Source: a virus. Taken from it: 64,000 nucleotides of DNA. The notes under the pieces were generated by a model. The model was not told where the DNA came from. It worked only from the letters and a program-made list of their open reading frames with translations, and searched no databases. The stretch is from positions 103,480 through 167,479 of IMG/VR virus record IMGVR_UViG_3300008108_000039. The stretch is one strand, 5' to 3'. Positions within the stretch are counted from its first letter, which is position 1. Each line of letters begins with the position of its first letter. This document shows positions 1 through 64,000 of the stretch, piece after piece. Position numbers and translations under genes: made by a program.

Positions 1-1567
1 CACCTGAAGATGAATATGATGCAGTAGCAGCTATAATAATACTTACTGAACCTGTTAAAGATCCAGTTACATTTAAAGGTGATGCTATTGATGATGTTAA
101 AAAGTTAAATGTCCAACCGTTACTAGCTCCTGATGCTGTAGTAAAGGTTATACTACCTGTAGCTCCTTGTTCTATTTGGTTTGAAGTTGCTCCTAATTGT
201 ACAGTTGCAGTTGGTGTTACTGTTGGGTTACCAGGGTTTGTTTTACTTAAAGCTCCTGTTAATGAAGCACTTCTAACAAGTATAGTTCCATCAGCAGGAT
301 TACTAGCTGTTACTTGTAAATTATATACAAAACTTCCAGAAGTTATTGTAGTATAATTTAATGTAGTTCCGGTTCCAGTTTGAGCTAATAAAACAGAACC
401 TGTAAATATTGAAGCTGAAATTAATGTATATCCATTATTAGACCATACAGCTGATGCTGTATAATCATCTAAAACTCTATTAAATCTATCTGTATTAAAA
501 GTAGAATTAAATGAAAATGAAGTTATTGAATGTGTTGCTGGGGTTCCAAAAATAAGTTTAAGTCTACCATCAACAAAAGTTACTGCTACTTCAGTAGAAT
601 AATCTAATACTTCTATTTGTGATAGAGTTTCTATACTAGAAGTTACATATTGTATATTCGATAAACCAGCATACGATGATGATAAAGCATAGGACGATGA
701 AATAGGATTTCCATTAGTCCATATACTACCACTTCTTACTAGTGATTGTCCTGTAGTTGGACTTGTTATTCTAACATCATGTAATTCATCAAGTTCATAA
801 CCGTTATCGATTCTAACATACATAGAACCATTAATTCCCTGAACTCTTAATACTTGACCTAATCTTACTCCATGTAATGGAGCTAATGGAGCTGAACCAG
901 TCATTGATCCGCTTGATGCTAAGAATAATAATTGTCCTGCTGTATAAAGAGATGTATCTATACCTAATAACTTACCTTCTGTCATTACATAACCAAAGGC
1001 TTGATCAGGTATATCTTGATTAGTTAATCCTAAAGTATTTGCTGAGTTAGCATCGTCAGTCCAATCCGCTAAAGCTATTAATGCATTATCACCTGTAGCT
1101 CCTGATATTCTAACAACTTTTCCTTTATCAATTTGTTGACCTGTAGTATTCTTAACGTATATAAGAACATCTTGGGTATTCATTGATCCCTCAGCAAATG
1201 ATGCTGATAAAGCATAGGATGAACTTATTGCATTTGAAACAGAACCACTAAAATATGATGCTGATAAAGCATTGATTGCCCAACTAGCAGTTCCGAATAA
1301 TGAACCTGTAAATCCTTGTGTTGCTGTAGCAGAACCTGTTATTATTAGGCTACCAGAAATAAAAGCCGAACCAGTAAAAGGAAATCCAGTTCCTGTTCCT
1401 CCACCACCGCTTCCTATTTCTACTATACTTTGGACTCCATTATCTTTTTTAAGGAATACCTTACCATCAAAAGTGTTTATGGCTAACTCACCAAGATCTA
1501 ACGATGAAGTTGTTGGAACTTTGCCAGGAACGGCACTGCGTTTAAGTTGTAGTTTATTTACAGCCAT
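1..1567 (-). CDS. Tail fibre-like protein, C-terminus beyond window edge
   Basis: The frame opens at an ATG complementary to 1565-1567 and stays open to the window edge (about 522 codons), so the 3' end is missing. The N-terminus (MAVNKLQLKRSAVPGKVP) is followed by the segment GELAINTFDGKVFLKK and a Gly/Thr linker near residue 53. This opening is typical of phage fibre or collar proteins, whose first 40-60 residues attach to the particle. The rest is Ser/Thr/Gly-rich with recurring SSYAxS-type segments, as in trimeric beta-structured fibres. It is the most distal gene of the structural run. The start is preceded by AGGA and by a TATTTATA box 57-64 bases upstream. The fibre role is inferred from composition and position; receptor binding is unproven. 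Confidence 0.75.
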   Translation of the reverse strand, partial: MAVNKLQLKRSAVPGKVPTTSSLDLGELAINTFDGKVFLKKDNGVQSIVEIGSGGGGTGTGFPFTGSAFISGSLIITGSATATQGFTGSLFGTASWAINALSASYFSGSVSNAISSSYALSASFAEGSMNTQDVLIYVKNTTGQQIDKGKVVRISGATGDNALIALADWTDDANSANTLGLTNQDIPDQAFGYVMTEGKLLGIDTSLYTAGQLLFLASSGSMTGSAPLAPLHGVRLGQVLRVQGINGSMYVRIDNGYELDELHDVRITSPTTGQSLVRSGSIWTNGNPISSSYALSSSYAGLSNIQYVTSSIETLSQIEVLDYSTEVAVTFVDGRLKLIFGTPATHSITSFSFNSTFNTDRFNRVLDDYTASAVWSNNGYTLISASIFTGSVLLAQTGTGTTLNYTTITSGSFVYNLQVTASNPADGTILVRSASLTGALSKTNPGNPTVTPTATVQLGATSNQIEQGATGSITFTTASGASNGWTFNFLTSSIASPLNVTGSLTGSVSIIIAATASYSSSG

Positions 1568-1607
1568 ATATATGGGTCCTTTTTAATAGTATATACTAGG
1601 TATAGTA

Positions 1608-1631
1608 GCTTATATAAGCCACGTATAAATA
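1608..1631 (-). promoter_or_regulatory. Palindrome plus TATTTATA box upstream of fibre gene
   Basis: The 70-base gap holds a perfect 12-base palindrome (GCTTATATAAGC, 1608-1619) next to a TATTTATA box on the coding strand (1624-1631). The 13-mer CACGTATAAATAT (plus strand, 1620-1632) occurs again at 5918-5930 before the gp13-like gene. This may be a promoter for the fibre gene. Confidence 0.35.
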
Positions 1632-1637
1632 TTGCTA

Positions 1638-1865
1638 TTAGTAAGAACCAGCATCAATAATGTCAACGTTTATTGAGCCACTTGTATTTAATGAAGCTGA
1701 TGCTACAGATGGAGCATTAACTATAAAGAATGAACCAGAAACATTTAATGCTGTTTTTGTTGGATTATCTTGTACTGCAGATAATGAGCCTGATACACTA
1801 AGTTCATTAGTGTTTGCATTATAACTAATATTACTAAGTATTTGTTTAAGTTTTAATCGTGCCAT
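1638..1865 (-). CDS. Small Ser-rich virion protein, unknown
   Basis: This 75-residue protein has a basic start (MARLKLKQILSNISY) followed by alternating short beta-like strands with repeated SGS turns (SVSGSLSAV, NVSGSFFIV, NTSGSINVD). The pattern resembles fibre shafts or small fibre-tip proteins. It follows its upstream neighbour by 2 bases, so the two are probably co-translated, and it lies between a tail completion gene and a fibre gene. I do not recognise the family; a small accessory fibre or connector is the best guess. Confidence 0.5.
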   Translation of the reverse strand: MARLKLKQILSNISYNANTNELSVSGSLSAVQDNPTKTALNVSGSFFIVNAPSVASASLNTSGSINVDIIDAGSY

Positions 1866-1867
1866 TA

Positions 1868-2194
1868 TTATGCAAATTTTCCTATTGCTATTACTTCATC
1901 GTCTGCTTCTAGAGAAAAACCTATAGAATTTGTATCAAATGTTATAGATACTCCCCCCGAATAATTATTAAATGAAACAAAAGATGATGGAATATTTTGA
2001 CTGTTTATGAAAAATATAAAATTATTTATAGTAGTAGCTGGTAGTAAAGATGATGGTTGTAATATAGTAGCTCCAGTAAATATTGCTGTATTAGGAACAG
2101 TAATAATGTCTGCTTTAATAGATTTATTTGTATTAATATACAAAATATCTTGTGGAGATAGTGCTTGATTTATATTAATATATGCATTTGCCAT
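1868..2194 (-). CDS. Stand-alone copy of the C-terminal domain of the gp15-like protein
   Basis: This 108-residue protein is a near paralogue of the last ~100 residues of the preceding gene. Shared blocks include KADIITVPN, LPATTINNFIF and the identical ending EADDEVIAIGKF. The domain looks like a small beta-sandwich. Its start codon shares a base with the stop of the upstream gene, so the pair is translationally coupled. The most likely origin is a tandem duplication followed by separation of the domain. It would be a virion surface or collar decoration; exact function is unknown. Confidence 0.65.
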   Translation of the reverse strand: MANAYININQALSPQDILYINTNKSIKADIITVPNTAIFTGATILQPSSLLPATTINNFIFFINSQNIPSSFVSFNNYSGGVSITFDTNSIGFSLEADDEVIAIGKFA

Positions 2195-3447
2195 TATTGA
2201 AATTTTCCTATTGCTATCACTTCATCATCTGCTTCTAAAGTATATCCTAATAAATTAGTATCAAATTGAACTCTAACACCAGAACCATCAGCTACGAACG
2301 AAGCTACAGATGAGGGTACATATTGTCCATTGATATAAAATATAAAATTATTAATTGTTGTAGCTGGTAACTGTGATGTAGCGGGTGGGTTTAATATTAA
2401 AGCTCCAGTAAATAATGCTTGATTAGGTACTGTGATAATATCAGCTTTAAGTGGTTTATTTGTATTTAAGTAGGTTAAATCACCAAGAGCCGCAGCATTA
2501 ATAGTTGTATTATAAACAACATTTCCATCACCAATAAATGAAGTGGAACCTACAGTATTATTAGCAGGCATTTGAGCAGCAGGATTAACATTATTAAGAT
2601 TTTCAACAGTTTCTAAACCAAATACAACCTGAGCTTTGGAATAATACATATTAGAGGCAGCTGCTCTTTTATTAATAGTATCTGGTATTAGGTATCCATT
2701 TAATGTTAGAGTGAAGTTTGTTCTTGCTGCCATATCTTCACCTTGTTGCATTATAGTTGTAATAGCAAAGTTATCTATTCTAACTCTAAAATTCCATCGT
2801 GAATAATCTCCCCAATATGAATCAGAAGCATATTCAATAGCTTCAATTAATTTATTGTTTTGTTCTACAAAGTTTGTAAATAAAACACAATCATAAGTTA
2901 CGGTTACATAATCAGGTACTACAGAAACATAGTATTGTTTTGAAGGTATTCTATTAGTTAAAACAGAAAAATTATCATAAAAGTTTTTAGCATTATATTT
3001 AGTTTCAAATACTTGAAATAAATGACTTTTATTACCATCTAATTTATTACCTAAATTTCTATCTTTTTCAACATTAGTACGATAATACATGATAAGAGGA
3101 GCCATTATCTTTCCAGCAGCATCACGATAATATCCATCGTTTTGAACAGCTTTCCATCTTTCAGAACTACCATATAATATAGGTACAGGAACACGAGTAT
3201 TATTTTGTATTACTGTAGGTTTAATAACATTACTAAAATAATAGTGTATTGCTTGATCTATATCTGTTAAACTAACAGCCATGTCTTTTACATCATCATT
3301 TTTATGTGATATATCTAAAGCCCTATTTCTAGAAAATACATTTTCCCCATCACCATCTGGTTTGCCCATATTACTTAAATATGGGTCAACAGATGCTTGT
3401 GATATTTCAGCAGCTGTACGTGGTCTTGGTTTTATAGGGCGTGGCAT
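2194..3447 (-). CDS. Tail sheath stabiliser / tail completion protein (T4 gp15-like) with extra C-terminal domain
   Basis: The protein has 417 residues. Residues about 60-260 follow the T4 gp15 pattern: FSNVIKPT, then RVPVPILYGSSERW (gp15 has RVPITYASKEHF), then a beta-rich block PDYVTVTYDCVLFTNFVEQ with a following helix, and TNFTLTLNGYLIP (gp15: EWSLTFEVNGWMYP). gp15 forms the hexameric ring that caps the tail and docks it to the neck. The last ~100 residues are an added domain absent from T4 gp15 and duplicated as the next gene. The gene lies just downstream of the neck genes, which supports the call. The N-terminus is Pro/Arg-rich (MPRPIKPRPR). Confidence 0.65.
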   Translation of the reverse strand: MPRPIKPRPRTAAEISQASVDPYLSNMGKPDGDGENVFSRNRALDISHKNDDVKDMAVSLTDIDQAIHYYFSNVIKPTVIQNNTRVPVPILYGSSERWKAVQNDGYYRDAAGKIMAPLIMYYRTNVEKDRNLGNKLDGNKSHLFQVFETKYNAKNFYDNFSVLTNRIPSKQYYVSVVPDYVTVTYDCVLFTNFVEQNNKLIEAIEYASDSYWGDYSRWNFRVRIDNFAITTIMQQGEDMAARTNFTLTLNGYLIPDTINKRAAASNMYYSKAQVVFGLETVENLNNVNPAAQMPANNTVGSTSFIGDGNVVYNTTINAAALGDLTYLNTNKPLKADIITVPNQALFTGALILNPPATSQLPATTINNFIFYINGQYVPSSVASFVADGSGVRVQFDTNLLGYTLEADDEVIAIGKFQ

Positions 3448-3830
3448 TATATTCTACCTTGTTTTTGTAATGCTAATAATTTATCTAAAGCATTCATAGC
3501 TTTAAATAATTGATTATATAATTTATTAATTTCTTTAGCTGTATTTTTTATATCAGGATTAGAAGAAAACATAAATACATCAAATTCTCTTTTATTTTGA
3601 ATTACATCTCTTTTAATTTGATCAATTTTAGGTAAACTAATTACTTGAGACGTTGAAGTTTCAGGACGACTAGGATCTGGAGGTAAATTAACTAATATTG
3701 ATCCTTTTTTTAATAAGTCTTCATATTCTTCTGGTGTTAAATCAGCTATAGTAATTTCTTTACCTGGTTCTCTATCAGCGTATATCTTTTTTGGTTTCTC
3801 TAACTCTAATAAATCTATTAATTTTATCAT
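3447..3830 (-). CDS. Neck-region protein with MIKLIDLLE leader, unknown
   Basis: The 127-residue product begins MIKLIDLLELEKPKK, one of five proteins here with the MIKL(I/V/L)(D/E)(I/L)LE leader proposed as a capsid-targeting peptide. LELE at 8-11 could be a prohead-protease site. The middle is Pro-rich (LPPDPSRPETS) and the C-terminal half is helical (EINKLYNQLFKAMNALDKLLALQKQ). It lies between gp14-like and gp15-like genes, touching the next gene by one base. Family not recognised. It could be a head-tail connector component or a packaged protein. Confidence 0.55.
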   Translation of the reverse strand: MIKLIDLLELEKPKKIYADREPGKEITIADLTPEEYEDLLKKGSILVNLPPDPSRPETSTSQVISLPKIDQIKRDVIQNKREFDVFMFSSNPDIKNTAKEINKLYNQLFKAMNALDKLLALQKQGRI

Positions 3831-3832
3831 AA

Positions 3833-4402
3833 TTATAATCTTTCTAAGTTTATACCTAAGGTTTCAACACGAGCATAGTGTGCTGTAACAATAATTGAAA
3901 TTGATAAACCAAAATTATCATTATCAGATGAAAATGAGTATTCTGGTTGTTTACCTACAAAAAGTTGATTTTCTACAACACTATCAACTTCATAATAGTC
4001 ATTATTCCACACAATAACATCTCCTACTTCTGGTACTATATTATATGATGTTGATATAGTAGAAGTATACCCTCCAGCTACATATCTTATATTTGTATAG
4101 TTAATAGGATCTTCATCATATCCTGCTAAATCATCTTTTAAAAATCTACAAGTTATATCTTGATTAACATCAGGACCAAAATTATCTGTAGTCCACTCAG
4201 GTGGTGTTCTTTCTATTAAGCAATTTATTAATACAGGATCATTAAATATTTTAGTACCATTAGCTTCACCATATAAATTATGTTCAGATCTTTCTAAATT
4301 TATTTTATAATATCCTACTTGTTGTTGAATAATGTTGTTTACCAATTCACGATTGATATGTCTAATTAATGAGGCATCACGAGCGGTTCCAAATAAACTC
4401 AT
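3833..4402 (-). CDS. Neck protein, T4 gp14-like
   Basis: This 189-residue protein has the layout of the T4 gp14 family: an N-terminal helix with (A)SLIRHINRELVN, a reference to a short-lived fold with LERSEHNLYGE, and then the block PEVGDVIVWNNDYYEVDSV. The last corresponds to gp14 PKEGDLIYFPMDNSLFEI, including the following QLFVGKQPEYSF. gp14 together with gp13 closes the head after packaging and presents the docking surface for the tail. The gene sits four bases downstream of a small leader-bearing protein and next to the gp13-like gene, the expected context. Identification rests on motif order, not on a search. Confidence 0.6.
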   Translation of the reverse strand: MSLFGTARDASLIRHINRELVNNIIQQQVGYYKINLERSEHNLYGEANGTKIFNDPVLINCLIERTPPEWTTDNFGPDVNQDITCRFLKDDLAGYDEDPINYTNIRYVAGGYTSTISTSYNIVPEVGDVIVWNNDYYEVDSVVENQLFVGKQPEYSFSSDNDNFGLSISIIVTAHYARVETLGINLERL

Positions 4403-4406
4403 ATTA

Positions 4407-4745
4407 TTAGTATTGTCCTACTTTTTCAATAGTGTTAAAGCGCGGAATAAACTGTAATAAACCTTGTATTTTATTAGCTGATAAAGCATCCATTTTAATT
4501 GAGTCAATAGCAGCTTTAGGTTCTTTTAAAGCAAGATACTTTATTTTAAGTAAAGCATATTGGTGTTTATCAGTACTTTTACTTCTAAGAAAATCATTTT
4601 GTTCAACAGTAACTACTACTACGTCCTTTAATCCTCTAATTTCATTATAAATAAATACTTGGTTAACATTTTTTGAAGTTTTAATTAATACTTCAATTTT
4701 ATATAATACAAGAGCTTCTGTTAATATGTCTATTAATTTAATCAT
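4407..4745 (-). CDS. Small virion-region protein with cleavable leader MIKLIDILTE|A
   Basis: The protein has 112 residues. The first ten (MIKLIDILTE) followed by Ala make a textbook T4-type prohead-protease site (hydrophobic-x-Glu, then Ala). The remainder (YKIEVLIKTSKNVNQVFIYN onward) alternates strands and helices like a ferredoxin-type fold, with KIKYLALKEPKAAIDSIK near the end. It lies between gp13- and gp14-like genes, directly abutting the former. If the leader is cut, the mature product is ~102 residues inside the head or neck. Function unknown; similar small proteins accompany neck genes in environmental T4-like phages. Confidence 0.6.
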   Translation of the reverse strand: MIKLIDILTEALVLYKIEVLIKTSKNVNQVFIYNEIRGLKDVVVVTVEQNDFLRSKSTDKHQYALLKIKYLALKEPKAAIDSIKMDALSANKIQGLLQFIPRFNTIEKVGQY

Positions 4746-5900
4746 TTAGAAAATATAAATTGGGAGAGGTATATTATTTAGTTGTTTTTGAATATATTCT
4801 GTTTCACTAGCTTGATTTTCAAGTTGTGTTTTACGAGATGTTACATCTAAAGTTGCACGTAATTGTGTTAAAAGATCTTCTTTTTCTTTTCTAGCATCAG
4901 TTAATAAATCCTGTTGATTTAATGTTACCTCAGCTCCAGGAATAGGTACTGTACCATATTTTCCTCTAACATATGCTAAAGTTTCTTTTATTAAAGCTAA
5001 AGCATATTGACGAATCCACTGTTTACCAATTGAATTAATTTGTAGATAAACTGGATTTTGGTATGGTACATTTGATACATTAGTAACTAAATTAGTTCTA
5101 CTATCTACTACAGGATTATTTCTTTCATCTACTAATATATAATGAAACCATAATTTATCATTGTATCCTGGAGTAACTGTTGTAGGTATAGGAAATAATC
5201 TTAATTTATTATTTACTAAATCAAATGAAAATGCTGATTTTCTAATTTGATCATTAAATTCAATAGCTTGAATTTTCATTACATCAAAGAAAATAGGCAT
5301 TAATAAAAAGTTAATACCAGGTGAAAATTGTCCAAACCCAAAGGTTTCAAGTAGTGATTGAATACCAGTACCTGTACCTGCATATGGATCAAAATAACGA
5401 ACAATTGCAGGAGGAGATTCAAAAAATACTTTTTTTACTTCAATAGATCCAGTTATACCTGAAGCCGATACAGCTGCTTGTAAATCATAATCTTGTACTC
5501 CTGATATTAAGGTACATGAACCAGTATATATATTAATTTTTCCACCAGTTCCCGCTTCAGTAGCATATGTTTCTGAGATTCGAATTATGCTACCCATATT
5601 AGGTGTTACAACAGCATTATTTAATGAATTTCCTGTTGTAGTACCTTCTAAATTAAGATAATTTTCGCGAACTTTCCATTGGTATACTTCATTACCATAA
5701 GTAGTAACTGCTTCTTCAAAAGCAGCATAAAATGATCCTGATTGTAATTCAACTTCTACTAAGGGGTATCCTAGACGACTTGCACACCATTGTGCTACTT
5801 TATCTGCAGATCCTGAAAATTCAGTATCTGTATCATAAAATCCAAATGGTGTTTGGCCAGGATTAAATGCTGATGTTCCATTCCAAATTGCTACGTTCAT
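4746..5900 (-). CDS. Neck protein, T4 gp13-like
   Basis: The 384-residue protein carries the gp13 signature near residues 33-70: a helix (KVAQWCASRLGYP), then LVEVELQSGSFYAAFEEAV, then YGNEVYQW. T4 gp13 has LKDVILRRLGAP, then INVELTPDQIYDCIQRAL, then YGEYHFD. gp13 joins gp14 to form the head-completion neck ring. The central region is beta-rich, and the C-terminus is a long helix (LNQQDLLTDARKEKEDLLTQ) followed by a short tail. It is longer than T4 gp13 (309 residues). A TATTTATA box lies 22-29 bases upstream, between it and the PhoH gene. Confidence 0.65.
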   Translation of the reverse strand: MNVAIWNGTSAFNPGQTPFGFYDTDTEFSGSADKVAQWCASRLGYPLVEVELQSGSFYAAFEEAVTTYGNEVYQWKVRENYLNLEGTTTGNSLNNAVVTPNMGSIIRISETYATEAGTGGKINIYTGSCTLISGVQDYDLQAAVSASGITGSIEVKKVFFESPPAIVRYFDPYAGTGTGIQSLLETFGFGQFSPGINFLLMPIFFDVMKIQAIEFNDQIRKSAFSFDLVNNKLRLFPIPTTVTPGYNDKLWFHYILVDERNNPVVDSRTNLVTNVSNVPYQNPVYLQINSIGKQWIRQYALALIKETLAYVRGKYGTVPIPGAEVTLNQQDLLTDARKEKEDLLTQLRATLDVTSRKTQLENQASETEYIQKQLNNIPLPIYIF

Positions 5901-5921
5901 TATTAAGTAGTATTTATCACG

Positions 5922-5929
5922 TATAAATA
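5922..5929 (-). promoter_or_regulatory. TATTTATA box before gp13-like gene
   Basis: Coding-strand TATTTATA sits in the 32-base gap between the PhoH-like stop and the gp13-like start. The surrounding 13-mer is shared exactly with the box before the fibre gene. It could be a late promoter. Confidence 0.35.
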
Positions 5930-5932
5930 TAA

Positions 5933-6601
5933 CTACTTTCCGTATTCGTATTCAAGTATTTTACCAACTAAATCGGATCTGTGGTTTTCTTTAAGCTTAA
6001 CCCACTTAATTTCTTCGATTTTTTTAGATAATTCGATAACATAATTTAAGCCGTTTATTTCGCCCGTTTTGGAGTTGATATCGGTCTGTTCATTATCACC
6101 GTTAATAACAATTTTACCACTTTTTCCTAAACGAGTTAATATAGCTAACATTTCTCCTTTAGTAAGGTTTTGTGCTTCTTCTACTATTAGAATATCATCA
6201 ATTGTTTTACCACGAATAAATTGTACTGGTAGTGCTTTTATTTTACCTTCTTCTATTAAATTAGGTACTTCATTCTTATTGGTGCAACATTTATTAAGAT
6301 TTTCAATAAGAGCTTCCATATAAGGATCAAATTTTTCATTTAATGCTCCTGGAAGATATCCTAATGATTTACCCACTTCAATTGCTGCTCGTGTATTGTA
6401 AATACAATTTATTTGTTTTTTCTTTAAAAAATCTAGTGCAGCTTGAGCACATACTAATGATTTACCTGATCCTGCTCTACCTGTTATAACTACAATTTGG
6501 TTTTCTATTATTAATCGTTTTGCTTCTTTTTGTTCTTCATTTAATTGAATAGAACTAATAGCTTTAATATCATTTTTTCTTTCCCGGTTAGGTTCTTTCA
6601 T
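5933..6601 (-). CDS. phoH: PhoH-like P-loop ATPase
   Basis: This 222-residue protein consists almost wholly of the PhoH domain: Q-motif-like NEEQKEAKRLIIEN, Walker A GRAGSGKS (41-48), the PhoH hallmark NTRAAIEVGKSLGYLPG (69-85), Walker B DDILIVEEAQN (135-145), the sensor region KIVINGDNEQTD and an arginine-containing ENHRSDLV near the end. The family is a UvrD/Rep-like helicase relative, common in marine and T4-like phages and often tied to phosphate stress, though its phage role is unresolved. Here it lies among late structural genes between the capsid terminator and the neck genes. A TATTTATA box is 15-22 bases upstream. Confidence 0.9.
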   Translation of the reverse strand: MKEPNRERKNDIKAISSIQLNEEQKEAKRLIIENQIVVITGRAGSGKSLVCAQAALDFLKKKQINCIYNTRAAIEVGKSLGYLPGALNEKFDPYMEALIENLNKCCTNKNEVPNLIEEGKIKALPVQFIRGKTIDDILIVEEAQNLTKGEMLAILTRLGKSGKIVINGDNEQTDINSKTGEINGLNYVIELSKKIEEIKWVKLKENHRSDLVGKILEYEYGK

Positions 6602-6615
6602 ATAACATTATTTGA

Positions 6616-6623
6616 TATAAATA
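6616..6623 (-). promoter_or_regulatory. TATTTATA box before phoH
   Basis: The box lies just downstream of the capsid-gene terminator and 15 bases before the phoH start. A fresh promoter would be needed there because the hairpin should stop upstream transcription. Confidence 0.4.
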
Positions 6624-6632
6624 TAAAAAAGA

Positions 6633-6657
6633 AGACCCGAACATTAAGTTCGGGTCT
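6633..6657 (-). terminator. Rho-independent terminator after major capsid gene
   Basis: A perfect 10-bp stem (AGACCCGAAC / GTTCGGGTCT) with a 5-base loop is followed, on the minus strand, by TCTTTTTTATAT. It lies 38 bases past the capsid stop codon. It would end the abundant capsid transcript before the phoH and neck genes. Confidence 0.9.
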
Positions 6658-6694
6658 CTTATTTATAGCCTTACGGGGCTAAGTTATATTAGGA

Positions 6695-8326
6695 TTAGAC
6701 AGTATCTAAACCGTGTACATACACCTTAGCGTAGTAGTCAGGACGAATCATTCTCTTAGCGTAACGAGTCATCAAACCTTTACGTGGAGTGAAGGTATTT
6801 GGATCGTAAAGCAATGGAGTCATGATTAATGGTACATAAGGAGCAAATACAGCACCACACTCTAAGAACTGATTACCTTTGTAACCCATTAAGATTACGT
6901 TCTCAGTCATGTATGGGTTTTTATAAACCTTGTAGCGGCTGTTTAAGCTACCTACTTTCTGAATACCAAAGTTAAACTCTGATTTTTCACCATCACCATC
7001 AGAAGCAAATCCAGGGATTGATTCAATGATAGTAGCAATTGTCGGAGAGATACACATAAAGTTTGCACCACCTCTTAAAGTTAATTGGTGAATTCTGTTA
7101 GATACTTTTTGTAGTTTAGTACCTAAAGTTTGATACCAACCACCTTGTGTATTAAAGAATGCAGAAGCAGCTGATACAAATGAAGTACCATTCCATACAA
7201 TGTTGTTATTAGCACTCCAGTAATCAACAGTGAAGGCGTTTTGAATCAACATATCTAATAACTCAAGATCAATTTCCATAGAAATATATTGAGATAAGAT
7301 ACCAGTTAATTCAGCTTCAGCATCTACACTATGATAAGCGTTAAGATCCTGAGCAAATTCTGGAGTCCATTGTGCTTTTAACTTACGAGTTCTAGCAACA
7401 ATAGGCTCAGATTTTAACGATACGTTAATTTCAGGAATATTGATAGGTTGAGCTTGAGAAATCTGACCAGCAGTAGCAGATCCGAATGCATCTTCGAAAT
7501 CACCACGAGCAGCAGGAGTAGTAGCTTTGTTATATTGTAATACACCAGAACCACTAGCTTGGTTCATACTAACAAGATCAGCAGTAATGAATACTAATGC
7601 GTTGTTAGAACCACTAAGTCTAGTAAACTGTTGTAACAAGTTAACAGTGTTAATGCTACCAACACCACCAGAACCTGAAACAAAGTTAAATGCTCTAATA
7701 CCTAAAGTATCAAAAGAGCTAGAAACTAAATCATAAGCAGATCCAGAAATAACAATTTTTCTTAAGCTACCAGTAGCATAAGTGGTATCAAAGAAAACAT
7801 CAGCACCAGTTACAGAAGCAGTAGTAAATAATACTGATTGAGTAGCGATGTTCAATGAGTAACCAAATTTACCAGCACCATATAAAGAACCAGTAGGGTT
7901 AGTTACGTTAGTAGTAGGATCAGCACTGTAAAGAGATTGGTTTAAACCTAAAGGCTGTACGTTTGTACCATATTTGAAATCCAAATAGAATACAAGACCA
8001 GAAGGTAAGTTCATAGGTTGAACGCTAACGAACTCTTTTGCAGCGATATCACCAAATACACGGCGAACTAAAGGTAAAGCAACACCAGCCCAGTTTTCTG
8101 AGTTGTAACCACCACCAAGTTGTGAGTTGGTACCACCAGTTTGGCTAGCTTCTGTAACTAATTGTTTAGCTTGGTTTTCAAGCAAGGTAGCCATGACATT
8201 CTTGTCATTTTCACCTTTTAATCCTTCTAACAAACCAGATTTGGTCCATTTAGAGGATAATTTTTTAGCGTCATCCATTACAACTTTGTATTGGTTTGAG
8301 CTTTCTAATAATTGTTGAATGTTCAT
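6695..8326 (-). CDS. Major capsid protein, T4 gp23-like, with protease-cleaved N-terminus
   Basis: The 543-residue protein forms the head lattice. It matches gp23 in order: a charged helical propeptide with LLENQAKQLVTEASQTGG (cut predicted after Glu59, as in T4 gp23 at FLTE|AEIGG), then ALPLVRRVFGDIAA, then VQPMNLPSGLVFYLDFKYG (T4: VQPMNSPTGQVFALRAVYG). The C-terminus holds FAPYVPLIMTPLLYDPNTF and KGLMTRYAKRMIRPDYYA, also gp23-like. The first residues MNIQQLLESS resemble the short leaders seen on many neighbouring proteins. Codon usage and GC are slightly richer than in surrounding genes, as expected for the most expressed gene. Scaffold precedes it and a strong terminator follows. Confidence 0.93.
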   Translation of the reverse strand: MNIQQLLESSNQYKVVMDDAKKLSSKWTKSGLLEGLKGENDKNVMATLLENQAKQLVTEASQTGGTNSQLGGGYNSENWAGVALPLVRRVFGDIAAKEFVSVQPMNLPSGLVFYLDFKYGTNVQPLGLNQSLYSADPTTNVTNPTGSLYGAGKFGYSLNIATQSVLFTTASVTGADVFFDTTYATGSLRKIVISGSAYDLVSSSFDTLGIRAFNFVSGSGGVGSINTVNLLQQFTRLSGSNNALVFITADLVSMNQASGSGVLQYNKATTPAARGDFEDAFGSATAGQISQAQPINIPEINVSLKSEPIVARTRKLKAQWTPEFAQDLNAYHSVDAEAELTGILSQYISMEIDLELLDMLIQNAFTVDYWSANNNIVWNGTSFVSAASAFFNTQGGWYQTLGTKLQKVSNRIHQLTLRGGANFMCISPTIATIIESIPGFASDGDGEKSEFNFGIQKVGSLNSRYKVYKNPYMTENVILMGYKGNQFLECGAVFAPYVPLIMTPLLYDPNTFTPRKGLMTRYAKRMIRPDYYAKVYVHGLDTV

Positions 8327-8356
8327 CTTAAATTGAATTAAGGGGTTTAAAATTTT

Positions 8357-9514
8357 TTATTTAATAATGTTTGCAAGTTTTTGCATACGAGTAATAACAT
8401 CATTTGATTCAACTATTGTTGCCTTAGGAGCAACACCAGCAGCTTTAGAAGCAAATCCTAATGATTCTTTAATTTGAGTTTTCTTAGCACCAAAATTAGA
8501 TTTTTCAATAGATTCAAATAATTCTTTAGCTTGAGCCGGAGTAGTTGCTTTATCAAACGAAGCAATTACTTTTAATTTTTGTGATTCATTTAAATTTTTA
8601 GCTTTGAAGATTTTGTTAACATAAAGCAACTTAGCATTTAATAAGTTTACTTCATTTAACTCATTACGAAGAGCATTGATAGTATCGATTGCTTCTTTCA
8701 TTTCGTCTTTTTCTTCTTTTTCTTTTTTGTCTTTTTTCTTAGCTTCGTACATATCATCTTTATCATCGTCGTCAGCTTCGTCTAAAGCATCTAATTCAGC
8801 TAATAATTCTTCTAAATCAACTTCTTCTTCATCACTTACACCTACTTCTTCACCAGCATCTCCCATATCTACACTCATTTCTTCTTCACCACCGCCCATT
8901 TCTAGTTCATCACCAGGAACTCCTAGTTCATCACCAGCATTAGCATCTAGTTCAGCAGAAATAACATCTTTGATAAGGTCTTTTAACTGATCAACTGTAA
9001 GGTCAGTAATTTTTTCATCTTCAGCTTCAACTTCTTCCTCGTCATCAGATTCTTCATCTTCTTCAGATTCTTCATCTTCATCTTCGGATTCGTCTTTAGC
9101 TTCTTTTACTTCTTTTTTTTCTTCGTCTTCATCTTTTTTCTTTTTAGCTTCGTCTAATGAATCTTCTTCATCTAATTCAGCTAAAATAGCAGATAAATCG
9201 AAATCTTCTTCAAGATCTTCATCGCCTTCTCTTTTCATCATACCATTTACATCACCTTCTCCTGGATTTCCTTGTTCAACACTACCAAATCCTGTGTTTT
9301 GTTGTTCATCAGATGTATCGTAAGGTTGCATATAATCAATCTCTTCGATATCATCTTCTTCTAATTCCATTTCTTGCAATTTTGCAGAAATCATGGATTG
9401 TAGTTTTGGTGATAAGGCTTCTTCAAGAGCAGCTTTGGCATTTGCAAGAGCAGCTTCGCGTACTTGTTTAGCATCAGCGATGGCTTCTTTGAACAAATCT
9501 TTGTTTGTACTCAT
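8357..9514 (-). CDS. Prohead scaffold / core protein (T4 gp22 role)
   Basis: The protein has 385 residues and is extremely acidic (long runs of Glu/Asp with Lys between about 100 and 275). It has a helical N-terminus (KDLFKEAIADAKQVREAAL) and a helical C-terminal third (INALRNELNEVNLLNAKLLY, then KLKVIASFDKATTPAQAKEL), ending RMQKLANIIK. Position between prohead protease and capsid gene, acidity and helicity are those of gp22, the core protein that templates the prohead and is then digested. It has several Glu-preceded sites. A true Shine-Dalgarno (AAGGAG) lies 10 bases before the ATG, unusual in this genome and suggesting strong translation. Confidence 0.8.
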   Translation of the reverse strand: MSTNKDLFKEAIADAKQVREAALANAKAALEEALSPKLQSMISAKLQEMELEEDDIEEIDYMQPYDTSDEQQNTGFGSVEQGNPGEGDVNGMMKREGDEDLEEDFDLSAILAELDEEDSLDEAKKKKDEDEEKKEVKEAKDESEDEDEESEEDEESDDEEEVEAEDEKITDLTVDQLKDLIKDVISAELDANAGDELGVPGDELEMGGGEEEMSVDMGDAGEEVGVSDEEEVDLEELLAELDALDEADDDDKDDMYEAKKKDKKEKEEKDEMKEAIDTINALRNELNEVNLLNAKLLYVNKIFKAKNLNESQKLKVIASFDKATTPAQAKELFESIEKSNFGAKKTQIKESLGFASKAAGVAPKATIVESNDVITRMQKLANIIK

Positions 9515-9665
9515 TTTGTTTTTCTCCTTAAATTTTTTGTGGAAGTAAGCTTATTAGATCAAGCTTAATAGTGGGTTTATAAATACCAAGCTACCATAAA
9601 TGTAAGTGGGTAGCTATTATAGGATATCCATAAATATATGCAAAAATTAAAAACCGCAAAAAACA
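9515..9665 (-). promoter_or_regulatory. Regulatory gap before scaffold-capsid operon
   Basis: This 151-base gap is one of the longest in the late region. On the coding strand it holds a TATTTATA box (9578-9585), a TACATTTA box (9597-9604), a 7-bp inverted repeat AGCTACC/GGTAGCT (9589-9595 with 9609-9615) and a second one, TAAGCTT/AAGCTTA (9546-9552 with 9561-9567). An AAGGAG ribosome site follows. The arrangement suits a dedicated promoter for the highly expressed scaffold and capsid genes. Confidence 0.5.
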
Positions 9666-10280
9666 TTAACATAGAGGACATACCCCTGTACTTGTGCAAA
9701 TAATTTCTGTAATTAAACTATTAACTTTACTATAATCTTTGACAGTTTGTATTTGTTTTCCCTCAGCTAATTTCATATATGCTTGAGGTGTTGAAGGAAC
9801 ACTAACAAGATCCCAACAAAGTAATTCAAAATCGTCTTGTACTTCAACAGTTTCGCCTAATTGTTTAACACTTCCCATACCACGTGATGAAATACCAAGA
9901 GGAATGTTAGACATTACTAATGCTTTAGCTATGTTACCTGATGGTGTAGGTAATAGTTGTAGTTTACCCATTAGATCATTACCCTTCCACCATACTTCTG
10001 TTACAATATGTGAAGCATTAGATAAATTTACAACAGATGATTCAGGGTGATCAAGTTCTCCTAAAGCAGTACGTGTTTTAACAGGACCCTCTACATATTT
10101 TTTAACTTCTCTTTCAAGAATTTCACGAGGATACACACGACCATTACCATTCTTTTGTTCTGCTTCTTGTAATTTACCAACAAGGGTAACAAGAGATTTA
10201 CCTTCACCTAGTTGCTTATTTTCAGCAATAGTAAATTTAGCACTATAAAATGGGGTATGATCTATTAATAAGGATTTCAT
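9666..10280 (-). CDS. Prohead maturation protease, T4 gp21-like
   Basis: The protein is a serine protease of the U9/S80 prohead-protease type. Motifs include VTLVGKLQEAEQKNGNGRVYP, then ELDHPESSVV (catalytic His in DHPE) and GISSRGMGS (catalytic Ser). In T4 the enzyme sits in the prohead core, cuts scaffold, capsid and internal proteins after hydrophobic-x-Glu, and digests itself. An upstream in-frame ATG at 10298 would add MLKINN but overlaps the previous gene by 17 bases, so I chose the ATG at 10280 just after that stop. KFTIAENKQ near the start could be a self-cleavage site. The C-terminal tail has three Cys (CTSTGVCPLC), perhaps metal-binding, which is unusual. Confidence 0.88.
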   Translation of the reverse strand: MKSLLIDHTPFYSAKFTIAENKQLGEGKSLVTLVGKLQEAEQKNGNGRVYPREILEREVKKYVEGPVKTRTALGELDHPESSVVNLSNASHIVTEVWWKGNDLMGKLQLLPTPSGNIAKALVMSNIPLGISSRGMGSVKQLGETVEVQDDFELLCWDLVSVPSTPQAYMKLAEGKQIQTVKDYSKVNSLITEIICTSTGVCPLC

Positions 10281-10281
10281 A

Positions 10282-11232
10282 TTATTTATTTTCAGCATCT
10301 ATATTATCACGTCCATCATAATATTCATTTATTGCTTCATGAACCATTTCTTCAAGTTGTTTTTTAAATTTTTCAAATGAAGCACCTAAATTAACACCAG
10401 GACGAAATTCTTTTGGTTTTTCAACTTTTTTATCATCTTTTTTATCAGAAGATGGTTGAGGATTTGTTTCTTCTTTATTTTCCTTTATTTTCTTTTTTTC
10501 AACTTTAACTTTTTTCATTCCTCTAGCCTTATCAACAGCATTTTTTTCAGTATAAAATTTCATTTGGTGATCTTCAGGTTTTGAAGAATCCATTGTTTGC
10601 ATTTCATTTCCTGGTGTACCTGTTAATTTATAAATTGTATAATAAAATGAATCTTTTTTAAGATTTTTCATTACTATTTTAACAATTTCATCATATGATT
10701 TTTCAGGATGGCATTCATGTTCAATAGTAATACCATCTACTAATTCGTTAAAATTAACATTGGCTTTTTCATCAAATTGACCGTATTCTGTTTTTCCGTT
10801 AATATTTACAGATTTATTTATTGATTCACTAATTCCACCTTCAAAATCATCAAATTTAGTATATTTACCACTTTCTTCTTCTTCACCTTTTTTAATCATA
10901 TTATTAAATTCATCATCATTTTCAGGAAATATTTCAGAAGCAATAGCAATAGCTTCAGCTTGAGATAATCCCATTTCATCTTCTAAAGCAGCAACCGCAC
11001 TAATATAGTCCCCCATTTGTTTAGCTAATTCTTCAGCAGTAGCACGCATTGCTTCTTCAGGCCCCATTGACTCAACTAAAATTCCTTTGTTTTTAAGAAT
11101 TTTTATAGAATCATCAAATGATGTTACATTAGTAACATATTGAGGAAAAGTCATGCGAATATTTCTCATAAAATTCGCTTGGGATATTTTACCTTCTTTT
11201 AAATCGCGGTATTGGTTTGCTATACTTTTCAT
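10282..11232 (-). CDS. Prohead core-region protein, unknown
   Basis: This 316-residue, strongly charged protein has a characteristic N-terminal block YRDLKEGKISQANFMRNIRM, then FPQYVTNVTSFDDSIKILKN. The central domain includes the segment DGITIEHECHPEKSYDEIV and KDSFYYTIYKLTG. A Lys-rich linker (KKVKVEKKKIKENKE) leads to a C-terminal helix (FEKFKKQLEEMVHEAINEYY). It sits between portal and protease, where T4 has core proteins gp67/gp68, and overlaps nothing. The family is shared by T4-like phages of Bacteroidota as far as I recognise it. A core or packaged role is inferred from position and charge. Confidence 0.55.
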   Translation of the reverse strand: MKSIANQYRDLKEGKISQANFMRNIRMTFPQYVTNVTSFDDSIKILKNKGILVESMGPEEAMRATAEELAKQMGDYISAVAALEDEMGLSQAEAIAIASEIFPENDDEFNNMIKKGEEEESGKYTKFDDFEGGISESINKSVNINGKTEYGQFDEKANVNFNELVDGITIEHECHPEKSYDEIVKIVMKNLKKDSFYYTIYKLTGTPGNEMQTMDSSKPEDHQMKFYTEKNAVDKARGMKKVKVEKKKIKENKEETNPQPSSDKKDDKKVEKPKEFRPGVNLGASFEKFKKQLEEMVHEAINEYYDGRDNIDAENK

Positions 11233-11238
11233 GTTATT

Positions 11239-11367
11239 TTATTTTCCTTGTCCTCTATAATTTTTTTCAGTTCGGTCGTGTTTATTATAAGATTTTTGTG
11301 CTTTTCCTCTTTTACGTTTACCAAAAGATATTTTTTGGCTACTTCCTGCAGATTTAGATTTTGCCAT
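11239..11367 (-). CDS. Very small basic protein (42 aa) in head-gene cluster
   Basis: I translated this by hand in the gap between two larger genes. It begins MAKSKSAGSSQKISFGKRKR, continues GKAQKSYNKHDRTEKNYRGQ and ends GK. The ATG overlaps the preceding stop codon (TAATG), the usual sign of coupled translation. About a third of residues are Lys/Arg and none are acidic clusters, so it likely binds DNA, RNA or the acidic scaffold. In T4 a similar position is occupied by the small core protein gp67/gp68. The end SYNKHDR...NYRGQG is the most distinctive part. Function unknown. Confidence 0.7.
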   Translation of the reverse strand: MAKSKSAGSSQKISFGKRKRGKAQKSYNKHDRTEKNYRGQGK

Positions 11368-11909
11368 TATTGTTTAAGATTATTTACTTTATTATTTAAA
11401 TGATTTACCATCTCTGCTATTTGAGTAACTGCTTTTTCTGTTCTTCCCCAATATTTTACACCATCTCCTTCACTTAATTCTTGCTTCATGCGTTGGGTAT
11501 AATCAACAATACGATCAATTTCATTTAATTTACGCTTTACTTCACGCATTGCTTTATGAAGTTGTTCAGCTTTAGTTCTGTATTTAACTTCATTTTTAAA
11601 TTGTTTATATGTTGCTTCGTTTAGCAATTCTTGCTTAATAATATCTTGAATATTCATATGTTCTTTATATAGTTTGTAAGTTGGTTTTTTACCAAAAAAT
11701 GATTTATAGTCGTATACTTTAGAATCACTTGGCATCCCTTTAGGTACTCTTTTCATTCCTTCACCTTCAGAAGCTTTTGTAGCAGCGTTTGTTTTTTGTC
11801 CTTTTTTAGAGAACGCGTATGGAGTAGAATAACCAGGCACATTGGCTGTTGTAGATTCTTCATCTAACAATTCGCGAACAATTTGCTTTATATATTCTTT
11901 AATGTTCAC
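11367..11909 (-). CDS. Putative packaged core protein with two cleavable leaders
   Basis: This 180-residue protein opens with MNIKEYIKQIVRELLDEES, an amphipathic helix ending in a likely protease site (LLDE). A second leader-like segment occurs internally near residues 84-98 (HMNIQDIIKQELLNEATY), again ending in a perfect LNE|A site. Between them is STPYAFSKKGQKTNAATKAS, a basic conserved-looking block. After the second site comes a charged coiled coil (KYRTKAEQLHKAMREVKRKL). The architecture suggests a two-part polyprotein separated during prohead maturation. It lies between core-region genes downstream of portal. No enzymatic motif seen. Confidence 0.6.
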   Translation of the reverse strand: MNIKEYIKQIVRELLDEESTTANVPGYSTPYAFSKKGQKTNAATKASEGEGMKRVPKGMPSDSKVYDYKSFFGKKPTYKLYKEHMNIQDIIKQELLNEATYKQFKNEVKYRTKAEQLHKAMREVKRKLNEIDRIVDYTQRMKQELSEGDGVKYWGRTEKAVTQIAEMVNHLNNKVNNLKQ

Positions 11910-12767
11910 CTATTTTACTGCTTTTAACTCATTAATTAATTGGTGAAACTGTAAAAGAGAAACAATATTCTCATCTTTTACATTTTGATTTTTATCTAAA
12001 GGTTGCAATAATGTAACTACCTCAGCTAATTTAATTTGAGTAGTTTTATCTGTTACAGTTTGAGCTAAATTATTTAAAGTTTTTTTAATTAAATTAAATT
12101 GCTCATTAACAAATTCTTTTAGTTTAGTAGTATTAGACACATTATTAATATATTCTTTCAATATTAATTTTTGAACATTAGATAAAACAGTATATTTTTC
12201 ATTAAATTTTTCTAACATTATTTTATAAGCTAAAATGCGGGTACCAGTGTCCATTTTACTATATTCTTCTAATACACGATCTTTAACACCTTCAACATTA
12301 ACTTCTTTACGAGTAATATGTTCTAGTAATGTTATCTTATTATCTATAATTTGAGAAGGTTCAATAAATTCTAATGATCCATGTGCTTCAATTAAATTAG
12401 ATACAGCAGCATATTGTGAATAGTTATTAATTTTTGCTTTAAAGAATACCTCAATATCGTAACTATTGCGAATTTCTTTAATCAAATTATATTTTTCTTT
12501 GCGTAAAGCCGTTTTATTTAAACGTGAAGATATTTCAAGTATTGATGTAATTAATAATTCTGCTTTACCTTCAGTTAATGCCTTGCTGGTTATAACAGCT
12601 TGGTATAATTTATGTTCTTTTGCTAGTTCAGTTTTATTAAAATATTTTTTAACAATGTTAATTGCTGCAGAATCTTTACCAGATACTGTATCAGATGCAA
12701 TCTGTCTAACTAAAAGTTCAAATAAAATACCAGTGTTTTTGTACTTTGAATGTTTTATTTTATTCAT
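11910..12767 (-). CDS. Conserved head-cluster protein after portal, unknown
   Basis: The 285-residue product is almost entirely helical. Its N-terminus KHSKYKNTGILFELLVRQIA is distinctive and recurs, to my recollection, next to portal genes of T4-like environmental phages. Later segments (EFVNEQFNLIKKTLNNLAQT, KLAEVVTLLQPL) look like a helical bundle. No cleavable leader or catalytic motif is evident. The start follows a TATTTATA box 25-32 bases upstream, so it may begin a transcript covering the core genes and protease. A prohead assembly role is inferred from position only. Confidence 0.5.
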   Translation of the reverse strand: MNKIKHSKYKNTGILFELLVRQIASDTVSGKDSAAINIVKKYFNKTELAKEHKLYQAVITSKALTEGKAELLITSILEISSRLNKTALRKEKYNLIKEIRNSYDIEVFFKAKINNYSQYAAVSNLIEAHGSLEFIEPSQIIDNKITLLEHITRKEVNVEGVKDRVLEEYSKMDTGTRILAYKIMLEKFNEKYTVLSNVQKLILKEYINNVSNTTKLKEFVNEQFNLIKKTLNNLAQTVTDKTTQIKLAEVVTLLQPLDKNQNVKDENIVSLLQFHQLINELKAVK

Positions 12768-12791
12768 AATGTGTAGTAGTATGGCACTATC

Positions 12792-12799
12792 TATAAATA
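12792..12799 (-). promoter_or_regulatory. TATTTATA box before core-protein gene
   Basis: The box lies in the 41-base gap between the portal stop and the following start. Candidate late promoter for the core, protease and scaffold genes. Confidence 0.35.
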
Positions 12800-12808
12800 T
12801 GTTATTAT

Positions 12809-14692
12809 CTATAGTCCTTTAATATTATTTTCATTAAGTAGTGATGGTTCTTGATCAGGTCCAAATACAATTTCTTTTCTCATTTCTTTAGGTATAGAAC
12901 CTAATGAATTTTTTATTTTATAAGATTCAGCTATTGCTATTGGTGACCCACCTTTTGGTGTTCCTTCACCAGTTTCATTAGGAGTGGATAAAGTATTATT
13001 ACCAATTCTACCAGTTCTATCTTTACCTAATGGATCTTCTTGTGTATTAATAATAGATGCTTTTTCTTGAGGACGACCAATTGGACGTTTTTCATCATAT
13101 CCACCAGGTACTTCTCCATTTTGTCCCATTCTACCTTTACCATATAATGATGCTAAATCGTGTGGTGTACCATATGATTTACCTGTTCTAGCAGGATCAT
13201 TACCCTCATTTTCAATTTGACCTAATCTAAAGGCACGCATTTTATCTTGAATTACTAAATCACGGTATTCATCGTATTGATCTTCACTAAATTGGAATAC
13301 ATTATCATATATCCAATCTGATGGGAGTAAATTTGTATCTTGAATATTTTTTGCTAAATCAACCTTTTCTTTCCATAATGCTACTTTTTCTTGTTCAAAT
13401 ATAATTGAAGAATTAGTTAATTGTAATTCAAAATTAGTTAAAGAAGCACCATCATATCCTTGAACATATAAATGCACTAAAGCAATTTTATATAATTCAG
13501 ATAACATAATGCGTTGAATGCGTTCAACGGTACGAGCAAAGCGAATATCTTCAGCAGCTAATGTAGCTTTACCTTCAAGATCTTTTTCAAATCCAAAAAA
13601 TGCTTTAGGTACTTTTAATGCTGCTAACATTTCATCACGTAAAAAGTTAACATCATCTATAGCTTGATATTCTAATCCTTTTAATGTATCAATTTTAGTT
13701 GTACTATCATTACCACGAGTAGGTAAATAATAATCCTCCATCATATTCATTAGGTTATACTTTAAATTGTATTCACCTGTTTGATTATCTACATAAGGAG
13801 TTTTTTTCATTTTTTGCATTAACTTCTGCATATACCCATCAACTTCATTAGCGGGTATATTACCTACATTAACTGTAAATACACGTTTTTCTGGGGCGCG
13901 TACAATACGATGCAATAACATTGCATCTTTCATTAGTACATATTGTTTATATGTTTTACGAGCAGGTTCAATATATGATCTACCATAAGGTAAATAATTA
14001 GCATCTGTTATTAATCTAAAGTGAGCTATTTCATAATTTTCAAATGTAATTCTACCTTCTCTATCTGCTAAACGTGTACTTACACCACCAGATGCTATTA
14101 CTGATGGGTTAATTTTAAATGTTACTGAAGAAGGGTTATTAGGATCTTGACCTTCTTCACGTACCATATCATAAACGGATAATGGTGTTACACTATATAC
14201 TCCAAATTTTTCTGCAATTTCTAAATGTAAATAAAAATCTCCATATTTACACATATTGCGAGTCCAAACCCAAAGATTAAATTCAATATTTAAAATATCA
14301 TAAAATAAATTGTATAATATTCGTTGTATATTTTCATCTGAACTTTTAATTTGTAATACTTCTCCTACTTCATTTTTTAAAGTAGATTCATCTGCTATAA
14401 TATCTAAAGTAGAAGCAATAATTGACTCAGTATCCATAGCTTCATAATCAGTATATAACTGAAGACGAAGTGTTTGATAATTCATTGTAGGATTATATGG
14501 CATATTAGCGCCATAACGATGTAATTTAGTAAATCTATCAATTAAAGCATTTGTTTTAACATTGCCATAAGATTGAATGTTGTCTACATCTACAGTTTTT
14601 AATTGTTTACCTCCAACATTTCTTATAATAACATCTGTGTTAAATAAGCGAGATAATCTATCAAATAAACCGCTATTATTTTGTTCGGCCAT
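12809..14692 (-). CDS. Portal vertex protein, T4 gp20-like
   Basis: The 627-residue protein forms the dodecameric ring for DNA entry and exit. Recognisable gp20 features are APEKRVFTVNVGNIPANEV (T4: APERRVFYIDTGNMPARKA), then MMEDYYLPTRGNDSTTKIDT, then LKGLEYQAIDDVNFLRDEML and AALKVPKAFFG. Upstream are the wing segments ASTLDIIADESTLKN and FYDILNIEFNLWVWTRNMCK. The C-terminal 120 residues are Gly/Pro-rich and end EPSLLNENNIKGL, with a possible prohead-protease site LLNE. T4 gp20 is 524 residues; the extra length is mostly this tail. It lies immediately downstream of TerL with a TATTTATA box 20-27 bases upstream. Confidence 0.9.
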   Translation of the reverse strand: MAEQNNSGLFDRLSRLFNTDVIIRNVGGKQLKTVDVDNIQSYGNVKTNALIDRFTKLHRYGANMPYNPTMNYQTLRLQLYTDYEAMDTESIIASTLDIIADESTLKNEVGEVLQIKSSDENIQRILYNLFYDILNIEFNLWVWTRNMCKYGDFYLHLEIAEKFGVYSVTPLSVYDMVREEGQDPNNPSSVTFKINPSVIASGGVSTRLADREGRITFENYEIAHFRLITDANYLPYGRSYIEPARKTYKQYVLMKDAMLLHRIVRAPEKRVFTVNVGNIPANEVDGYMQKLMQKMKKTPYVDNQTGEYNLKYNLMNMMEDYYLPTRGNDSTTKIDTLKGLEYQAIDDVNFLRDEMLAALKVPKAFFGFEKDLEGKATLAAEDIRFARTVERIQRIMLSELYKIALVHLYVQGYDGASLTNFELQLTNSSIIFEQEKVALWKEKVDLAKNIQDTNLLPSDWIYDNVFQFSEDQYDEYRDLVIQDKMRAFRLGQIENEGNDPARTGKSYGTPHDLASLYGKGRMGQNGEVPGGYDEKRPIGRPQEKASIINTQEDPLGKDRTGRIGNNTLSTPNETGEGTPKGGSPIAIAESYKIKNSLGSIPKEMRKEIVFGPDQEPSLLNENNIKGL

Positions 14693-14711
14693 TTTTATAT
14701 TTTATTATGAT

Positions 14712-14719
14712 TATAAATA
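14712..14719 (-). promoter_or_regulatory. TATTTATA box before portal gene
   Basis: The box lies in the 32-base gap between the TerL stop and the portal start. Candidate late promoter. Confidence 0.35.
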
Positions 14720-14724
14720 TTTAT

Positions 14725-16311
14725 TTATCCTATTACCCATGTTAAATCTTCAATGTTGCCATTTCCTAAATCCATTTTATAAGGATTGTTAAAATTTGTA
14801 GGACCCGGCATTATTACTGCTGAAGTTTTAGTTATATTATTTATATTTTGACGAGTCATATTCATTCCTTGTTCATAAAATTTCATTGCTGTATCACGAG
14901 TAAATAATCCTATTCCTAATGACATTACTAAATCATCGTTATATCCATTTTGTGCTTGTGGTTTACCATTCATCCAAATAAATACTCTTAATTCTTCTAA
15001 TAATCGTTTTGAGTGAAAAATAAATTGTCTGTCTCTAATATACGCTTCTGTTTTGGAGACAACAAGAGGTCTTGTTTTAGCGGACATAGTAAAGCCAGGA
15101 ACTGTTTGCTCAGAATCCATTTTAGCCATCCATTTATCTATATGCATTTCTCCATAGACACGAGGTGAATAATATAAATTAGGATATTGTTTTTCTATAA
15201 TAGTGTTTATAACATCCCATCCTACACTTGCATTTTCAACTACAAGTAAAGCATTATTATATTCAGTAGCAACAGATACCAACATATTTCCATAAGTACG
15301 AGTATCAACTTGTGATTTATATTCAGCAACTTGTTCACACGTTGTTGCATCAATAATATGAAACGCTGAATAGTCCGAACCATCACCGCGAGCCACGTCA
15401 GCGCAAACCAAATACTGCTTATTATAATCAGGATACTGCCAAATCCAAAAATCGCCACCCATAAAACGACGTTCAATAGGATCTTGTATAAATGTTTGTT
15501 CATAAAAAGATAATGTGTCTGATTCAATAACAGAATTTCCAGAACCTAAAAAGTCACAGTCATACTCTTGAGCAAATTCTCGAGGAGACATGTTTGATCT
15601 TTCTGTTTTTTCCCATTCTTCATCTCTATCAGGATGTAAATTCCAAGGCAATCTAATTGCTTTAAAACCTTTACCTTCACCAGTTCCTGATTCAGCAGAT
15701 GTATACATTTTATGAAACCAATTACCAATTCCATTAGGAGAAGATAATGCAATAATTCCTCCCCCTGTTGCAATTGTAGGTTTAATACTTGTATAAATTT
15801 TATCAATTCCTTCAATAAAAGCAGCCTCATCTACTAATAGTAAAGATACAGCATAGGATCTACCTGCATCTGATGCTGCTGATGTTGCAATTATTTGAGA
15901 ATTATTAGCTAACTTTAAAGATAATTTATTATCTGATAATGGTTTTTCTTTACCTTTTAACCAAGAAGGTAAATTATTGTACATAAATTGTACTTTATCT
16001 ACCATCCCTTTAGCTGTTTCTTGTTTTGTTGCAATACAAAGTATAGTTTTATCTTTATTAAACAACATTGTCCATAAAGAAAATCCTGCAACTAAAGTAG
16101 ATATACCTAATTGGCGTGATTTATTAATAATAGAAAAACGATTATTTCTAAAATCATTTAATACTTCTTCCTGGAATGGGTATAAATGGAATAATATTCT
16201 TCCTTTTTGAGGGTGTGAAATGTAGCAATATTTGCGAAAGAAATGAACAGGATCCATGGCGCATTTGATATATTCCTGTTTGATTATTTCTTTAATATTA
16301 GTTTGTGTCAT
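14725..16311 (-). CDS. Terminase large subunit, T4 gp17-like
   Basis: This 528-residue DNA-packaging motor has an ATPase half with adenine-region YPFQEEVLNDF, P-loop equivalent NKSRQLGIST, Walker B SLLLVDEAAF and coupling motif ALSSPNG. The nuclease half has VCADVARGDGSDYSAF, the acidic LVVENASVGWDV and a terminal NDDLVMSLG. The P-loop lacks the Lys expected before Ser/Thr (T4 has SRQLGKTT); Lys or Arg earlier in the loop may substitute, as in other deviant terminases. It is shorter than gp17 (610). A TATTTATA box ends only 3 bases before the ATG, too close for a normal leader. Confidence 0.93.
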   Translation of the reverse strand: MTQTNIKEIIKQEYIKCAMDPVHFFRKYCYISHPQKGRILFHLYPFQEEVLNDFRNNRFSIINKSRQLGISTLVAGFSLWTMLFNKDKTILCIATKQETAKGMVDKVQFMYNNLPSWLKGKEKPLSDNKLSLKLANNSQIIATSAASDAGRSYAVSLLLVDEAAFIEGIDKIYTSIKPTIATGGGIIALSSPNGIGNWFHKMYTSAESGTGEGKGFKAIRLPWNLHPDRDEEWEKTERSNMSPREFAQEYDCDFLGSGNSVIESDTLSFYEQTFIQDPIERRFMGGDFWIWQYPDYNKQYLVCADVARGDGSDYSAFHIIDATTCEQVAEYKSQVDTRTYGNMLVSVATEYNNALLVVENASVGWDVINTIIEKQYPNLYYSPRVYGEMHIDKWMAKMDSEQTVPGFTMSAKTRPLVVSKTEAYIRDRQFIFHSKRLLEELRVFIWMNGKPQAQNGYNDDLVMSLGIGLFTRDTAMKFYEQGMNMTRQNINNITKTSAVIMPGPTNFNNPYKMDLGNGNIEDLTWVIG

Positions 16312-16314
16312 ATA

Positions 16315-16322
16315 TATAAATA
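16315..16322 (-). promoter_or_regulatory. TATTTATA box directly at TerL start
   Basis: The box lies between the 16332-16355 terminator and the TerL ATG. If it is a -10-type element, the transcript would be nearly leaderless. Confidence 0.35.
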
Positions 16323-16331
16323 TACAAAAAA

Positions 16332-16355
16332 AGGTCTAACCTTGCGGTTAGACCT
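16332..16355 (-). terminator. Rho-independent terminator upstream of TerL
   Basis: A perfect 10-bp stem (AGGTCTAACC / GGTTAGACCT) with a 4-base loop is followed on the minus strand by TTTTTTGTATA. It lies 22 bases after the stop of the membrane-anchored protein gene and separates it from the terminase-portal unit. Confidence 0.9.
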
Positions 16356-16376
16356 AATTTTCACGGGTGTGTTGGA

Positions 16377-16991
16377 TTATTTTAATTTAAGCTTCCAATA
16401 AGATGAAACACCATATACTACATTTCCATTATTGTTTAATCCTATAGTAGCACCAAATATTTGATCTTTTTTAGTTTTATATAATAAACCTGAATTTAGT
16501 TGGTTTATATTAGTTCTAGTAGCTTCTAATCCTCCACCTATATAGAGTTGACTAACAGGTTTATAAGGAATAGTTATAGTTTCTTTTATAACAGGATATT
16601 TAATATTTACTTCTGTAGATCTTCCTACAATAAGATTTTTCTGTACACTATCAGTTATTTTTACATACCCATTTGTATCAATTCGTAATGAATCTTTATG
16701 GATATTAATTGCAAGTAGTTGATTTACAACTTCTTGATATTGTTTAACTAATTTTCCATAGTTTGTATCTGGTGTATAATGATTTATAATAGTAGTGTCA
16801 TGTGAACCTATAGTAATAGTTTTAATTACTTGAGGTTTACTAATTATTAAAGAATCTTTAGTAACCCAAATTGTATCTCTCTTTACAGTAGGTAAAGAAG
16901 GAGTTGATTTTTCACAACCTCTTTGTAATAAGATAACTACTAAAAGAACTAAAACAACAAAACTTAAAAAATTATTTTTTATAAATTGCAT
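16377..16991 (-). CDS. Membrane-anchored protein with beta-barrel-like tail, unknown
   Basis: The protein has 204 residues. An N-terminal hydrophobic segment (FLSFVVLVLLVVILL, about 8-22) is followed by RGCEKS, so it is an inner-membrane anchor or, less likely, a lipoprotein signal with Cys. A Thr/Ile-rich periplasmic stretch follows (TIWVTKDSLIISKPQVIKTI), then a helix (LVKQYQEVVNQLLAI) and a C-terminal region of alternating strands ending YGVSSYWKLKLK. The layout resembles a spanin or envelope-disruption protein, but family markers are missing. It ends the putative packaged-protein block and is closed by a strong terminator. Confidence 0.5.
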   Translation of the reverse strand: MQFIKNNFLSFVVLVLLVVILLQRGCEKSTPSLPTVKRDTIWVTKDSLIISKPQVIKTITIGSHDTTIINHYTPDTNYGKLVKQYQEVVNQLLAINIHKDSLRIDTNGYVKITDSVQKNLIVGRSTEVNIKYPVIKETITIPYKPVSQLYIGGGLEATRTNINQLNSGLLYKTKKDQIFGATIGLNNNGNVVYGVSSYWKLKLK

Positions 16992-16996
16992 ATATT

Positions 16997-17959
16997 TTAT
17001 TTTATAATACCGGCATAGTATTGTAATTTATTTAATGTCCATTCATCTAAAGGTTCTTCTGTTTCTTCTTCAGGAGCAGCAGTTGGTGGTTCTGGTATTT
17101 CAACACCTGCTAATTTTTTAACATAATCACTACTAGCAACCAAGCTATTAATACGTTGTTCTAATGATGTTCTTAAAGCACGTAAACGCTGTAATTCTTC
17201 AGACGGTTTGTCTTTAATGTCACCTGCAGTGGCTTTTGATCTTTTTAATTTTAAAATATTAGATTTAGTAGCATTTAAACGGCGTTCTAATTCTCTATAT
17301 TGTGTAGCTGCTTTATAATCTTCATTAGATGCCTTTGAAGAAATAGGTTCTACTTTTTCAAGTTCATCTTCACCAGGTTCAACAAGATCCTCAGAACCAT
17401 CAGCATTTGGTTCACCATCAAAATACATTGCTAATGGATTTTCTGTACTACCCATAAACATATCTTCAGGTTCAGTAGCCTGACTAGGTGCTTCTTCACC
17501 AGGTTCTGGTATAGCTTCTACTTCACCACCTGCTCCTAATCTTACTACTACTCCAGCATCTAATAATCCATTTATAACAGCATTAGCTATTTGTGGGCGA
17601 ACAAAATTAAATTGTGTTTGAATATCCTTTTTCTCAGCCCCAGGATTTTCACGAATATAATTAATAATATCAGCTAATGATACTCCACTAATACGTTTAT
17701 TAGTATAAGGTTCAGTATTAATATTATTATCAGTTAGTCTATATCCTTTAGCTGTGCGAGCCATTTCTTCAATTTCTCCTTCAGCAACTTCTGCTCTACC
17801 AGAAGATATATCGTTTTTCTTAGATTGAAGTGCTTTTATTCTAGCATCTATTGCTTTTTTTTCAGCATCTTCAGCTGCTTTTTCAATAGAAGATTCTGAT
17901 TCTAATAATACTTCTTTTATAGCTTCGCGTATAATTTTACGTAATTCTTTACTTTTCAT
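16997..17959 (-). CDS. Leader-bearing protein with winged-helix domain (possible packaged DNA-binding factor)
   Basis: I prefer the ATG at 17959 (MKSKELRKIIREAIKEVLLE) to the one at 17986, because the longer start overlaps a TATTTATA box and the shorter one yields the leader shared with neighbouring proteins. LLE|S is a likely prohead-protease site. After an Ala/Lys/Glu helix, residues about 90-145 (RISGVSLADIINYIRENPGA, KKDIQTQFNFVRPQIANAVI, LLDAGVVVRLG) have the three-helix plus wing pattern of winged-helix DNA-binding domains. An acidic linker and coiled coil precede the C-terminal LNKLQYYAGIIK. A packaged regulator injected with the DNA is my inference. Confidence 0.55.
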   Translation of the reverse strand: MKSKELRKIIREAIKEVLLESESSIEKAAEDAEKKAIDARIKALQSKKNDISSGRAEVAEGEIEEMARTAKGYRLTDNNINTEPYTNKRISGVSLADIINYIRENPGAEKKDIQTQFNFVRPQIANAVINGLLDAGVVVRLGAGGEVEAIPEPGEEAPSQATEPEDMFMGSTENPLAMYFDGEPNADGSEDLVEPGEDELEKVEPISSKASNEDYKAATQYRELERRLNATKSNILKLKRSKATAGDIKDKPSEELQRLRALRTSLEQRINSLVASSDYVKKLAGVEIPEPPTAAPEEETEEPLDEWTLNKLQYYAGIIK

Positions 17960-17993
17960 TTTATTGTCATTCAAATTGTTCATCATATAAATA

Positions 17994-18512
17994 TTAAATA
18001 TTTTGTAAAATTATAGCAATACGTTCATCAGTTGTACCTTCTACTTGAATTAATTTTTTAGGTTTATATTCTTTTAAAGCTTCTTGTATAGTCCAATCAA
18101 TCTTCATACGATAATTTAAATCAGTTTCACGAACTCCATTATCTTCCATATCAACCCCATTAGGAGATACATAAATTACTACATCATAATAATCACGAAG
18201 ATGCATAGCTGCCTCAACAAATGCACGTTTTTCCCATTCTCCTATTGACTTAGATGATAGTGTAAATGAACATACATCCCAAATAGTTCGATCTGTAATA
18301 ATATTAGGTTGTAATAATTCAGTAGCACGTTCTGCTAAAAATATAAATTGACCTGGTAATGTCGAATCAGTATTCAATGAAATACCTAGATTACTTAGGT
18401 ATTTACTTCGTTCAGTTTGTACGCTATGATCTTTAAATTGGTCTAATTCACCTAGTGCTTTAGCTAATGTAGTTTTACCTACACTCATAGTTCCTGTCAA
18501 TCCTATTTTCAT
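17994..18512 (-). CDS. P-loop nucleoside/nucleotide kinase-like protein
   Basis: This 172-residue protein opens with KIGLTGTMSVGKTTLAKALG, a Walker A of the AAA_28/NadR-type kinase group. Then come SVQTERSKYLS, an NIITDRTIWDVCSFT motif with an Asp-Arg pair typical of dNMP or nicotinamide-riboside kinases, and a lid-like region VRETDLNYRMKID. A phage dNMP kinase supplying nucleotides for replication is plausible; substrate cannot be read from sequence. The gene overlaps the upstream start by four bases. It lies among packaged-protein genes without a leader of its own. Confidence 0.65.
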   Translation of the reverse strand: MKIGLTGTMSVGKTTLAKALGELDQFKDHSVQTERSKYLSNLGISLNTDSTLPGQFIFLAERATELLQPNIITDRTIWDVCSFTLSSKSIGEWEKRAFVEAAMHLRDYYDVVIYVSPNGVDMEDNGVRETDLNYRMKIDWTIQEALKEYKPKKLIQVEGTTDERIAIILQNI

Positions 18513-18718
18513 TTCTTATTTCTATTGTTTATTTTCTTCATTTGACGTGCTATTTTCTTTTCTTGTTTTGCATCTTTAGCACGTTGTTTAATACGCTTTT
18601 CAGCTCCCGCTTTATATTTAATATCAACATTAATAGGACCTCTAATAAATTTATCTAAATCAAATGTCCAAGTTTCTGTTGTATCTTCATCTTCATATAT
18701 ACGAGTAAATTTTGCCAT
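18509..18718 (-). CDS. Small basic protein (69 aa), unknown
   Basis: The N-terminal half is acidic and beta-like (KFTRIYEDEDTTETWTFDLD) and the C-terminal half is a Lys/Arg helix (RIKQRAKDAKQEKKIARQMK). It overlaps the kinase gene by four bases, so the two are co-translated. The coding-strand box TACATTTA (18723-18730) lies five bases before the ATG. Basic tail suggests nucleic-acid binding. Family not recognised. Confidence 0.55.
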   Translation of the reverse strand: MAKFTRIYEDEDTTETWTFDLDKFIRGPINVDIKYKAGAEKRIKQRAKDAKQEKKIARQMKKINNRNKK

Positions 18719-18745
18719 AAAGTAAATGTATGAACTTTATTTTGA

Positions 18746-19003
18746 CTATACTCTGGCTCCTGCTGCCTTTCCTGCTGCAGTTTTGTAAAAGGGTACTCCG
18801 TTACCATCTTTTTTAAGATCTTCCCATTGTTCTTTAGTATATTTTATACCAAACAAATAATATTCAGCAGCTCGTTTATTACCTTGAGGAATAAGGGCTG
18901 CTGAATCCCAGTTATGGAATTTATTTTTCCCGTCTACATTAATGTAGTGTGCTATTGTTCCGTCTGCTAATTTAATTTTTCTTGTTCCCATTTGTATTTC
19001 CAT
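18746..19003 (-). CDS. Small conserved phage protein (85 aa), unknown
   Basis: The sequence holds RKIKLADGTIAHYINVDG, then FHNWDSAALIPQGNKRAAEY, YLFGIKYTKEQWEDLKK and a Gly/Ala end. The pattern (written-out feature, Asn-Trp-Asp-Ser-Ala-Ala, then YY-FG-x-YTKEQW) resembles the short antifreeze/MORN-like phage proteins that repeat DGPA and EYxxxGxxxT blocks. MEIQMGTRK has two candidate starts (residues 1 and 5). No function can be assigned. Confidence 0.5.
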   Translation of the reverse strand: MEIQMGTRKIKLADGTIAHYINVDGKNKFHNWDSAALIPQGNKRAAEYYLFGIKYTKEQWEDLKKDGNGVPFYKTAAGKAAGARV

Positions 19004-19046
19004 TTAAATTTTTTATATGTTTTTTGTCTGCTATTACAACATCTAA

Positions 19047-20351
19047 TTATATTTTCTTTAAAATACTTTCAGCTACATATATGGCTTGAGCACCGCTAAC
19101 TGTTATTCCCCTTGCTGACAATGCATCACCTACAAAGTGTACATTTGGATAAGTTGTTAATGATAAATCTTGATAGTTAACTAGTGGTTCTGGTGATAGA
19201 TATTTTACCTCAGGAATATACATTCCCCAATCATCACCAAATTCAAATACTTTATTCATTTGGTCGATGAAATCAATAATATATTGTGCATATTCACCAA
19301 ATGCTTCTTTAAAAATATCTAATGTATCTATTTGATAAGCTTCAACATTTATTCCTTCAGAAGTTTTACTTACTCCTCTACGTCTTTTAGGAGAATAATA
19401 TATTCCTCTACCTTCTATTGTGTTGAATTTTTGTACTACATCTCTACTCCATTCAAATGGATTATCAATACCTTTAATTTCCATTAGGATACCAAAGTTA
19501 GTCATATCGTTTCTAAATTCTTCACCTTTTTTCGCATGGCCATTGTACGTAATATCCCCATAAGTTTCCTCCACGGCCACGTAAGCGGCATTGTTATTAG
19601 TACAAAAACTACGTAAAGAAACATTATCGAATTTTTGATAGAGTTTAAAATCATAACTAACATCAATTAATTTTTGAAAATATTTTTGTGGTGCTTCAAA
19701 TCGAACACCAATTTGTACTGATTTAGGTTCATTAGGTAATTTATAGTCATCTGCTAGTTTTTGAGCGAAATCAATACCTGATTTACCTACTGCGAATATT
19801 AGGGTATCATATGATATACCATTAATGCTGTATTTTTCGTCTTCTGTATGTACAATATTATTATCAAATAATATGTTTATTACTTCCGTTTCCCATAAAA
19901 ATTTAACACCTTTATCAACTAAATAATCATACCAACGTTTTCCTATTTCATGTAAATAATCTGTACCAATATGGTATACTGGGAATAAACGTAGTCCAAA
20001 GTGAGGTTTGATGAAGTCTGGTTCTGCTTGTGGGTTTGAATACATTATCTTAGATGGATCAGGGTGAAAGCGTTTCCACATTTCAATAGATTGATCCATT
20101 AGATCATATGCCTTTTCTTCACCACAATACTTTGATAATTGACCACCAATTGATGTATGGTATGTAAGTTTGCCATCTGAGAAGCCTCCAGCTCCTGCAA
20201 ATCCGGTCATTACTTCTTCTGGTTTGCGAACATAAGGATCATTACCTTTATCTATAATGGTAATTAACTCACCAGGATAGCCATTGTCTACTAATTTGGT
20301 TGCAGCATTTATACCTGCAACTCCTGCTCCTACAATTACAATTTTTTTCAT
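19047..20351 (-). CDS. FAD-dependent oxidoreductase (COG2509-like)
   Basis: The start was moved to the ATG at 20351 (MKKIVIVGAGVAG); the longer frame from 20420 reads through a terminator hairpin. The 434-residue protein has a Rossmann dinucleotide fold with GAGVAG at 8-13 and an acidic end to strand 2 (ELITIIDKG). A Gly-rich FAD-contact region (TGFAGAGGFSDGKLTYH) follows, then a second nucleotide-type segment TLIFAVGKSG and the C-terminal FAD motif VHFVGDALSARGITVSGAQA. It resembles uncharacterised bacterial FAD-dependent dehydrogenases. Substrate is unknown. Such a gene is rare among T4-like phages; it may be an auxiliary metabolic gene acquired from a bacterium. Confidence 0.78.
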   Translation of the reverse strand: MKKIVIVGAGVAGINAATKLVDNGYPGELITIIDKGNDPYVRKPEEVMTGFAGAGGFSDGKLTYHTSIGGQLSKYCGEEKAYDLMDQSIEMWKRFHPDPSKIMYSNPQAEPDFIKPHFGLRLFPVYHIGTDYLHEIGKRWYDYLVDKGVKFLWETEVINILFDNNIVHTEDEKYSINGISYDTLIFAVGKSGIDFAQKLADDYKLPNEPKSVQIGVRFEAPQKYFQKLIDVSYDFKLYQKFDNVSLRSFCTNNNAAYVAVEETYGDITYNGHAKKGEEFRNDMTNFGILMEIKGIDNPFEWSRDVVQKFNTIEGRGIYYSPKRRRGVSKTSEGINVEAYQIDTLDIFKEAFGEYAQYIIDFIDQMNKVFEFGDDWGMYIPEVKYLSPEPLVNYQDLSLTTYPNVHFVGDALSARGITVSGAQAIYVAESILKKI

Positions 20352-20395
20352 ATTATATAAAAATAATTTAATTTTTTTGATTTTCCAAATATAAG

Positions 20396-20420
20396 GTGGC
20401 CCACCTTTTGGGTGGGCCAC
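20396..20420 (-). terminator. GC-rich hairpin terminator before FAD oxidoreductase
   Basis: A perfect 10-bp stem (GTGGCCCACC / GGTGGGCCAC) with a 5-base loop is followed by CTTATATTTGGAAAA on the minus strand. The U-tract is imperfect. It lies 61 bases past the preceding stop. The following TATATTTG (20386-20393) matches the Bacteroidota -7 box, so the site may end one transcript and start the FAD gene. Confidence 0.75.
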
Positions 20421-20480
20421 TACTCCAATTTATTTTTTAGGCGAACAGGCAATGAATCTGTTCTATATGTTTATTTCATA

Positions 20481-21074
20481 TTAATCTCCAGTATATTTTG
20501 CTCCACTTGGAACATCATATCCACCACCAGGACCAAAACGACTTTGCCATGCTTGTTTATCAATTTCTTTTTCTTTTGGAGTTCTTTTATCTGCAGGAAA
20601 TTCTTTTGTAGGTTCTAATTTAATTGTATTTCCATCAATTAATATATCTGCAATTGGATCTTTTAAATCTAAATAATCAATTGTAGTATTTTCGTCTTTT
20701 AAAGTAATAGTACCAGACATTGTATTAATTTTCTGAATAGGTTTACCTTGTACAGTTACTGTTTGTCCTGCTTTTAAAGCAGCATCTACTTTTCTCATTA
20801 CTTGAGTATCATTTATTTCGTTTATAACTGATTTAGTTGAAATACCAGCTAATTGTTGCATTCTTTTAATTTCATCCATTGTTTGTTGATTTTTAATAAT
20901 ACTGTCGTATTGATTCATTGTTAATGTTTTTCCAGTTTTACTTAACTCTAAAATATTTTCAGCTACTGTATGTAAATCCATATCAGTTTTTGCATCTTCA
21001 CGAGCATATTCTAGTAAACGAATAAATAAAGGTACGTCTACTGTAATTTTATCTGTAGGGTTAAATTGTATCAT
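20481..21074 (-). CDS. Protein with RMQQLAGI...INE motif, unknown (197 aa)
   Basis: The N-terminal ~85 residues are helical (PLFIRLLEYAREDAKTDMDL, a motif seen in many environmental phages). They are followed by EIKRMQQLAGISTKSVINEI, where VINE could be a prohead-protease site. A small beta domain comes next (GQTVTVQGKPIQKINTMSGT, ITLKDENTTIDYLDLKDP), then a basic, Gly/Pro-rich end. It overlaps the upstream gene by four bases. The LAGI motif recurs in at least three other proteins here. Probably a packaged protein with a removable N-terminal region; biochemical role unknown. Confidence 0.5.
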   Translation of the reverse strand: MIQFNPTDKITVDVPLFIRLLEYAREDAKTDMDLHTVAENILELSKTGKTLTMNQYDSIIKNQQTMDEIKRMQQLAGISTKSVINEINDTQVMRKVDAALKAGQTVTVQGKPIQKINTMSGTITLKDENTTIDYLDLKDPIADILIDGNTIKLEPTKEFPADKRTPKEKEIDKQAWQSRFGPGGGYDVPSGAKYTGD

Positions 21075-21556
21075 TGGTTGTTTTCAATAAATATCCACTT
21101 AGGTGTATTTCCTAATTTTTTCCAATTTAATCCTTTAATAGCAATTTTATCTTTTACATAAAAATTACGATATGCTTTAATAGTATCACCCATTTTATAT
21201 TCATCAGGCATACATTGTGGTGGAGGTATAAATTCTTTATTGGGAAGATTGGGTTCATTGTCACGAAGCCATGTAAGAACTTCTTGAGTTTTATGAGGTT
21301 TACCATAACGTTTAGTAAATTCTTTACAAATTTCTAAACCATGTTGTACAAGCCAGCGGTAATGTTGTATAGATTCACGTACCCATTTAGTAGATGGGTG
21401 ATTAACGTGAGCACGCTTATAAGGTGCTTGTGAACCTGATTCCCAATGTGCTGTTGAGCACATTTGAGCGGATTCAATTTGCATTTTACGAATATGATCG
21501 TCTGCTAGTTGTTGGGCGGCTGATATTGGGTCAGCGCAAATATAAAATATATTCAT
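21071..21556 (-). CDS. Conserved phage protein with SAQM and HVNHP motifs, unknown
   Basis: The 161-residue protein has the widely distributed pattern MNIFYICADPISAAQQLAD, then KMQIESAQMCSTAHW, YKRAHVNHPSTKWVRESIQH, a Leu/Cys helix with KEFTKRYGKPHKTQ, and PPQCMPDEYK followed by AYRNFYVKDK. Conserved His and Asp residues suggest an enzyme, and relatives are sometimes labelled pyrimidine-dimer glycosylase-like, which I cannot verify. No leader is present. TACATTTA (21561-21568) lies five bases before the ATG. It overlaps the next gene by four bases. Confidence 0.6.
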   Translation of the reverse strand: MNIFYICADPISAAQQLADDHIRKMQIESAQMCSTAHWESGSQAPYKRAHVNHPSTKWVRESIQHYRWLVQHGLEICKEFTKRYGKPHKTQEVLTWLRDNEPNLPNKEFIPPPQCMPDEYKMGDTIKAYRNFYVKDKIAIKGLNWKKLGNTPKWIFIENNQ

Positions 21557-21594
21557 ACAATAAATGTATGAAGATTACTTTGCCTTTTTAAATA

Positions 21595-22233
21595 TTATAA
21601 CACATTATACTCATTATTACCAATTTTTAAATTAGTAATTGTATTTAAATTTACTATTCTATAAGCACGTTTTGGGATATCAAATACAGGAATTAATCCT
21701 TTAGCAGCCGCATCATAAGGTAATTCACCACCTTTAAGATATGCTTTAACACCTAAACGAGCATTCATTACACGTGTTGTACCATCTTTTTTAATAAAAG
21801 TTACTGTAAAAAATTTACCTTTGGTATCTCTAATTAATTGCTCTGCTTGTTCTTTATTAATAGAACCAGGAGGAGTTTCAGGAGTTGGTGCTTCTTCTGG
21901 AGTTGGTTCATCTGATGTTTCTTGAGGGACTTCTTCATCTTGTTCATTAACAATTCCTGCTAATTTTTGTAAACGTTTAGCCTCAGGAACTAATTGTTCA
22001 AAGTCATCATTTATATCTAAATAAAAGGTATCTTTAACACCTTTAGAATTGGATAAATGTAATTCAACATCATTTCCAAAAGGAAGTATATCATCAACAC
22101 TAACTTTTTCACCTTCTTTAAAATTACCTATATCCCCAGATAATGTAAATGTTTCTCCTACTGTAAGAGAAGTAGCTTTTACTTCATTTAGATATTGTTT
22201 TATTTTTTGAATTCCATTAAAAATTTTTTTCAT
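21595..22233 (-). CDS. Leader-bearing protein with SH3-like C-terminal domain
   Basis: The 212-residue product starts MKKIFNGIQKIKQYLNEVKA, a leader ending in a likely LNE site. A small beta domain follows (VGETFTLSGDIGNFKEGEKV). Then comes RLQKLAGIVNEQDEE, a second possible cut, and a Pro/Glu/Thr linker. The last ~75 residues (KGKFFTVTFIKKDGTTRVMN, then LGVKAYLKGG and ITNLKIGNNEYNVL) match the small SH3-barrel-like phage domain often seen alone in other phages. The architecture of removable modules separated by Glu sites supports capsid packaging. Function unknown. Confidence 0.55.
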   Translation of the reverse strand: MKKIFNGIQKIKQYLNEVKATSLTVGETFTLSGDIGNFKEGEKVSVDDILPFGNDVELHLSNSKGVKDTFYLDINDDFEQLVPEAKRLQKLAGIVNEQDEEVPQETSDEPTPEEAPTPETPPGSINKEQAEQLIRDTKGKFFTVTFIKKDGTTRVMNARLGVKAYLKGGELPYDAAAKGLIPVFDIPKRAYRIVNLNTITNLKIGNNEYNVL

Positions 22234-22242
22234 ACATTTATG

Positions 22243-22785
22243 TTATATTTGTGGAACTTCTTCTTCAGGAGATGGAACTTCAGGGGATGGTATTTCAGGA
22301 GCTGCTGTTTCAGGTGATGGTGGTTCGGAAGCTGATGATATATCTGCTGCTAATTCTGCGTTTTTAGTAGGAGATGATGCTCCTTTTGATGATTGTTGAA
22401 TTTCTTCTTTAGGAGCATAATTTAATTCTAATAAATTAACTATAGCTTGAGAAGCCCTTTCAGATTCTCCTACATTGTCAGGATGATATTTTTTACCAGC
22501 TATTTTAGCTGTGTAATTACCACTACCAGCATAATAAATTGTAAAATCTTGACCATTAATAAGATCAATTTTAAATGTAGTTGGTTTTGGTGCTATAACA
22601 CTAACACTTGATATATAACGACCAAATGAAGGAGACATTAATTCTTCTATAGTTTTTTTCAATCCGGGAAAACGATATATTAGATACATTGCTTTAGTAG
22701 CTTTCTTTTCTTTAGCTTCTTGTTCAGCTAAAGCTTTACGAACTGCTACTTTAATGTATTTTTCTAATAATAATTTTTTATTCAT
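22243..22785 (-). CDS. Leader-bearing protein, Pro/Glu-rich tail, unknown
   Basis: The 180-residue protein begins with the helix [20 protein letters not shown], a leader with a probable cut after ALAE. A compact domain follows ([60 protein letters not shown]) ending in a helix with [17 protein letters not shown]. The C-terminus is a disordered PSPE-type repeat ([18 protein letters not shown]). It overlaps the upstream gene by eight bases. The compact domain recurs in environmental T4-like phages as far as I recall, without known function. Confidence 0.5.
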
Positions 22786-23062
22786 TTTTTTTCAATTCAG
22801 ATACTAAAGTCTCAATAAATGGTTTAAAAAGACGAGTGCCATAATCTTTTTTAAGAATATTAGCTACGGCAATAGCAAAATCTTCATATGATGTATCTTC
22901 AGCAATATCTATTGATACTTCTTCTTTTAAATTTTTAGCTATTGCTTTGCGACGTGCAGAAAGATATTTATCTGTTTTGTTAGTTTTTCCATCATTATTA
23001 ATATCAGCATCTTCTTGACCTACTGAATCAAGTTTTTCTAATATGTCAACAAGTTTAATCAT
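22778..23062 (-). CDS. Leader-bearing protein with dockerin/EF-hand-like calcium loop
   Basis: The protein has 94 residues. It starts [15 protein letters not shown], the MIKL-type leader. Residues 20-31 ([12 protein letters not shown]) fit the EF-hand/dockerin loop, with Asp20, Asn22, Asp24, Asn28 and Asp31 at positions 1, 3, 5, 9 and 12. The loop is followed by a helix [17 protein letters not shown], and the C-terminal half is another helical hairpin. Dockerins bind cohesins in cellulosomes; here the single loop is more likely a structural calcium site or mimic. It precedes and overlaps the next gene. Confidence 0.55.
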
Positions 23063-23067
23063 TGCTA

Positions 23068-23556
23068 TTATTTTTTAACTGCTGGTTTCTTTTTGCTGTC
23101 TTCAGCTTTCGGTGTAATTTCCTCTTTGTCTTCAGCTTTAGGTTCGTCTTTTTTAGTAGGAGCTTTTTTACCGTCTTTTTTAGTAGGAGCTTTTTTATCT
23201 TTCTTAGCTTTTTCGATAAGACCCATCATTTCTTTGATCTTTTCAGTTTCAGAAGCTACTTTACCTTCTACTTCAGAGATTTGACCATCAAGCATTTCAG
23301 CTAATTTACTATGAGCAGTTTTAATTTTTTCTAATTCGTTTACGAATTTTTGCATATGAGCATATTCGGCTACAAATCCTGACTGTTCGCCACCTTCAGT
23401 AATTTGATATTGACCTAAAGATTCTCTCATACTTTTTAAACTTTTTAATTCTTTTTTAAGGTGTACTAACTTTCCACCACTTTTAGGTAATCCACCTTTT
23501 TCCATTGCTTCTGCAAGTACTTGGCGAATAACTTTACGCACTTCTGTAATATTCAT
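23068..23556 (-). CDS. Leader-bearing coiled-coil protein with Lys-rich repeat tail
   Basis: The 162-residue protein starts [20 protein letters not shown], where VLAE|A is a strong T4-type protease site. The middle is a long coiled coil ([20 protein letters not shown], then [20 protein letters not shown]). The C-terminus contains tandem [18 protein letters not shown] repeats and ends in Lys. A basic tail of this sort suits contact with packaged DNA, as in T4 internal proteins. A TATTTATA box is 26-33 bases upstream. The antisense short ORF over this tail is low-complexity. Confidence 0.6.
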
Positions 23557-23581
23557 AATTTGGGTTTTAATTGTTTATGTA

Positions 23582-23589
23582 TATAAATA
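23582..23589 (-). promoter_or_regulatory. TATTTATA box before leader-bearing protein genes
   Basis: The box lies in the 39-base gap after the 342-residue protein gene and could start a transcript for the genes from 23.5 kb to 20.5 kb. Confidence 0.35.
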
Positions 23590-23595
23590 TGTTAA

Positions 23596-24624
23596 TTAGT
23601 TTAAATCTTCAAGACCTGTATCGTCTTTAGTTAAGTCTCTAGCAATGTCGCGCATTGTATCATTTGCCCATTTTCTTTGTAAGGGCATTAACTTATTATT
23701 AATGGCATTTTCAACAAATGGAAAAAATTCATCATCAGATAATTTGTATATTTCTGTAAAAAATAAATCACGTACGCGAGCGTCATCTATATTACTATCA
23801 GCATATATTTTAGTTAAAGCATCAAATATAAATTTACCATATTGTAAATCACGTGGTTCATTCGATACTTTATCTACAGCTCCTATAATAGATTTATTCT
23901 GTTCTCTATCACGACCAAATCCTTGTGTACCCATAATTTCATACAATCCTTTAATAATTTCATGTACTAACATAGGAAAACATAACGCACGAGCTTTAAT
24001 TACAAATTGTTCTTCTTGTTCATCATATTCCATTTCACTTTCTCCACCTTGTATTTTTTGTCCTTGTGCTAATAATGCTAACAACATAGCAATAGCATCT
24101 TCATTATCATATATACCAAAAGCTAATTTTAATACTTCATTGTATTTACTTACTAATTCAGGATTAATTTGATCTAAGTATTCTTTAAACATTAAAAACC
24201 AAAATGAACCTCTAACAGAAGCACCTTGAGTAATACCATTAATAATACGGCGTTTTGCTTTTAGTTTTTCAGGATTACCTTCACCAAAATTAGGGGATGC
24301 AGGATCTTCCTGAGGTGGAGGTTGTTGTAGTTTAAATTCTCCTTGAGATGTAACTATTTTAGCATCAATTTTAATATTAGCATAGTCTATAATAGGAAAA
24401 GCATCAGTTACCATCTGTGCTGCTACCATTTCAAGTTCATCACGATATCCATCTTCGGCAGTCATTATTTCATCTAATACTTCTTGAGTACGTGTCATTA
24501 CCTGTATTAAATCTTTATTTCCAAGTAATTGACGTAAAGAATCACCTGACTTTCCTTTTAGGGAAGCCATAGTTTCAGGTGAAAATATATCTTCGTATTC
24601 TACTTCTAATAAACGTTTTGACAT
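23596..24624 (-). CDS. Conserved phage protein, helical, unknown (342 aa)
   Basis: Distinctive blocks are KRRIINGITQGASVRGSFWF with the following LMFKEYLDQINPEL, AFGIYDNEDAIAMLLALLAQ and ARALCFPMLVHEIIKGLYEI, all helical and hydrophobic enough for a compact core. I recall this combination from environmental T4-like phages but know no function. MSKRLLEVEYEDIF at the start has LLE at 5-7, only weakly like a leader. The gene starts one base after the end of a Pro-rich leader-bearing protein (shared TAATG-type junction). A packaged enzyme or an internal head protein is possible. Confidence 0.5.
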   Translation of the reverse strand: MSKRLLEVEYEDIFSPETMASLKGKSGDSLRQLLGNKDLIQVMTRTQEVLDEIMTAEDGYRDELEMVAAQMVTDAFPIIDYANIKIDAKIVTSQGEFKLQQPPPQEDPASPNFGEGNPEKLKAKRRIINGITQGASVRGSFWFLMFKEYLDQINPELVSKYNEVLKLAFGIYDNEDAIAMLLALLAQGQKIQGGESEMEYDEQEEQFVIKARALCFPMLVHEIIKGLYEIMGTQGFGRDREQNKSIIGAVDKVSNEPRDLQYGKFIFDALTKIYADSNIDDARVRDLFFTEIYKLSDDEFFPFVENAINNKLMPLQRKWANDTMRDIARDLTKDDTGLEDLN

Positions 24625-24872
24625 TATTTATTTTTAGATTGATATCTATTTGCAATTTTATTAACTACTTGCTCTGCTTGTCCTTCAGCTTTAGGAGAAG
24701 GATTAGCACCCGGTTTAGGTTCAAAAGGACGACGAGGTTTTGGCTTACCTGTATCGGGTTTACCTGGGGCAACTGTAGGATTAGTTTTAGGTTTTGAAGG
24801 AGCCGGTTGGTTTTCAGCTAATGCTTTTTCTATCATTTCACGAATAATATCTTTTAGTTCATTTGTTTTCAT
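24624..24872 (-). CDS. Small leader plus proline/lysine-rich protein
   Basis: I chose the ATG at 24872 (MKTNELKDIIREMIEKALAE) over 24890 since it gives the shared leader and less overlap with the upstream gene. ALAE|N is the predicted cut. The rest is a low-complexity basic Pro-rich chain (KPKTNPTVAPGKPDTGKPKP, RRPFEPKPGANPSPKAEGQA) and a terminal helix VVNKIANRYQ. Mature size ~62 residues, pI very high. It resembles a small DNA-associated internal head protein. Confidence 0.6.
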   Translation of the reverse strand: MKTNELKDIIREMIEKALAENQPAPSKPKTNPTVAPGKPDTGKPKPRRPFEPKPGANPSPKAEGQAEQVVNKIANRYQSKNK

Positions 24873-27480
24873 TTTGTTTCTTTTTTTCATTTATATGTTT
24901 ACGAAGTAATTGTCTAAATTCACTTAGATGATGAGGATTACGATCAAAATATTCATTCACAATATATTGATGAAGTTCTGCCAAAAGATTTCTTTGTCTT
25001 AAAGCATTTAATAATTCAGATGGTGAACCTAATCCAATAGCATTATCTGGTGTAACAATATAATGTGAATTTCCTGGTTGTAATACTACTGAAGCTATAA
25101 GAGGACCATCATTTAAACGAATAATATAAATAGCATTATTTCCATTTTCAAATACTCTTCTAACACTACCATTAGCTCCTAATAAATTTTGACGACGAGA
25201 TGCACCTCTATTATTTGTTACTGGTACTTCTTCAAAAGAAGTTGGAAATCTTCTAAGTACTCTTTGACCAAGAGCATTAAATCCAGGAGTTAAATTATAA
25301 GCTTGTGCTATTTGTCCTAATGAAGTTCCTCCTTCTATTGGAGCAGCTTGTGGACGAGGAGCATTTGGTTGACCTGCTGGTCTACCTCTTCCCGCTCTAA
25401 CTGCAGCATTAGCTTGAGCTGCTGCTTGACCAGGAACTTGTCTTGGTCCTAATAATTGTGCTGCTAGTGATGAAGGTACATTTGCTTTAACTAATTTACC
25501 TGATTGATCTGATATTTTATAGCTACTACTTGGATTATTAACATTAATAAGTAAAGCAGTATCTCCATTCATAGCAGGTTTATATGGACCATCAGTTATT
25601 GGAGGATTATTAGCTATAAAGGCTCTTTTAGATTCAATAGTCATTGGAGATCTTTCATTACCTAATAATGTTAATAAATCATTATTGTTATAAGCTTGGT
25701 TTGTGGCTCTTAGATAAATAAAATAAGATTTCCAATCATTTTCACTTAGACTTTGAGAGTGTCTATTAGCTTTTCTCCAATCACCATCACTACCATAACT
25801 CCTAGATAATCTTTGTTGACGAGGATTTACTGTAGCTGGCATAAGTATAAAAGGAGATACTGGATCTGTTGTAGTTAATATAACATCACCATCAATTATT
25901 CTTTTACTATAAGGAATAGCCTTAATAACATTTATTAAAGCATCTTTATCTATTGTTTTAGGAATAACACCATAATATTTATTAAATAAATTTAATGCAT
26001 TTTGTTGGAATCCTTCATTATCTTTCTGTCCAGCAAACACTGCTTGTACATCTTCATTATCAAATGATACTTGTTTAAGTTTACCATCTTCTATTTTATA
26101 TGAAGTAAATGAATTAGAATCTAATATAATATTATCTTTTACAATAACAGCTGAATCAGGATCTGTTTTTGCTTTATCTATTACTTTATCTACTATTTCT
26201 TTATCTATAACTTCATCCTGTGTTAATTTAATTAAAATTTTTAAAGGAATTTTATCTAGTTCTGAGTAGTCAAGTAAATATTTAGATGTACGTTTATTTA
26301 ATTTAATATTAGGATATTCATCATCTTCAGTATACAATCCTACTTTTATATCATCTTCTAATGTTAATAAAACAATAGCTTTATTATCTTTAGTTACATA
26401 CAATCTTTGATATTGATTAAGATTTATTTTATTAGTCTTTACAAGATATTTTTTAAGATCAAAAGTTGAATCTCCATCAAGTATATTTAAATTAAAATTA
26501 CTTCTTATTAAAGAAGCAATAGATAATTGATCTTGTTTAGAAAATTTATCTATATATTTTATTAATGTTTCTATATCAATAATACCTTCTGTTGTTGCTA
26601 TCATATTAGCAATTTGAGGGTATTGGGGTAAATATTTTAAAATAAAAACATCGTTACTTATATCACTAAACAATCTATCTAATCCTGATCTAACAATTAG
26701 GTATTGTTTTTTAGTATTGAATGGCTCTTTCATCCATTGTTTAATACTAATAGGATTATTTTTAAATAATTCACTTTCTTTTTCTTTTTTAGAAAAAGGA
26801 ATATATTTTAAAATATTTTTTACATTAGGAATATCTTTTAACCAAGGAACTCTACTATTTAATTCTTCCCAACCAAATGGACCTTCCATTCCTGGGCTAT
26901 TATTTCTATTGGTAAATTTATATGTTCCATTATCTAATACTTGTAAAGCAACAAAACTTAATTTATTACTATCAGATAAATTGTTATTTTTAGCTAAATA
27001 AAATGTTGGATAATTATATGAAGCACCATATCTATATTTACCCCAATAACTCCCTCCAGGAGTTGTAATACACCATTTAGTTCCACCTGGTGTTTTTTGA
27101 GAGGCTCCATAAGTAATGCAATTACCTTGTTTAGCACCATTCCAAATAGTAATACCATTATCGTTGTATACTACATCTGGTGTTTGATCTTCATCCTCAT
27201 CATTACTTGATACTTCAGTTCCAGGTGAAGATGTTACTATTTTAATTAGTTTAGATAAAGAATATTTACGTAAATCTTTATCAGTTACTTTAGGTGAATC
27301 TTTTAATTTATCAAAACGTTCAATATATTTTTTAAGTTGTTCATCACTAACTTGAATATTTAAATCCTCAGCTTCTTCTTTAAATTTATTTAATAGATAT
27401 TTAATCTCACCTTCTGAGTATTCATTCAATGGAAAGAGATTATGTACAACGTGTAATATAAATTTATCTATTGGTTTCAT
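24859..27480 (-). CDS. Large protein with GNCITYG...KWCIT domain, unknown (873 aa)
   Basis: Residues about 1-85 form a helical domain (FILHVVHNLFPLNEYSEGEI, then KKYIERFDKLKDSPKVTDKD) known from other phage proteins of this context. Residues about 105-215 hold the signature GNCITYGASQ, TKWCITTPGGSYWGKYRYG and YPTFYLAKNNN, which also appears in PcfJ-like and T4-like phage proteins. The Cys/Trp pattern hints at an enzyme. The long middle contains repeat-like helices. Around 690-740 is an Ala/Gly/Pro/Arg linker (AAVRAGRGRPAGQPNAPRPQ), then a C-terminal domain ending LSEFRQLLRKHINEKKKQ. It is the largest protein of the packaged block. No catalytic assignment is possible. Confidence 0.55.
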   Translation of the reverse strand: MKPIDKFILHVVHNLFPLNEYSEGEIKYLLNKFKEEAEDLNIQVSDEQLKKYIERFDKLKDSPKVTDKDLRKYSLSKLIKIVTSSPGTEVSSNDEDEDQTPDVVYNDNGITIWNGAKQGNCITYGASQKTPGGTKWCITTPGGSYWGKYRYGASYNYPTFYLAKNNNLSDSNKLSFVALQVLDNGTYKFTNRNNSPGMEGPFGWEELNSRVPWLKDIPNVKNILKYIPFSKKEKESELFKNNPISIKQWMKEPFNTKKQYLIVRSGLDRLFSDISNDVFILKYLPQYPQIANMIATTEGIIDIETLIKYIDKFSKQDQLSIASLIRSNFNLNILDGDSTFDLKKYLVKTNKINLNQYQRLYVTKDNKAIVLLTLEDDIKVGLYTEDDEYPNIKLNKRTSKYLLDYSELDKIPLKILIKLTQDEVIDKEIVDKVIDKAKTDPDSAVIVKDNIILDSNSFTSYKIEDGKLKQVSFDNEDVQAVFAGQKDNEGFQQNALNLFNKYYGVIPKTIDKDALINVIKAIPYSKRIIDGDVILTTTDPVSPFILMPATVNPRQQRLSRSYGSDGDWRKANRHSQSLSENDWKSYFIYLRATNQAYNNNDLLTLLGNERSPMTIESKRAFIANNPPITDGPYKPAMNGDTALLINVNNPSSSYKISDQSGKLVKANVPSSLAAQLLGPRQVPGQAAAQANAAVRAGRGRPAGQPNAPRPQAAPIEGGTSLGQIAQAYNLTPGFNALGQRVLRRFPTSFEEVPVTNNRGASRRQNLLGANGSVRRVFENGNNAIYIIRLNDGPLIASVVLQPGNSHYIVTPDNAIGLGSPSELLNALRQRNLLAELHQYIVNEYFDRNPHHLSEFRQLLRKHINEKKKQNENK

Positions 27481-27525
27481 TCTATATGTTAAAATATAAT
27501 AATTGGTTTTTTCCGTTAATTTTGA

Positions 27526-28098
27526 TTATTTATAAATAAATTTATAACCTTTAGTTGATTTTTGACGATTAGTTAATACATTACTTATATCTCCTTGTTT
27601 TATATTTAATTGTTTTGCTGCTATAGATACTGAATCGTATATAATATTATTATTAACACACAAAATTGGTTTTCTTGTTTTTATTAAGGGTTTTCCTATT
27701 CTAATATTACTAAGATGTTTTTTAGTTTTATCTGAATACTTTGTTCCAAAGTTATGTTTATTTCCTTTTAACCTAATTTTTATTTTTTGTTTATTATTTT
27801 CAGTATGTTTAAACCCGTATGTACCTTCTCCTCCATCAGTCATATTTACTAGCGTTCCTTCATTTAAATCAGCTCTACCATATAATTTAATAAATTCAAT
27901 TTCCTTACTACACGCTTCTTCCCAAGTTAAATTATCTAATAATATTTCAACTTCATATAAAACTTGATATGCTATATCTTTCCATCTAAAACTTCTACCT
28001 CTTTTTTTATATGCTCTTTTATAAGTATTATCAGATCCTATACCAATATAAAAAGGTTCGTTTTTATCTAATCTAATATGTCTATATAGGTAGGCCAT
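27526..28098 (-). CDS. GIY-YIG homing endonuclease with NUMOD modules
   Basis: The 190-residue protein has the GIY-YIG fold: LYRHIRLDKNEPFYIGIG with later Arg (YKRAYKKRGR) and an EACSKEIEFIKLYG segment bearing the catalytic Glu. Two NUMOD3-like repeats follow (KHTENNKQKIKIRLKG, KYSDKTKKHLSNIRIGK), then a NUMOD1 helix-turn-helix (SVSIAAKQLNIKQGDISNVL, STKGYKFIY). It is a free-standing homing endonuclease inserted between two genes of the packaged block, with no sign of an intron in the neighbours. Its codon use is very AT-rich. It makes site-specific breaks that spread its own gene. Confidence 0.88.
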   Translation of the reverse strand: MAYLYRHIRLDKNEPFYIGIGSDNTYKRAYKKRGRSFRWKDIAYQVLYEVEILLDNLTWEEACSKEIEFIKLYGRADLNEGTLVNMTDGGEGTYGFKHTENNKQKIKIRLKGNKHNFGTKYSDKTKKHLSNIRIGKPLIKTRKPILCVNNNIIYDSVSIAAKQLNIKQGDISNVLTNRQKSTKGYKFIYK

Positions 28099-28110
28099 AA
28101 TTTATAATAT

Positions 28111-28488
28111 TTACCATTTTCTACAAGACCAATATCTAGCAGATGTGCGTGGGCCTGGATTATCACAATTATGTCTTGCTCTAAATGCTTTACGTCTTAT
28201 TGGGTTATTCTTTTTGATATTCATTCCTTTAGCACCAAAATTAACCTTTACAACTTTACCTGTTTTAGGATTTTTAACATATACCTTAAATTTCTTACTA
28301 TCACCTCGCATTGGTTTACCTAAAGGTACTGTACGTCCTTGATATTTAGCTTCTAACATACAGTCACAATCAGCTTCGTTTAATTCTTGCTGATATACTT
28401 CCATGAACTCAATAAATTCTCTTATATCTTGTTCATTTTCGACGTCATATTCTTCAATTTCTTCAAGTAATTCTAATAGCTTTATCAT
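28111..28488 (-). CDS. Leader-bearing conserved phage protein with CD...RYWSC motif
   Basis: The 125-residue product starts MIKLLELLEEIEEYD and continues through an acidic helix to LNEADCDCMLEAKYQG, which contains two consecutive candidate protease sites (LNE|A, MLE|A). The mature C-terminal half is basic: KKFKVYVKNPKTGKVVKVNF, then NPIRRKAFRARHNCDNPGPR and SARYWSCRKW. The last motif is shared by many environmental T4-like phages. Four Cys and one His could bind zinc. The acidic pro-region before a basic domain is the layout of T4 internal proteins. Function unknown. Confidence 0.65.
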   Translation of the reverse strand: MIKLLELLEEIEEYDVENEQDIREFIEFMEVYQQELNEADCDCMLEAKYQGRTVPLGKPMRGDSKKFKVYVKNPKTGKVVKVNFGAKGMNIKKNNPIRRKAFRARHNCDNPGPRTSARYWSCRKW

Positions 28489-28494
28489 AATATA

Positions 28495-28731
28495 TCATTT
28501 TTCATGCCACCAATCACAACAATATTCATCAGCCGGTGCCTGTATTTTAGCATCTCCATTTTTCCATTGTAACCAATACTTATTATTACACATATTACCT
28601 TTTACTTCGTGATATTCACAATTAGCACACATTGATCCACCTTTAGTTACACGCATTCCTGGTTTATGGTTTGAAGGATATTCTACTTTTCCTTCAGAAA
28701 TAAGATCTAATAATTCTGATAATCTAATCAT
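28495..28731 (-). CDS. Leader-bearing small Cys-rich protein (CCDWW)
   Basis: The 78-residue protein starts MIRLSELLDLISEGKVEYPS, a leader with possible cut LISE|G. It has Cys35, Cys38, Cys48 and the pair Cys71-Cys72 in the pattern MCANCEYHEVKGNMCNNKYW and PADEYCCDWW. This resembles HiPIP-like or zinc-bearing small phage proteins. A bound iron-sulfur cluster or zinc is possible. Overlaps the upstream stop by four bases. It pairs with the next Cys-bearing gene. Confidence 0.6.
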   Translation of the reverse strand: MIRLSELLDLISEGKVEYPSNHKPGMRVTKGGSMCANCEYHEVKGNMCNNKYWLQWKNGDAKIQAPADEYCCDWWHEK

Positions 28732-29018
28732 AAATTACTACGTTTACCTTCGGTTAAATATTTTAATTCAGTTCTTAATGATGCTACTTCAGCTACTAGT
28801 TCTAATATTTGAGAACGCATTTCATCTTTTTCTCTTGCTGATTCTACAAGTAATGCTTCTAGTTTAGCTATACGATCTTTACAATCATGACGAATAAAAT
28901 CTTCATCACGTTCACGATGCATTGCTCTTTTTTCATAAAAACGCCAAGCTGCTGAACCTCCTAAAAATGTAATTGCTGTAATTATTACAGTGTAGATGTT
29001 TGATACTTCTGTGCTCAT
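28728..29018 (-). CDS. Single-TM plus coiled-coil membrane protein (spanin or holin-like)
   Basis: The protein has 96 residues. One membrane segment (IYTVIITAITFLGGSAAWRF, about 8-27) is followed by basic residues and a charged coiled coil (DRIAKLEALLVESAREKDEM to SLRTELKYLTEG). The layout is that of small phage envelope proteins such as Rz-type spanins or class III holins; no family signature decides. Overlaps the next gene by four bases. It could act at lysis, but late-lysis neighbours are missing here. Confidence 0.45.
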   Translation of the reverse strand: MSTEVSNIYTVIITAITFLGGSAAWRFYEKRAMHRERDEDFIRHDCKDRIAKLEALLVESAREKDEMRSQILELVAEVASLRTELKYLTEGKRSNL

Positions 29019-29056
29019 TGATTTACTTATATATGTATAGTTATTGCCAATAAATA

Positions 29057-29650
29057 TTAGGTATTTAATGTATCTTTTATTTCTTTAATGTATTTTTGCA
29101 AGTCTTCAATTATTTTTGTTTTATCAATAACACCCCCACGCCACTCTTCAATATCACCAGATTCAGTAACAATAGATTCTTTGGAATCTTCTAACATTAA
29201 TTCTAATAAAATATCTTCTAATTCTTTAATGTAAGTTTTTATACCATTAATATTCATGTTACGTTGATATTCTTCAAATTTTCCGTCACGTTTTAATTTA
29301 GTTTCCATTTTAATAACACAATCAAAACACATACTATGTATAGGCCACATTTTTTTATTAGTAATGTGATTTTTCATAGAATTGTTGCATTTAGGGCAAA
29401 CTATCGGTAAAATTAGTAATTTCTTAATAGAATCAAAACGAGTTACAGTTTGTTTAATACCATTTTTAATAGTCCATTTTTTTCCATCTTCTTCCCAAAT
29501 TTCACCTTCTTTACGCTCTATATATGATTTAGTATATCCTAATTGAGTTACAGTTTTGTCACCAAATTTTTTAGTAATAAGATTACGCATACGTTGTACA
29601 TCACGTTGCTTAAAATCTTTTTGTAACATAGATTCACTAGTATTTTTCAT
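29057..29650 (-). CDS. Conserved zinc-binding phage protein, unknown (197 aa)
   Basis: The N-terminal block KDFKQRDVQRMRNLITKKFG, then KTVTQLGYTK and EGEIWEEDGKKWTIKNGIKQ, is characteristic and widespread in T4-like and other large phages. A zinc-finger-like set follows: Cys85 and Cys88 (CPKC), His105, then Cys108 and Cys111 (CFDC). An acidic helical C-terminus (GIKTYIKELEDILLELMLED) holds VTESGDIEEWRGG. The family is conserved but, as far as I know, without assigned function. A nucleic-acid-binding role fits the finger. It overlaps the upstream gene by four bases. Confidence 0.6.
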   Translation of the reverse strand: MKNTSESMLQKDFKQRDVQRMRNLITKKFGDKTVTQLGYTKSYIERKEGEIWEEDGKKWTIKNGIKQTVTRFDSIKKLLILPIVCPKCNNSMKNHITNKKMWPIHSMCFDCVIKMETKLKRDGKFEEYQRNMNINGIKTYIKELEDILLELMLEDSKESIVTESGDIEEWRGGVIDKTKIIEDLQKYIKEIKDTLNT

Positions 29651-30114
29651 AACTTCAGTTTTTTAAGTTCTTTTATTGTATTGTTGGTAGATGTATGTAA
29701 TATTCCTATACCTCCCCGTTTATTCCATTCATTAATAGTTTGTTCCATATCATCTATTAATATTTTATCCGGAGCTGAGAATATTTGTTTTTCTTTTCTA
29801 GAATATAATAATAGTTTTTTATATTGATTTGGTATATGCATTTTACACCAGGCTTCTTTTCCAATCCTAGATGAGGGATTTAAGGAAGGTGCGGATAATA
29901 TATAAGGTTTATATGGTTTGATATAATCCCATAATTGTTTTCCATCAGGCATCCATTCTAAATTAGCCCACCATTGAGCTCCAGCTTTATTAATAGGTTC
30001 CCAAAAACTAGGTTTGCCATTAAATGATTTACTGGGAATAGTATCTGTTAATTCTGCATAACCTTTTTCAAAATCAACCAAAACCCCATCCATATCACAA
30101 TAAATTGTGTACAT
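29647..30114 (-). CDS. HAD-family 5'(3')-deoxyribonucleotidase-like
   Basis: The 155-residue protein has HAD motif I YCDMDGVLVDF (Asp7, Asp9), motif II around YILSAPSLNPSS, a Lys-bearing segment LLYSRKEKQI and motif IV ILIDDMEQTINEW (Asp121, Asp122). Compact size and Asp-x-Asp-Gly-Val-Leu-Val-Asp match phage and mitochondrial 5'(3')-deoxyribonucleotidases that trim dNMPs. It would adjust nucleotide pools during replication. Overlaps the next gene by four bases. Confidence 0.75.
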   Translation of the reverse strand: MYTIYCDMDGVLVDFEKGYAELTDTIPSKSFNGKPSFWEPINKAGAQWWANLEWMPDGKQLWDYIKPYKPYILSAPSLNPSSRIGKEAWCKMHIPNQYKKLLLYSRKEKQIFSAPDKILIDDMEQTINEWNKRGGIGILHTSTNNTIKELKKLKL

Positions 30115-30122
30115 AACTTGTT

Positions 30123-31592
30123 TTATTTTTTAGTATGTAAATAATCATTTTCTATTTCTTCAAATTCGTCTTCATATTCTTTTATAATCATAATGTCAAC
30201 TGGTATAGGATTAACTATATTAAATGTTTCTTCTTCAAGTTGATTGCTAAGTTTATTCATAAATTTAGGAGTAAAAAACAATTCAGCATCTTCAGCTTTT
30301 GCTCTCATTACTACAGGTATTCCTTTTTTTCTTTCAGCTGTACTCATAGCAAAGGTAGCAGCATTATAGTAATTTGTACTCCAAGATGATACTTTTCTAC
30401 GAGAAGAATATTCTTGATTGGGTATAATAATATTTTGTCCTATTATATCTATATTAGGTTCTTTTGATAATCTTTCTAATGCATCTTTATTAATAACAGT
30501 TCCTCTATAAATGTAACCACTAACTTTTGGATCTCCTATTTCAGGATATTGTTTTTTTATTGTTTTAAATATTGGGATATAGTTATCTAAATTTATATTA
30601 GAATAAGTAGATTCTTCAGAATCAGCATATTGTTTAAGAAAATTAAATAATGATTTTTCAGCAGTAGTATCAGATTCTACTTCATTGTCATACCATCCTA
30701 TTTTAACTCCGGAATCTTTATCCCCAAATAAATAATTTCCAAATTTTTTAGCTTCGTATATACTGTTATTTATTTTACCAAAATTTCTTAATAAGACACC
30801 AGCCATTGCATTTGCTTCATCCTCAATAGGGGAACCTGTTTCTCCACTTTTAGAATCAAGTCTACCATCTTCTTCTTGTTTACGATGAACTAATTCATGA
30901 GCTAATGTTCTTAAAATATCAGCCATGTTTCTATTTTTAACATAAACCCATATTTTATTACTATTTGGATCAAAGTAACCAAAACTACATTTTTCTTTAG
31001 CTTTATCATTATTGTATGATAATGTTAAACTGCTAGGAAGTTTTTTTAATTCTAAATTTTTTATACTATATTTAATGAATTCACCAATAGTTCCTGTTTG
31101 TTCTTCATTAAGACGTTGTATTTTTGATTGTAAATTTTCTTTTAAAAAAATATGATTAGATTCTGATATACCTAACGTCCCTATTAATACTGTAGGTTTT
31201 ATTTCTAATGCTCTATAAATCATCAATTGTGTATTACTAGCAACCAAATAATATTTACCTTCACCGTATTCTAAAACCATTGGCAAAGGTAGTTGTTCTT
31301 CATTTTTAATAGCATTAAATATAGGTTTCCAATTTTTTACTAATTTATCAATTTGTTTTAAACTTTTAATTTTATATGAATTTGTATTTTCTAATTTAGA
31401 CCAAATATTATCAGATAATAAAACTTCATTTCCTGTTTCAAAAGCATACTGTAAATCATCAACTTTCACATTAAATATTTCAGATGTATGATTTAATTCA
31501 CTTAATTTGCTTTGTATTAAACTTTGATATCTACTTGGGGAAGGGTCTTGTTCTTCTAATATTATATTGGCTATATATTGTCCTAAATTCAT
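30123..31592 (-). CDS. Polyprotein: leader + ParB-like + HExxH metalloprotease + ADP-ribosyltransferase-like domain
   Basis: The protein has 489 residues. Residues 1-13 (MNLGQYIANIILE) form a capsid-targeting-like leader. Residues ~75-140 hold KYYLVASNTQLMIYRALEIK, like a ParB/sulfiredoxin fold. RLNEEQTG at 160-167 could be a cut. Residues ~215-275 are a zinc peptidase: TLAHELVHRKQ (H232, E233, H236) with downstream EDEANAMAG. IYEAKKFGNYLFG near 278-290 resembles a further junction. The C-terminal part has the three mono-ADP-ribosyltransferase elements: YRG (Arg363), SSWST (402-406) and EEE (453-455). T4 Alt, a packaged and injected ADP-ribosyltransferase, is the precedent. Each domain call is by motif only. 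Confidence 0.65.
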   Translation of the reverse strand: MNLGQYIANIILEEQDPSPSRYQSLIQSKLSELNHTSEIFNVKVDDLQYAFETGNEVLLSDNIWSKLENTNSYKIKSLKQIDKLVKNWKPIFNAIKNEEQLPLPMVLEYGEGKYYLVASNTQLMIYRALEIKPTVLIGTLGISESNHIFLKENLQSKIQRLNEEQTGTIGEFIKYSIKNLELKKLPSSLTLSYNNDKAKEKCSFGYFDPNSNKIWVYVKNRNMADILRTLAHELVHRKQEEDGRLDSKSGETGSPIEDEANAMAGVLLRNFGKINNSIYEAKKFGNYLFGDKDSGVKIGWYDNEVESDTTAEKSLFNFLKQYADSEESTYSNINLDNYIPIFKTIKKQYPEIGDPKVSGYIYRGTVINKDALERLSKEPNIDIIGQNIIIPNQEYSSRRKVSSWSTNYYNAATFAMSTAERKKGIPVVMRAKAEDAELFFTPKFMNKLSNQLEEETFNIVNPIPVDIMIIKEYEDEFEEIENDYLHTKK

Positions 31593-31617
31593 AATAATTA
31601 ATTATACATAAATGTAA

Positions 31618-31648
31618 ATAGGTGACTTAGATAAACTAAATCACCTAT
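31618..31648 (-). terminator. Imperfect hairpin between nuclease and polyprotein genes
   Basis: A 13-base arm pair (ATAGGTGACTTAG / CTAAATCACCTAT, one mismatch) surrounds a 5-base loop. It is followed by TACATTTATG on the minus strand, and a TATTTATA box overlaps its upstream edge. U-tract is weak. It may separate the replication genes from the packaged-protein block and carry a promoter for the latter. Confidence 0.55.
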
Positions 31649-31672
31649 AAATATATATATTTCTAATGCTAT

Positions 31673-32458
31673 TTATACGTTAATTTTAATACTTGTTGGT
31701 AGTAATTCAGTAGCTGGTTTAAAGTCTGGGTTTTCTAGTTTATATATTTCGTATATATTTTTGAACATATTAAAATTAGTAGCAATATTATCTATGGCTT
31801 TTAATTGCCATCCTTTACCTTGTATGTTATCTCCTTTTCCTTCACCACGAGTAGCAGCTTTTAACCACAATATTCCTGTTCTTTCAATAAGATTATCATG
31901 AGTTTCATTCCAAGCTATAGCATAAGCTGCTAACTGCAAATCATGACTAGTATGAAGTGAATTTGATGTTTTAATATCTATTAACCATAATTGGTTATTT
32001 ATTTTTACTATTAAGTCTGCGGTTCCTGCGAATTTATGAGCATCGGAAAATAAATGATATTCTGTTGTTACTAATTCTGGCTTATGTGTATTCCAAAACT
32101 CAGCAAATTTTAAAATCATTTTCCAAACATCTAAACTATATTGAGCTTCACCATATTCATTAATCCATGGGATTTCATTACCATTTAAAAATGATTCTAT
32201 AGCGTTGTGTACTTGAGTACCTTCAGCAGCAGCTTTAGAAGCAATAACATCACTATTATGTCCTACATCTTTAAGCCAATTATGAAAAAACTGGTTTTTA
32301 GGAAAATAATTTAAAATTGATGTTACGGAAGGATAATATTCACCATTACGCCTATAAAATCGTGAGTCTAAAACATTAATTTGTTTATCTCCTTCAGAAT
32401 ATTCAACAATACGTTTTATTCTAGGATCTTTTATAATATTTGCATTTTTATCAATCAT
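31673..32458 (-). CDS. PD-(D/E)XK exonuclease, RecB/Cas4-like
   Basis: This 261-residue nuclease has the RecB-type order: GTQVHNAIESFLNG (His84), then TTEYHLFSDAHKFAGTADLI (Glu133, Asp148), WLIDIKTSN (Asp161-Ile-Lys163) and LQLAAYAIAW (Gln175). The N-terminus YPSVTSILNYFPK is also typical. Phage members act in recombination or host DNA degradation. It overlaps primase by four bases, so both are in a replication/recombination unit. No cysteine cluster is seen, so it is not an iron-sulfur Cas4. Confidence 0.85.
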   Translation of the reverse strand: MIDKNANIIKDPRIKRIVEYSEGDKQINVLDSRFYRRNGEYYPSVTSILNYFPKNQFFHNWLKDVGHNSDVIASKAAAEGTQVHNAIESFLNGNEIPWINEYGEAQYSLDVWKMILKFAEFWNTHKPELVTTEYHLFSDAHKFAGTADLIVKINNQLWLIDIKTSNSLHTSHDLQLAAYAIAWNETHDNLIERTGILWLKAATRGEGKGDNIQGKGWQLKAIDNIATNFNMFKNIYEIYKLENPDFKPATELLPTSIKINV

Positions 32459-33396
32459 ATTAATTGTAATTTTTTTTCAAGCAAACTTTGTAATGTTAAA
32501 GGTTTAGTTTGCCCAATAGTGTTTAAAAATACTTCAAAACCAATCTCATTAGCATCTTTACCTTCTAATTCTACCATGTAAACTTCTTTACCAAATGACA
32601 TAAGTTTTTCAGCATGCTTTAGAGCATCTTTTTTAGCATCATTGTCTAATGCAATATATATTCTATCTACAGAAGATTTAACTAATTTTTCCATTAGTTT
32701 ATCATGTAATACTTTTCCTAATAAAGGAATACAATTGCGTTTAATTGTTATAGCATCAAACATACCTTCACAAAGTATAATAGGTGCATCCCAATTTATA
32801 TATAATTCAAAACCTATAATGTCTTTAGAAGACACAGGTGGATTTTTATATTTTCTTAAAGAAGGTTCTTTATAATCTCTAGCTGTAAAATAATTTAATA
32901 TTCCATTAGCATCATAAGATGGAATTATTATTCTACCTTCATATTTTCCATCTTTACAAAATCCTATGTTATATTTTATAATATCGTCTTTAGTAATATT
33001 TCTTTTTTTTAAAAATTTTAAAGCATGTTTAGATTCAATTTGTGCTATTTTATCTTCAACTGGTTTTGATAGGGGTATAAATTCTTGAGGAAGTGTTAGT
33101 GAGGTATAGGGTATATGTTCTTCTTTATTTGCGGGTTGGATTAATAAATCCAAATCTTTAAATTTATCAGGAGAAGTATTAATTCTTTTAAATAATGAAC
33201 GTATAGTTTTACCTTTAGCATTGCATATCCAACAATGCCAAAAATTTTCACGTTTTGATGTAGTTTGTAAAGATACTTCTAGTTTATTTTTGTGGTGTAA
33301 ACAAAAAGGACATTTGAAAGCATAATTACCTTTACTTGTAGCTTGACTTTTACCTAAAACAGATTCTACTAATACTAGTAGGGCAGTATTTTCCAT
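32455..33396 (-). CDS. DNA primase (DnaG/T4 gp61 type)
   Basis: The 313-residue primase has an N-terminal zinc finger (Cys29, Cys32, His34/35; Cys55, Cys58 in FWHCWICNAKGK), a connecting helical region KFLKKRNITKDDIIKYNIGF, and a TOPRIM domain: GRIIIPSYDANG, IILCEGMFDAIT (Glu210) and IYIALDNDAKK (Asp251, Asp253). It makes RNA primers for lagging strand synthesis; the helicase is not in this window. The short length and the lack of a helicase domain match T4 gp61. Confidence 0.9.
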   Translation of the reverse strand: MENTALLVLVESVLGKSQATSKGNYAFKCPFCLHHKNKLEVSLQTTSKRENFWHCWICNAKGKTIRSLFKRINTSPDKFKDLDLLIQPANKEEHIPYTSLTLPQEFIPLSKPVEDKIAQIESKHALKFLKKRNITKDDIIKYNIGFCKDGKYEGRIIIPSYDANGILNYFTARDYKEPSLRKYKNPPVSSKDIIGFELYINWDAPIILCEGMFDAITIKRNCIPLLGKVLHDKLMEKLVKSSVDRIYIALDNDAKKDALKHAEKLMSFGKEVYMVELEGKDANEIGFEVFLNTIGQTKPLTLQSLLEKKLQLI

Positions 33397-33413
33397 AGGG
33401 GAAATATAAGATC

Positions 33414-33854
33414 TTATTTTGACTCTAACAAATCCTTAGTAAAAAATTTACCTAATATGTTATCATTATAAGATCTATCTTTACTAAATAGCACTTCTTC
33501 TTTGCATTGATAATGCATTTCATAATAAGTTAGTGCTTTTTTAGTTTTACATTGCATTAAAATCCAACATTCAAAATTATTTCCACCATATTCTTTAATA
33601 TCAGCAAGTAGTTGTTTATTTGACCCCCAATAAATCTTCCAATCACTTTCAGTACGAATTACTTCATGTGTTGGTTTACGACCAGGTCCTGTTTGCTCAG
33701 CAAGTTGTTTTTTAGTAAGTTTATGTTTTTTGTTATTCCAATAAACTTTTTTACCAATATAAAATTTTCCAGTTATGTTATTGGTAATTTTATAAACAAA
33801 ACCATGATATTTTTCAGGCTCAATTGGTGCCCAACTTTTCCATTTAAGTGTCAT
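33414..33854 (-). CDS. Seg-like GIY-YIG protein
   Basis: The 146-residue protein has GFVYKITNNITGKFYIGKK (the GIY-YIG core, residues 18-36), then ESDWKIYWGSNKQLLADIKE, CWILMQCKTKKALTYYEMHY with the Glu, and SYNDNILGKFFTKDL. It matches the small Seg-like phage proteins annotated as homing endonucleases, although many seem fixed and may be repair nucleases. It has no NUMOD tail. It overlaps the start of the upstream fibre-domain gene by 11 bases and lies next to primase. Confidence 0.75.
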   Translation of the reverse strand: MTLKWKSWAPIEPEKYHGFVYKITNNITGKFYIGKKVYWNNKKHKLTKKQLAEQTGPGRKPTHEVIRTESDWKIYWGSNKQLLADIKEYGGNNFECWILMQCKTKKALTYYEMHYQCKEEVLFSKDRSYNDNILGKFFTKDLLESK

Positions 33855-34164
33855 ATTTTATAACGAATGTCATGTCTGTGTTAGGAGATATTAATATAGG
33901 TTTACCAAATTTAGCTACAGCTAATAATTCATTGTCATCATTATATAGGCCTATAGCTGTAGTATATGGATTAAATTCAGAGCCAGATGGTAAAGATCCA
34001 GTAGCAAAATATTTTAAAGATCCACTAGCATAACTACCTTCTACTAAAGTTGGATTATATGATAAATTATAATCACTTTCTCTAACTAAGCAACGTACTT
34101 CGTTTTCGTAAACGATATGTTCGTTTTTAAAAGTTAAAGCAAAAGATCCTGTATGTGTTGGCAT
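33844..34164 (-). CDS. Stand-alone copy of a fibre/adhesin C-terminal domain
   Basis: This 106-residue protein matches the last ~90 residues of the virion protein encoded at 45418-46398: both have (I/V)GMYND-NELLAVAK(F/L)xKP and a final block of (K/I)xKxDY/T. It probably forms a small beta-sandwich tip domain. It lies at the far end of the glycosylation cassette, next to a PTPS-repeat gene, which suggests it is an interchangeable fibre tip or chaperone-like module. Overlaps the Seg-like gene by 11 bases. Confidence 0.6.
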   Translation of the reverse strand: MPTHTGSFALTFKNEHIVYENEVRCLVRESDYNLSYNPTLVEGSYASGSLKYFATGSLPSGSEFNPYTTAIGLYNDDNELLAVAKFGKPILISPNTDMTFVIKYDT

Positions 34165-34173
34165 TTTATTTAA

Positions 34174-34926
34174 TTAACATTGTGTACTAGCTTGTGATCC
34201 TACTTCACCAGTATTTGTATCTAAATTATAAGTAATAAAATATACATCATCACGAACAAATGAATATCCTTGAATCACACTCATAAGATTAATACTAGAA
34301 TATAATATCATTCCTGGTTGTAAACCTGAGCTTAGGTATAAACTATAATCTGTTGAATTAAGATATGCAAAACTATAACCAGCAATACATATAGAATTGG
34401 CATCATTATTTAATTGAACATAAATAAAGTTACCAGGAGCTGTTGATGGTGATGGTGTAATTGATGGTGTTCTTGATGGAGTAACAGTAATTGAAGGTGT
34501 TGGTGTCGGGGTAACATTCAATGATAATGATGGAGTTACTGATGGTGTTCTAGTAGGAGTTGGTGTAGGAGTTCTACTAACAGTTCTAGAAGGAGTAATA
34601 CTTGGAGTAACAGTAACAGATACTGTTCTAGAAGGTGTTATAGAAGGTGTTACAGTTATAGAAGGAGTTCTAGTTGGAGTTGGTGTTGGGCTTGGTGAAA
34701 CTGCAACTACTGTTAAGGTTTGTTGATTCCCACAAGCTTCATTATCATTTACTACAATAAAAACAGTGTCACTATTATCAGGTACAGAATAAAATCTACC
34801 TGCTTGTAATTGAGCAAATGTTAAACCACTCTCTAACCTATTAGCAAGAGATACAGAACTTGTATAAACACTATAAGGTCCATTAGCAGTACCAGAAGAT
34901 AAATATAAATAAACAGATTGTGGCAA
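34174..34926 (-). CDS. Mucin-like PTPS-repeat protein (short paralogue)
   Basis: The 250-residue protein starts with TTG (an in-frame stop lies three codons upstream), the best start since the N-terminal domain [20 protein letters not shown] begins there. Residues ~77-164 are Pro/Thr/Ser repeats ([20 protein letters not shown]). A C-terminal globular domain ([20 protein letters not shown] to the terminal Cys) follows. The repeats match those of the 921-residue protein at 42649-45414. The chain would be extended, and Thr/Ser next to Pro are typical O-glycosylation sites. The adjacent genes encode glycosyltransferases. Likely a virion surface spike; function inferred. Confidence 0.7.
34435..34698. 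repeat. PTPS-coding repeat array in short paralogue
   Basis: This is a second, shorter array of the same kind (about 88 residues, less regular: SITPSRTVS units) in the gene at the other border of the sugar cassette. Homology at the DNA level to the large array could allow recombination deleting the cassette between them. Confidence 0.75.
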
Positions 34927-34940
34927 GTTATATTATTTTA

Positions 34941-34948
34941 TATAAATA
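34941..34948 (-). promoter_or_regulatory. TATTTATA box before short PTPS-repeat gene
   Basis: The box lies in the 22-base gap after the glycosyltransferase fusion gene, 15-22 bases before the TTG start. Confidence 0.35.
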
Positions 34949-36643
34949 TTAATTTTCACGTCTTTCTTCAGGTTTATACCATACTATTCGATTGTGATTG
35001 ATAGGAGATGCTAATAATATTGCAGGTTTTAAATTACCTTTACGAGTTTCTTGAAACATATAGCTCATCCATGTTTGTTCATAAGGATGTGCCCATTTAG
35101 TATCAAGAAACATTTTTTTATTACCTTCTTTACTTACAATCATAGGCCAATTAGCATAATATATTTCACCTGTAATGTAACTTAATTCATCTAATACTTC
35201 AATTTTATTAAATTGAGTACGAGGAGCATTAGGATCTAAACCATTTATTGGTAATTTTGAATAATAAGGCCATATTTCTTCCCTAATATTTTGAGGAACA
35301 TTATACCAAGATACTTGAATATTGTTATCCATGTATACTTCTGTATATGACAATTTAAGAAAATCAAATTTTTCCTTAAGCATTATTTTATGGATTTTAT
35401 CATATAAATTAGGGATATATTGTCTAAATCCATTTCTACAGAATTTACCTTCCATAGATAAATCATGCAAACACATATCATCCTCTAAAAACACATAATA
35501 ATCGCTATCTGACTCAGCAAAATGTTCTGCTACAATTTGACGTCCACCACATATACCGCCGTTTTTACCGGTTATTATGTGCTCGAATCCATATTTATCT
35601 GCTATTATTTTATTATCAATTCGCGCTTGTTCATCTGTAGAGTTATCAATTAATATTTTGCGAGTTTTATCTAACCATTTAGGATGTTTTTCATAACTAG
35701 ATAATATTGTTTGTAATTGTTGAGGAAAATTAAATGTTAAAATGTATAATGATGTTTTAATATTATCTAAAGATAAACTAGGTTGAGCATATTGTATTCG
35801 TTTTTCGGGTATAGGCTCTAACTGAACTTTTTCTTCATCTAATGCTTGAATAAATTTAATTATTAATCCATTTTCATCAAGAGCAAAACGTCTATATTTT
35901 TCAGGTTGTAAATAAGACATTATAAGAAATATACTTTCTTCAGTTCCCATTAATCCTTCTGATAGTGATCTATCTACTAAAGAATAATAAAGTCCATTAG
36001 CTTCATGTATAGCTTCTTTAGTTCCACCAAATAATCCACCTCTACAAACCCATTTTGCAGTATCATTACAGTATTTATTTATTTCTTTAAATTTAAAACC
36101 ATGAATTTCATCTGTAGATTCATATGGGTATGATAAAAATAAAAATGGATTTAAATAAGAAGTAATTTTATCTAATACTTTTTGTTCTACAAAATATTTC
36201 TCATAAACTGTATTTGTAATACCTGCATCTAACCAGATAAAGTAATTAGTATTAAATGGATTCCAAATAGTAGAATCATGTAACATAAACATTTTAGACA
36301 TTACAATTGGATTATACCATTCATTAGATGCTTGAGGACTATTAGGTAACCATCCTCCAGGACCTGTCAAATTAAGCCATTCAGGATTAGTTCTTATTTG
36401 TTGAGTTTTATCCCAAAAAGGAGAATACAATCTTTTTACATCATCTAATTCATATATTTTTACAAAAGTATTTTCTTTTGAACGTTTAGTCCAAACTAAA
36501 TGTTCATATTCTTTAGGAATAAAGATAATTAAATTAGCATCTATATCTAAAAAATGATTAAAATGATGAATATAATGATCAAAAGATCGTCCTGGTCTAC
36601 TTATATTCCACAATCCTGTTACTATGGTTAAATCTTTATTCAT
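34949..36643 (-). CDS. Two-domain glycosyltransferase: HtrL/YibB-like plus GT2
   Basis: The protein has 564 residues. The N-terminal ~270 residues begin LTIVTGLWNISRPGRS and include NPIVMSKMFMLHD, YFIWLDAGITNT (Asp139) and GGLFGGTKEAI, the pattern of HtrL/YibB-family putative glycosyltransferases. The C-terminal part (from ~295) starts SLYILTFNFPQQLQTILSSY and has KNGGICGGRQIVAEH and YVFLEDDMCLHD (Glu387-Asp388-Asp389), a GT-A fold, family 2-like. Two catalytic domains in one chain could add two consecutive sugars. It starts right after the previous gene's stop. Sugar donors unknown. Confidence 0.7.
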   Translation of the reverse strand: MNKDLTIVTGLWNISRPGRSFDHYIHHFNHFLDIDANLIIFIPKEYEHLVWTKRSKENTFVKIYELDDVKRLYSPFWDKTQQIRTNPEWLNLTGPGGWLPNSPQASNEWYNPIVMSKMFMLHDSTIWNPFNTNYFIWLDAGITNTVYEKYFVEQKVLDKITSYLNPFLFLSYPYESTDEIHGFKFKEINKYCNDTAKWVCRGGLFGGTKEAIHEANGLYYSLVDRSLSEGLMGTEESIFLIMSYLQPEKYRRFALDENGLIIKFIQALDEEKVQLEPIPEKRIQYAQPSLSLDNIKTSLYILTFNFPQQLQTILSSYEKHPKWLDKTRKILIDNSTDEQARIDNKIIADKYGFEHIITGKNGGICGGRQIVAEHFAESDSDYYVFLEDDMCLHDLSMEGKFCRNGFRQYIPNLYDKIHKIMLKEKFDFLKLSYTEVYMDNNIQVSWYNVPQNIREEIWPYYSKLPINGLDPNAPRTQFNKIEVLDELSYITGEIYYANWPMIVSKEGNKKMFLDTKWAHPYEQTWMSYMFQETRKGNLKPAILLASPINHNRIVWYKPEERREN

Positions 36644-37450
36644 TTATTTTAAATAACCCTTTTGTACAAAATACATATAATTTTCATCTATTTTATTATG
36701 TCTAAATAAATTACAACCTTCCAATCCTTCATGAGAAGTATGTCTTAATACAGGAAAAGTTTCAACTCCACCTCTTTGAGTCCATTCTTCATGTGTTATT
36801 AAAGGTGTATCATGTTCATAAAAAGTAACTAAACGTGATATTCCTTGTTTAGACATATAAGCAGACACTACAATATCATCGGACCATGATTTATCAACAA
36901 AATCAGTAAAAAAATCATCTTCAAACCATTTACGTCTATAAGATATTGTTTTATAGTGTTGTAAATGATTAACATATACATTTTTAAAAACAGATACTAC
37001 ATAATAATTTCTAACATCATCAAACACTGTTGGATCTTCTGCTCTAACTCCGTCATACCCAACAGCTGTATTTGGGAATCTATATTGATTTTTTACTTGT
37101 TCATCTACCATTTTAGGATGGTAAACCAAATCATCATCGCAAACAATAATAATAGCTTCAGGGTCATCAACACGTTTAATAGTATGAGCTAATTTAGTAA
37201 TTGAACCTAAATCTTCTAATCCTTCAAATATTTTAAATTTAGGATTATTAACAGATAATTCTCTTAACCATCCAGGAATAATATATTCTTCCCCAGTTTG
37301 TTTATAAACACCAGGCACATTAAAGTGAATTTCATATTCGCCTTCATAATCCTGATTAATAAGTGAACTAATGTTACTTTTAATTCCAGAATCATAGTCT
37401 TGAGTTATTCTACTTGGAATTGTTGTTAATGTTACAATTACTTTATCCAT
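36644..37450 (-). CDS. GT-A glycosyltransferase with CDDD motif (copy 1)
   Basis: The 268-residue protein has a GT-A fold: VIVTLTTIPSRI at the start, a Rossmann-type middle, and IIIVCDDDLVYHP supplying the Asp-x-Asp metal/nucleotide-sugar site. Later SYRRKWFEDDFFTDFVDKSW and SDDIVVSAYMSKQG give the acceptor side. It is a paralogue of the next gene upstream (same VTLTT(I/V)P start, CDDD(L/H)VYH and RRKWFEDDF / KRKYFKEDF), with an eight-base overlap. Substrate unknown. Confidence 0.72.
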   Translation of the reverse strand: MDKVIVTLTTIPSRITQDYDSGIKSNISSLINQDYEGEYEIHFNVPGVYKQTGEEYIIPGWLRELSVNNPKFKIFEGLEDLGSITKLAHTIKRVDDPEAIIIVCDDDLVYHPKMVDEQVKNQYRFPNTAVGYDGVRAEDPTVFDDVRNYYVVSVFKNVYVNHLQHYKTISYRRKWFEDDFFTDFVDKSWSDDIVVSAYMSKQGISRLVTFYEHDTPLITHEEWTQRGGVETFPVLRHTSHEGLEGCNLFRHNKIDENYMYFVQKGYLK

Positions 37451-38291
37451 TTTTTTCTATATATATTATATCGTGATTTTGTAATAATTGATAAATAAAA
37501 TCTTCTGCTCTTCCATATGAATCTCCGCTTTTTTGTCTAAATTCCCAAAAACCTGAATTAGGATAAGGTAAACTATATTTAATTGGGAATGAATATGCAG
37601 GACGACCATATTCATTTACTGGTCTCCAGTCTGTTTCTTGGTCCCATGTTACACATCTAAAATCAATTTGGTGTTTTTTACAATAATACCCCATAAGAGT
37701 ATCATCATTGTCACTAGATAATAATAATTCTCTATTAAAATCTTCTTTAAAATATTTCCTTTTATAACTAGCTGAATGCCAATGACCAGGTACGGTTAAT
37801 TGAAGATCATATTTGACAGGAAAATAAAAATGAGTTGTTCTTAATACATATTTTTTAATGTTATCTTCTTCCCATTCTCTTTTTTCAACAGGAGTATCAC
37901 CTCTAAAAACAATAACTGAATTAGGGTATTGTTTTAATTTTTTTAAATGGTATTCTAACATATCTTCATGATATACATGATCATCATCACATATAATTAA
38001 TATATCTTCAGGATCTTGTGATATATCTAGAACACCAGTAATTTTAACTATAGGACCAAAATCTTCATCTACTCTATGTATAATTAGTTTAGAATTTTGC
38101 AAAGCAAATTGCTTTAAGTTATCATTTATAATATATTCTTCATCATTATTATTTTTATAATAATAAGGAATACTTAATACTACTTTATAATCTTTATCAG
38201 TATTTTGATTTAAAAGTGATGTTAAATTTTGTTCAAAAGATTCCCACAAATTTATTCTTATAGGAACTGTTGTTAATGAAATATATATCAT
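37443..38291 (-). CDS. GT-A glycosyltransferase with CDDD motif (copy 2)
   Basis: The 282-residue protein starts MIYISLTTVPIRINLWESFE and has DILIICDDDHVYHEDM as its Asp-x-Asp site, then SASYKRKYFKEDFN and SSDNDDTLMGYYCKKHQ. Homology to the neighbouring gene is clear along the whole length, so the pair arose by duplication. Divergence in the acceptor half (PVNEYGRPAYSFPIKYSLPY) suggests distinct substrates. Lies one base from the methyltransferase-like gene stop. Confidence 0.72.
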   Translation of the reverse strand: MIYISLTTVPIRINLWESFEQNLTSLLNQNTDKDYKVVLSIPYYYKNNNDEEYIINDNLKQFALQNSKLIIHRVDEDFGPIVKITGVLDISQDPEDILIICDDDHVYHEDMLEYHLKKLKQYPNSVIVFRGDTPVEKREWEEDNIKKYVLRTTHFYFPVKYDLQLTVPGHWHSASYKRKYFKEDFNRELLLSSDNDDTLMGYYCKKHQIDFRCVTWDQETDWRPVNEYGRPAYSFPIKYSLPYPNSGFWEFRQKSGDSYGRAEDFIYQLLQNHDIIYIEKNG

Positions 38292-38292
38292 A

Positions 38293-39090
38293 TTATAATG
38301 TTTTTAAAAAACTTAAATTACATTCTAATGTAGAAGTGTTGTTAGGATAATCTAAATCTTTTATAGGATAATCTTGATTGTCTGGTGTTAATTCTGTAAT
38401 ATATTTTCTATTTACAAATGAAAATTCAGCTACTCTTGGAACTGTATGCCCTTCATATATAAATTCACCTCCCCAATTATTGCCATGAACATGTGTTAAA
38501 ATAAAGTGTTTATTAAGTTTTTCCATCATTGTTACAAATCTTTCTTGGTTTTGTGGTTGTTCTAACCAATGTACTTCAACTACAATTCCACAAACAAATG
38601 TTGCTAAATCATCAATATCAGCATGAATAAAATAATCATATTCTGCCCCTTCTGTATCAATTTTTAAAAATATATCACCTTCAATTTTAAATTCATTATA
38701 ATGTTCTCTAACGTCTTTAACACTTAAAGTATCAGATAAATTTTTAACAGTTTCAGAAATTACTTCTAATGCTTTTCTAAGCTTTTTTATTTTAGTTATA
38801 CTTTTATCTTCATTTAAATCACTAAGTGCTTTAGCTAAAATATTTTTTCTTATATCTAATTCTTGAAGTAAACTTAATTCTTTATCATTATTTGGTTTAT
38901 TTGAGCCTAACCCTTCAGGATAAAAATATTGTTCACCTTGACCATAACTTTTATCACCACCATAACCATAAGTAAATAACGTAGTACATTGTTTAAGTAC
39001 TATTTCTGATGCAACATAACCACCATCGCTTTTATTACCTAAGCGAATTTTTGGGGAATTAATTTTGTAAGGTTTAAAATATTTTAACAT
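38293..39090 (-). CDS. FkbM-like SAM methyltransferase
   Basis: The 265-residue protein contains the FkbM hallmark IFLKIDTEGAEYDYF and an N-terminal IRLGNKSDGGYVASE. After TLFTYGYGGDKSYG, the usual SAM-loop is partly replaced by a Lys/Leu-rich insert (about residues 60-125, LRKALEVISETVKNLSDTLS). The C-terminal HGNNWGGEFIYEGHTVPRVA and EFSFVNRKY match sugar-modifying members. Such enzymes O-methylate glycans. The insert leaves it uncertain whether the SAM site is intact. Its position inside the glycosyltransferase run indicates glycan capping. Confidence 0.65.
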   Translation of the reverse strand: MLKYFKPYKINSPKIRLGNKSDGGYVASEIVLKQCTTLFTYGYGGDKSYGQGEQYFYPEGLGSNKPNNDKELSLLQELDIRKNILAKALSDLNEDKSITKIKKLRKALEVISETVKNLSDTLSVKDVREHYNEFKIEGDIFLKIDTEGAEYDYFIHADIDDLATFVCGIVVEVHWLEQPQNQERFVTMMEKLNKHFILTHVHGNNWGGEFIYEGHTVPRVAEFSFVNRKYITELTPDNQDYPIKDLDYPNNTSTLECNLSFLKTL

Positions 39091-39100
39091 AATTATTAAT

Positions 39101-40087
39101 TTAATAAGGAAATTCTATAAAATGGTCTTCGTAGTATTTTTTTAATTTGTCATAATTTTTATTTATGAAATCTTGTTTTCCTATCATTGATGGCTCCATA
39201 TTCATACCCCAATTCCAAAATCTATCTTCAGGATATGAGTTTATTTCAAAAGATTTAGTTCTAGAAAAACCAAATTCCTCAGTCCATGGAAAACATTTTA
39301 CATCTAATAAATTAAAAATTATTGATAATATTTGTTCAGATTGTAAATTCCACATGCTGTGTGTTCCTAAGAAAAAATATTCTTCTTTTTTAAGAACTAA
39401 AATATCATAAATAATATTGTTTAATAACTCAAAAAAAGGTTTAATCATTTCTTTATCAGGAAATCTAAGTGTTCTAAAATTACCATCAGTTACTGTAAAA
39501 TAATTAATTATTTCTTTATCTGTTAATTTATATTCATTATTAATATAAGTAGCACATGTTTTTAAAAATTTGCAATTTGTTTCATCATATGAACCTCCAG
39601 CAGGTGTTGAAATTATTTTATTTTCTAAAGACTCTGTAAAATTGGGATACGGATGTGAAGTTATAGGTTTATAAAAATAATTTTCTAATTTTTGATAATA
39701 TTCATCATTTATTACAGGTAAAACATCACAATCCATAAAAATAAATCCTAAATAATTTGTTACATTTTCCCATAAAAATACAAATCGTCTTAATAAAGTA
39801 GGAATTTTTACATTATTTTTTATAAAATATTCAGCATATTCTGCTTCATTATCAATTAATGGAGGTATTTTTTCTAACTCAATAGACCAAGGATAATTTT
39901 TTCGTAATTCATCCAAATTTTTAATAATTAAATTAGGCATAAAAGATACAGACGAAAAATAATCAACATCATCTGTCATTATAAATACATCAAAATATCT
40001 ATATGAAGAACATGTTTTCAGATTATATAATAATCTAGCTTTATGTGTAGGTCCTAAAGCAAATTGAACTATTAGTATTTTATCCAT
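39101..40087 (-). CDS. Glycosyltransferase-like protein with DCD motif
   Basis: The 328-residue protein starts ILIVQFALGPTHKARLLYNL and has YFDVFIMTDDVDYF, then LGFIFMDCDVLPVIND (Asp-Cys-Asp) where a GT-A enzyme holds its metal and UDP-sugar. HSMWNLQSEQILSIIF and an aromatic C-terminus follow. The overall order resembles GT6/galactosyl-type enzymes, but I would not fix the family. Directly abuts the next gene. Confidence 0.6.
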   Translation of the reverse strand: MDKILIVQFALGPTHKARLLYNLKTCSSYRYFDVFIMTDDVDYFSSVSFMPNLIIKNLDELRKNYPWSIELEKIPPLIDNEAEYAEYFIKNNVKIPTLLRRFVFLWENVTNYLGFIFMDCDVLPVINDEYYQKLENYFYKPITSHPYPNFTESLENKIISTPAGGSYDETNCKFLKTCATYINNEYKLTDKEIINYFTVTDGNFRTLRFPDKEMIKPFFELLNNIIYDILVLKKEEYFFLGTHSMWNLQSEQILSIIFNLLDVKCFPWTEEFGFSRTKSFEINSYPEDRFWNWGMNMEPSMIGKQDFINKNYDKLKKYYEDHFIEFPY

Positions 40088-41356
40088 TTAATCTATTTTA
40101 TGTTCTACTCGTTCACACCAACCTTTATTATCACTGTAAGCCCAATATACTACTCTAGATGGTTTTTTATTTACTAGAAAAAACTCTTCATAATGGATAT
40201 TTTGTCCTTTATTAAAATTATCTAGTTCTGTTCCTTTAATTATTTTAGTACTAATAGAGTTACCTATTTCATCATCAAATGCTATTAATACAAATGAATA
40301 ATCATTACTAGTAAATTGTGCTTTATTAACATTAACTAAATAATAAAAAGATTCCATAAAGGATTGTTCCCACAATTCATCATTTTCAATAACTGGGTTG
40401 GGAGGGTAATTATTATCTAGTGTGTATTTTTGTACTGCTTTTTTCTTAAAGTTAAAACCAGCATATTTTTCATAATCACGCAATGTTCTTACAGTCCCTA
40501 AATCATATCCTGTTAAATCAATATTTGGGTCTTCTTCAGTACGTAATAAACATCTAATCTTTTTACGGGCATATTCTTGTTTATTAAACCAATCTACACC
40601 TAATTTAGAATCATCATCCCATTTAAGTCTTCCTGCTCTTTCTTCTCTCATAGTAGAATGCCAAATAACTATTTTATGAGGATGAAAGAAATCATATCCG
40701 TGAGTATATGAACGAACAGTTAAATTTATTTCTTCACCACTAAAATAAATATCAGGATCGTGTTTTATTTCACGAGCCCATTCGCTTCTAGCGAAATCAA
40801 AATGACCACATAAAAATCTGGACATAGGAGGTTCAGTCATTTCTTCATATCCATGTAATAATCCTGGTCTAATAAATATAGTACCATGAGGATAAAAACA
40901 AGCAAATTGTGATTGCCAGGGTTCCATTGATCTGCCTGCAGGATCATTAAATGGATCATATAAAGGTGAATAGCCTGCTATAATAGGTTTATAACCTTTT
41001 TGTTCAAGATCATTATGCATTTGGATTAAAGTTTCATCCCAATCTTGAGCAAATCGATGATGAGAATCTAATTGACAAACATAATCTTCGTCTGTTAGTA
41101 ATTGTTCATTAATTATAGCTCTAGCCCAAGGTAATCCTTTAGCTTCTTTATAATCACATTCAAATATTTTAAATCGTTTATCAGATTTAAATTCTGTAAG
41201 ATCGTCAAAACCATCTTCAGGGTGGAATTGTCTACAAATTCCAAAATGAATGCGTTTAGGATATTTTGCTTTATCTAAAGCATCCTTAATAGTAGGTATT
41301 AGTTCAGGATCTCTATAAGCTGGTAAATGTAATAATATAGTTGGTTTTTTACTCAT
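40088..41356 (-). CDS. Polypeptide GlcNAc-transferase-like (GT60) glycosyltransferase, copy 1
   Basis: The 422-residue protein follows the GT60 (UDP-GlcNAc:polypeptide GlcNAc-transferase) layout: ILLHLPAYRDPELIPTIKDA, then IHFGICRQFHPEDGF, AKGLPWARAIINEQ, YVCQLDSHHRFAQDWDETL (Asp97-Ser-His, the family's DSHxRF motif), and FSGEEINLTVRSYTHGYDFF with HPHKIVIWHSTMRE. Eukaryotic members (Dictyostelium Skp1 GnT1, trypanosome mucin enzyme) attach GlcNAc to Thr or hydroxyproline of Thr/Pro-rich proteins. The C-terminal ~100 residues are an added domain (SFVLIAFDDEIGNSIS). Paralogue of the next gene upstream, overlapping it by eight bases. Confidence 0.75.
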   Translation of the reverse strand: MSKKPTILLHLPAYRDPELIPTIKDALDKAKYPKRIHFGICRQFHPEDGFDDLTEFKSDKRFKIFECDYKEAKGLPWARAIINEQLLTDEDYVCQLDSHHRFAQDWDETLIQMHNDLEQKGYKPIIAGYSPLYDPFNDPAGRSMEPWQSQFACFYPHGTIFIRPGLLHGYEEMTEPPMSRFLCGHFDFARSEWAREIKHDPDIYFSGEEINLTVRSYTHGYDFFHPHKIVIWHSTMREERAGRLKWDDDSKLGVDWFNKQEYARKKIRCLLRTEEDPNIDLTGYDLGTVRTLRDYEKYAGFNFKKKAVQKYTLDNNYPPNPVIENDELWEQSFMESFYYLVNVNKAQFTSNDYSFVLIAFDDEIGNSISTKIIKGTELDNFNKGQNIHYEEFFLVNKKPSRVVYWAYSDNKGWCERVEHKID

Positions 41357-42605
41357 AATTTATTTTTTGTTCTATAACATCACACCAACCTTTTAATTTA
41401 CTATGTGGCCATACTCTCCAACTATAAGGTTGTTTATTATCTTCATATTCTCTCCAAATATGAATAAAATTGTCTTTAGGATCTATTGTTAGTATATTTT
41501 TTAATTCATGTTCATCACAATCTTGTCTATAAAGATCATTTCCATTTTCATCTAACAAAGCTACTACAAATAAATCATAATCATTTTCAGGTAAAGATCC
41601 TTTATAAACATCAATACAAACTTTTATTTTATTGCATAAACCTGATTCATAATCTCCTTGTGTTGGTGGATGTTTATGTTCTAAAGTATACTTATGTATT
41701 TGTCTAGTTTTAAATTTTAAACCAGCATATTTCTCATAATGTTCTAATGTTCTTTGAGTTCCAAACCAATATTTTCCAAATTCTTTTGCAATACACCCTC
41801 CACACCCTTCATTCATACCAAATAAAGCTCTAAAACGAGCATATGATCTTTTATCATGCTCACCAAAATTAGAATTATCATCCCAATGTTTCTTTTTACC
41901 TTCTCTAGTATATTCATGCCAAGCATAAACTTTATGAGGATGAAATAAATCATATCCCCAGGTATAAGCACGAACGGCTAGTGATGTTTCTTCACCATGG
42001 AAATAAAAATTAGGATCATATGGAACTTCTTTAACAAATTTACCTAAGGTAAATATAAAATGAGCTGATATAAAGCGAGCAAATACAGGTTCTATCATAT
42101 CTTTCCATCCATCTAATCCTTGTGGCCTTAAAAATACAGCTCCTTCAGGTAAAAATCTATCTATATTTAACATCCAACATTCATTAATACGATCATTAGG
42201 ATCTTTATCTGGAAAGTATGATGGTAAATACGTTGATAATAGAGGTTTATAGTATCCAACACATCTTAAATAATTTAAAATATCAATTAATTCAGTATCC
42301 CAATTTTTAATAAAGCGATGATGTGAATCTAATTGAAAATAATAATCTTCGTCTTGGTAATATTCTTGAATTTTAGCTCTAGCCCAACATACACCTTGAG
42401 CTTCATTATAGGGTATATCTATAATTTTAAATCTAGGATCATCTTTATATTGTTCTAAAGTATCCCATTCGTCTTCTACAGAATGTTGCCAAGCAATGCA
42501 TATTGTTAGTCTATCAGGATTAGCAGCATTAGATAATAAATTATCTAGTGTAGATAATAATTCAGGATCTCTATAAGCAGCTATTGAAACAAAGATTTTA
42601 GACAT
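41349..42605 (-). CDS. Polypeptide GlcNAc-transferase-like (GT60) glycosyltransferase, copy 2
   Basis: The 418-residue paralogue has IFVSIAAYRDPELLSTLDNL, AQGVCWARAKIQEYY, YYFQLDSHHRFIKNWDTEL (91-), HGEETSLAVRAYTWGYDLFH and HPHKVYAWHEYTREGK, the same GT60 signature. It also ends with the added domain (YDLFVVALLDENGNDLYR, SWRVWPHSKLKGWCDVIEQK). It is the first sugar gene downstream of the large PTPS-repeat protein, as expected if the two act together. Donor and acceptor specificity are inferred from family only. Confidence 0.75.
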   Translation of the reverse strand: MSKIFVSIAAYRDPELLSTLDNLLSNAANPDRLTICIAWQHSVEDEWDTLEQYKDDPRFKIIDIPYNEAQGVCWARAKIQEYYQDEDYYFQLDSHHRFIKNWDTELIDILNYLRCVGYYKPLLSTYLPSYFPDKDPNDRINECWMLNIDRFLPEGAVFLRPQGLDGWKDMIEPVFARFISAHFIFTLGKFVKEVPYDPNFYFHGEETSLAVRAYTWGYDLFHPHKVYAWHEYTREGKKKHWDDNSNFGEHDKRSYARFRALFGMNEGCGGCIAKEFGKYWFGTQRTLEHYEKYAGLKFKTRQIHKYTLEHKHPPTQGDYESGLCNKIKVCIDVYKGSLPENDYDLFVVALLDENGNDLYRQDCDEHELKNILTIDPKDNFIHIWREYEDNKQPYSWRVWPHSKLKGWCDVIEQKINYE

Positions 42606-42648
42606 AACTATAATATATAACTTTTATTTTGAATTTCCAACTTGTAAA

Positions 42649-45414
42649 TTAAAAGCAAGCAAATATATCATTATTATTAACATATACTGTTATATTAATA
42701 TCAGTACTTGTTGAAACAGTTATATTATACCCACAATATGTAGGATCATTAGAAGGACAACCTCCCCCTGTTTGAGCATTAAAATATACAGGAGTTCCTA
42801 CACCATCTATTACTCGAACATAAAAATTATTTCCATTAGTTACATCAACGCTACCCATTGTATTACATGTTGTTTGATCTATAGTTGGTGTAAAACTAGT
42901 ATAATTTACATTATCATTTGACCATTGAACAGTGCATATAGTATTTGTTTGAGAATCACCATATTTAGCATTTACATTTATTGAAGATTGTGCTGGAACG
43001 GGTGATGTACTAGGTGTTGGTGTTAAGGATGGTGTTGGTGTTAAGGAGGGTGTTAATGATGGAGTAGGTGTAGGTGATGGACAAACACTACAAGCTGAAA
43101 TTACTGTAGCAACATTACCACTAACAGTAGCTGTTACAAAGTTTCCAGCAAATGAAATATACACTGTTTGACCATTAAAGGCACTAAGACAACTTGCTGT
43201 GAATGTAGTACAGCTACAGAAATTAGAAGAATTACCTTGTAAATTACATGATGTAGCTCCAATTCCAGAACATGCACTATTAGAATCAGTTGAAATTAAT
43301 GCATTAAATAAGAATGGTGATGTTGATGGAGTTGGCGTTATGCTCGGAGTAGGAGTAATACTTGGAGTTGGCGTTATACTTGGAGTTGGCGTTATAGAAG
43401 GAGTTCTAGTAATACTTGGAGTAGGTGTTATACTAGGTGTTGGTGTAATACTTGGAGTAGGAGTAATACTTGGAGTTGGAGTTATTGATGGCGTTGGGGT
43501 TACAGAAGGAGTTCTAGTAATACTTGGAGTAGGAGTAATTGATGGAGTTGGTGTAATACTTGGTGTTGGTGTTATGCTTGGGGTAGGTGTTATACTTGGA
43601 GTAAGACTTATACTTGGGGTTGGTGTTATTGATGGAGTTAATGATGGAGTAGGTGTTATACTAGGTGTTGATGTAATACTTGGTGTTGGTGTAATACTTG
43701 GAGTAGGAGTAATTGATGGAGTTGGTGTAATACTTGGAGTAGGAGTAATTGATGGAGTTGGTGTTAATGATGGAGTTCTAGTAATACTTGGAGTAGGAGT
43801 TATACTTGGAGTAATACTGATAGATGGAGTTATACTAATACTTGGAGTAATACTGATAGATGGAGTTATACTAATACTAGGTGTTAGTGATGGAGTTGGT
43901 GTTATACTTGGAGTAGGTGTAATACTAATACTAGGTGTTACTGATGGAGTAATCGTTATTGACGGAGTAGGAGTTACACTAGGTGTTAAAGTTATACTTG
44001 GTGTTATTGACGGAGTAGGAGTTATTGATGGTGTTGGTGTTACAGAAGGTGTTATTGTAATTGATGGTGTTATACTAGGAGTTCTAGAAGGAGTAATTGA
44101 AATAGATGGTGTTACAGAAGGTGTTATACTAATACTTGGAGTAATACTAATAGAAGGTGTTATACTAATAGATGGAGTTGGAGTAATAGAAGGTGTTACA
44201 GATGGTGTTATACTAGGAGTTCTAGAAGGAGTAATTGAAATAGATGGTGTTATACTTGGAGTAACTGAAGGAGTTACTGTTGGTGTGGTAGTTGGAGTTG
44301 CCGTTGGTGTAATAGATGGAGTTGGCGTTATAGAAGGTGTTACAGTAATACTTGGTGTTATAGTAACACTAGGAGTAATTGTTATAGAAGGAGTAGGAGT
44401 TATACTTGGAGTACGAGTTGGAGTTACAGAAGGTGTTGGTGTTATACTTGGAGTTACAGTAACACTAGGAGTACGACTAGGTGTAATTGAAGGGGAAGGA
44501 GCTATTAAAGCATAGCTAATTCCAAAATCACAGTCAGGGCAAGTTAAATCAACTGTTATTAATCCTAAATTACTTGTAAGTAAACAACCACTACCTAACT
44601 GAGAATTAATAGTATGATATATTTGATATCTTGTATTAGATTTAAAAGAATTCAATGTTACTGTTCCATTACCATTATTAGTAAATAATGATACTTGATC
44701 TGCACTTCCTGATAACACAACTGAGTTAGGTAATAAAGTAGCATTACTTCTAGCTATATCATTTGTTATTACACTAAAAGTTTTATTAACATTATTTGAA
44801 GGAAAAGTAGCATATACAGCTCTTGCTAATGGAGGTAATGGAAATATATCTTGATAATCTTGATTAGTAATTACCATTAATCCTTGAGGGTAAAATACAT
44901 TTCCTATATGAGTTGTATTATAATCATAAAGATTTCCATTCCCATCATCAGTAATATAATAAGCAGATGAGGATAATATTATATTATAAGGTAATAATTT
45001 ATTACCATATATATCTTGTCTAACAGCTAATACACGAATACCAGCATTAGAAGCTGTTGGAAAATTATTTATAAATCGAGGATTTTCATCATAATTAAAA
45101 TATGATGCAGAAGCTGGTTGTTGAGAAGCAGAAACGTAGAAAACTGTATTTGCAATAGAAGAAGTATTAATAATAGAACCACTAAAAGCATGATAAAACA
45201 TATGATTCATTTGATCATAAATCAAACGTTCATATTGACCCTCTGTTACTGGGTCGCTTGTAGTATTAAAACTTCCTGTAAGGTTAGTACCTTTATAGAT
45301 TATTAGGCTTTGATCATTTTGTGGATAGCAATTATAGGATAAATTCCATTGCCTATTAGCAGCATAAGCTACATGCGTAACATCTGATTTGCTTAGTTTT
45401 CTGAATGAAGACAT
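42649..45414 (-). CDS. Mucin-like PTPS-repeat virion protein (921 aa)
   Basis: Residues 1-305 form a globular N-terminal region ([40 protein letters not shown]) related in style to the neighbouring tail-tip proteins and likely the attachment part. Residues ~306-699 are Pro-Thr/Ser repeats, mostly the hexad PTPSIT with variants SITPSR and TPSISI. A Cys-rich domain (~700-775, [24 protein letters not shown]) follows, then a second short PTPS block (~778-804) and a C-terminal beta domain ending NDIFACF. The repeat DNA is near-tandem 18-mers (43316-44499). It is probably an extended fibre, with hundreds of Thr/Ser candidates for O-glycosylation by the adjacent enzymes. Confidence 0.78.
43316..44499. 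repeat. Degenerate 18-bp tandem repeat array coding PTPSIT
   Basis: On the plus strand the array reads as variants of GGAGTAGGAGTAATACTT with no stop codon in one antisense frame for 438 codons. About 65 hexapeptide units with drift and block duplications are seen (for example paired ISITPS blocks). The array should change length by slippage or unequal recombination. Confidence 0.85.
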
Positions 45415-45417
45415 GCA

Positions 45418-46398
45418 TTAATAATCTAATTTGATTCTTATTAGGGCTTCTTTTGTAAAATCTTTTACTAAAGGTTTACTTAATTTTGCTACAGCTAATA
45501 ATTCATTATTATCATTATACATACCTACTGTGGTAATGTAGGTTTGTGGATTATTAATTAATGTAGTGTAAACTAAATTACCATTAGAATCTATAATAGA
45601 AGGATTTGTTGTATAATTAAATTCACCATTCTTTATACGAGTAAAGAAATAACGTGAAGACACAGTTTCAGAAGATCTTAGTTGAAATAAAGATCCTGTA
45701 GTAATAGAATTAAATAAATTTAAATGGTTAAATACCGCAGTTGAAACAGATCCTGTATTAGGTAATGTCATAAAAGTTGCTAATCCACCATTTACAGCAG
45801 CATTTAATACTATAATATTAAGATCTGGGAAGAATAATCCATAATAAATTGAAGGTGAAGTTAATGGATTCCAGTGATTACCATTACTACCACTAATAAT
45901 ATTAAAATATCTATTTTCTCCTATATAGCGAGATAAACTTGTAGTACCACTATCATCAGTTAATTGTAAACTACCACTTAATCTTAGATTAAGAGATCCA
46001 GGTTGAATAGATTCTTTGTAACGAGCTCTTGAAATATTAATTACATATATAGAAGGAGATGTTGTAAGACCTCCATCAAAACTAAAGTTTTGAGTTTCAG
46101 TTCCATAAACTAAAGTTCTATATTGACCATATACTACACGAGAAGGAGTATATCCAACTACAGAAGAATTAATAGGAGCTGAACCAGACCCACTAACGTG
46201 TCCATATTGAATACTAAACTGCAATGAACATGAAGTACAAGTGTTTACATTTGCATTGTAAACATCTAAATAATATTCAGTATATCCACTTTGAGTAAAA
46301 AATGAAGTTAAACCATAATTATCTCCACTCCATAAACCTCGTACTACAGTTTCTGAACTAATTACTGAATCATCTATTGCGTATCTTGAAAATGACAT
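45418..46398 (-). CDS. Tail-tip / adhesin-like virion protein (326 aa)
   Basis: The protein is beta-rich and Ser/Thr/Tyr/Asn-rich throughout. The N-terminus SFSRYAIDDSVISSETVVRG, then LWSGDNYGLTSFFTQSGYTE, opens a block seen in environmental T4-like phage structural proteins; NTCTSCSLQFSIQYGHVSGS follows. The last ~90 residues (YFFTRIKNGEFNYTTNPSII, VGMYNDNNELLAVAKLSKPL) are shared with the small protein at 33844-34164. It lies between baseplate genes and the mucin-like fibre. Its start is 13 bases after the upstream stop. Receptor or fibre role inferred. Confidence 0.6.
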   Translation of the reverse strand: MSFSRYAIDDSVISSETVVRGLWSGDNYGLTSFFTQSGYTEYYLDVYNANVNTCTSCSLQFSIQYGHVSGSGSAPINSSVVGYTPSRVVYGQYRTLVYGTETQNFSFDGGLTTSPSIYVINISRARYKESIQPGSLNLRLSGSLQLTDDSGTTSLSRYIGENRYFNIISGSNGNHWNPLTSPSIYYGLFFPDLNIIVLNAAVNGGLATFMTLPNTGSVSTAVFNHLNLFNSITTGSLFQLRSSETVSSRYFFTRIKNGEFNYTTNPSIIDSNGNLVYTTLINNPQTYITTVGMYNDNNELLAVAKLSKPLVKDFTKEALIRIKLDY

Positions 46399-46411
46399 TT
46401 TTTATATTATT

Positions 46412-47077
46412 TTAGAATGTTGCTACTTTTTGAATATTTAAAGGAATAGTAACTCTTGCACCACTATCTCTACCAATTACTGTAATAGTAGTTGTTAATG
46501 TAGATAAACTAGACCCAAATAAAGTATTAATTGTTGTACCAGTTAATGTAAATGAAGTACCTAACTGAGAGAAAGATAGAACAGTACCTGATGTAGTATT
46601 AGCAATTGAAGAAGCAGGAGTTGTTGCTGTAATTCCGGTACCTGTAAATGATGATAATAAGCGAATATCTGCTATTGTAGCTATATACCCATTAGTTTCA
46701 AATGTTGAAACAGCTCCTAAATAATTAAGAGTTTGAGGAGTAATTGTTAAAGAAGCACCTTGTTTAAGAGCAATACTACTATATCCAATATTAATAACTG
46801 GTAATTTAGAAGTTCCGCGAGGTAAAGTTACTAATTTATAACGCATCATTTGCGTATCTTCAGGGAAAGCTTCTATAACAGGCATATTTTCAATAGCCTC
46901 ACCATAAAACGCCGACCCTGATGGATGGTTTGGGTTATATAAAGTATAATCAACTTCATCATCTGCTAAAGCAAATTGCGTAATTTGAAATGAACCATCA
47001 TTACGAGCTAATAATTCACGCCCTTTTGTGGTTAATATTGCATCTACAGTAACTGTTGTAGGATTTAAAATTGCCAT
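46412..47077 (-). CDS. Conserved virion protein with LTTKGRELLARNDGSF motif
   Basis: The 221-residue product begins AILNPTTVTVDAILTTKGRE and continues LLARNDGSFQITQFALADDE, a signature I recognise from baseplate-proximal proteins of environmental T4-like phages. It then has VDYTLYNPNHPSGSAFYGEA and a short Ig-like C-terminal half (GIGTTITVIGRDSGARVTIP approximately). It probably connects the baseplate to fibres. A TATTTATA box lies 22-29 bases upstream, after the 1600-residue gene. Confidence 0.6.
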   Translation of the reverse strand: MAILNPTTVTVDAILTTKGRELLARNDGSFQITQFALADDEVDYTLYNPNHPSGSAFYGEAIENMPVIEAFPEDTQMMRYKLVTLPRGTSKLPVINIGYSSIALKQGASLTITPQTLNYLGAVSTFETNGYIATIADIRLLSSFTGTGITATTPASSIANTTSGTVLSFSQLGTSFTLTGTTINTLFGSSLSTLTTTITVIGRDSGARVTIPLNIQKVATF

Positions 47078-47098
47078 AAGTTTTTATATTGTATATAC

Positions 47099-47106
47099 TA
47101 TAAATA
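47099..47106 (-). promoter_or_regulatory. TATTTATA box before adhesin-region genes
   Basis: The box lies in the 39-base gap after the 1600-residue gene; candidate promoter for the adhesin, mucin-like and sugar genes. Confidence 0.35.
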
Positions 47107-47116
47107 TATTAAATTA

Positions 47117-50100
47117 TTAAGTTTGTAATAGTTTTTGTTTAACTTCTTTGGTTATAACATCTATATTATCTAAAACATCTGGTGATATATTTGATGGTAT
47201 TACAAAACCATATGATGTTTCTCCATCACGTTTAGGAAAAACTAATATCATATTTGTTTCATCTTTTAATTTAGTTAATAATATAAATCTTGATATTGTT
47301 GTTGTACTATAAGTAGGTATTGCTAATAAACCAGGTAAATTAGGTGATACTTGTAAATTTAATTTACTATCTACTGTGCTTACTCCTGATATAGTACACT
47401 CAAAATATTGAGTATTGTTAACATAATAAACTATTAGCTGATCTCCAACCTTAGGTGAAAAAGTGTAATCTACATTTCCATAAGTTGCATATAATGAATT
47501 TGAACCAGTATTTGGTAAAAATAAATAATCTTTTAAATTTGATAAACTTCTATTTAAAATAAAAGTATTGTTATTTGTAGAACCAGATACAAACGGTTCT
47601 AAGGAAGATGTAGCAAAAGGTATATTACCTGTTTGATTTGCTGATTGTCTATTTCTTAATCCATCATATATTGTACCATCTCCTGTAGGTAAAAGTGAAG
47701 CTGTATAGTTAACAGTTGTTGTTGATTCTTGAAATAATTGAAATGAAACTAAACTACCTGATAATAAATTAGTTTCAGGAGTAGAAACAGTAAATCTTAC
47801 AGTTGAATTTAAAACAGGTGAAGGGTAAGTGTACATGTTAGTAGTTAACAATATTGTTGGTACAGCTGTTTTAATTCTTTCATTACATATACTATTTATA
47901 ATAGTTGTAGAAGAACCTACATTTAAATCTGAAGATCCAGGTAATATTGTTTTGACTCCTGCCGGGGGAGTATAAGCATATATATAATTAATTTGATAAT
48001 TTCCTAAATCAATATACCTTTCACTAGAACCATCACATCCAGCATAATAAGTTACAGCTAAAGATGTAGCCACAGCAAATACTAAAGACCCAGCCGAAAT
48101 AGTAGCTACGAGCGAATTTGATGAATTATATACTTGTATAGATGTTGGTGTAGTAAAAGTAAATAAATCATTTACAGATGAATAAGGAGGTCCTGGTGTG
48201 CGAGCATCATCGAGAGAACCATTATTATAATATAAAGTTGAATTTACTTGGGTACTTGTATTAGTTGATGAAATAGTTTTAGTGTCTGATGCTAATACAT
48301 TTATAGTACCACCTGGAGTAGTTGAGCTAACTATTCTAAATTTATAAATACTACTATTATTTGATTCAGGATAAGAAAAATTTATACCAAAATCAGCATC
48401 AAAGTAATAATTACCTGTTTGAGAAACACTATAAGTAGGAAATTGTTTTGTAACATTACTACCATTAGTATAAAAAGCATTCCCATTATTATAATTGGTA
48501 TCAGGTACATCAAATAATTGATAAATATTACCACTAGGATGAGTAGCAGGAGCATTAGATTGAGTAAGCATCTGATATCTAGCAAACGAAGTTCCTGAAC
48601 CCGTTATAAATCCATTTGTATTATTTACTCTAAATAAAGAAGAAGCTACATTATCTGAATATTGGAAAAACAATTTATGGTCTTCTGAGCTGCTAAAATA
48701 TAGTATAGGAGCATAATTATACCCACTATTAAATATAAATTTAGACCCATCTGTTGTTTTTTGATTTGAATATTGTTGATTATCAAATTGTGATATAACA
48801 GTATTAAATCCAGCTTTAAATGTATTCTGAACTTCTTCCCAATGTTTATTTCTTTGATTTAGTTCTGTTAAACTACCAAATTCATCTACTAAATATTTTA
48901 ATATAACATTATTTCTTAAAGGAACTTTTAAAAATGAACTTGATACTATTTGAGTAAATAATCCTATTTTTCTTACATAATGATCAATAACAGCTGTTTT
49001 ACCAAATGATTGATCACCACCATATGTAGTAGATGCACTAGTATAATTATTATATGTAATACTATTTAATTTAGTTCCTTCATACCTAGGTCTAAAATAT
49101 GAAACTAATTCTAAATTTGAATCTTGTAATGAAGCTGATGTATAGATACTTATAGATCCACTTCCAATTCCTGCTACAAAACTCCCTGAAAATTCTATAT
49201 TTCTTCTAGTTGATGATAATCTATTATTAGAAACATTATTAATAATTACATTAAATCCAGATCGTGAAAAATTATTTAAATCTATACGTTGGTTTATAGG
49301 GTGTTGATTATTATATAAATTAAAATCTCCTAAATATGGATTTTCATTACTAGGAATAAAATATGTATTATATAAATTTAAATTACTTCCACTTATTTCA
49401 CCATTATAAAATGCTCTTTTATCTCCAGGTAAATTCCTAAATAATAAATCGTATTGAGCATTGATTTGAGAGGCACTAATTGAACTTTGATATACAGTTT
49501 GTACTGAAGTAGTATTAGGACGAGCATAAGATATTTTATTTCTTTCAAGTACAGGTGAATTTATTGTAACTCCTGTAGATAAATTAGCTCTAGCTGGAAT
49601 GTAATCTTTCAACATTTTGAATAATGAGTTGTCAAAATATTGAATTAACCTAGTAAATCCATTATAGTCTAATAATGAACCAGTAAACCCTCTAAATGAA
49701 CCCGTACCTTGTCTAAAATATATATCTTTTTGAGTAATTAAATCATCATAAGAACCACTATATAATTGTCTAGGATCACCTATGTAATTATCTAAAACCC
49801 AATTAGGATTATTAGCCGATATAGAACGTGAAACATAAGTATCAATTTGAGATTGAGGTGAAAAAGATATATCTACATAATGTTCATCTTTATTTCTAAA
49901 TTTAGATGATTCTGAAGTAGGAGATTGGATACTTATATAAGGTGATAGTACACTACCTGTTATAATAGTATTTGCAATTCTAACTTTATTATTGTTAAAT
50001 CCAGTTAATAATTCTGTTTTAGTAGCACCTCCAAATTCTTTTACTTCTATTATACTAGCACTAACAAAAGCACTACCTGTAGGAGTATAAAATGAAGAGG

Positions 50101-51919
50101 TAACAGATCCTGATATTATGTTATAATAATCTTTATTAGGAATACCAAAAATAGATGTAAATGTATTTAAACCACTAACAGTTCCTTTTTGTTTTAATAA
50201 TAAAGGTAAATTATGATAAATACGTTTGTAAGATTCAATTAATAAATCTTTACGAGGAATGTTATTTAAAAAACTACTTGTAGCACTAAAATTATTTAAT
50301 GAACCACTATATGAACCACTCCCAGCATTAGTTCCTAATAAATAATTATTTAAGTCTTGATTACTAAAACTATTATAGACATCTATTCCTAAAGATTTTA
50401 ATACATCATATACTAAATCTTTAGATACACCTATATTTAAATTATTATTTGCTAAATTATTGTCAGTAACTGCTTTTAAATAAATCCATATATTATCAAA
50501 ATACTGACCCATCATATTGACAAAAGTCAAATAATTTTGATTATTATCATCATCCTTAACAAAAGAAGGAATAATATATTCTAAATTATTAAAATTATTT
50601 AAATCATAATTTATGGAGCGACTTAAAGCAGCATTAGACCAACTTATAGCTTGGTTAGAAGCTGTTGAAAATAAAGAATAAGGCTTATTTGATCCTATTT
50701 TAGGCCATGGTGTAATACCATATTCATATGATGAAGATATAGAACCTGATTCAAAATATAAAAATGATTCAAAACTATCAAAATTAATAATAATTTCATT
50801 TAAACTAGAAGAAGCAGTATTAATTTCAGATTTAAGACTTCCTATACTAGATGAAAAAGGACTATACTGAATAATTAAATTGTTATAATTTTCAATTTGT
50901 TTTACTTTAGTATAAAAATTACTTATACGACTTTTAGCAGAACTAAAAAATATAAATTTAGTAAAATCAGTATAATCTACATTAATATTTATACTTTGAG
51001 TTGCATTTAGACTTAATAATTGTCTGTAGGATGAACTTTGAGCTGCTTGTAATCCTAATAATAAATTATTGTAATTTTGATATGAGGTAGGTATAGTTCC
51101 TTGTTCTAAAATTTCTATATCAAAATTAGGACCTCTTAATGTTGGTGGGGGAGAAGGAATAACTAGTTTATCTAAATTAATATCAAATACATAAGGATTA
51201 ACCTTTTCTTCTACCACCCATAACGAAGTTTTTTCGTTTATACTTAATGGTAAAGGTTCATATAATTTAAATAATATTTCATAACCAGGATCTACAACAT
51301 TTAAAGCAATATTTACTGCTATTGCTTGTATATTATTACTAAAATTTAAAATATAATCTGTAAAATAAATAGAACCTGTAGATTCATTAATTAGATTAGT
51401 AACACTTTTTTCTATTTCCCCATTTGTTAATGTTGTAGAACCAACTCTTAATTCAGTTCTATCTGCTGAAATTTCTTTAATAAATAAATCTCTACTAGAT
51501 GGATTAGAAATTTTATTAGTAAAAAAGTTATATTGAACTCTAAATTCCCCAGATGAATAACCTATTTTTTGTAGATCCATAACTGGATCTATTTCTACTA
51601 TAGGTAATGTAGATAAAGATGAAGTAAATACTGATACAGTTCCTATAGGTAAATCAGCTATTGAGCCGTAGATATTAGGAGATGTTTGAGTTGATGGTAT
51701 AAGGCCTTGATCAGAAGGTAATTTAAAATTACGATAGTTATAATCTAAATTTAATAAATTTCCACCAGCGTCGTATATATAATATTCAATATAATCATTA
51801 GATTTTCCAAAACTTTCTTGAATGTTTTGAGAAGAAATTAACCTAATATCATCATTAGAATAGCGAGATACTACAGTACTATTTAAAATATTACCTATTA
51901 TTTTAATATTATCTGCCAT
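47117..51919 (-). CDS. Very large baseplate/tail-tip protein (1600 aa; possible gp7-type role)
   Basis: This is the largest gene in the window. The N-terminal ~280 residues (NIKIIGNILNSTVVSRYSND, then EYYIYDAGGNLLNLDYNY) form a repeated beta domain also seen in environmental phage baseplate proteins. The middle has helical and beta parts with YHNLPLLLKQKGTVSGLNTF and TSIFGIPNKDYYNIISGSVT, reminiscent of phage tail-tip proteins. The last third is Ser/Thr/Asn-rich and beta. It follows the gp25/gp6 wedge genes, where T4 has gp7-gp10, so a wedge or fibre-socket role is likely. It overlaps the preceding stop by one base. Assignment to gp7 is by position only. Confidence 0.6.
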   Translation of the reverse strand: MADNIKIIGNILNSTVVSRYSNDDIRLISSQNIQESFGKSNDYIEYYIYDAGGNLLNLDYNYRNFKLPSDQGLIPSTQTSPNIYGSIADLPIGTVSVFTSSLSTLPIVEIDPVMDLQKIGYSSGEFRVQYNFFTNKISNPSSRDLFIKEISADRTELRVGSTTLTNGEIEKSVTNLINESTGSIYFTDYILNFSNNIQAIAVNIALNVVDPGYEILFKLYEPLPLSINEKTSLWVVEEKVNPYVFDINLDKLVIPSPPPTLRGPNFDIEILEQGTIPTSYQNYNNLLLGLQAAQSSSYRQLLSLNATQSININVDYTDFTKFIFFSSAKSRISNFYTKVKQIENYNNLIIQYSPFSSSIGSLKSEINTASSSLNEIIINFDSFESFLYFESGSISSSYEYGITPWPKIGSNKPYSLFSTASNQAISWSNAALSRSINYDLNNFNNLEYIIPSFVKDDDNNQNYLTFVNMMGQYFDNIWIYLKAVTDNNLANNNLNIGVSKDLVYDVLKSLGIDVYNSFSNQDLNNYLLGTNAGSGSYSGSLNNFSATSSFLNNIPRKDLLIESYKRIYHNLPLLLKQKGTVSGLNTFTSIFGIPNKDYYNIISGSVTSSFYTPTGSAFVSASIIEVKEFGGATKTELLTGFNNNKVRIANTIITGSVLSPYISIQSPTSESSKFRNKDEHYVDISFSPQSQIDTYVSRSISANNPNWVLDNYIGDPRQLYSGSYDDLITQKDIYFRQGTGSFRGFTGSLLDYNGFTRLIQYFDNSLFKMLKDYIPARANLSTGVTINSPVLERNKISYARPNTTSVQTVYQSSISASQINAQYDLLFRNLPGDKRAFYNGEISGSNLNLYNTYFIPSNENPYLGDFNLYNNQHPINQRIDLNNFSRSGFNVIINNVSNNRLSSTRRNIEFSGSFVAGIGSGSISIYTSASLQDSNLELVSYFRPRYEGTKLNSITYNNYTSASTTYGGDQSFGKTAVIDHYVRKIGLFTQIVSSSFLKVPLRNNVILKYLVDEFGSLTELNQRNKHWEEVQNTFKAGFNTVISQFDNQQYSNQKTTDGSKFIFNSGYNYAPILYFSSSEDHKLFFQYSDNVASSLFRVNNTNGFITGSGTSFARYQMLTQSNAPATHPSGNIYQLFDVPDTNYNNGNAFYTNGSNVTKQFPTYSVSQTGNYYFDADFGINFSYPESNNSSIYKFRIVSSTTPGGTINVLASDTKTISSTNTSTQVNSTLYYNNGSLDDARTPGPPYSSVNDLFTFTTPTSIQVYNSSNSLVATISAGSLVFAVATSLAVTYYAGCDGSSERYIDLGNYQINYIYAYTPPAGVKTILPGSSDLNVGSSTTIINSICNERIKTAVPTILLTTNMYTYPSPVLNSTVRFTVSTPETNLLSGSLVSFQLFQESTTTVNYTASLLPTGDGTIYDGLRNRQSANQTGNIPFATSSLEPFVSGSTNNNTFILNRSLSNLKDYLFLPNTGSNSLYATYGNVDYTFSPKVGDQLIVYYVNNTQYFECTISGVSTVDSKLNLQVSPNLPGLLAIPTYSTTTISRFILLTKLKDETNMILVFPKRDGETSYGFVIPSNISPDVLDNIDVITKEVKQKLLQT

Positions 51920-52257
51920 TATTTAATATTCAAATCTTTAATTGTTTTTTGAGTATCTAAAAGTTCTTGTCTTAAAGAAGTAATTTCATCTAATAATGCT
52001 TGTACATTAGTTGTGCTAATATCTACTCCTAAATAATCTGCTTCTCTTTGTAAAATATATTGATGTGAATTACTTTCTCCATCTTTAGGAATTTGATAAA
52101 ACAAATTTTCATATAATTGAAAGAAATCATCAACAGTAAATGTTGGGGTTTCTTCAAATGTTTGATTATTTAATAATTGATTAAAATTAGTATCAATTAC
52201 TTTTAAATAACTATCTTTTTTAAAAACAGTTTTTTGTATTGGAATCTGAGACGACAT
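51919..52257 (-). CDS. Small coiled-coil baseplate-region protein (112 aa)
   Basis: The N-terminal half (IPIQKTVFKKDSYLKVIDTN, FNQLLNNQTFEETPTFTVDD, FFQLYENLFYQIPKDGES) contains a compact helical motif found before large baseplate genes of related phages. The C-terminal end is a coiled coil (VQALLDEITSLRQELLDTQK). It overlaps both neighbours by one base, so it is co-translated with the 1600-residue protein and may act as its partner or chaperone. Confidence 0.55.
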   Translation of the reverse strand: MSSQIPIQKTVFKKDSYLKVIDTNFNQLLNNQTFEETPTFTVDDFFQLYENLFYQIPKDGESNSHQYILQREADYLGVDISTTNVQALLDEITSLRQELLDTQKTIKDLNIK

Positions 52258-53360
52258 TACTTATTAACTTTAAAATAATAACTATTATCACTTATAATTG
52301 TTTCACCAGTTGATAATACAGTTTTAATTAAAAATTTATAATAACGATCTGGTTCTAATCCATTCATATATAAAGTAAAATAATTACCTACTGAATCACA
52401 ACTAATTTTAGTATAATTTGTATCATAATCTATAATAATTTCTTGGGTATCCAAATCTACTAATGACCAATATGAAGTAGGTGGTAAAATTTTATTTACT
52501 AAATATATGGAAGTAGTTTGAAATACCCTAGTAGGATATTTATCTCTTACATTTATTCTAAAACGTTGTACTGAATCTTGTTTAAATTCACCTTTATTTT
52601 CTCCCATAGTAGCTACAAATAAGTTATTATTTATGGCTTGTAAAGATCCAGGAGAATATGATGAATCATCCCATCTAATTTCTAAACATGGAGGGTAAAT
52701 TGTATGGGTATTATCTGAAAAATATTTTGTTTCAAATTTAGAAGCTGAAGTAAATTCTATAGATGATGAATGTTTTAAAATAATACCATAATTAGGTATA
52801 GAAGAACTATACCATGCATTTACAGTATTAGTTATATCCATTTCTATATCTTTAGAAGTAGAAAAACTAAAAGATTGTGTTGATTGATAATTTGAACCTG
52901 TATACCATAATCCACCTCCAACTGTACCATTAACTCTATAAGAGCCTGTAGTACCTGTTGGTAAGCTTCCAACAATAAACCATGTGCTACCACTTACTAA
53001 ATCTTTATATTGCCAACTAGCACCATTACTAGTAATGGGAGAATTAGCTAATCTACCCGTACCTTTATTCCAGTCAACAGCTATGGGGTGATTAAACAAG
53101 GTGTAATTTAGAGGTAAAGCAGTAGCATTAGCTAAATATGCTTTAAAATAAGCACTATAATTATTACCATTAACTTTACTAGTAATAGTATCAACAATCT
53201 CGTCTGTAGGAAATTTAATTAAAACACGGGATACTTCATCAGTTCCATTGATACTATAATATGTACTAACTTCTAGTATTTCGTCTAATCCCGTGTTAGT
53301 AGTGGGATAGAATGAATATAAAGTAGCACTTTTTTCAGGAAATATTTTATAAACAGCCAT
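52257..53360 (-). CDS. Baseplate-region protein with DNRLRE-like domain (367 aa)
   Basis: The N-terminal ~230 residues (YKIFPEKSATLYSFYPTTNT, GLDEILEVSTYY, RVLIKFPTDEIVD, then an ENTVNAWYSSSIPNYGIILK-like strand set) resemble the DNRLRE/Carbohydrate-binding-type sandwich with Asn/Ser turns. The C-terminus has fibronectin-like strands (YWSLVDLDTQEIIIDYDTNY, FTLYMNGLEPDRYYKFLIKT). It lies in a wedge operon between a peptidase gene and the 1600-residue gene. It may be the gp8-like plate component. A TATTTATA box sits 18-25 bases upstream. Confidence 0.55.
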   Translation of the reverse strand: MAVYKIFPEKSATLYSFYPTTNTGLDEILEVSTYYSINGTDEVSRVLIKFPTDEIVDTITSKVNGNNYSAYFKAYLANATALPLNYTLFNHPIAVDWNKGTGRLANSPITSNGASWQYKDLVSGSTWFIVGSLPTGTTGSYRVNGTVGGGLWYTGSNYQSTQSFSFSTSKDIEMDITNTVNAWYSSSIPNYGIILKHSSSIEFTSASKFETKYFSDNTHTIYPPCLEIRWDDSSYSPGSLQAINNNLFVATMGENKGEFKQDSVQRFRINVRDKYPTRVFQTTSIYLVNKILPPTSYWSLVDLDTQEIIIDYDTNYTKISCDSVGNYFTLYMNGLEPDRYYKFLIKTVLSTGETIISDNSYYFKVNK

Positions 53361-53377
53361 AATTTAATGTTATTACA

Positions 53378-53385
53378 TATAAATA
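53378..53385 (-). promoter_or_regulatory. TATTTATA box before DNRLRE-like gene
   Basis: The box lies in the 34-base gap between the M15 peptidase stop and the next start. Confidence 0.35.
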
Positions 53386-53394
53386 TAATGTTTA

Positions 53395-53928
53395 TTAAAT
53401 ATTTACATAAGTTGTACCAGGTATAAAATCTTTTCTATTATGTTTATCTAATAACTGTTTCCAAGTATAACCAAAATCTTTTTGAAAATGTGGTGAATCT
53501 TTAAATTTCCAATTACCTCCCCATTCCCATCCATTAGACTTAAGAATATTTACTACTTCCATCCAATCAGCTTTACCATCTTTATCAAAATCTTTTACTT
53601 CATTCCAAGATGCTGATTCAAAAGTATTATTGTTATCATTATCTGCAAGTAATACTATATCCAAAGCTAATCCATAGTTATGTATGCTTTGTCCACCTTT
53701 AGCTTTAGTTACTATACCTAAACGTTTACCATTATTATCAAATAATTTTGTTCTACCTTGAGCAAATAAAGCGTCTTGTTCAGCAAAAGTTCTTAAAGTA
53801 TAAGCAAATCTACAAATTGCTCGACCTGTTAAAGCAGGCACAATTTGTGATCTATATATATGTTCTACTTCATTTTTTACTTTTGGATGTAACTGTTGAA
53901 TTCGATTTAATGTAATTTTATCTTCCAT
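53395..53928 (-). CDS. M15-family L-alanyl-D-glutamate peptidase (endolysin or tail-associated)
   Basis: The 177-residue zinc peptidase has FAYTLRTFAEQDALFAQGRT, then GGQSIHNYGLALDIVLL (His83, Asp90), a GWEWGGNWK turn and DSPHFQKDFGYTW (His147), the full M15C set. It also has DFDKDGKADWMEVVN, which inserts a Ca-binding-like loop (DKDGKADW) between zinc ligands. It cuts the stem peptide of peptidoglycan. No signal peptide. Its place inside the baseplate operon suggests a tail-tip role in cell-wall penetration, but it may equally be the lysis endolysin. Confidence 0.88.
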   Translation of the reverse strand: MEDKITLNRIQQLHPKVKNEVEHIYRSQIVPALTGRAICRFAYTLRTFAEQDALFAQGRTKLFDNNGKRLGIVTKAKGGQSIHNYGLALDIVLLADNDNNNTFESASWNEVKDFDKDGKADWMEVVNILKSNGWEWGGNWKFKDSPHFQKDFGYTWKQLLDKHNRKDFIPGTTYVNI

Positions 53929-53938
53929 AAATTAATTT

Positions 53939-55747
53939 TTAATAAATAACAACTCTACCTTGTATATCTGTGTTAGGATATCTAACTTCGAATATTGATG
54001 GGTCTAATGAAGGGTAAATATTACCATTTTTAGTAGCTCCCATTATATCATAACCATATTGAGAATAAATAACCCCAGTACTATCTTGTTTATTTACAAT
54101 TTCTACTTTTACTACTGATTGTACTCCTTTAACTTGTAAAAGTTTAGAATATATATCAGATATAATAATTGGTTGATTAATTTGCCAAGAATTAATATTA
54201 AAATGATCTTGTAAAACGGCTATACAACTTTGCAATACATCTTTATTATTGTATCCTGTTGAAGTAGTAATATCAAAATTAACTCCTATATTAATATAGA
54301 AAGCATCTCTAATATTAATAGCATCAGTAACCATTCTATATTCATTTAAATAAGTAGTTAAATTTTGTTTTAATGTAGTAGAAGCAGTAGTTAATTGTTT
54401 AGATGCATTATAAGCTAAAATATATAAATCTAAGGATAATGGATTATCAGATATTCCTCTTTCATTAAAGTCTTGAGTAATATAAGCTTTAGCTATACTT
54501 CCATAATTTGAAGGTAAAGATAAAGTTCTTACTATATAATCATTTTTAGTAACAGCACGTAATTGAGAAGAATAAGCATATAAAGCATTATTTCTAATTT
54601 CTTCAATTTCATCTCCTCCTCTACCACCTACAGCAGGAGTAGGATTATTTGATACCACACTATTAATAATAGTACTAGCCAAACCTCCAGAATAACCTGA
54701 TTTAAATGTAACTCCTGTTGTATCAATTACTGTTAAATCATTTACAGGTACATTTGAAGTAATACCTCCTCCTACTAAATATCTTACAGTTAATGTAGTA
54801 TTAGATGGAGCAATACCATATTCTTGAGTATAAAATATAGAGGCTTGATTAAAATTATCTCTTAATAAAGATATACCTGGTACTAAACCTAATTGAATAT
54901 TATCAGGATTAGGTAAAATAGTATTATCATTTCTAGTAGATACCCCAGCTCCAAATTCTAATTGCAATGTATCATCTGATAAAAATCTAGATACAAATCT
55001 ATATGGTACACGTTGAATTGTAAGTAAATAAGGTACCTGGTCTGTTACTGATGTTGGATTATTAATTTTATTAAATATACTAGATTGGGCAAGATAAGGT
55101 ACTTCGTACCATTTATTTCCTTGAGTATCCGTTATGTCTAGTACTTGTAATATATTATTATCACTTACAGTAGCGGTTGAAAATTTTTGTGGAGTATTAA
55201 ATGAAAATGTTGTTGATTTTATTTCGGCTGAGATAGCTTGTACTGATTTTTTAACTAAAAAATAGGTAGCATCAACATATGTGATAACAGCACTTCCAGT
55301 ATTACTAAAATCTATTTGTTCAGTTGTTATAAACTTAGTTCCTGTAGAAGTTGATGTAATAACTGTATTTTCAGGAACTAATAAGGCAAAAGATGTATCA
55401 GGAATTGTTATTCCACCAGCTACTTTATTAGGCATTAATTGGTAAATATCAACGGTTGTTGATGAAGCGTATGATACTTTAGGGCGATAACCTAAAACAT
55501 AAGATAAAGCATATAAATTTGCTTTTTCTTTAGCATATAATAAAAAGTTTTCTTGAACTTGAGTATCTAAATAAAATGACATTACATCACCAACATAAGA
55601 TGCCATTTCAATAAACATATTTCCAGGGTTAGCATCTGAAAAATCATTGTATGCTGTTGGAAAGTATGTTTTAGCATAATTTATAAGGTTTGCCTTAAAA
55701 TCACTAAAATTTTTATTTAAATACGATATATTTTTTTCTTCGTTCAT
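53939..55747 (-). CDS. Baseplate wedge protein, T4 gp6-like
   Basis: The 602-residue protein starts with NKNFSDFKANLINYAKTYFP, then FSDANPGNMFIEMASYVGDVMSFYLDTQVQ written in two blocks, the family's signature for wedge protein gp6/J-type (Asn-Pro-Gly then a hydrophobic helix). The long middle is beta-rich, and a C-terminal LLQVKGVQSVVKVEIVNKQD occurs as in gp6/J. gp6 makes the inner ring joining wedges in the baseplate. It starts three bases after gp25, the usual order. Confidence 0.82.
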   Translation of the reverse strand: MNEEKNISYLNKNFSDFKANLINYAKTYFPTAYNDFSDANPGNMFIEMASYVGDVMSFYLDTQVQENFLLYAKEKANLYALSYVLGYRPKVSYASSTTVDIYQLMPNKVAGGITIPDTSFALLVPENTVITSTSTGTKFITTEQIDFSNTGSAVITYVDATYFLVKKSVQAISAEIKSTTFSFNTPQKFSTATVSDNNILQVLDITDTQGNKWYEVPYLAQSSIFNKINNPTSVTDQVPYLLTIQRVPYRFVSRFLSDDTLQLEFGAGVSTRNDNTILPNPDNIQLGLVPGISLLRDNFNQASIFYTQEYGIAPSNTTLTVRYLVGGGITSNVPVNDLTVIDTTGVTFKSGYSGGLASTIINSVVSNNPTPAVGGRGGDEIEEIRNNALYAYSSQLRAVTKNDYIVRTLSLPSNYGSIAKAYITQDFNERGISDNPLSLDLYILAYNASKQLTTASTTLKQNLTTYLNEYRMVTDAINIRDAFYINIGVNFDITTSTGYNNKDVLQSCIAVLQDHFNINSWQINQPIIISDIYSKLLQVKGVQSVVKVEIVNKQDSTGVIYSQYGYDIMGATKNGNIYPSLDPSIFEVRYPNTDIQGRVVIY

Positions 55748-55749
55748 TA

Positions 55750-56160
55750 TTAATTAAATTGAACTGTAATTTGATCAGATGCTCCAGATATATTTAATCT
55801 GTAGCTTATTGTTATATTTAATGTATTATAATCAGGATTGGAATTAATATCAATATCAGTTAATGTTACTTCAGGTATAAAAGTATTTACAGCGTTTATT
55901 ATTTTAAATCTTATTATTTCATTATTATCTTCATTTATTCCTTCAAATAATGAACGCCTTAAATCAGCCCCAAATTCCGGGTTCATTACTCTTTCACCCT
56001 TATCAGTTAATAATAAATTAATTAAATTTGACCTAATTTGATCTTTAGTACTATAAGTTCTATTAAAAGCACTAGGAGAACTAAAAGGTAGTGATATTCC
56101 AATTGCAATATTTTTTTGTAAATCTAATGGATTTACGCGTATTGTTTGTTGAATTGGCAT
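55750..56160 (-). CDS. Baseplate wedge protein, T4 gp25-like
   Basis: The 136-residue protein carries the gp25 signature: KDQIRSNLINLLLTDKGERV, MNPEFGADLRRSLFEGINED, then a helix and EVTLTDIDINSNPDYNTLNI with ISYRLNISGASDQITVQF. gp25 is a conserved sheath-polymerisation platform in contractile injection systems, with an EPR-like core (here NPEFG). It is followed by gp6 and preceded by a small helical protein. Confidence 0.88.
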   Translation of the reverse strand: MPIQQTIRVNPLDLQKNIAIGISLPFSSPSAFNRTYSTKDQIRSNLINLLLTDKGERVMNPEFGADLRRSLFEGINEDNNEIIRFKIINAVNTFIPEVTLTDIDINSNPDYNTLNITISYRLNISGASDQITVQFN

Positions 56161-56161
56161 A

Positions 56162-56527
56162 TTAATCTAAATTTCTTAACCCTTGTCTGTCCATTGGTGT
56201 CATATTATTAGCAGCATCTTCTATAAAAGCTAAATATGGATTTACTTTTTCACCAGTAGATTCATCAACGGCATCTATTACTTTTAAACTATTAGTTGCT
56301 GAAGGTTGTGAAAATCCAAAAACTTCACCCATTTGAGTAGCTAATTGATTACGTACATTCGATACAGTCGATGGTACATTAGCACTAGTAAAATTTAAAG
56401 TTTTATTTTCACGTAATGCTTTTTTTTCCTGTCTAGCCATATGTTCTTCAAGAATATAAGGCAATTCTTCATGAATGGCATCAACTACGGCTTCTTTAAT
56501 TAATTTTTTAAATGTTTTAGTGTTCAT
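56162..56527 (-). CDS. Small helical protein before gp25, leader-like N-terminus
   Basis: The 121-residue product begins MNTKTFKKLIKEAVVDAIHE, related to the LKxIIREAI-type leaders, and then HEELPYILEEHMARQEKKAL. The C-terminal half has VPSTVSNVRNQLATQMGEVF, GFSQPSATNSLKVID and YLAFIEDAANNMTPMDR. It directly precedes gp25 by one base and may be a baseplate accessory rather than a packaged protein. A TATTTATA box is only 4-11 bases upstream. Confidence 0.5.
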   Translation of the reverse strand: MNTKTFKKLIKEAVVDAIHEELPYILEEHMARQEKKALRENKTLNFTSANVPSTVSNVRNQLATQMGEVFGFSQPSATNSLKVIDAVDESTGEKVNPYLAFIEDAANNMTPMDRQGLRNLD

Positions 56528-56530
56528 AAT

Positions 56531-56538
56531 TATAAATA
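56531..56538 (-). promoter_or_regulatory. TATTTATA box before wedge genes
   Basis: The box lies in the 12-base gap, very close to the ATG at 56527, as in the TerL case. Confidence 0.35.
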
Positions 56539-56539
56539 T

Positions 56540-57811
56540 TTATCCTTGTAAATTTTTTTGATCTATTATTAATTTTAGTTCATTTACTAATACTTGAGGA
56601 TCTTGAGTAAATGAATAATCACTCCTAAGTGTTTCTACACCATAACGATCAATAGCTACAGCATAGTGTCGTTTATTACCTTCAACGATAAATTGTGTAT
56701 TTTGTTCTTCTTTAATATTAAATTTAAAACCTTTATAATCTTCAAATTTAGTTGAAGATCTAATTGAATTTAGTAATGATGTTAATTGATTATTATTTAA
56801 CATATTTGTAGTTTTACCATCAATTAATCCATTAACATTATTTATTTCTAATTTAAGACTTTCTAAGTCAAATATAGCTGATTGTAAAAGAGGAGATACT
56901 ACTGCTAAAACTGAACTTAATCCAACTATTATTCTTTCAGCTCTTACTAAAATATTTTGTAGTTTAAGTATAAAGTTAACAGGTATACCAATACCAGGAG
57001 GAACAGAAGTTGGTATAGGAATTGATAAAATTGCTCTAACTATTGCACTAAATATGTTAATATATAATTGATATTTAGTAACTTGCTCAGATATTTTTAA
57101 TAAATTTTGTTCAACTTCGTTTATAGCTTTTAATGTATTATCTCTAAGTATTATAGCTTGTTGTATTTTTTCTTCAGTATCAGCTTTATCTATAACTTCA
57201 TTTGTTTGATCTACTAAATTTTGTAATCGTTCATTTTGAGATATAGCTTTAATTAAAATTTCTGTTAGCGCTAAAGTTAAAATAGGTACTAAGTCTTTTT
57301 TAGCAAAATTCTTTAATGATTCTAATCTTTTTTTTCTTGCTTCGTCTTTTTCCTTTTTACTTCTTTTTTTTCTTTGTTGAAGTTTATCTTTTAATTTTTT
57401 TAATTTATCTTTAGATTTAGCATAAGGATCACTTACTATAGTAAGTAAACGTTTATCTAAATCATTTTGTTCTTCTTGAAGAAGCTTTTTATTAACCTCA
57501 TAATTTTTATTTTCTAAAGTTATAGCAATATTATATTCTTCTTCAGTTAATAACGGTGGTTTAGATTTATATTTTTTTTCTAAATCTAAAAGTTTTTGAG
57601 TATGATTAATTTCTAAATTAATCTTTTTTTGGATTGTTTGTTCTATTTCATTTTTTAATCTATCTACAATACTTAAAGATCCTTGCTTAATTTTTTGTAT
57701 AGCATTATTTTTTAATTGATCTCCAAAAGCCGTAGGAGGTTGTATTGTAGCTATAGTACTATTTATTTCAGAAGGAATTAAACTAGATATGTTAGTTGTA
57801 TTGTTAGACAT
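56540..57811 (-). CDS. Coiled-coil protein with hydrophobic segments, baseplate cluster, unknown
   Basis: The protein has 423 residues. Residues ~45-170 are a strongly charged coiled coil (LEKKYKSKPPLLTEEEYNIA, KLKKLKDKLQQRKKRSKKEK). Residues ~175-195 and ~245-330 hold hydrophobic stretches (LVPILTLALTEILIKAI, YINIFSAIVRAILSIPIP, IIVGLSSVLAVVSPLLQSAI), long enough for membrane insertion. The C-terminus is a compact domain (FIVEGNKRHYAVAIDRYGVE). It overlaps the spike gene by one base. It could be a tail-tip protein ejected into the membrane or a hub component; no family known to me. Confidence 0.5.
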   Translation of the reverse strand: MSNNTTNISSLIPSEINSTIATIQPPTAFGDQLKNNAIQKIKQGSLSIVDRLKNEIEQTIQKKINLEINHTQKLLDLEKKYKSKPPLLTEEEYNIAITLENKNYEVNKKLLQEEQNDLDKRLLTIVSDPYAKSKDKLKKLKDKLQQRKKRSKKEKDEARKKRLESLKNFAKKDLVPILTLALTEILIKAISQNERLQNLVDQTNEVIDKADTEEKIQQAIILRDNTLKAINEVEQNLLKISEQVTKYQLYINIFSAIVRAILSIPIPTSVPPGIGIPVNFILKLQNILVRAERIIVGLSSVLAVVSPLLQSAIFDLESLKLEINNVNGLIDGKTTNMLNNNQLTSLLNSIRSSTKFEDYKGFKFNIKEEQNTQFIVEGNKRHYAVAIDRYGVETLRSDYSFTQDPQVLVNELKLIIDQKNLQG

Positions 57812-58986
57812 TACACAGTTGTGTTTTGTTTAGATAAAATTTTTAATAACTTTTTTTCATCCATTTCATTAACTAAAAATTCATTTAATTTAGTAGCAGC
57901 AGCATTAATTTGTATTAAATTAGATCCCGCTGGAGTAGATACTGCTGATGATAATTTTGAACAAAATATAGATAATTGATTTTGTAATTTAGATAAAAAG
58001 TCTACTAACTGAATTCCTAATACTAAAGGTTCATCTGGTAGACTATCATTTTTTGTACCTAAACAAATAAATTTAGAATTAATATGTACTCTTTCTTTAG
58101 CATTTAAGTTAATAACATTATTAGTATTTAATTCAATATTAGTTGTAGCAAATAATAATACATCATCTTTTTTAGAATTTATTACTATTCTATCAGAGTT
58201 TAATATTAATTGGGGGCCATAATATTTTTCTGGTGATGTTGGATTTGTAATAGGATTTAATATTCCTTTTCTATCAGTAATAAGAGGAATACTCTGTGTT
58301 GAGGTAAAATAAATAGAAGAAAATTCTTGATTTATTTTTTCAATATGAATAGGACTATTTTTATCTATATTATGTCCATTAGTTATTATTATAATAGGAT
58401 CACCATCTTCTCCAGGCCCACTACTCCACTCATTTAAATTAGCTTTATCTTTTACTGTACTACCAAAACGAATTGTATTACCTTTTCTACCCTGTATTAT
58501 TTTATCTCCTTCAAAACATAATAAATTTCTTATATCTTCATTAGATTTAAAAGTTTTAAAAGAATAACTATCACCAGCGGGCTGAGCATTTTGTTGAGAA
58601 TTATTCCATATATTTATAGTGTTTGTATAATAAGTTTGAATTGCATTAGATACTTCTTGTGATGCCGCTGAAGGGGATTCTTGCAAAGCTACTAATTCAC
58701 CTACTAAAGGATAAGAAATATCAGAACTAAAAGGTTTAGCTATTTTACAAGTATCTAAAAAAGAATCACTATAATCTCCTACTATATTTTTAGCTCCATC
58801 ATAATCAAGATAAAAAATAGTTCCAACAGCACTAAATCCACCTACTTTTTCAAATTGCTTTTTTGTAGGTGTATTTTCAGTAGTAACAACACCGTATACC
58901 CTACCTACTTGTGTTTTAGAAGTAGAGTTAAATATAGGTCTGTTACTTGATAAAAGTATCCCACTTAAATTTTGCCTTATTATCAT
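57811..58986 (-). CDS. Baseplate hub/spike protein, T4 gp5 C-domain-like
   Basis: The 391-residue product has an N-terminal OB-like segment (KTQVGRVYGVVTTENTPTKK, VGTIFYLDYDGAKNIVGDY), a middle with TVKDKANLNEWSSGPGEDGD, and a C-terminal region of short beta strands (GPQLILNSDRIVINSKKDDV, LLFATTNIELNTNNVINLNA, KERVHINSKFICLGTKNDSL). These resemble the triple-stranded spike of gp5 and of VgrG. No lysozyme domain is visible. It ends in a helical tail. The position before gp25 and gp6 fits a hub spike. Confidence 0.6.
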   Translation of the reverse strand: MIIRQNLSGILLSSNRPIFNSTSKTQVGRVYGVVTTENTPTKKQFEKVGGFSAVGTIFYLDYDGAKNIVGDYSDSFLDTCKIAKPFSSDISYPLVGELVALQESPSAASQEVSNAIQTYYTNTINIWNNSQQNAQPAGDSYSFKTFKSNEDIRNLLCFEGDKIIQGRKGNTIRFGSTVKDKANLNEWSSGPGEDGDPIIIITNGHNIDKNSPIHIEKINQEFSSIYFTSTQSIPLITDRKGILNPITNPTSPEKYYGPQLILNSDRIVINSKKDDVLLFATTNIELNTNNVINLNAKERVHINSKFICLGTKNDSLPDEPLVLGIQLVDFLSKLQNQLSIFCSKLSSAVSTPAGSNLIQINAAATKLNEFLVNEMDEKKLLKILSKQNTTV

Positions 58987-59372
58987 TATTTATATTCTAT
59001 TTGTGGCGTAGGAGTTTGTTCTAATAATTTTTGTCCTTGTTCTTGTATAGCTTTTTGTTCTTCTAACAACGATTCAATTTCACTCATATCAAATAAATCA
59101 CTATTATTGTTTACATTAGAACTAGCAGCACGTTGCGCAATAGCGGCCATTTTTATTAATTGTTCATTGTTTTTTACATTAACATCAATTAAATCTTTAA
59201 CAGTAGGCATTAACATTACGGCAGATCCTGCATTAGACGTGGCAATTGGTGTCATAGAATCTATAAGTCCACCAATTTGCTTATCAATATCCTTATTATT
59301 TTTATGTATTTTCTTAAATAAATCCGCTAAGGACATACCTTCAAATACTTCTATGCTATTAAAATTAGTCAT
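58986..59372 (-). CDS. Small helical protein beside spike gene, unknown
   Basis: The protein has 128 residues. The N-terminus SIEVFEGMSLADLFKKIHKN, then NKDIDKQIGGLID, is distinctive. Next SAVMLMPTVKDLIDVNVKN and a helix (LIKMAAIAQRAAS) lead to a Glu/Gln coiled coil (EIESLLEEQKAIQEQGQKLL) and TPTPQIEYK. It overlaps the spike gene by one base. Probably a spike partner or an accessory of sigma-region genes; function unknown. Confidence 0.5.
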   Translation of the reverse strand: MTNFNSIEVFEGMSLADLFKKIHKNNKDIDKQIGGLIDSMTPIATSNAGSAVMLMPTVKDLIDVNVKNNEQLIKMAAIAQRAASSNVNNNSDLFDMSEIESLLEEQKAIQEQGQKLLEQTPTPQIEYK

Positions 59373-59401
59373 AAATTAGGTTTATCAATAAATATGAATA
59401 A

Positions 59402-60367
59402 TTATATTTTTATACAACCATGTTTATAATATTCATTATATAGTTTAGTACGTAACGTATCTAATTTTTTTATAGTTTTGGTAATCTGAGGAGTGGATAC
59501 ATCAGTCATTTCTCTAATATAGATATATAATGCTTTTTTATTAAATACTTCTAATGTTTCACGTTTACGAAACAATTCAATAATAGCATCTGCTGTCTTA
59601 GCATCTTGAATTTTTGGAAAGAGACTATGTATATTTTTATCTATATAATTAATATATTGATTTATGAATACATTGGGAGAATGCAATTCATCTATAGCAT
59701 CCATAGACTCATATAAATGAGATTTATCTTCATCTAATTCATCAATATCAGCTTTTTCTTGTAATTTAGCATAATTATTTTTATTATAATTAATTAAATA
59801 ACGCTTAGCAATAGTGCCAAAATAAGAATATGCTTTAGGAGGTGTTAATTTAGATATTTTATCCCAACACTCAGGACTTACATTTATACAATTAATAGTA
59901 ATAAAATTATCTATTTGTTCCTGAGTAATAGTAACAGCATTATTAGTATATTCTATAAAAGAATCTTTTACATAATGCTCTTTAAATTCTTTAACTATTA
60001 TTCTATACAATCTATCATTAACACTTTTACTATGGTTAAATAAATGCAACTTTTCAAGAAGAAAAGTAATTACTTCATGCTTTAATTCTTCAATTGTATC
60101 AGTATCAGTATAATAAAATTTAAATGTATGAATAATATTCTCAGCTAACTTATAGAAAGAATATTTTATTCGTTCATTATAAATAATGTTACGTTTAGCC
60201 TGATCAAAGCAGGATAGATACTCAATAATAGCATCTTCAGTGTCTTGGGTAAAGTAAACTTGGGGTTCTTTGGGTTTACGTTTGCGGGGTTTACCTCTTT
60301 TAGTTAGAGATAAAATTTCATCGTCGGCAAATAATTCCGAATCGAAGTCTTCATCATAGTACGTCAT
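59402..60367 (-). CDS. Late-transcription sigma factor, T4 gp55-like
   Basis: The 321-residue protein has an acidic start (YYDEDFDSELFADDEI), a basic patch (KRGKPRKRKPKEPQ), then the phage sigma-like block FTQDTEDAIIEYLSCFDQAK, RNIIYNERIKYSFYKLAENI, IHTFKFYY and KAYSYFGTIAKRYLINYNKN, matching region 2 of gp55 family members. The C-terminus (VSTPQITKTIKKLDTLRTKL) forms a helix-turn-helix-like end. In T4, gp55 directs host RNA polymerase to TATAAATA promoters. The many TATTTATA boxes here may be its targets. Lies between early genes and baseplate genes, a sensible switch point. Confidence 0.72.
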   Translation of the reverse strand: MTYYDEDFDSELFADDEILSLTKRGKPRKRKPKEPQVYFTQDTEDAIIEYLSCFDQAKRNIIYNERIKYSFYKLAENIIHTFKFYYTDTDTIEELKHEVITFLLEKLHLFNHSKSVNDRLYRIIVKEFKEHYVKDSFIEYTNNAVTITQEQIDNFITINCINVSPECWDKISKLTPPKAYSYFGTIAKRYLINYNKNNYAKLQEKADIDELDEDKSHLYESMDAIDELHSPNVFINQYINYIDKNIHSLFPKIQDAKTADAIIELFRKRETLEVFNKKALYIYIREMTDVSTPQITKTIKKLDTLRTKLYNEYYKHGCIKI

Positions 60368-60427
60368 TTATTATTCTATTTTTAATAGATATAATATGAA
60401 AGAAAAATAACGTAACCAAACTAGTTT

Positions 60428-60700
60428 TTAAGAATTGTTAAAATCGCTTATGATTTCTTGAATTTCTTTTAAATTTCGAAAGAAAGTACCAACTTCATCA
60501 TCAGCTTGAAATGCTCCTAAAGTATCTAATTCTCTTAATTTTGAATCAGAATTAGCAATAATAATACTTATTGCATCAATATATTCTTGTTGTTTAATAA
60601 CAGTTTTTTCTAAGACTTTATTACGTCTAAGAAGTAAAATAGCTCCAATAATAACTATTTCAATTACATGGATTAAAACAACCCAAAAGGCAATTATCAT
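60428..60700 (-). CDS. Small membrane protein with GAFQADDEVGTFF motif
   Basis: The 90-residue protein has one N-terminal membrane segment (WVVLIHVIEIVIIGAILLL, about 6-24), a basic stop-transfer (RRNK), and a helix ending LGAFQADDEVGTFFRNLKEI. The latter motif recurs in environmental T4-like phages, next to sigma factor genes. Function unknown; an inner-membrane protein with cytosolic tail is likely. Confidence 0.6.
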   Translation of the reverse strand: MIIAFWVVLIHVIEIVIIGAILLLRRNKVLEKTVIKQQEYIDAISIIIANSDSKLRELDTLGAFQADDEVGTFFRNLKEIQEIISDFNNS

Positions 60701-60710
60701 AAATAATTAA

Positions 60711-60911
60711 TTATCTAGGTGCAAATTGATTTTCAAAATCATCAGGTTCAATAGTAATCATTTCACGTATAGCTTCAATAGATTCTTTTAATTGATCTAC
60801 AGACTCAAGAATTTTTTCTTGTCCCATATTCCTATTCACCTCAATATTGATTTTATTTACCAAAGCGTCAGTTTGTACTAATTTTTGTAATACGTTGTTT
60901 TTGTATCTCAT
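60711..60911 (-). CDS. Small helical protein (66 aa), unknown
   Basis: The product consists of two amphipathic helices (NVLQKLVQTDALVNKINIEV, SVDQLKESIEAIREMITI) and a short acidic end (EPDDFENQFAPR). It is transcribed from a strong promoter candidate and ends ten bases before the next start, so it heads the sigma-factor transcript. Family not recognised. Confidence 0.55.
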   Translation of the reverse strand: MRYKNNVLQKLVQTDALVNKINIEVNRNMGQEKILESVDQLKESIEAIREMITIEPDDFENQFAPR

Positions 60912-60927
60912 AATATATGTTTATATA

Positions 60928-60957
60928 TAAATATACGCTTCTTTTTAAACCATGCAA
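60928..60957 (-). promoter_or_regulatory. Bacteroidota-type promoter heading sigma-factor unit
   Basis: Coding strand TTG (60957-60955), exactly 19 bases, then TATATTTA (60935-60928), against the consensus TTTG-N19-TAnnTTTG. The start would fall near 60920, nine bases before the ATG at 60911. A TATTTATA box (60933-60926) overlaps, so early and late control may be combined. Confidence 0.55.
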
Positions 60958-61054
60958 CCTTTATTACCTTACTACCCTCTTTTCTTCTATCATTTATATT
61001 TTAATCAAATGTGGTTTGAAGTTACGAAAAGTTCCTTGCATTTCCAAAGAAGAA

Positions 61055-61074
61055 GGATGACTTTTTAGTCATCC
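61055..61074 (-). terminator. Hairpin terminator after 214-residue protein gene
   Basis: An 8-bp perfect stem (GGATGACT / AGTCATCC) with a 4-base loop is followed on the minus strand by TTCTTCTTTGG. It lies 28 bases past the stop and ahead of the promoter at 60928-60957. Confidence 0.75.
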
Positions 61075-61101
61075 CTACTTATATATTGTTTTATATTAAT
61101 A

Positions 61102-61746
61102 TTATTTTGCCAACTTAGCCAAAACATCTTTAGGTATTTTTCTAACAATATTTTGTAATCCATCATCACCTTCTTTCATTCCACCACCCATTAATGAACG
61201 AGCAGCATTTTTTAATTTTTTAGCAGCATCCACTAATTTATCTTTTGCTACTACTAATCCTGCACTAATTGCTACAGTTCCTACTGTAGCTAAAGTTATT
61301 ACTTGACCACCAAGATCAGCTATTTGTTGATCTGGATCTACTGATGTACTTTTTAAAAGATCAGCAATTGTAGGATAGTTATTCATTACCCACTGGCCAA
61401 CCTCATATTCAGCAGAACCTGCTTGCATAATTTCATCAAGAGTAATTGTTACCTTTTTTTCTTGATCAGCTTCATTTAAATATGAAGATAATTCTTGACG
61501 AATCATTTCTTTTAAATCTTTAGCAGATAATTTTTTATTACTGTTCATTTTAATGTTATTGATTTTTGGAGATTGTTTTAGTATTGTTTTTAATGCTTCT
61601 AATTGTTTAGGATTATCAATGGTTACTTCAAAATAACTTTCTAGTTTATTATCTACGATTTGATCTGTATCTAAAGCAACTCCTGCTTTTTCCATACGAT
61701 TTAAAAACGCAGCTTTATCCTCAAGATTGAATTTAAATGTGGCCAT
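61102..61746 (-). CDS. Protein with an internal capsid-leader motif, Ala-rich tail
   Basis: The 214-residue product has an N-terminal ferredoxin-like block (TFKFNLEDKAAFLNRMEKAG, then FEVTIDNPKQLEALKTILKQ). Residues ~69-96 are a leader-type helix, AKDLKEMIRQELSSYLNEADQ, with an ideal LNE|A site, preceded by Met69. The rest has VTITLDEIMQAGSAEYEVGQ, then an Ala/Val hydrophobic segment (ITLATVGTVAISAGLVVAKD) and a basic helical end. Either Met69 serves as a second start or the N-terminal domain is removed during maturation. Membrane-active tail possible. Confidence 0.55.
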   Translation of the reverse strand: MATFKFNLEDKAAFLNRMEKAGVALDTDQIVDNKLESYFEVTIDNPKQLEALKTILKQSPKINNIKMNSNKKLSAKDLKEMIRQELSSYLNEADQEKKVTITLDEIMQAGSAEYEVGQWVMNNYPTIADLLKSTSVDPDQQIADLGGQVITLATVGTVAISAGLVVAKDKLVDAAKKLKNAARSLMGGGMKEGDDGLQNIVRKIPKDVLAKLAK

Positions 61747-61769
61747 TGTTTATAATAAATATGTATACT

Positions 61770-61943
61770 TTACTTAAATATGCGAGACATAAATAAACTA
61801 ATTATACAATAATGCATTATTCCAAACATAACTATACTAAAAAATAAGGAAGGTGGAAAAATTCTAATTAAATCAGCTTGTAAAAAGCCTAAAAAAATGT
61901 GAGATAAAATCCACAACAGAATTACTGAAAATTTAACTTTCAT
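61770..61943 (-). CDS. Very small hydrophobic membrane protein (57 aa)
   Basis: Hand translation gives MKVKFSVILLWILSHIFLGF, then LQADLIRIFPPSLFFSIVMF, GIMHYCIISLFMSRIFK and stop. Two membrane segments (about 4-21 and 31-52) are joined by a short polar turn. It overlaps the 3' end of the upstream gene by 11 bases. The size and topology are holin-like or that of an early toxic peptide. No motif identifies the family. Confidence 0.55.
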   Translation of the reverse strand: MKVKFSVILLWILSHIFLGFLQADLIRIFPPSLFFSIVMFGIMHYCIISLFMSRIFK

Positions 61944-62196
61944 AATTTAAATCGCTTTTTTGTGAGTTTTTTGTAATTGTTTTATCGGTTATATTATCCA
62001 AAACTTTTGATTCTGGAATATATGGAATTTCGGATAATGGTTTTGCCTCAACAACTTTTCCATTCAAAATTGCTTGTTGGTATTCTTCAAGTGACAATCC
62101 AAATTCATCTGCTTGTATTTGTCTTTGTCTTTGAATATTTTGAGCAAATGCTTCTTTAGTCAACATTAATGAATCTTGTATATACTTTTTCGACAT
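61933..62196 (-). CDS. Small hydrophilic protein (87 aa), unknown
   Basis: The protein is helical and Gln-rich at the N-terminus (YIQDSLMLTKEAFAQNIQRQ, RQIQADEFGLSLEEYQQAIL). The C-terminal third is extended (KPLSEIPYIPESKVLDN). It lies downstream of a 312-base non-coding stretch with a promoter-like -7 box. No family recognised. Confidence 0.55.
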   Translation of the reverse strand: MSKKYIQDSLMLTKEAFAQNIQRQRQIQADEFGLSLEEYQQAILNGKVVEAKPLSEIPYIPESKVLDNITDKTITKNSQKSDLNYES

Positions 62197-62508
62197 AAAA
62201 AAGTTTGTTAAAAGGTAATTTTAGGGTTTTGCAAAGTTATTGCAAAATGGGTTAAATGGGTTTTGCATGTATAAATATATGAGTATATACAGTCGATGGT
62301 GAAAAGGTGTGTGTTTGTTGAGAATACGTCTCATTTTTGTCGTGCCACCGCCGCCCCATCGATGGACCTCAATTGATATGGGGACATTTCGCTATCAAAC
62401 CGCCATCGGATCGCTACCAACCCGATCTTGACAATTTTTTTATATCATATCATTTTTAATTGTGATATAAATGTACGTCATTTATTGTGACATTTATCAA
62501 ATAACTTA
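62197..62508. other. Non-coding, locally GC-rich segment with repeats and promoter-like box
   Basis: No convincing gene is seen. Next to the downstream gene, GGGTTTTGCA occurs twice (62224-62233, 62258-62267) with an inverted TGCAAAA between (62241-62247). The coding-strand box TAACTTTG (62239-62232) fits the Bacteroidota -7 consensus. Bases about 62340-62430 are far more GC-rich than the rest and hold the palindrome CCATCGATGG (62356-62365) and a 6-bp stem CCCCAT/ATGGGG (62354-62359 with 62378-62383). A structured RNA or an imported fragment is possible. Confidence 0.5.
62232..62239 (-). promoter_or_regulatory. -7-like box TAACTTTG before 87-residue gene
   Basis: The box is an exact match to TAnnTTTG, 36 bases upstream of the ATG at 62196. 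The expected -33 TTTG is not present at the right spacing, so activity may need a factor bound to the flanking TGCAAAA repeats. Confidence 0.45.
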
Positions 62509-62781
62509 TTACCACATAGACACCTTAGTTATCCATTCAGCAACTTCATTTGTTGTAAGATGGCCTTTAACTATATCTCCATTTTCAAATGTATGATCTG
62601 AAGTACCCTTCCAAATTGCAATTTCAGCTGTTAATGATTCCCATTTAATACGACTTGCCGGCTCATTAAAATTACCCATATTTCTTTTTTCACAGTAATT
62701 ACCTGGTCCCCACTGAACACTAATTGTCCATCCGTTTTCGAATGTTAATTGGAATCCCTTATTCATTGTACTTGTAAACAT
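62509..62781 (-). CDS. Small conserved protein with GWTISVQWGPGNYC, unknown
   Basis: I chose the ATG at 62781 (MFTSTMNKGFQLTF). The longer frame from GTG at 62835 runs through a hairpin and promoter-like box. The ~90-residue chain has GFQLTFENGWTISVQWGPGN, YCEKRN, EIAIWKGTSDHTFENGD and VKGHLTTNEVAEWITKV, a compact beta-rich domain found in other Bacteroidota phages by my recollection. It is probably an early gene. Function unknown. Confidence 0.6.
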   Translation of the reverse strand: MFTSTMNKGFQLTFENGWTISVQWGPGNYCEKRNMGNFNEPASRIKWESLTAEIAIWKGTSDHTFENGDIVKGHLTTNEVAEWITKVSMW

Positions 62782-62804
62782 ACTATTATTATTTAATTGT
62801 GATG

Positions 62805-62832
62805 TAAATGTAGGTGGTCTATTTTGACCACC
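62805..62832 (-). terminator. Hairpin (62813-62832) plus TACATTTA box, copy 2
   Basis: A 7-bp perfect stem (GGTGGTC / GACCACC) with a 6-base loop is followed on the minus strand by TACATTTACATCACAATTAA. It is homologous to the cassette at 63184-63211 but with compensatory stem changes. It likely ends the upstream transcript and starts the next one. Confidence 0.6.
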
Positions 62833-62846
62833 CACATTATATTATA

Positions 62847-63158
62847 TTATTCTATCTCATCTGTATTGTAACCCCATTCTTTCAATTTATCAACAATTGG
62901 GGATATTAATTCAAACACTCCATCGTAACCGGTAACATTAGGTCCCTCAAACTCAATTGATCCTTCTGCGTACCAGTCGTTCCCACCTGTTTTTTCATCG
63001 TATACCTCAAACCATCCCCATAACTGTCCATCCTCATAATTCACACATACTTCAACACTCAGTAGTACATTGTCTTCTTTCTCTATAATACAAAATGAAT
63101 TTTCGAGTACTAGATTTTGGGTGGTTTGGAACTTTTCTCTTTTAATTTCTCGTTTCAT
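62847..63158 (-). CDS. Small acidic protein (103 aa), unknown
   Basis: After a basic start (MKREIKREKFQTTQN) the chain is beta-rich and acidic: CIIEKEDNVLLSVEVCVNYE, DGQLWGWFEVYDEKTGGNDW, YAEGSIEFEGPNVTGYDGVF and a final helix (LISPIVDKLKEWGYNTDEIE). It may be an early host-interaction protein. The ATG is preceded by a TACATTTA box 26-33 bases upstream. No family recognised. Confidence 0.55.
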   Translation of the reverse strand: MKREIKREKFQTTQNLVLENSFCIIEKEDNVLLSVEVCVNYEDGQLWGWFEVYDEKTGGNDWYAEGSIEFEGPNVTGYDGVFELISPIVDKLKEWGYNTDEIE

Positions 63159-63183
63159 TGGTTTATGTTTTAATTGTGTAACA

Positions 63184-63211
63184 TAAATGTAGGCAGTCTG
63201 TTTTGACTGCC
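63184..63211 (-). terminator. Hairpin (63192-63211) plus TACATTTA box, copy 1
   Basis: A 7-bp perfect stem (GGCAGTC / GACTGCC) with a 6-base loop is followed on the minus strand by TACATTTATGTTACACAATT. It lies 28 bases past the lipoprotein stop, so it should end that transcript and begin the next. Confidence 0.6.
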
Positions 63212-63239
63212 CACATTACACATTAAATAATAAACCGGT

Positions 63240-63506
63240 TTACTGTTCGATCAGGTTAATTTGTCCTTCCCACATACCAAAATTCGATTTTTCTGCGAAT
63301 GTGTAGGTGGAGGGTTTGGTAGTAGTGTCTGTACGGGTAAGGATCCATAAATTAGCCTCCTTCCAAGTAACATTTACTACACGTTGTCCGGAAGGGAGGG
63401 TAATGTCTTGGGTTCCTCCCCATGCTCGGGCTCGAACGTTTTCAGTACAGCTGCTAAACATACCTAATGTAATTACAGCTAATAGAATGACGATCATTTT
63501 TTTCAT
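63240..63506 (-). CDS. Small lipoprotein (possible superinfection-exclusion type)
   Basis: The 88-residue protein has a signal peptide MKKMIVILLAVITLGMFSSC, with lipobox GMFSSC and Cys20 as the lipid anchor, then TENVRARAWGGTQDITLPSG. The mature ~69 residues are beta-rich (RVVNVTWKEANLWILTRTDT, YTFAEKSNFGMWEGQINLIE). Small phage lipoproteins made early often block reinfection by binding receptors; that role is inferred. It has its own promoter upstream and a hairpin terminator downstream, so it is a monocistronic early unit. Confidence 0.7.
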   Translation of the reverse strand: MKKMIVILLAVITLGMFSSCTENVRARAWGGTQDITLPSGQRVVNVTWKEANLWILTRTDTTTKPSTYTFAEKSNFGMWEGQINLIEQ

Positions 63507-63560
63507 TTGCTTTATATTTGGTTAATAATTACTTAATTACCTTACATTTAATTTTATAAC

Positions 63561-63592
63561 TAAATATACAACATTTATTTTTACTTTTCAAA
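63561..63592 (-). promoter_or_regulatory. Bacteroidota-type promoter for lipoprotein gene
   Basis: Coding strand TTTG (63592-63589), 20 bases, then TATATTTA (63568-63561). The ATG is 55 bases farther at 63506. Close to the host consensus TTTG-N19-TAnnTTTG, consistent with immediate-early transcription. Confidence 0.55.
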
Positions 63593-63645
63593 CAAATAAT
63601 ATAATATATTTTCAAACTATTTCATTAATTATATTATTAACTTAC

Positions 63646-64000
63646 TTAAACATATTTCTCAACTATTTTATTCACTAATTCTTCAACATCAAAATCATTA
63701 CCTATACTACTTAATACTATTTCATTATATATATTATTATAATTACCATTATTATTAAAATTTACTCTTAATTTATCACCTTCTCTCCAAACATTACCAA
63801 TATTAAACTTATTTCTAACTTTCAAACATACTTCACTATACATTTTATTCAACTCACTACTTTTTTTATTCAACTCATTTATTTCTTTATTCAATTTTTC
63901 TAACCTTTTATAATCAACATCTTTTACTAACTTACTTTCAATCCTCTCAACCTTTTTTTCATTAATCTTACTTACAATAACACCACTTAAAACATTAATT
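63646..64000 (-). CDS. Coiled-coil protein, N-terminus beyond window edge
   Basis: The frame stays open from its stop at 63646 to the window edge, so the apparent start (TTG at 63894) is internal and the gene is 5'-truncated, with at least 117 residues visible. Hand translation upstream gives VLSGVIVSKINEKKVERIES, then KLVKDVDYKRLEKLNKEINE. The coiled coil (ELNKKSSELNKMYSEVCLKV) leads to a small C-terminal domain (FNIGNVWREGDKLRVNFNNN). Early-region protein of unknown function. Confidence 0.65.
   Translation of the reverse strand, partial: INVLSGVIVSKINEKKVERIESKLVKDVDYKRLEKLNKEINELNKKSSELNKMYSEVCLKVRNKFNIGNVWREGDKLRVNFNNNGNYNNIYNEIVLSSIGNDFDVEELVNKIVEKYV

Follow-up and report, generated by a model that had tools for sequence, protein, structure and literature searches.

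A probable phage-encoded mucin-type O-glycosylation cassette in the tail-gene region of an uncultured bacterial virus

Results

The window analysed here is the whole stretch of 64,000 nucleotides taken from the virus record IMGVR_UViG_3300008108_000039 (167,479 bases), and the locus of interest, positions 34174-45414, lies in the tail-gene region of this uncultured bacterial virus. All nine open reading frames that the first-pass annotation had placed there, as a run of seven sugar-related genes between two repeat proteins, were confirmed at their coordinates on the minus strand, together with their CDDD, DCD and DSHHRF motifs. Read in the direction of transcription, a conserved tail protein (45418-46398) stands directly upstream of a large Pro/Thr/Ser-repeat tail protein of 921 aa (42649-45414), the proposed glycan acceptor, which is followed after about 44 bp by the GT60 polypeptide GlcNAc-transferase homologue a (41349-42605, 418 aa; PHROG 24687) and by homologue b (40088-41356, 422 aa). 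Next come a putative glycosyltransferase with a DCD motif (39101-40087, 328 aa), an FkbM-type methyltransferase (38293-39090, 265 aa), a GT2-type (37443-38291) and a GT2-like (36644-37450) glycosyltransferase, both with a CDDD motif, and an HtrL/YibB-GT2 fusion (34949-36643), the likely extender. The run is closed by a small Pro/Thr/Ser-repeat protein of 250 aa with a TTG start (34174-34926), a second possible acceptor, and beyond it, at the distal limit of the variable insert, a small tail protein (33844-34164, also on the minus strand) has a C-terminal segment in common with the product of 45418-46398. The genes are tightly packed, since the two GT60 frames overlap (41349/41356) and homologue b abuts its neighbour (40087/40088), and no terminator-like site was found on the minus strand between the two repeat genes. 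The region from the tail gene to the primase is highly variable. The phage itself is T4-like.

These two are the only Pro/Thr/Ser-repeat proteins of the record. The larger consists of a conserved N-terminal tail domain (aa 1-300; modelled at low confidence, pLDDT 45), a PTPS repeat block (aa 307-699, positions 43318-44496, minus strand) and C-terminal domains, and both gene order and the conserved tail domains suggest that it is a component of the virion. The 393 residues of the block are drawn solely from T, P, S, I, V, R, L and A (118 T, 102 P, 82 S and 65 I; C, K, D, E, N and Q are absent), 77% of them being P, T or S, and 195 Ser or Thr residues adjoin a Pro over the whole length of the protein. 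Between TPTPSI units of the same amino-acid sequence, codon identity amounts to 0.481, where the codon usage of the phage predicts 0.442, so that the synonymous codons are nearly randomised, recent DNA slippage is excluded and the amino-acid sequence of the repeat is under selection. By composition and by the codon test, the block is thus a long tandem region dominated by P, T and S and maintained at the protein level, as in mucin-type (PTS) domains. A tblastn search of cultured phages with the large protein, with low-complexity sequence filtered, gave no match.

The two DSHxRF proteins had been proposed to be GT60 enzymes, and a Pfam profile scan agrees, scoring them against PF11397 at 226 bits (homologue a, E 9.5e-67) and 164 bits (homologue b, E 6.7e-48) with a cut-off of 21; by their sequence, both are members of CAZy GT60/PF11397. 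They are 40% identical, and the DSHHRF motif and the GT60 motifs are present in both copies. The motifs of homologue a fall at residues 93-95 (DSH), 204-206 (GEE) and 229-230 (WH), and D93, H95, E206 and H230 are invariant across 60 phage and bacterial homologues. Its AlphaFold model has a pLDDT of 95, and the best 33 PDB matches to this model are all chains of ppGalNAc-transferases (E 1e-10 to 6e-9), so that homologue a has, as modelled, the fold of the mucin-type polypeptide transferases. Model match and residues together provide the GT-A fold, the DxH metal motif and the conserved catalytic residues of a GT60 enzyme, and the ricin-type C-terminal lectin domain was absent from the pair in the Pfam scan, which fits GT60/PF11397. 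A sequence search of solved structures with the GT60 profile returned nothing, and single-sequence matches to solved structures were dismissed as designed repeat or spurious proteins.

Glycosylation of the phage DNA, as in T4, would be another use for such transferases, and one that could be expected of a T4-like phage, given that some phage glycosyltransferases hypermodify DNA (Pyle et al. 2024, as cited in PMC12619734). Nevertheless, we consider it highly improbable, because the predicted fold of the GT60 enzyme is that of a polypeptide transferase, no hydroxymethylase was found beside the cassette or among the 25/32 families listed for the scanned part of the record, and the modification-like genes that were seen (QueC, 6-PTPS and GTP cyclohydrolase I) are of the 7-deazaguanine type.

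For the remaining enzymes, the family calls of the first-pass annotation stand for HtrL_YibB (PF09612, E 2.9e-11), for the GT2 protein at 37443-38291 (PF00535, E 9.6e-8) and for FkbM (PF05050, Methyltransf_21, E 1.4e-6), but the GT2 part of the fusion is a weak match, the protein at 36644-37450 falls below the cut-off (PF00535, E 7e-4) and the DCD protein is assigned by its motif, with no Pfam match. The two CDDD proteins are 30% identical. Among 64 related loci, the HtrL-GT2 fusion is the commonest partner of GT60 (50 loci), homologues of the DCD protein occur in five, and an FkbM gene is present in only eight. Moreover, the FkbM copy in the window has an in-frame gap, in the likely SAM-binding part, of about 24 residues; the 289-aa versions in the near-identical contig L007 and in the relatives L472 and L478 have these residues. 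The copy is possibly inactive, and for these reasons the earlier suggestion that FkbM caps the glycans by methylation is dropped.

No membrane segment was predicted in any cassette enzyme, as expected for the cytoplasmic modification of a virion protein. This bears on whether the cassette instead remodels the O-antigen or capsule of the host, blocking superinfection or changing a receptor. The same record does carry a second sugar-nucleotide cluster of O-antigen type (RfbH, a GDP-mannose 4,6-dehydratase-like protein, a C-methyltransferase and GT1/GT2), but the cassette, in which neither a flippase nor an anchor was found, lies inside the tail module beside a repeat tail gene, and its modelled GT60 fold matches peptide transferases, which leaves host-surface remodelling quite unlikely.

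The pairing of GT60 with a repeat gene recurs in other phages. Among 65 dereplicated phage loci, a Pro/Thr/Ser-repeat gene lies immediately upstream of GT60 (position -1) in 19, usually 20-64 bp away, and at position -2 in 7/55, whereas other positions hold one in only 17/924 cases (about 2%; Fisher 2e-15, uncorrected for kinship). The density of repeat ORFs is 0.48 per 10 kb in GT60 loci, compared with 0.11 around baseplate genes and 0 around terminase, with the reservation that many of the contigs in these two control sets are short and that one terminase control (G014) has a GT60 elsewhere. On the GT60 tree, the near-repeat label changes at least four times over the starred branches, so repeat proximity recurs in separate lineages. 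Bracketing by two repeat proteins, named in the first-pass annotation, holds true here but is one of several arrangements; more frequent is a repeat gene as the immediate upstream neighbour of GT60. Orthologues of the N-terminal tail domain of the large repeat protein (72 loci by an alignment-based search, four by a single-sequence search) carry repeats in 10/10 clusters with GT60 and in 14/27 without it (Fisher 0.007). In bacterial GT60 loci, repeat ORFs thin out from 0.36 per 10 kb at distances up to 1.5 kb to about 0 beyond 6 kb. GT60 is therefore positionally linked to Pro/Thr/Ser-repeat tail genes in several phage lineages and in some bacteria, and both its site in the tail module and this recurrent adjacency tie the glycosyltransferase genes to virion genes.

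The link is not universal. No repeat gene lies within 10 kb in 33/65 GT60 clusters, although in at least one of these (L025) a repeat ORF is cut by the contig end; among eight such contigs whose sequence was covered largely or completely, four to five have repeat tracts elsewhere and three have none. A sister lineage (L008/L010) keeps both GT60s with the repeats absent. From the opposite direction, starting from repeat DNA patterns in viral contigs, GT60 was nearby in only 7/119 loci, and the 73 downstream neighbours of repeat genes included three GT25, two GT60, two group-1, one GT4-type and one PLOD-type glycosyltransferase, so repeats do not imply GT60. The cassette might then act mainly on other virion proteins, namely Ser/Thr-rich tail or capsid proteins, with the repeat as merely a flexible stalk in the same variable tail region. 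Such a role would suit L008, in which both GT60 and the HtrL-GT2 fusion have Ser/Thr-rich neighbouring tail proteins with no Pro repeats, as well as the wide occurrence of repeats without GT60. We nevertheless regard it as unlikely, given that repeat genes at positions -1 and -2 of GT60 are far above other positions in several lineages and in bacteria, and that GT60 never occurs without repeats in the orthologous tail loci. Less plausible still, and in our judgement barely credible, is that repeat and sugar genes are non-functional hitch-hikers gathered in one hypervariable region. The variability between the tail gene and the primase and the gapped FkbM copy would accord with it, but the catalytic residues are invariant in 60 homologues, the amino acids of the repeat were kept while its codons drifted, and the adjacency recurs in bacteria.

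Discussion

Taken together, the genes and the structural model make it probable that the phage encodes here a cassette for the mucin-type O-glycosylation of a tail protein. Supporting this reading are the gene identities, the fold, the conservation of the active site, the selection on the repeat protein and the recurrent adjacency to repeat tail genes. The published function of GT60 in protists and the virion glycoproteins of phage XacN1, discussed below, also favour it. The earlier interpretation is partly supported as a whole, its core having come through tests that were able to overturn it. In the scheme that we envisage, the Thr/Pro/Ser block of 393 residues is the stalk of a tail protein made by the phage. 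In the cytoplasm of the infected cell, both GT60s would move HexNAc, most likely GlcNAc from host UDP-GlcNAc, onto the Thr and Ser residues of this block. The starter sugars would be lengthened or branched by the HtrL-GT2 fusion together with the two GT2 enzymes, and the glycoprotein would then become part of the tail, forming a bristle that is stiff, hydrated and resistant to proteases. We infer from the locus which protein is the acceptor, which sugar is used, how the steps follow one another and where the product sits in the virion; as to the role, our guess is the spacing of receptor-binding parts off the particle, protease shielding or adhesion.

Mucin-type O-glycosylation is usually regarded as eukaryotic. 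If a phage encodes a tail protein with a mucin-like domain and also the enzymes that start and extend its glycans, the system would be complete in itself, with a bearing on phage stability, adhesion and recognition, and would help to explain why Thr/Pro repeats and sugar genes occur together in the tail region of many environmental phages. Tentatively, and with a little less than even confidence, we suggest that GT60 and an adjoining Thr/Pro/Ser-repeat acceptor form one mobile module of general prokaryotic and phage mucin-type O-glycosylation, spread over several phage lineages and the Bacteroidota, Verrucomicrobiota and Proteobacteria, which would then not be a eukaryotic speciality.

In the GtfA/GtfB clusters of Gram-positive serine-rich repeat adhesins, a repeat acceptor is likewise encoded beside initiating and extending glycosyltransferases. 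Those systems differ in their initiating family, in their accessory secretion and in decorating the bacterial cell surface rather than, as proposed here, a virion; the Pfam scan of the cassette found no GT4-type match, and hence no GtfA/GtfB initiating pair, the putative initiating enzymes being of PF11397. The GT27 ppGalNAc-transferases of animal mucin-type O-glycosylation are the closest solved folds to the model of homologue a, but at about 11-16% identity; homologue a has a different C-terminal domain, and Pfam found no ricin-type lectin domain in it. In protists, GT60 enzymes initiate mucin-type O-glycans (PMC8724618, PMC6939170), and the UDP-GlcNAc:polypeptide alpha-GlcNAc-transferases of Dictyostelium, Trypanosoma cruzi and Toxoplasma (Gnt1) share with the proteins described here PF11397, the conserved DSH and a presumed mucin-type Thr/Pro-rich acceptor, whereas the present enzymes, as predicted from sequence, are phage-encoded, cytoplasmic, placed in a tail module and usually paired with an HtrL-GT2 fusion. 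Capsid glycosylation in chlorovirus PBCV-1, as cited in PMC5852040, is also virus-encoded and directed at the virus's own virion, although in a eukaryotic virus, by other enzymes and with no mucin repeat.

The nearest known systems also include phages with glycosyltransferases of their own and glycosylated virion proteins. Like the first-pass annotation, we found no description of a mucin-type substrate encoded with GT60 starters, but virion glycosylation by phage enzymes has been reported for mycobacteriophages, with capsid and tail-tube C-termini as acceptors (Freeman et al. 2023, as cited in PMC12619734), and proposed for XacN1 (PMC5852040). In the accessible portions of these sources, the XacN1 glycoproteins, at least two in the virion, are not named, a second glycosyltransferase (ORF328) is, and no mucin-type repeat acceptor such as ours is proposed for either system. 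XacN1 is one of three cultured phages with a GT60. Its homologue, ORF334, is 39% identical to the window protein, and a giant gene that directly follows the baseplate genes of this phage has Pro/Thr/Ser tracts at its end. The GT60 survey yields concrete gene pairs, one of them in a cultured phage with published virion glycoproteins.

Results

The virus record comprises 167,479 bases, of which the window is the final 64,000, and its PHROG matches (terminase, portal, major head protein, head-tail adaptor and baseplate wedge), together with the tail sheath and tail tube matched by Pfam, indicate a T4-like myovirus. The cassette sits where the tail region ends, with every gene on the minus strand: the baseplate wedge (53939-55747), a 1600-aa protein (47117-51919) and two conserved tail proteins (46412-47077 and 45418-46398) precede a large repeat protein (42649-45414), seven sugar genes, a small repeat protein (34174-34926) and a small tail protein (33844-34164), followed by a GIY-YIG-like gene, a primase and an exonuclease. 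Neighbouring genes of this region abut or overlap, and no terminator-like sites were found on the minus strand from the large to the small repeat gene. The genes, motifs and repeats observed in the first-pass annotation were all confirmed.

Residues 307-699 of the large repeat protein comprise T (118), P (102), S (82) and I (65), plus V, R, L and A and nothing else, Arg being the sole charged residue. When its 26 TPTPSI units are compared, their codons agree in 48% of cases, close to the 44% predicted by codon usage, so drift has affected the DNA and the protein has been retained. The N-terminal 300 residues form a conserved tail domain (approximately 52-68% identity in other phages), whose copies occupy the equivalent place, behind the same two tail genes, with repeats of highly variable length, sometimes zero. 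In relatives without long repeats (L494, L510, L516, L484 and L528), the same slot holds a conserved protein of approximately 319 aa, most copies of which contain MKNLRYICVQPR.LYYAWQVEVM, and in the L489-L514 group, with repeats and without GT60, it holds several extra repeat proteins, the largest of approximately 2,080 aa.

The two DSHxRF proteins, GT60a (41349-42605) and GT60b (40088-41356), both match PF11397, the comparison proposed in the first-pass annotation, and PHROG 24687. The 33 top PDB matches to the AlphaFold model of GT60a (pLDDT 95, pTM 0.90; 60-row alignment) are all ppGalNAc-transferases, with S. aureus TarS ranking below; because TM-scores against two-domain ppGalNAc-transferase chains are 0.4-0.5, the likeness is to the catalytic domain, not the full length. 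D93, H95, R97, E206, H230 and W241 are common to 60 phage and bacterial homologues; in ppGalNAc-transferases the metal motif is DSH, and the site is completed by a His farther along. GT60 enzymes from Dictyostelium and T. cruzi initiate mucin-type O-glycans as polypeptide alpha-GlcNAc-transferases (PMC8724618), and Toxoplasma Gnt1 belongs to the family too (PMC6939170). No membrane segments were predicted in the cassette enzymes. The steadiest GT60 partner is the HtrL-GT2 fusion (34949-36643; 50 of 64 loci), followed by the two GT2s (36644-37450 and 37443-38291; 13 and 13), FkbM (38293-39090; 8) and the DCD protein (39101-40087; 5). This FkbM copy is missing approximately 24 residues, in-frame, relative to the near-identical contig L007 and relatives, which may reflect either a deletion that inactivates the enzyme or a misassembly, and the FkbM step is therefore doubtful in this record.

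A protein-similarity search of IMG/VR that took no account of repeats supplied the GT60 loci, which merged at 90% identity into 65 clusters; the locus includes a repeat gene in 32 of them. This gene stands at -1 of GT60 in 19/65, at -2 in 7/55 and elsewhere within 12 genes in 17/924 (Fisher 2e-15 for the -1/-2 excess, clusters being treated as independent though related), and the -1 gap is 20-64 bp in 17 of the 19 cases and 95 and 237 bp in the other two. Mapped onto the GT60 tree, the state of having a repeat nearby requires 6 changes, at least four of them across strongly supported branches. In baseplate control loci the density of repeat ORFs is 0.11 per 10 kb, and each of them lies several kb downstream, matching the window's own repeat site; terminase control loci carry zero.

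A second survey, starting from the N-terminal tail domain and blind to GT60, gave 37 clusters whose downstream sequence was long enough. All 10 clusters with GT60 carry repeats, either within the tail gene itself or in a small repeat protein on the far side of GT60, versus 14 of the 27 clusters without GT60 (Fisher 0.007, related clusters again treated as independent); therefore, in this lineage GT60 implies repeats, and repeats do not imply GT60. A nearby repeat is absent in half of the GT60 clusters, and the closest sister, L008, has none. Since two contigs of the same phage (L007 and L224) break off inside or at the border of the repeats, some associations are hidden by assembly breaks. Eight GT60 contigs with no repeat nearby were read along all or most of their extent: repeat tracts lie elsewhere in four to five of them and are absent from three, and two GT60-free control contigs had none, all small numbers. 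The sister cassettes L008 and L010 keep both GT60s without repeats (L008 also the HtrL-GT2 fusion), behind LamG-like/Ser-rich tail proteins and ahead of a likely tail sheath gene, with several middle genes exchanged, one for a probable carbamoyltransferase.

A bacterial genome scan yielded 79 GT60 loci, in which repeat ORFs peak beside GT60 (0.36 per 10 kb within 1.5 kb, approximately 0 past 6 kb). In Jiulongibacter sediminis, a 262-aa repeat protein is flanked by two GT60s, and further cases are a Saprospiraceae MAG, a Prosthecobacter MAG, two Sphingomonas MAGs and Magnetospirillum; some of these bacterial loci may belong to prophages, or to phage contigs that were binned wrongly. GT60 adjoins a Thr/Pro/Ser-repeat protein in bacterial loci L385, L386, L404, L409, L411, L412, L439 and L461, from cultured strains and MAGs.

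Outside the window, a second sugar-nucleotide and glycosyltransferase block (G000:C1, approximately 30,350-48,670; L018:10351-20000 and L019:1-8667) encodes an RfbH-like dehydratase, 4-hydroxy-2-oxovalerate aldolase and acetaldehyde dehydrogenase, each above the NCBIfam cut-off, a GDP-mannose 4,6-dehydratase-like protein 0.5 bit below it, a C-methyltransferase, a TPP acetolactate-synthase-like enzyme, epimerases, GT2, a GT10-like protein and two GT1. It looks like branched deoxy sugar synthesis by the phage, which, given this block in the same record, may supply unusual sugars as well. The rest of the record (L019-L022) encodes GTP cyclohydrolase I, 6-PTPS and QueC (7-deazaguanine pathway), a Cpn60 chaperonin, a PARP domain, a bactofilin and four LamG-type proteins.

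Discussion

In the most likely mechanism, the phage would produce a tail protein with repeats, GT60a and GT60b would attach the initial sugar to Thr/Ser while it is in the cytoplasm, extension would fall to the HtrL-GT2 and GT2 enzymes, and tail assembly would take in the modified protein. The core of the first-pass interpretation, that the GT60 pair starts O-glycans on the phage's own repeats, is well supported by the comparisons; its FkbM capping, given the shortened copy, and its coat functions are not.

Among 50,697 phage records, only three encode a GT60, those of the cultured phages XacN1, CM1 and RAS14. In XacN1 and RAS14, the gene directly past the baseplate genes encodes a protein of 3,100-3,300 aa with Pro/Thr/Ser tracts at its end, approximately 9-10 kb from GT60. 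The accessible portion of the XacN1 report describes at least two virion glycoproteins, not named individually there, and proposes that the phage glycosyltransferases ORF328 and ORF334 make them (PMC5852040); of the two, ORF334 is the GT60 homologue. These glycoproteins come closest to experimental support. The open-access literature searched mentioned PF11397 in one paper, which concerns an alga, and contained nothing relevant on mucin-like domains and phage tail fibres. The cassette would be a case of phage virion glycosylation; the kind is already known, and what would be new here is its apparent mucin type.
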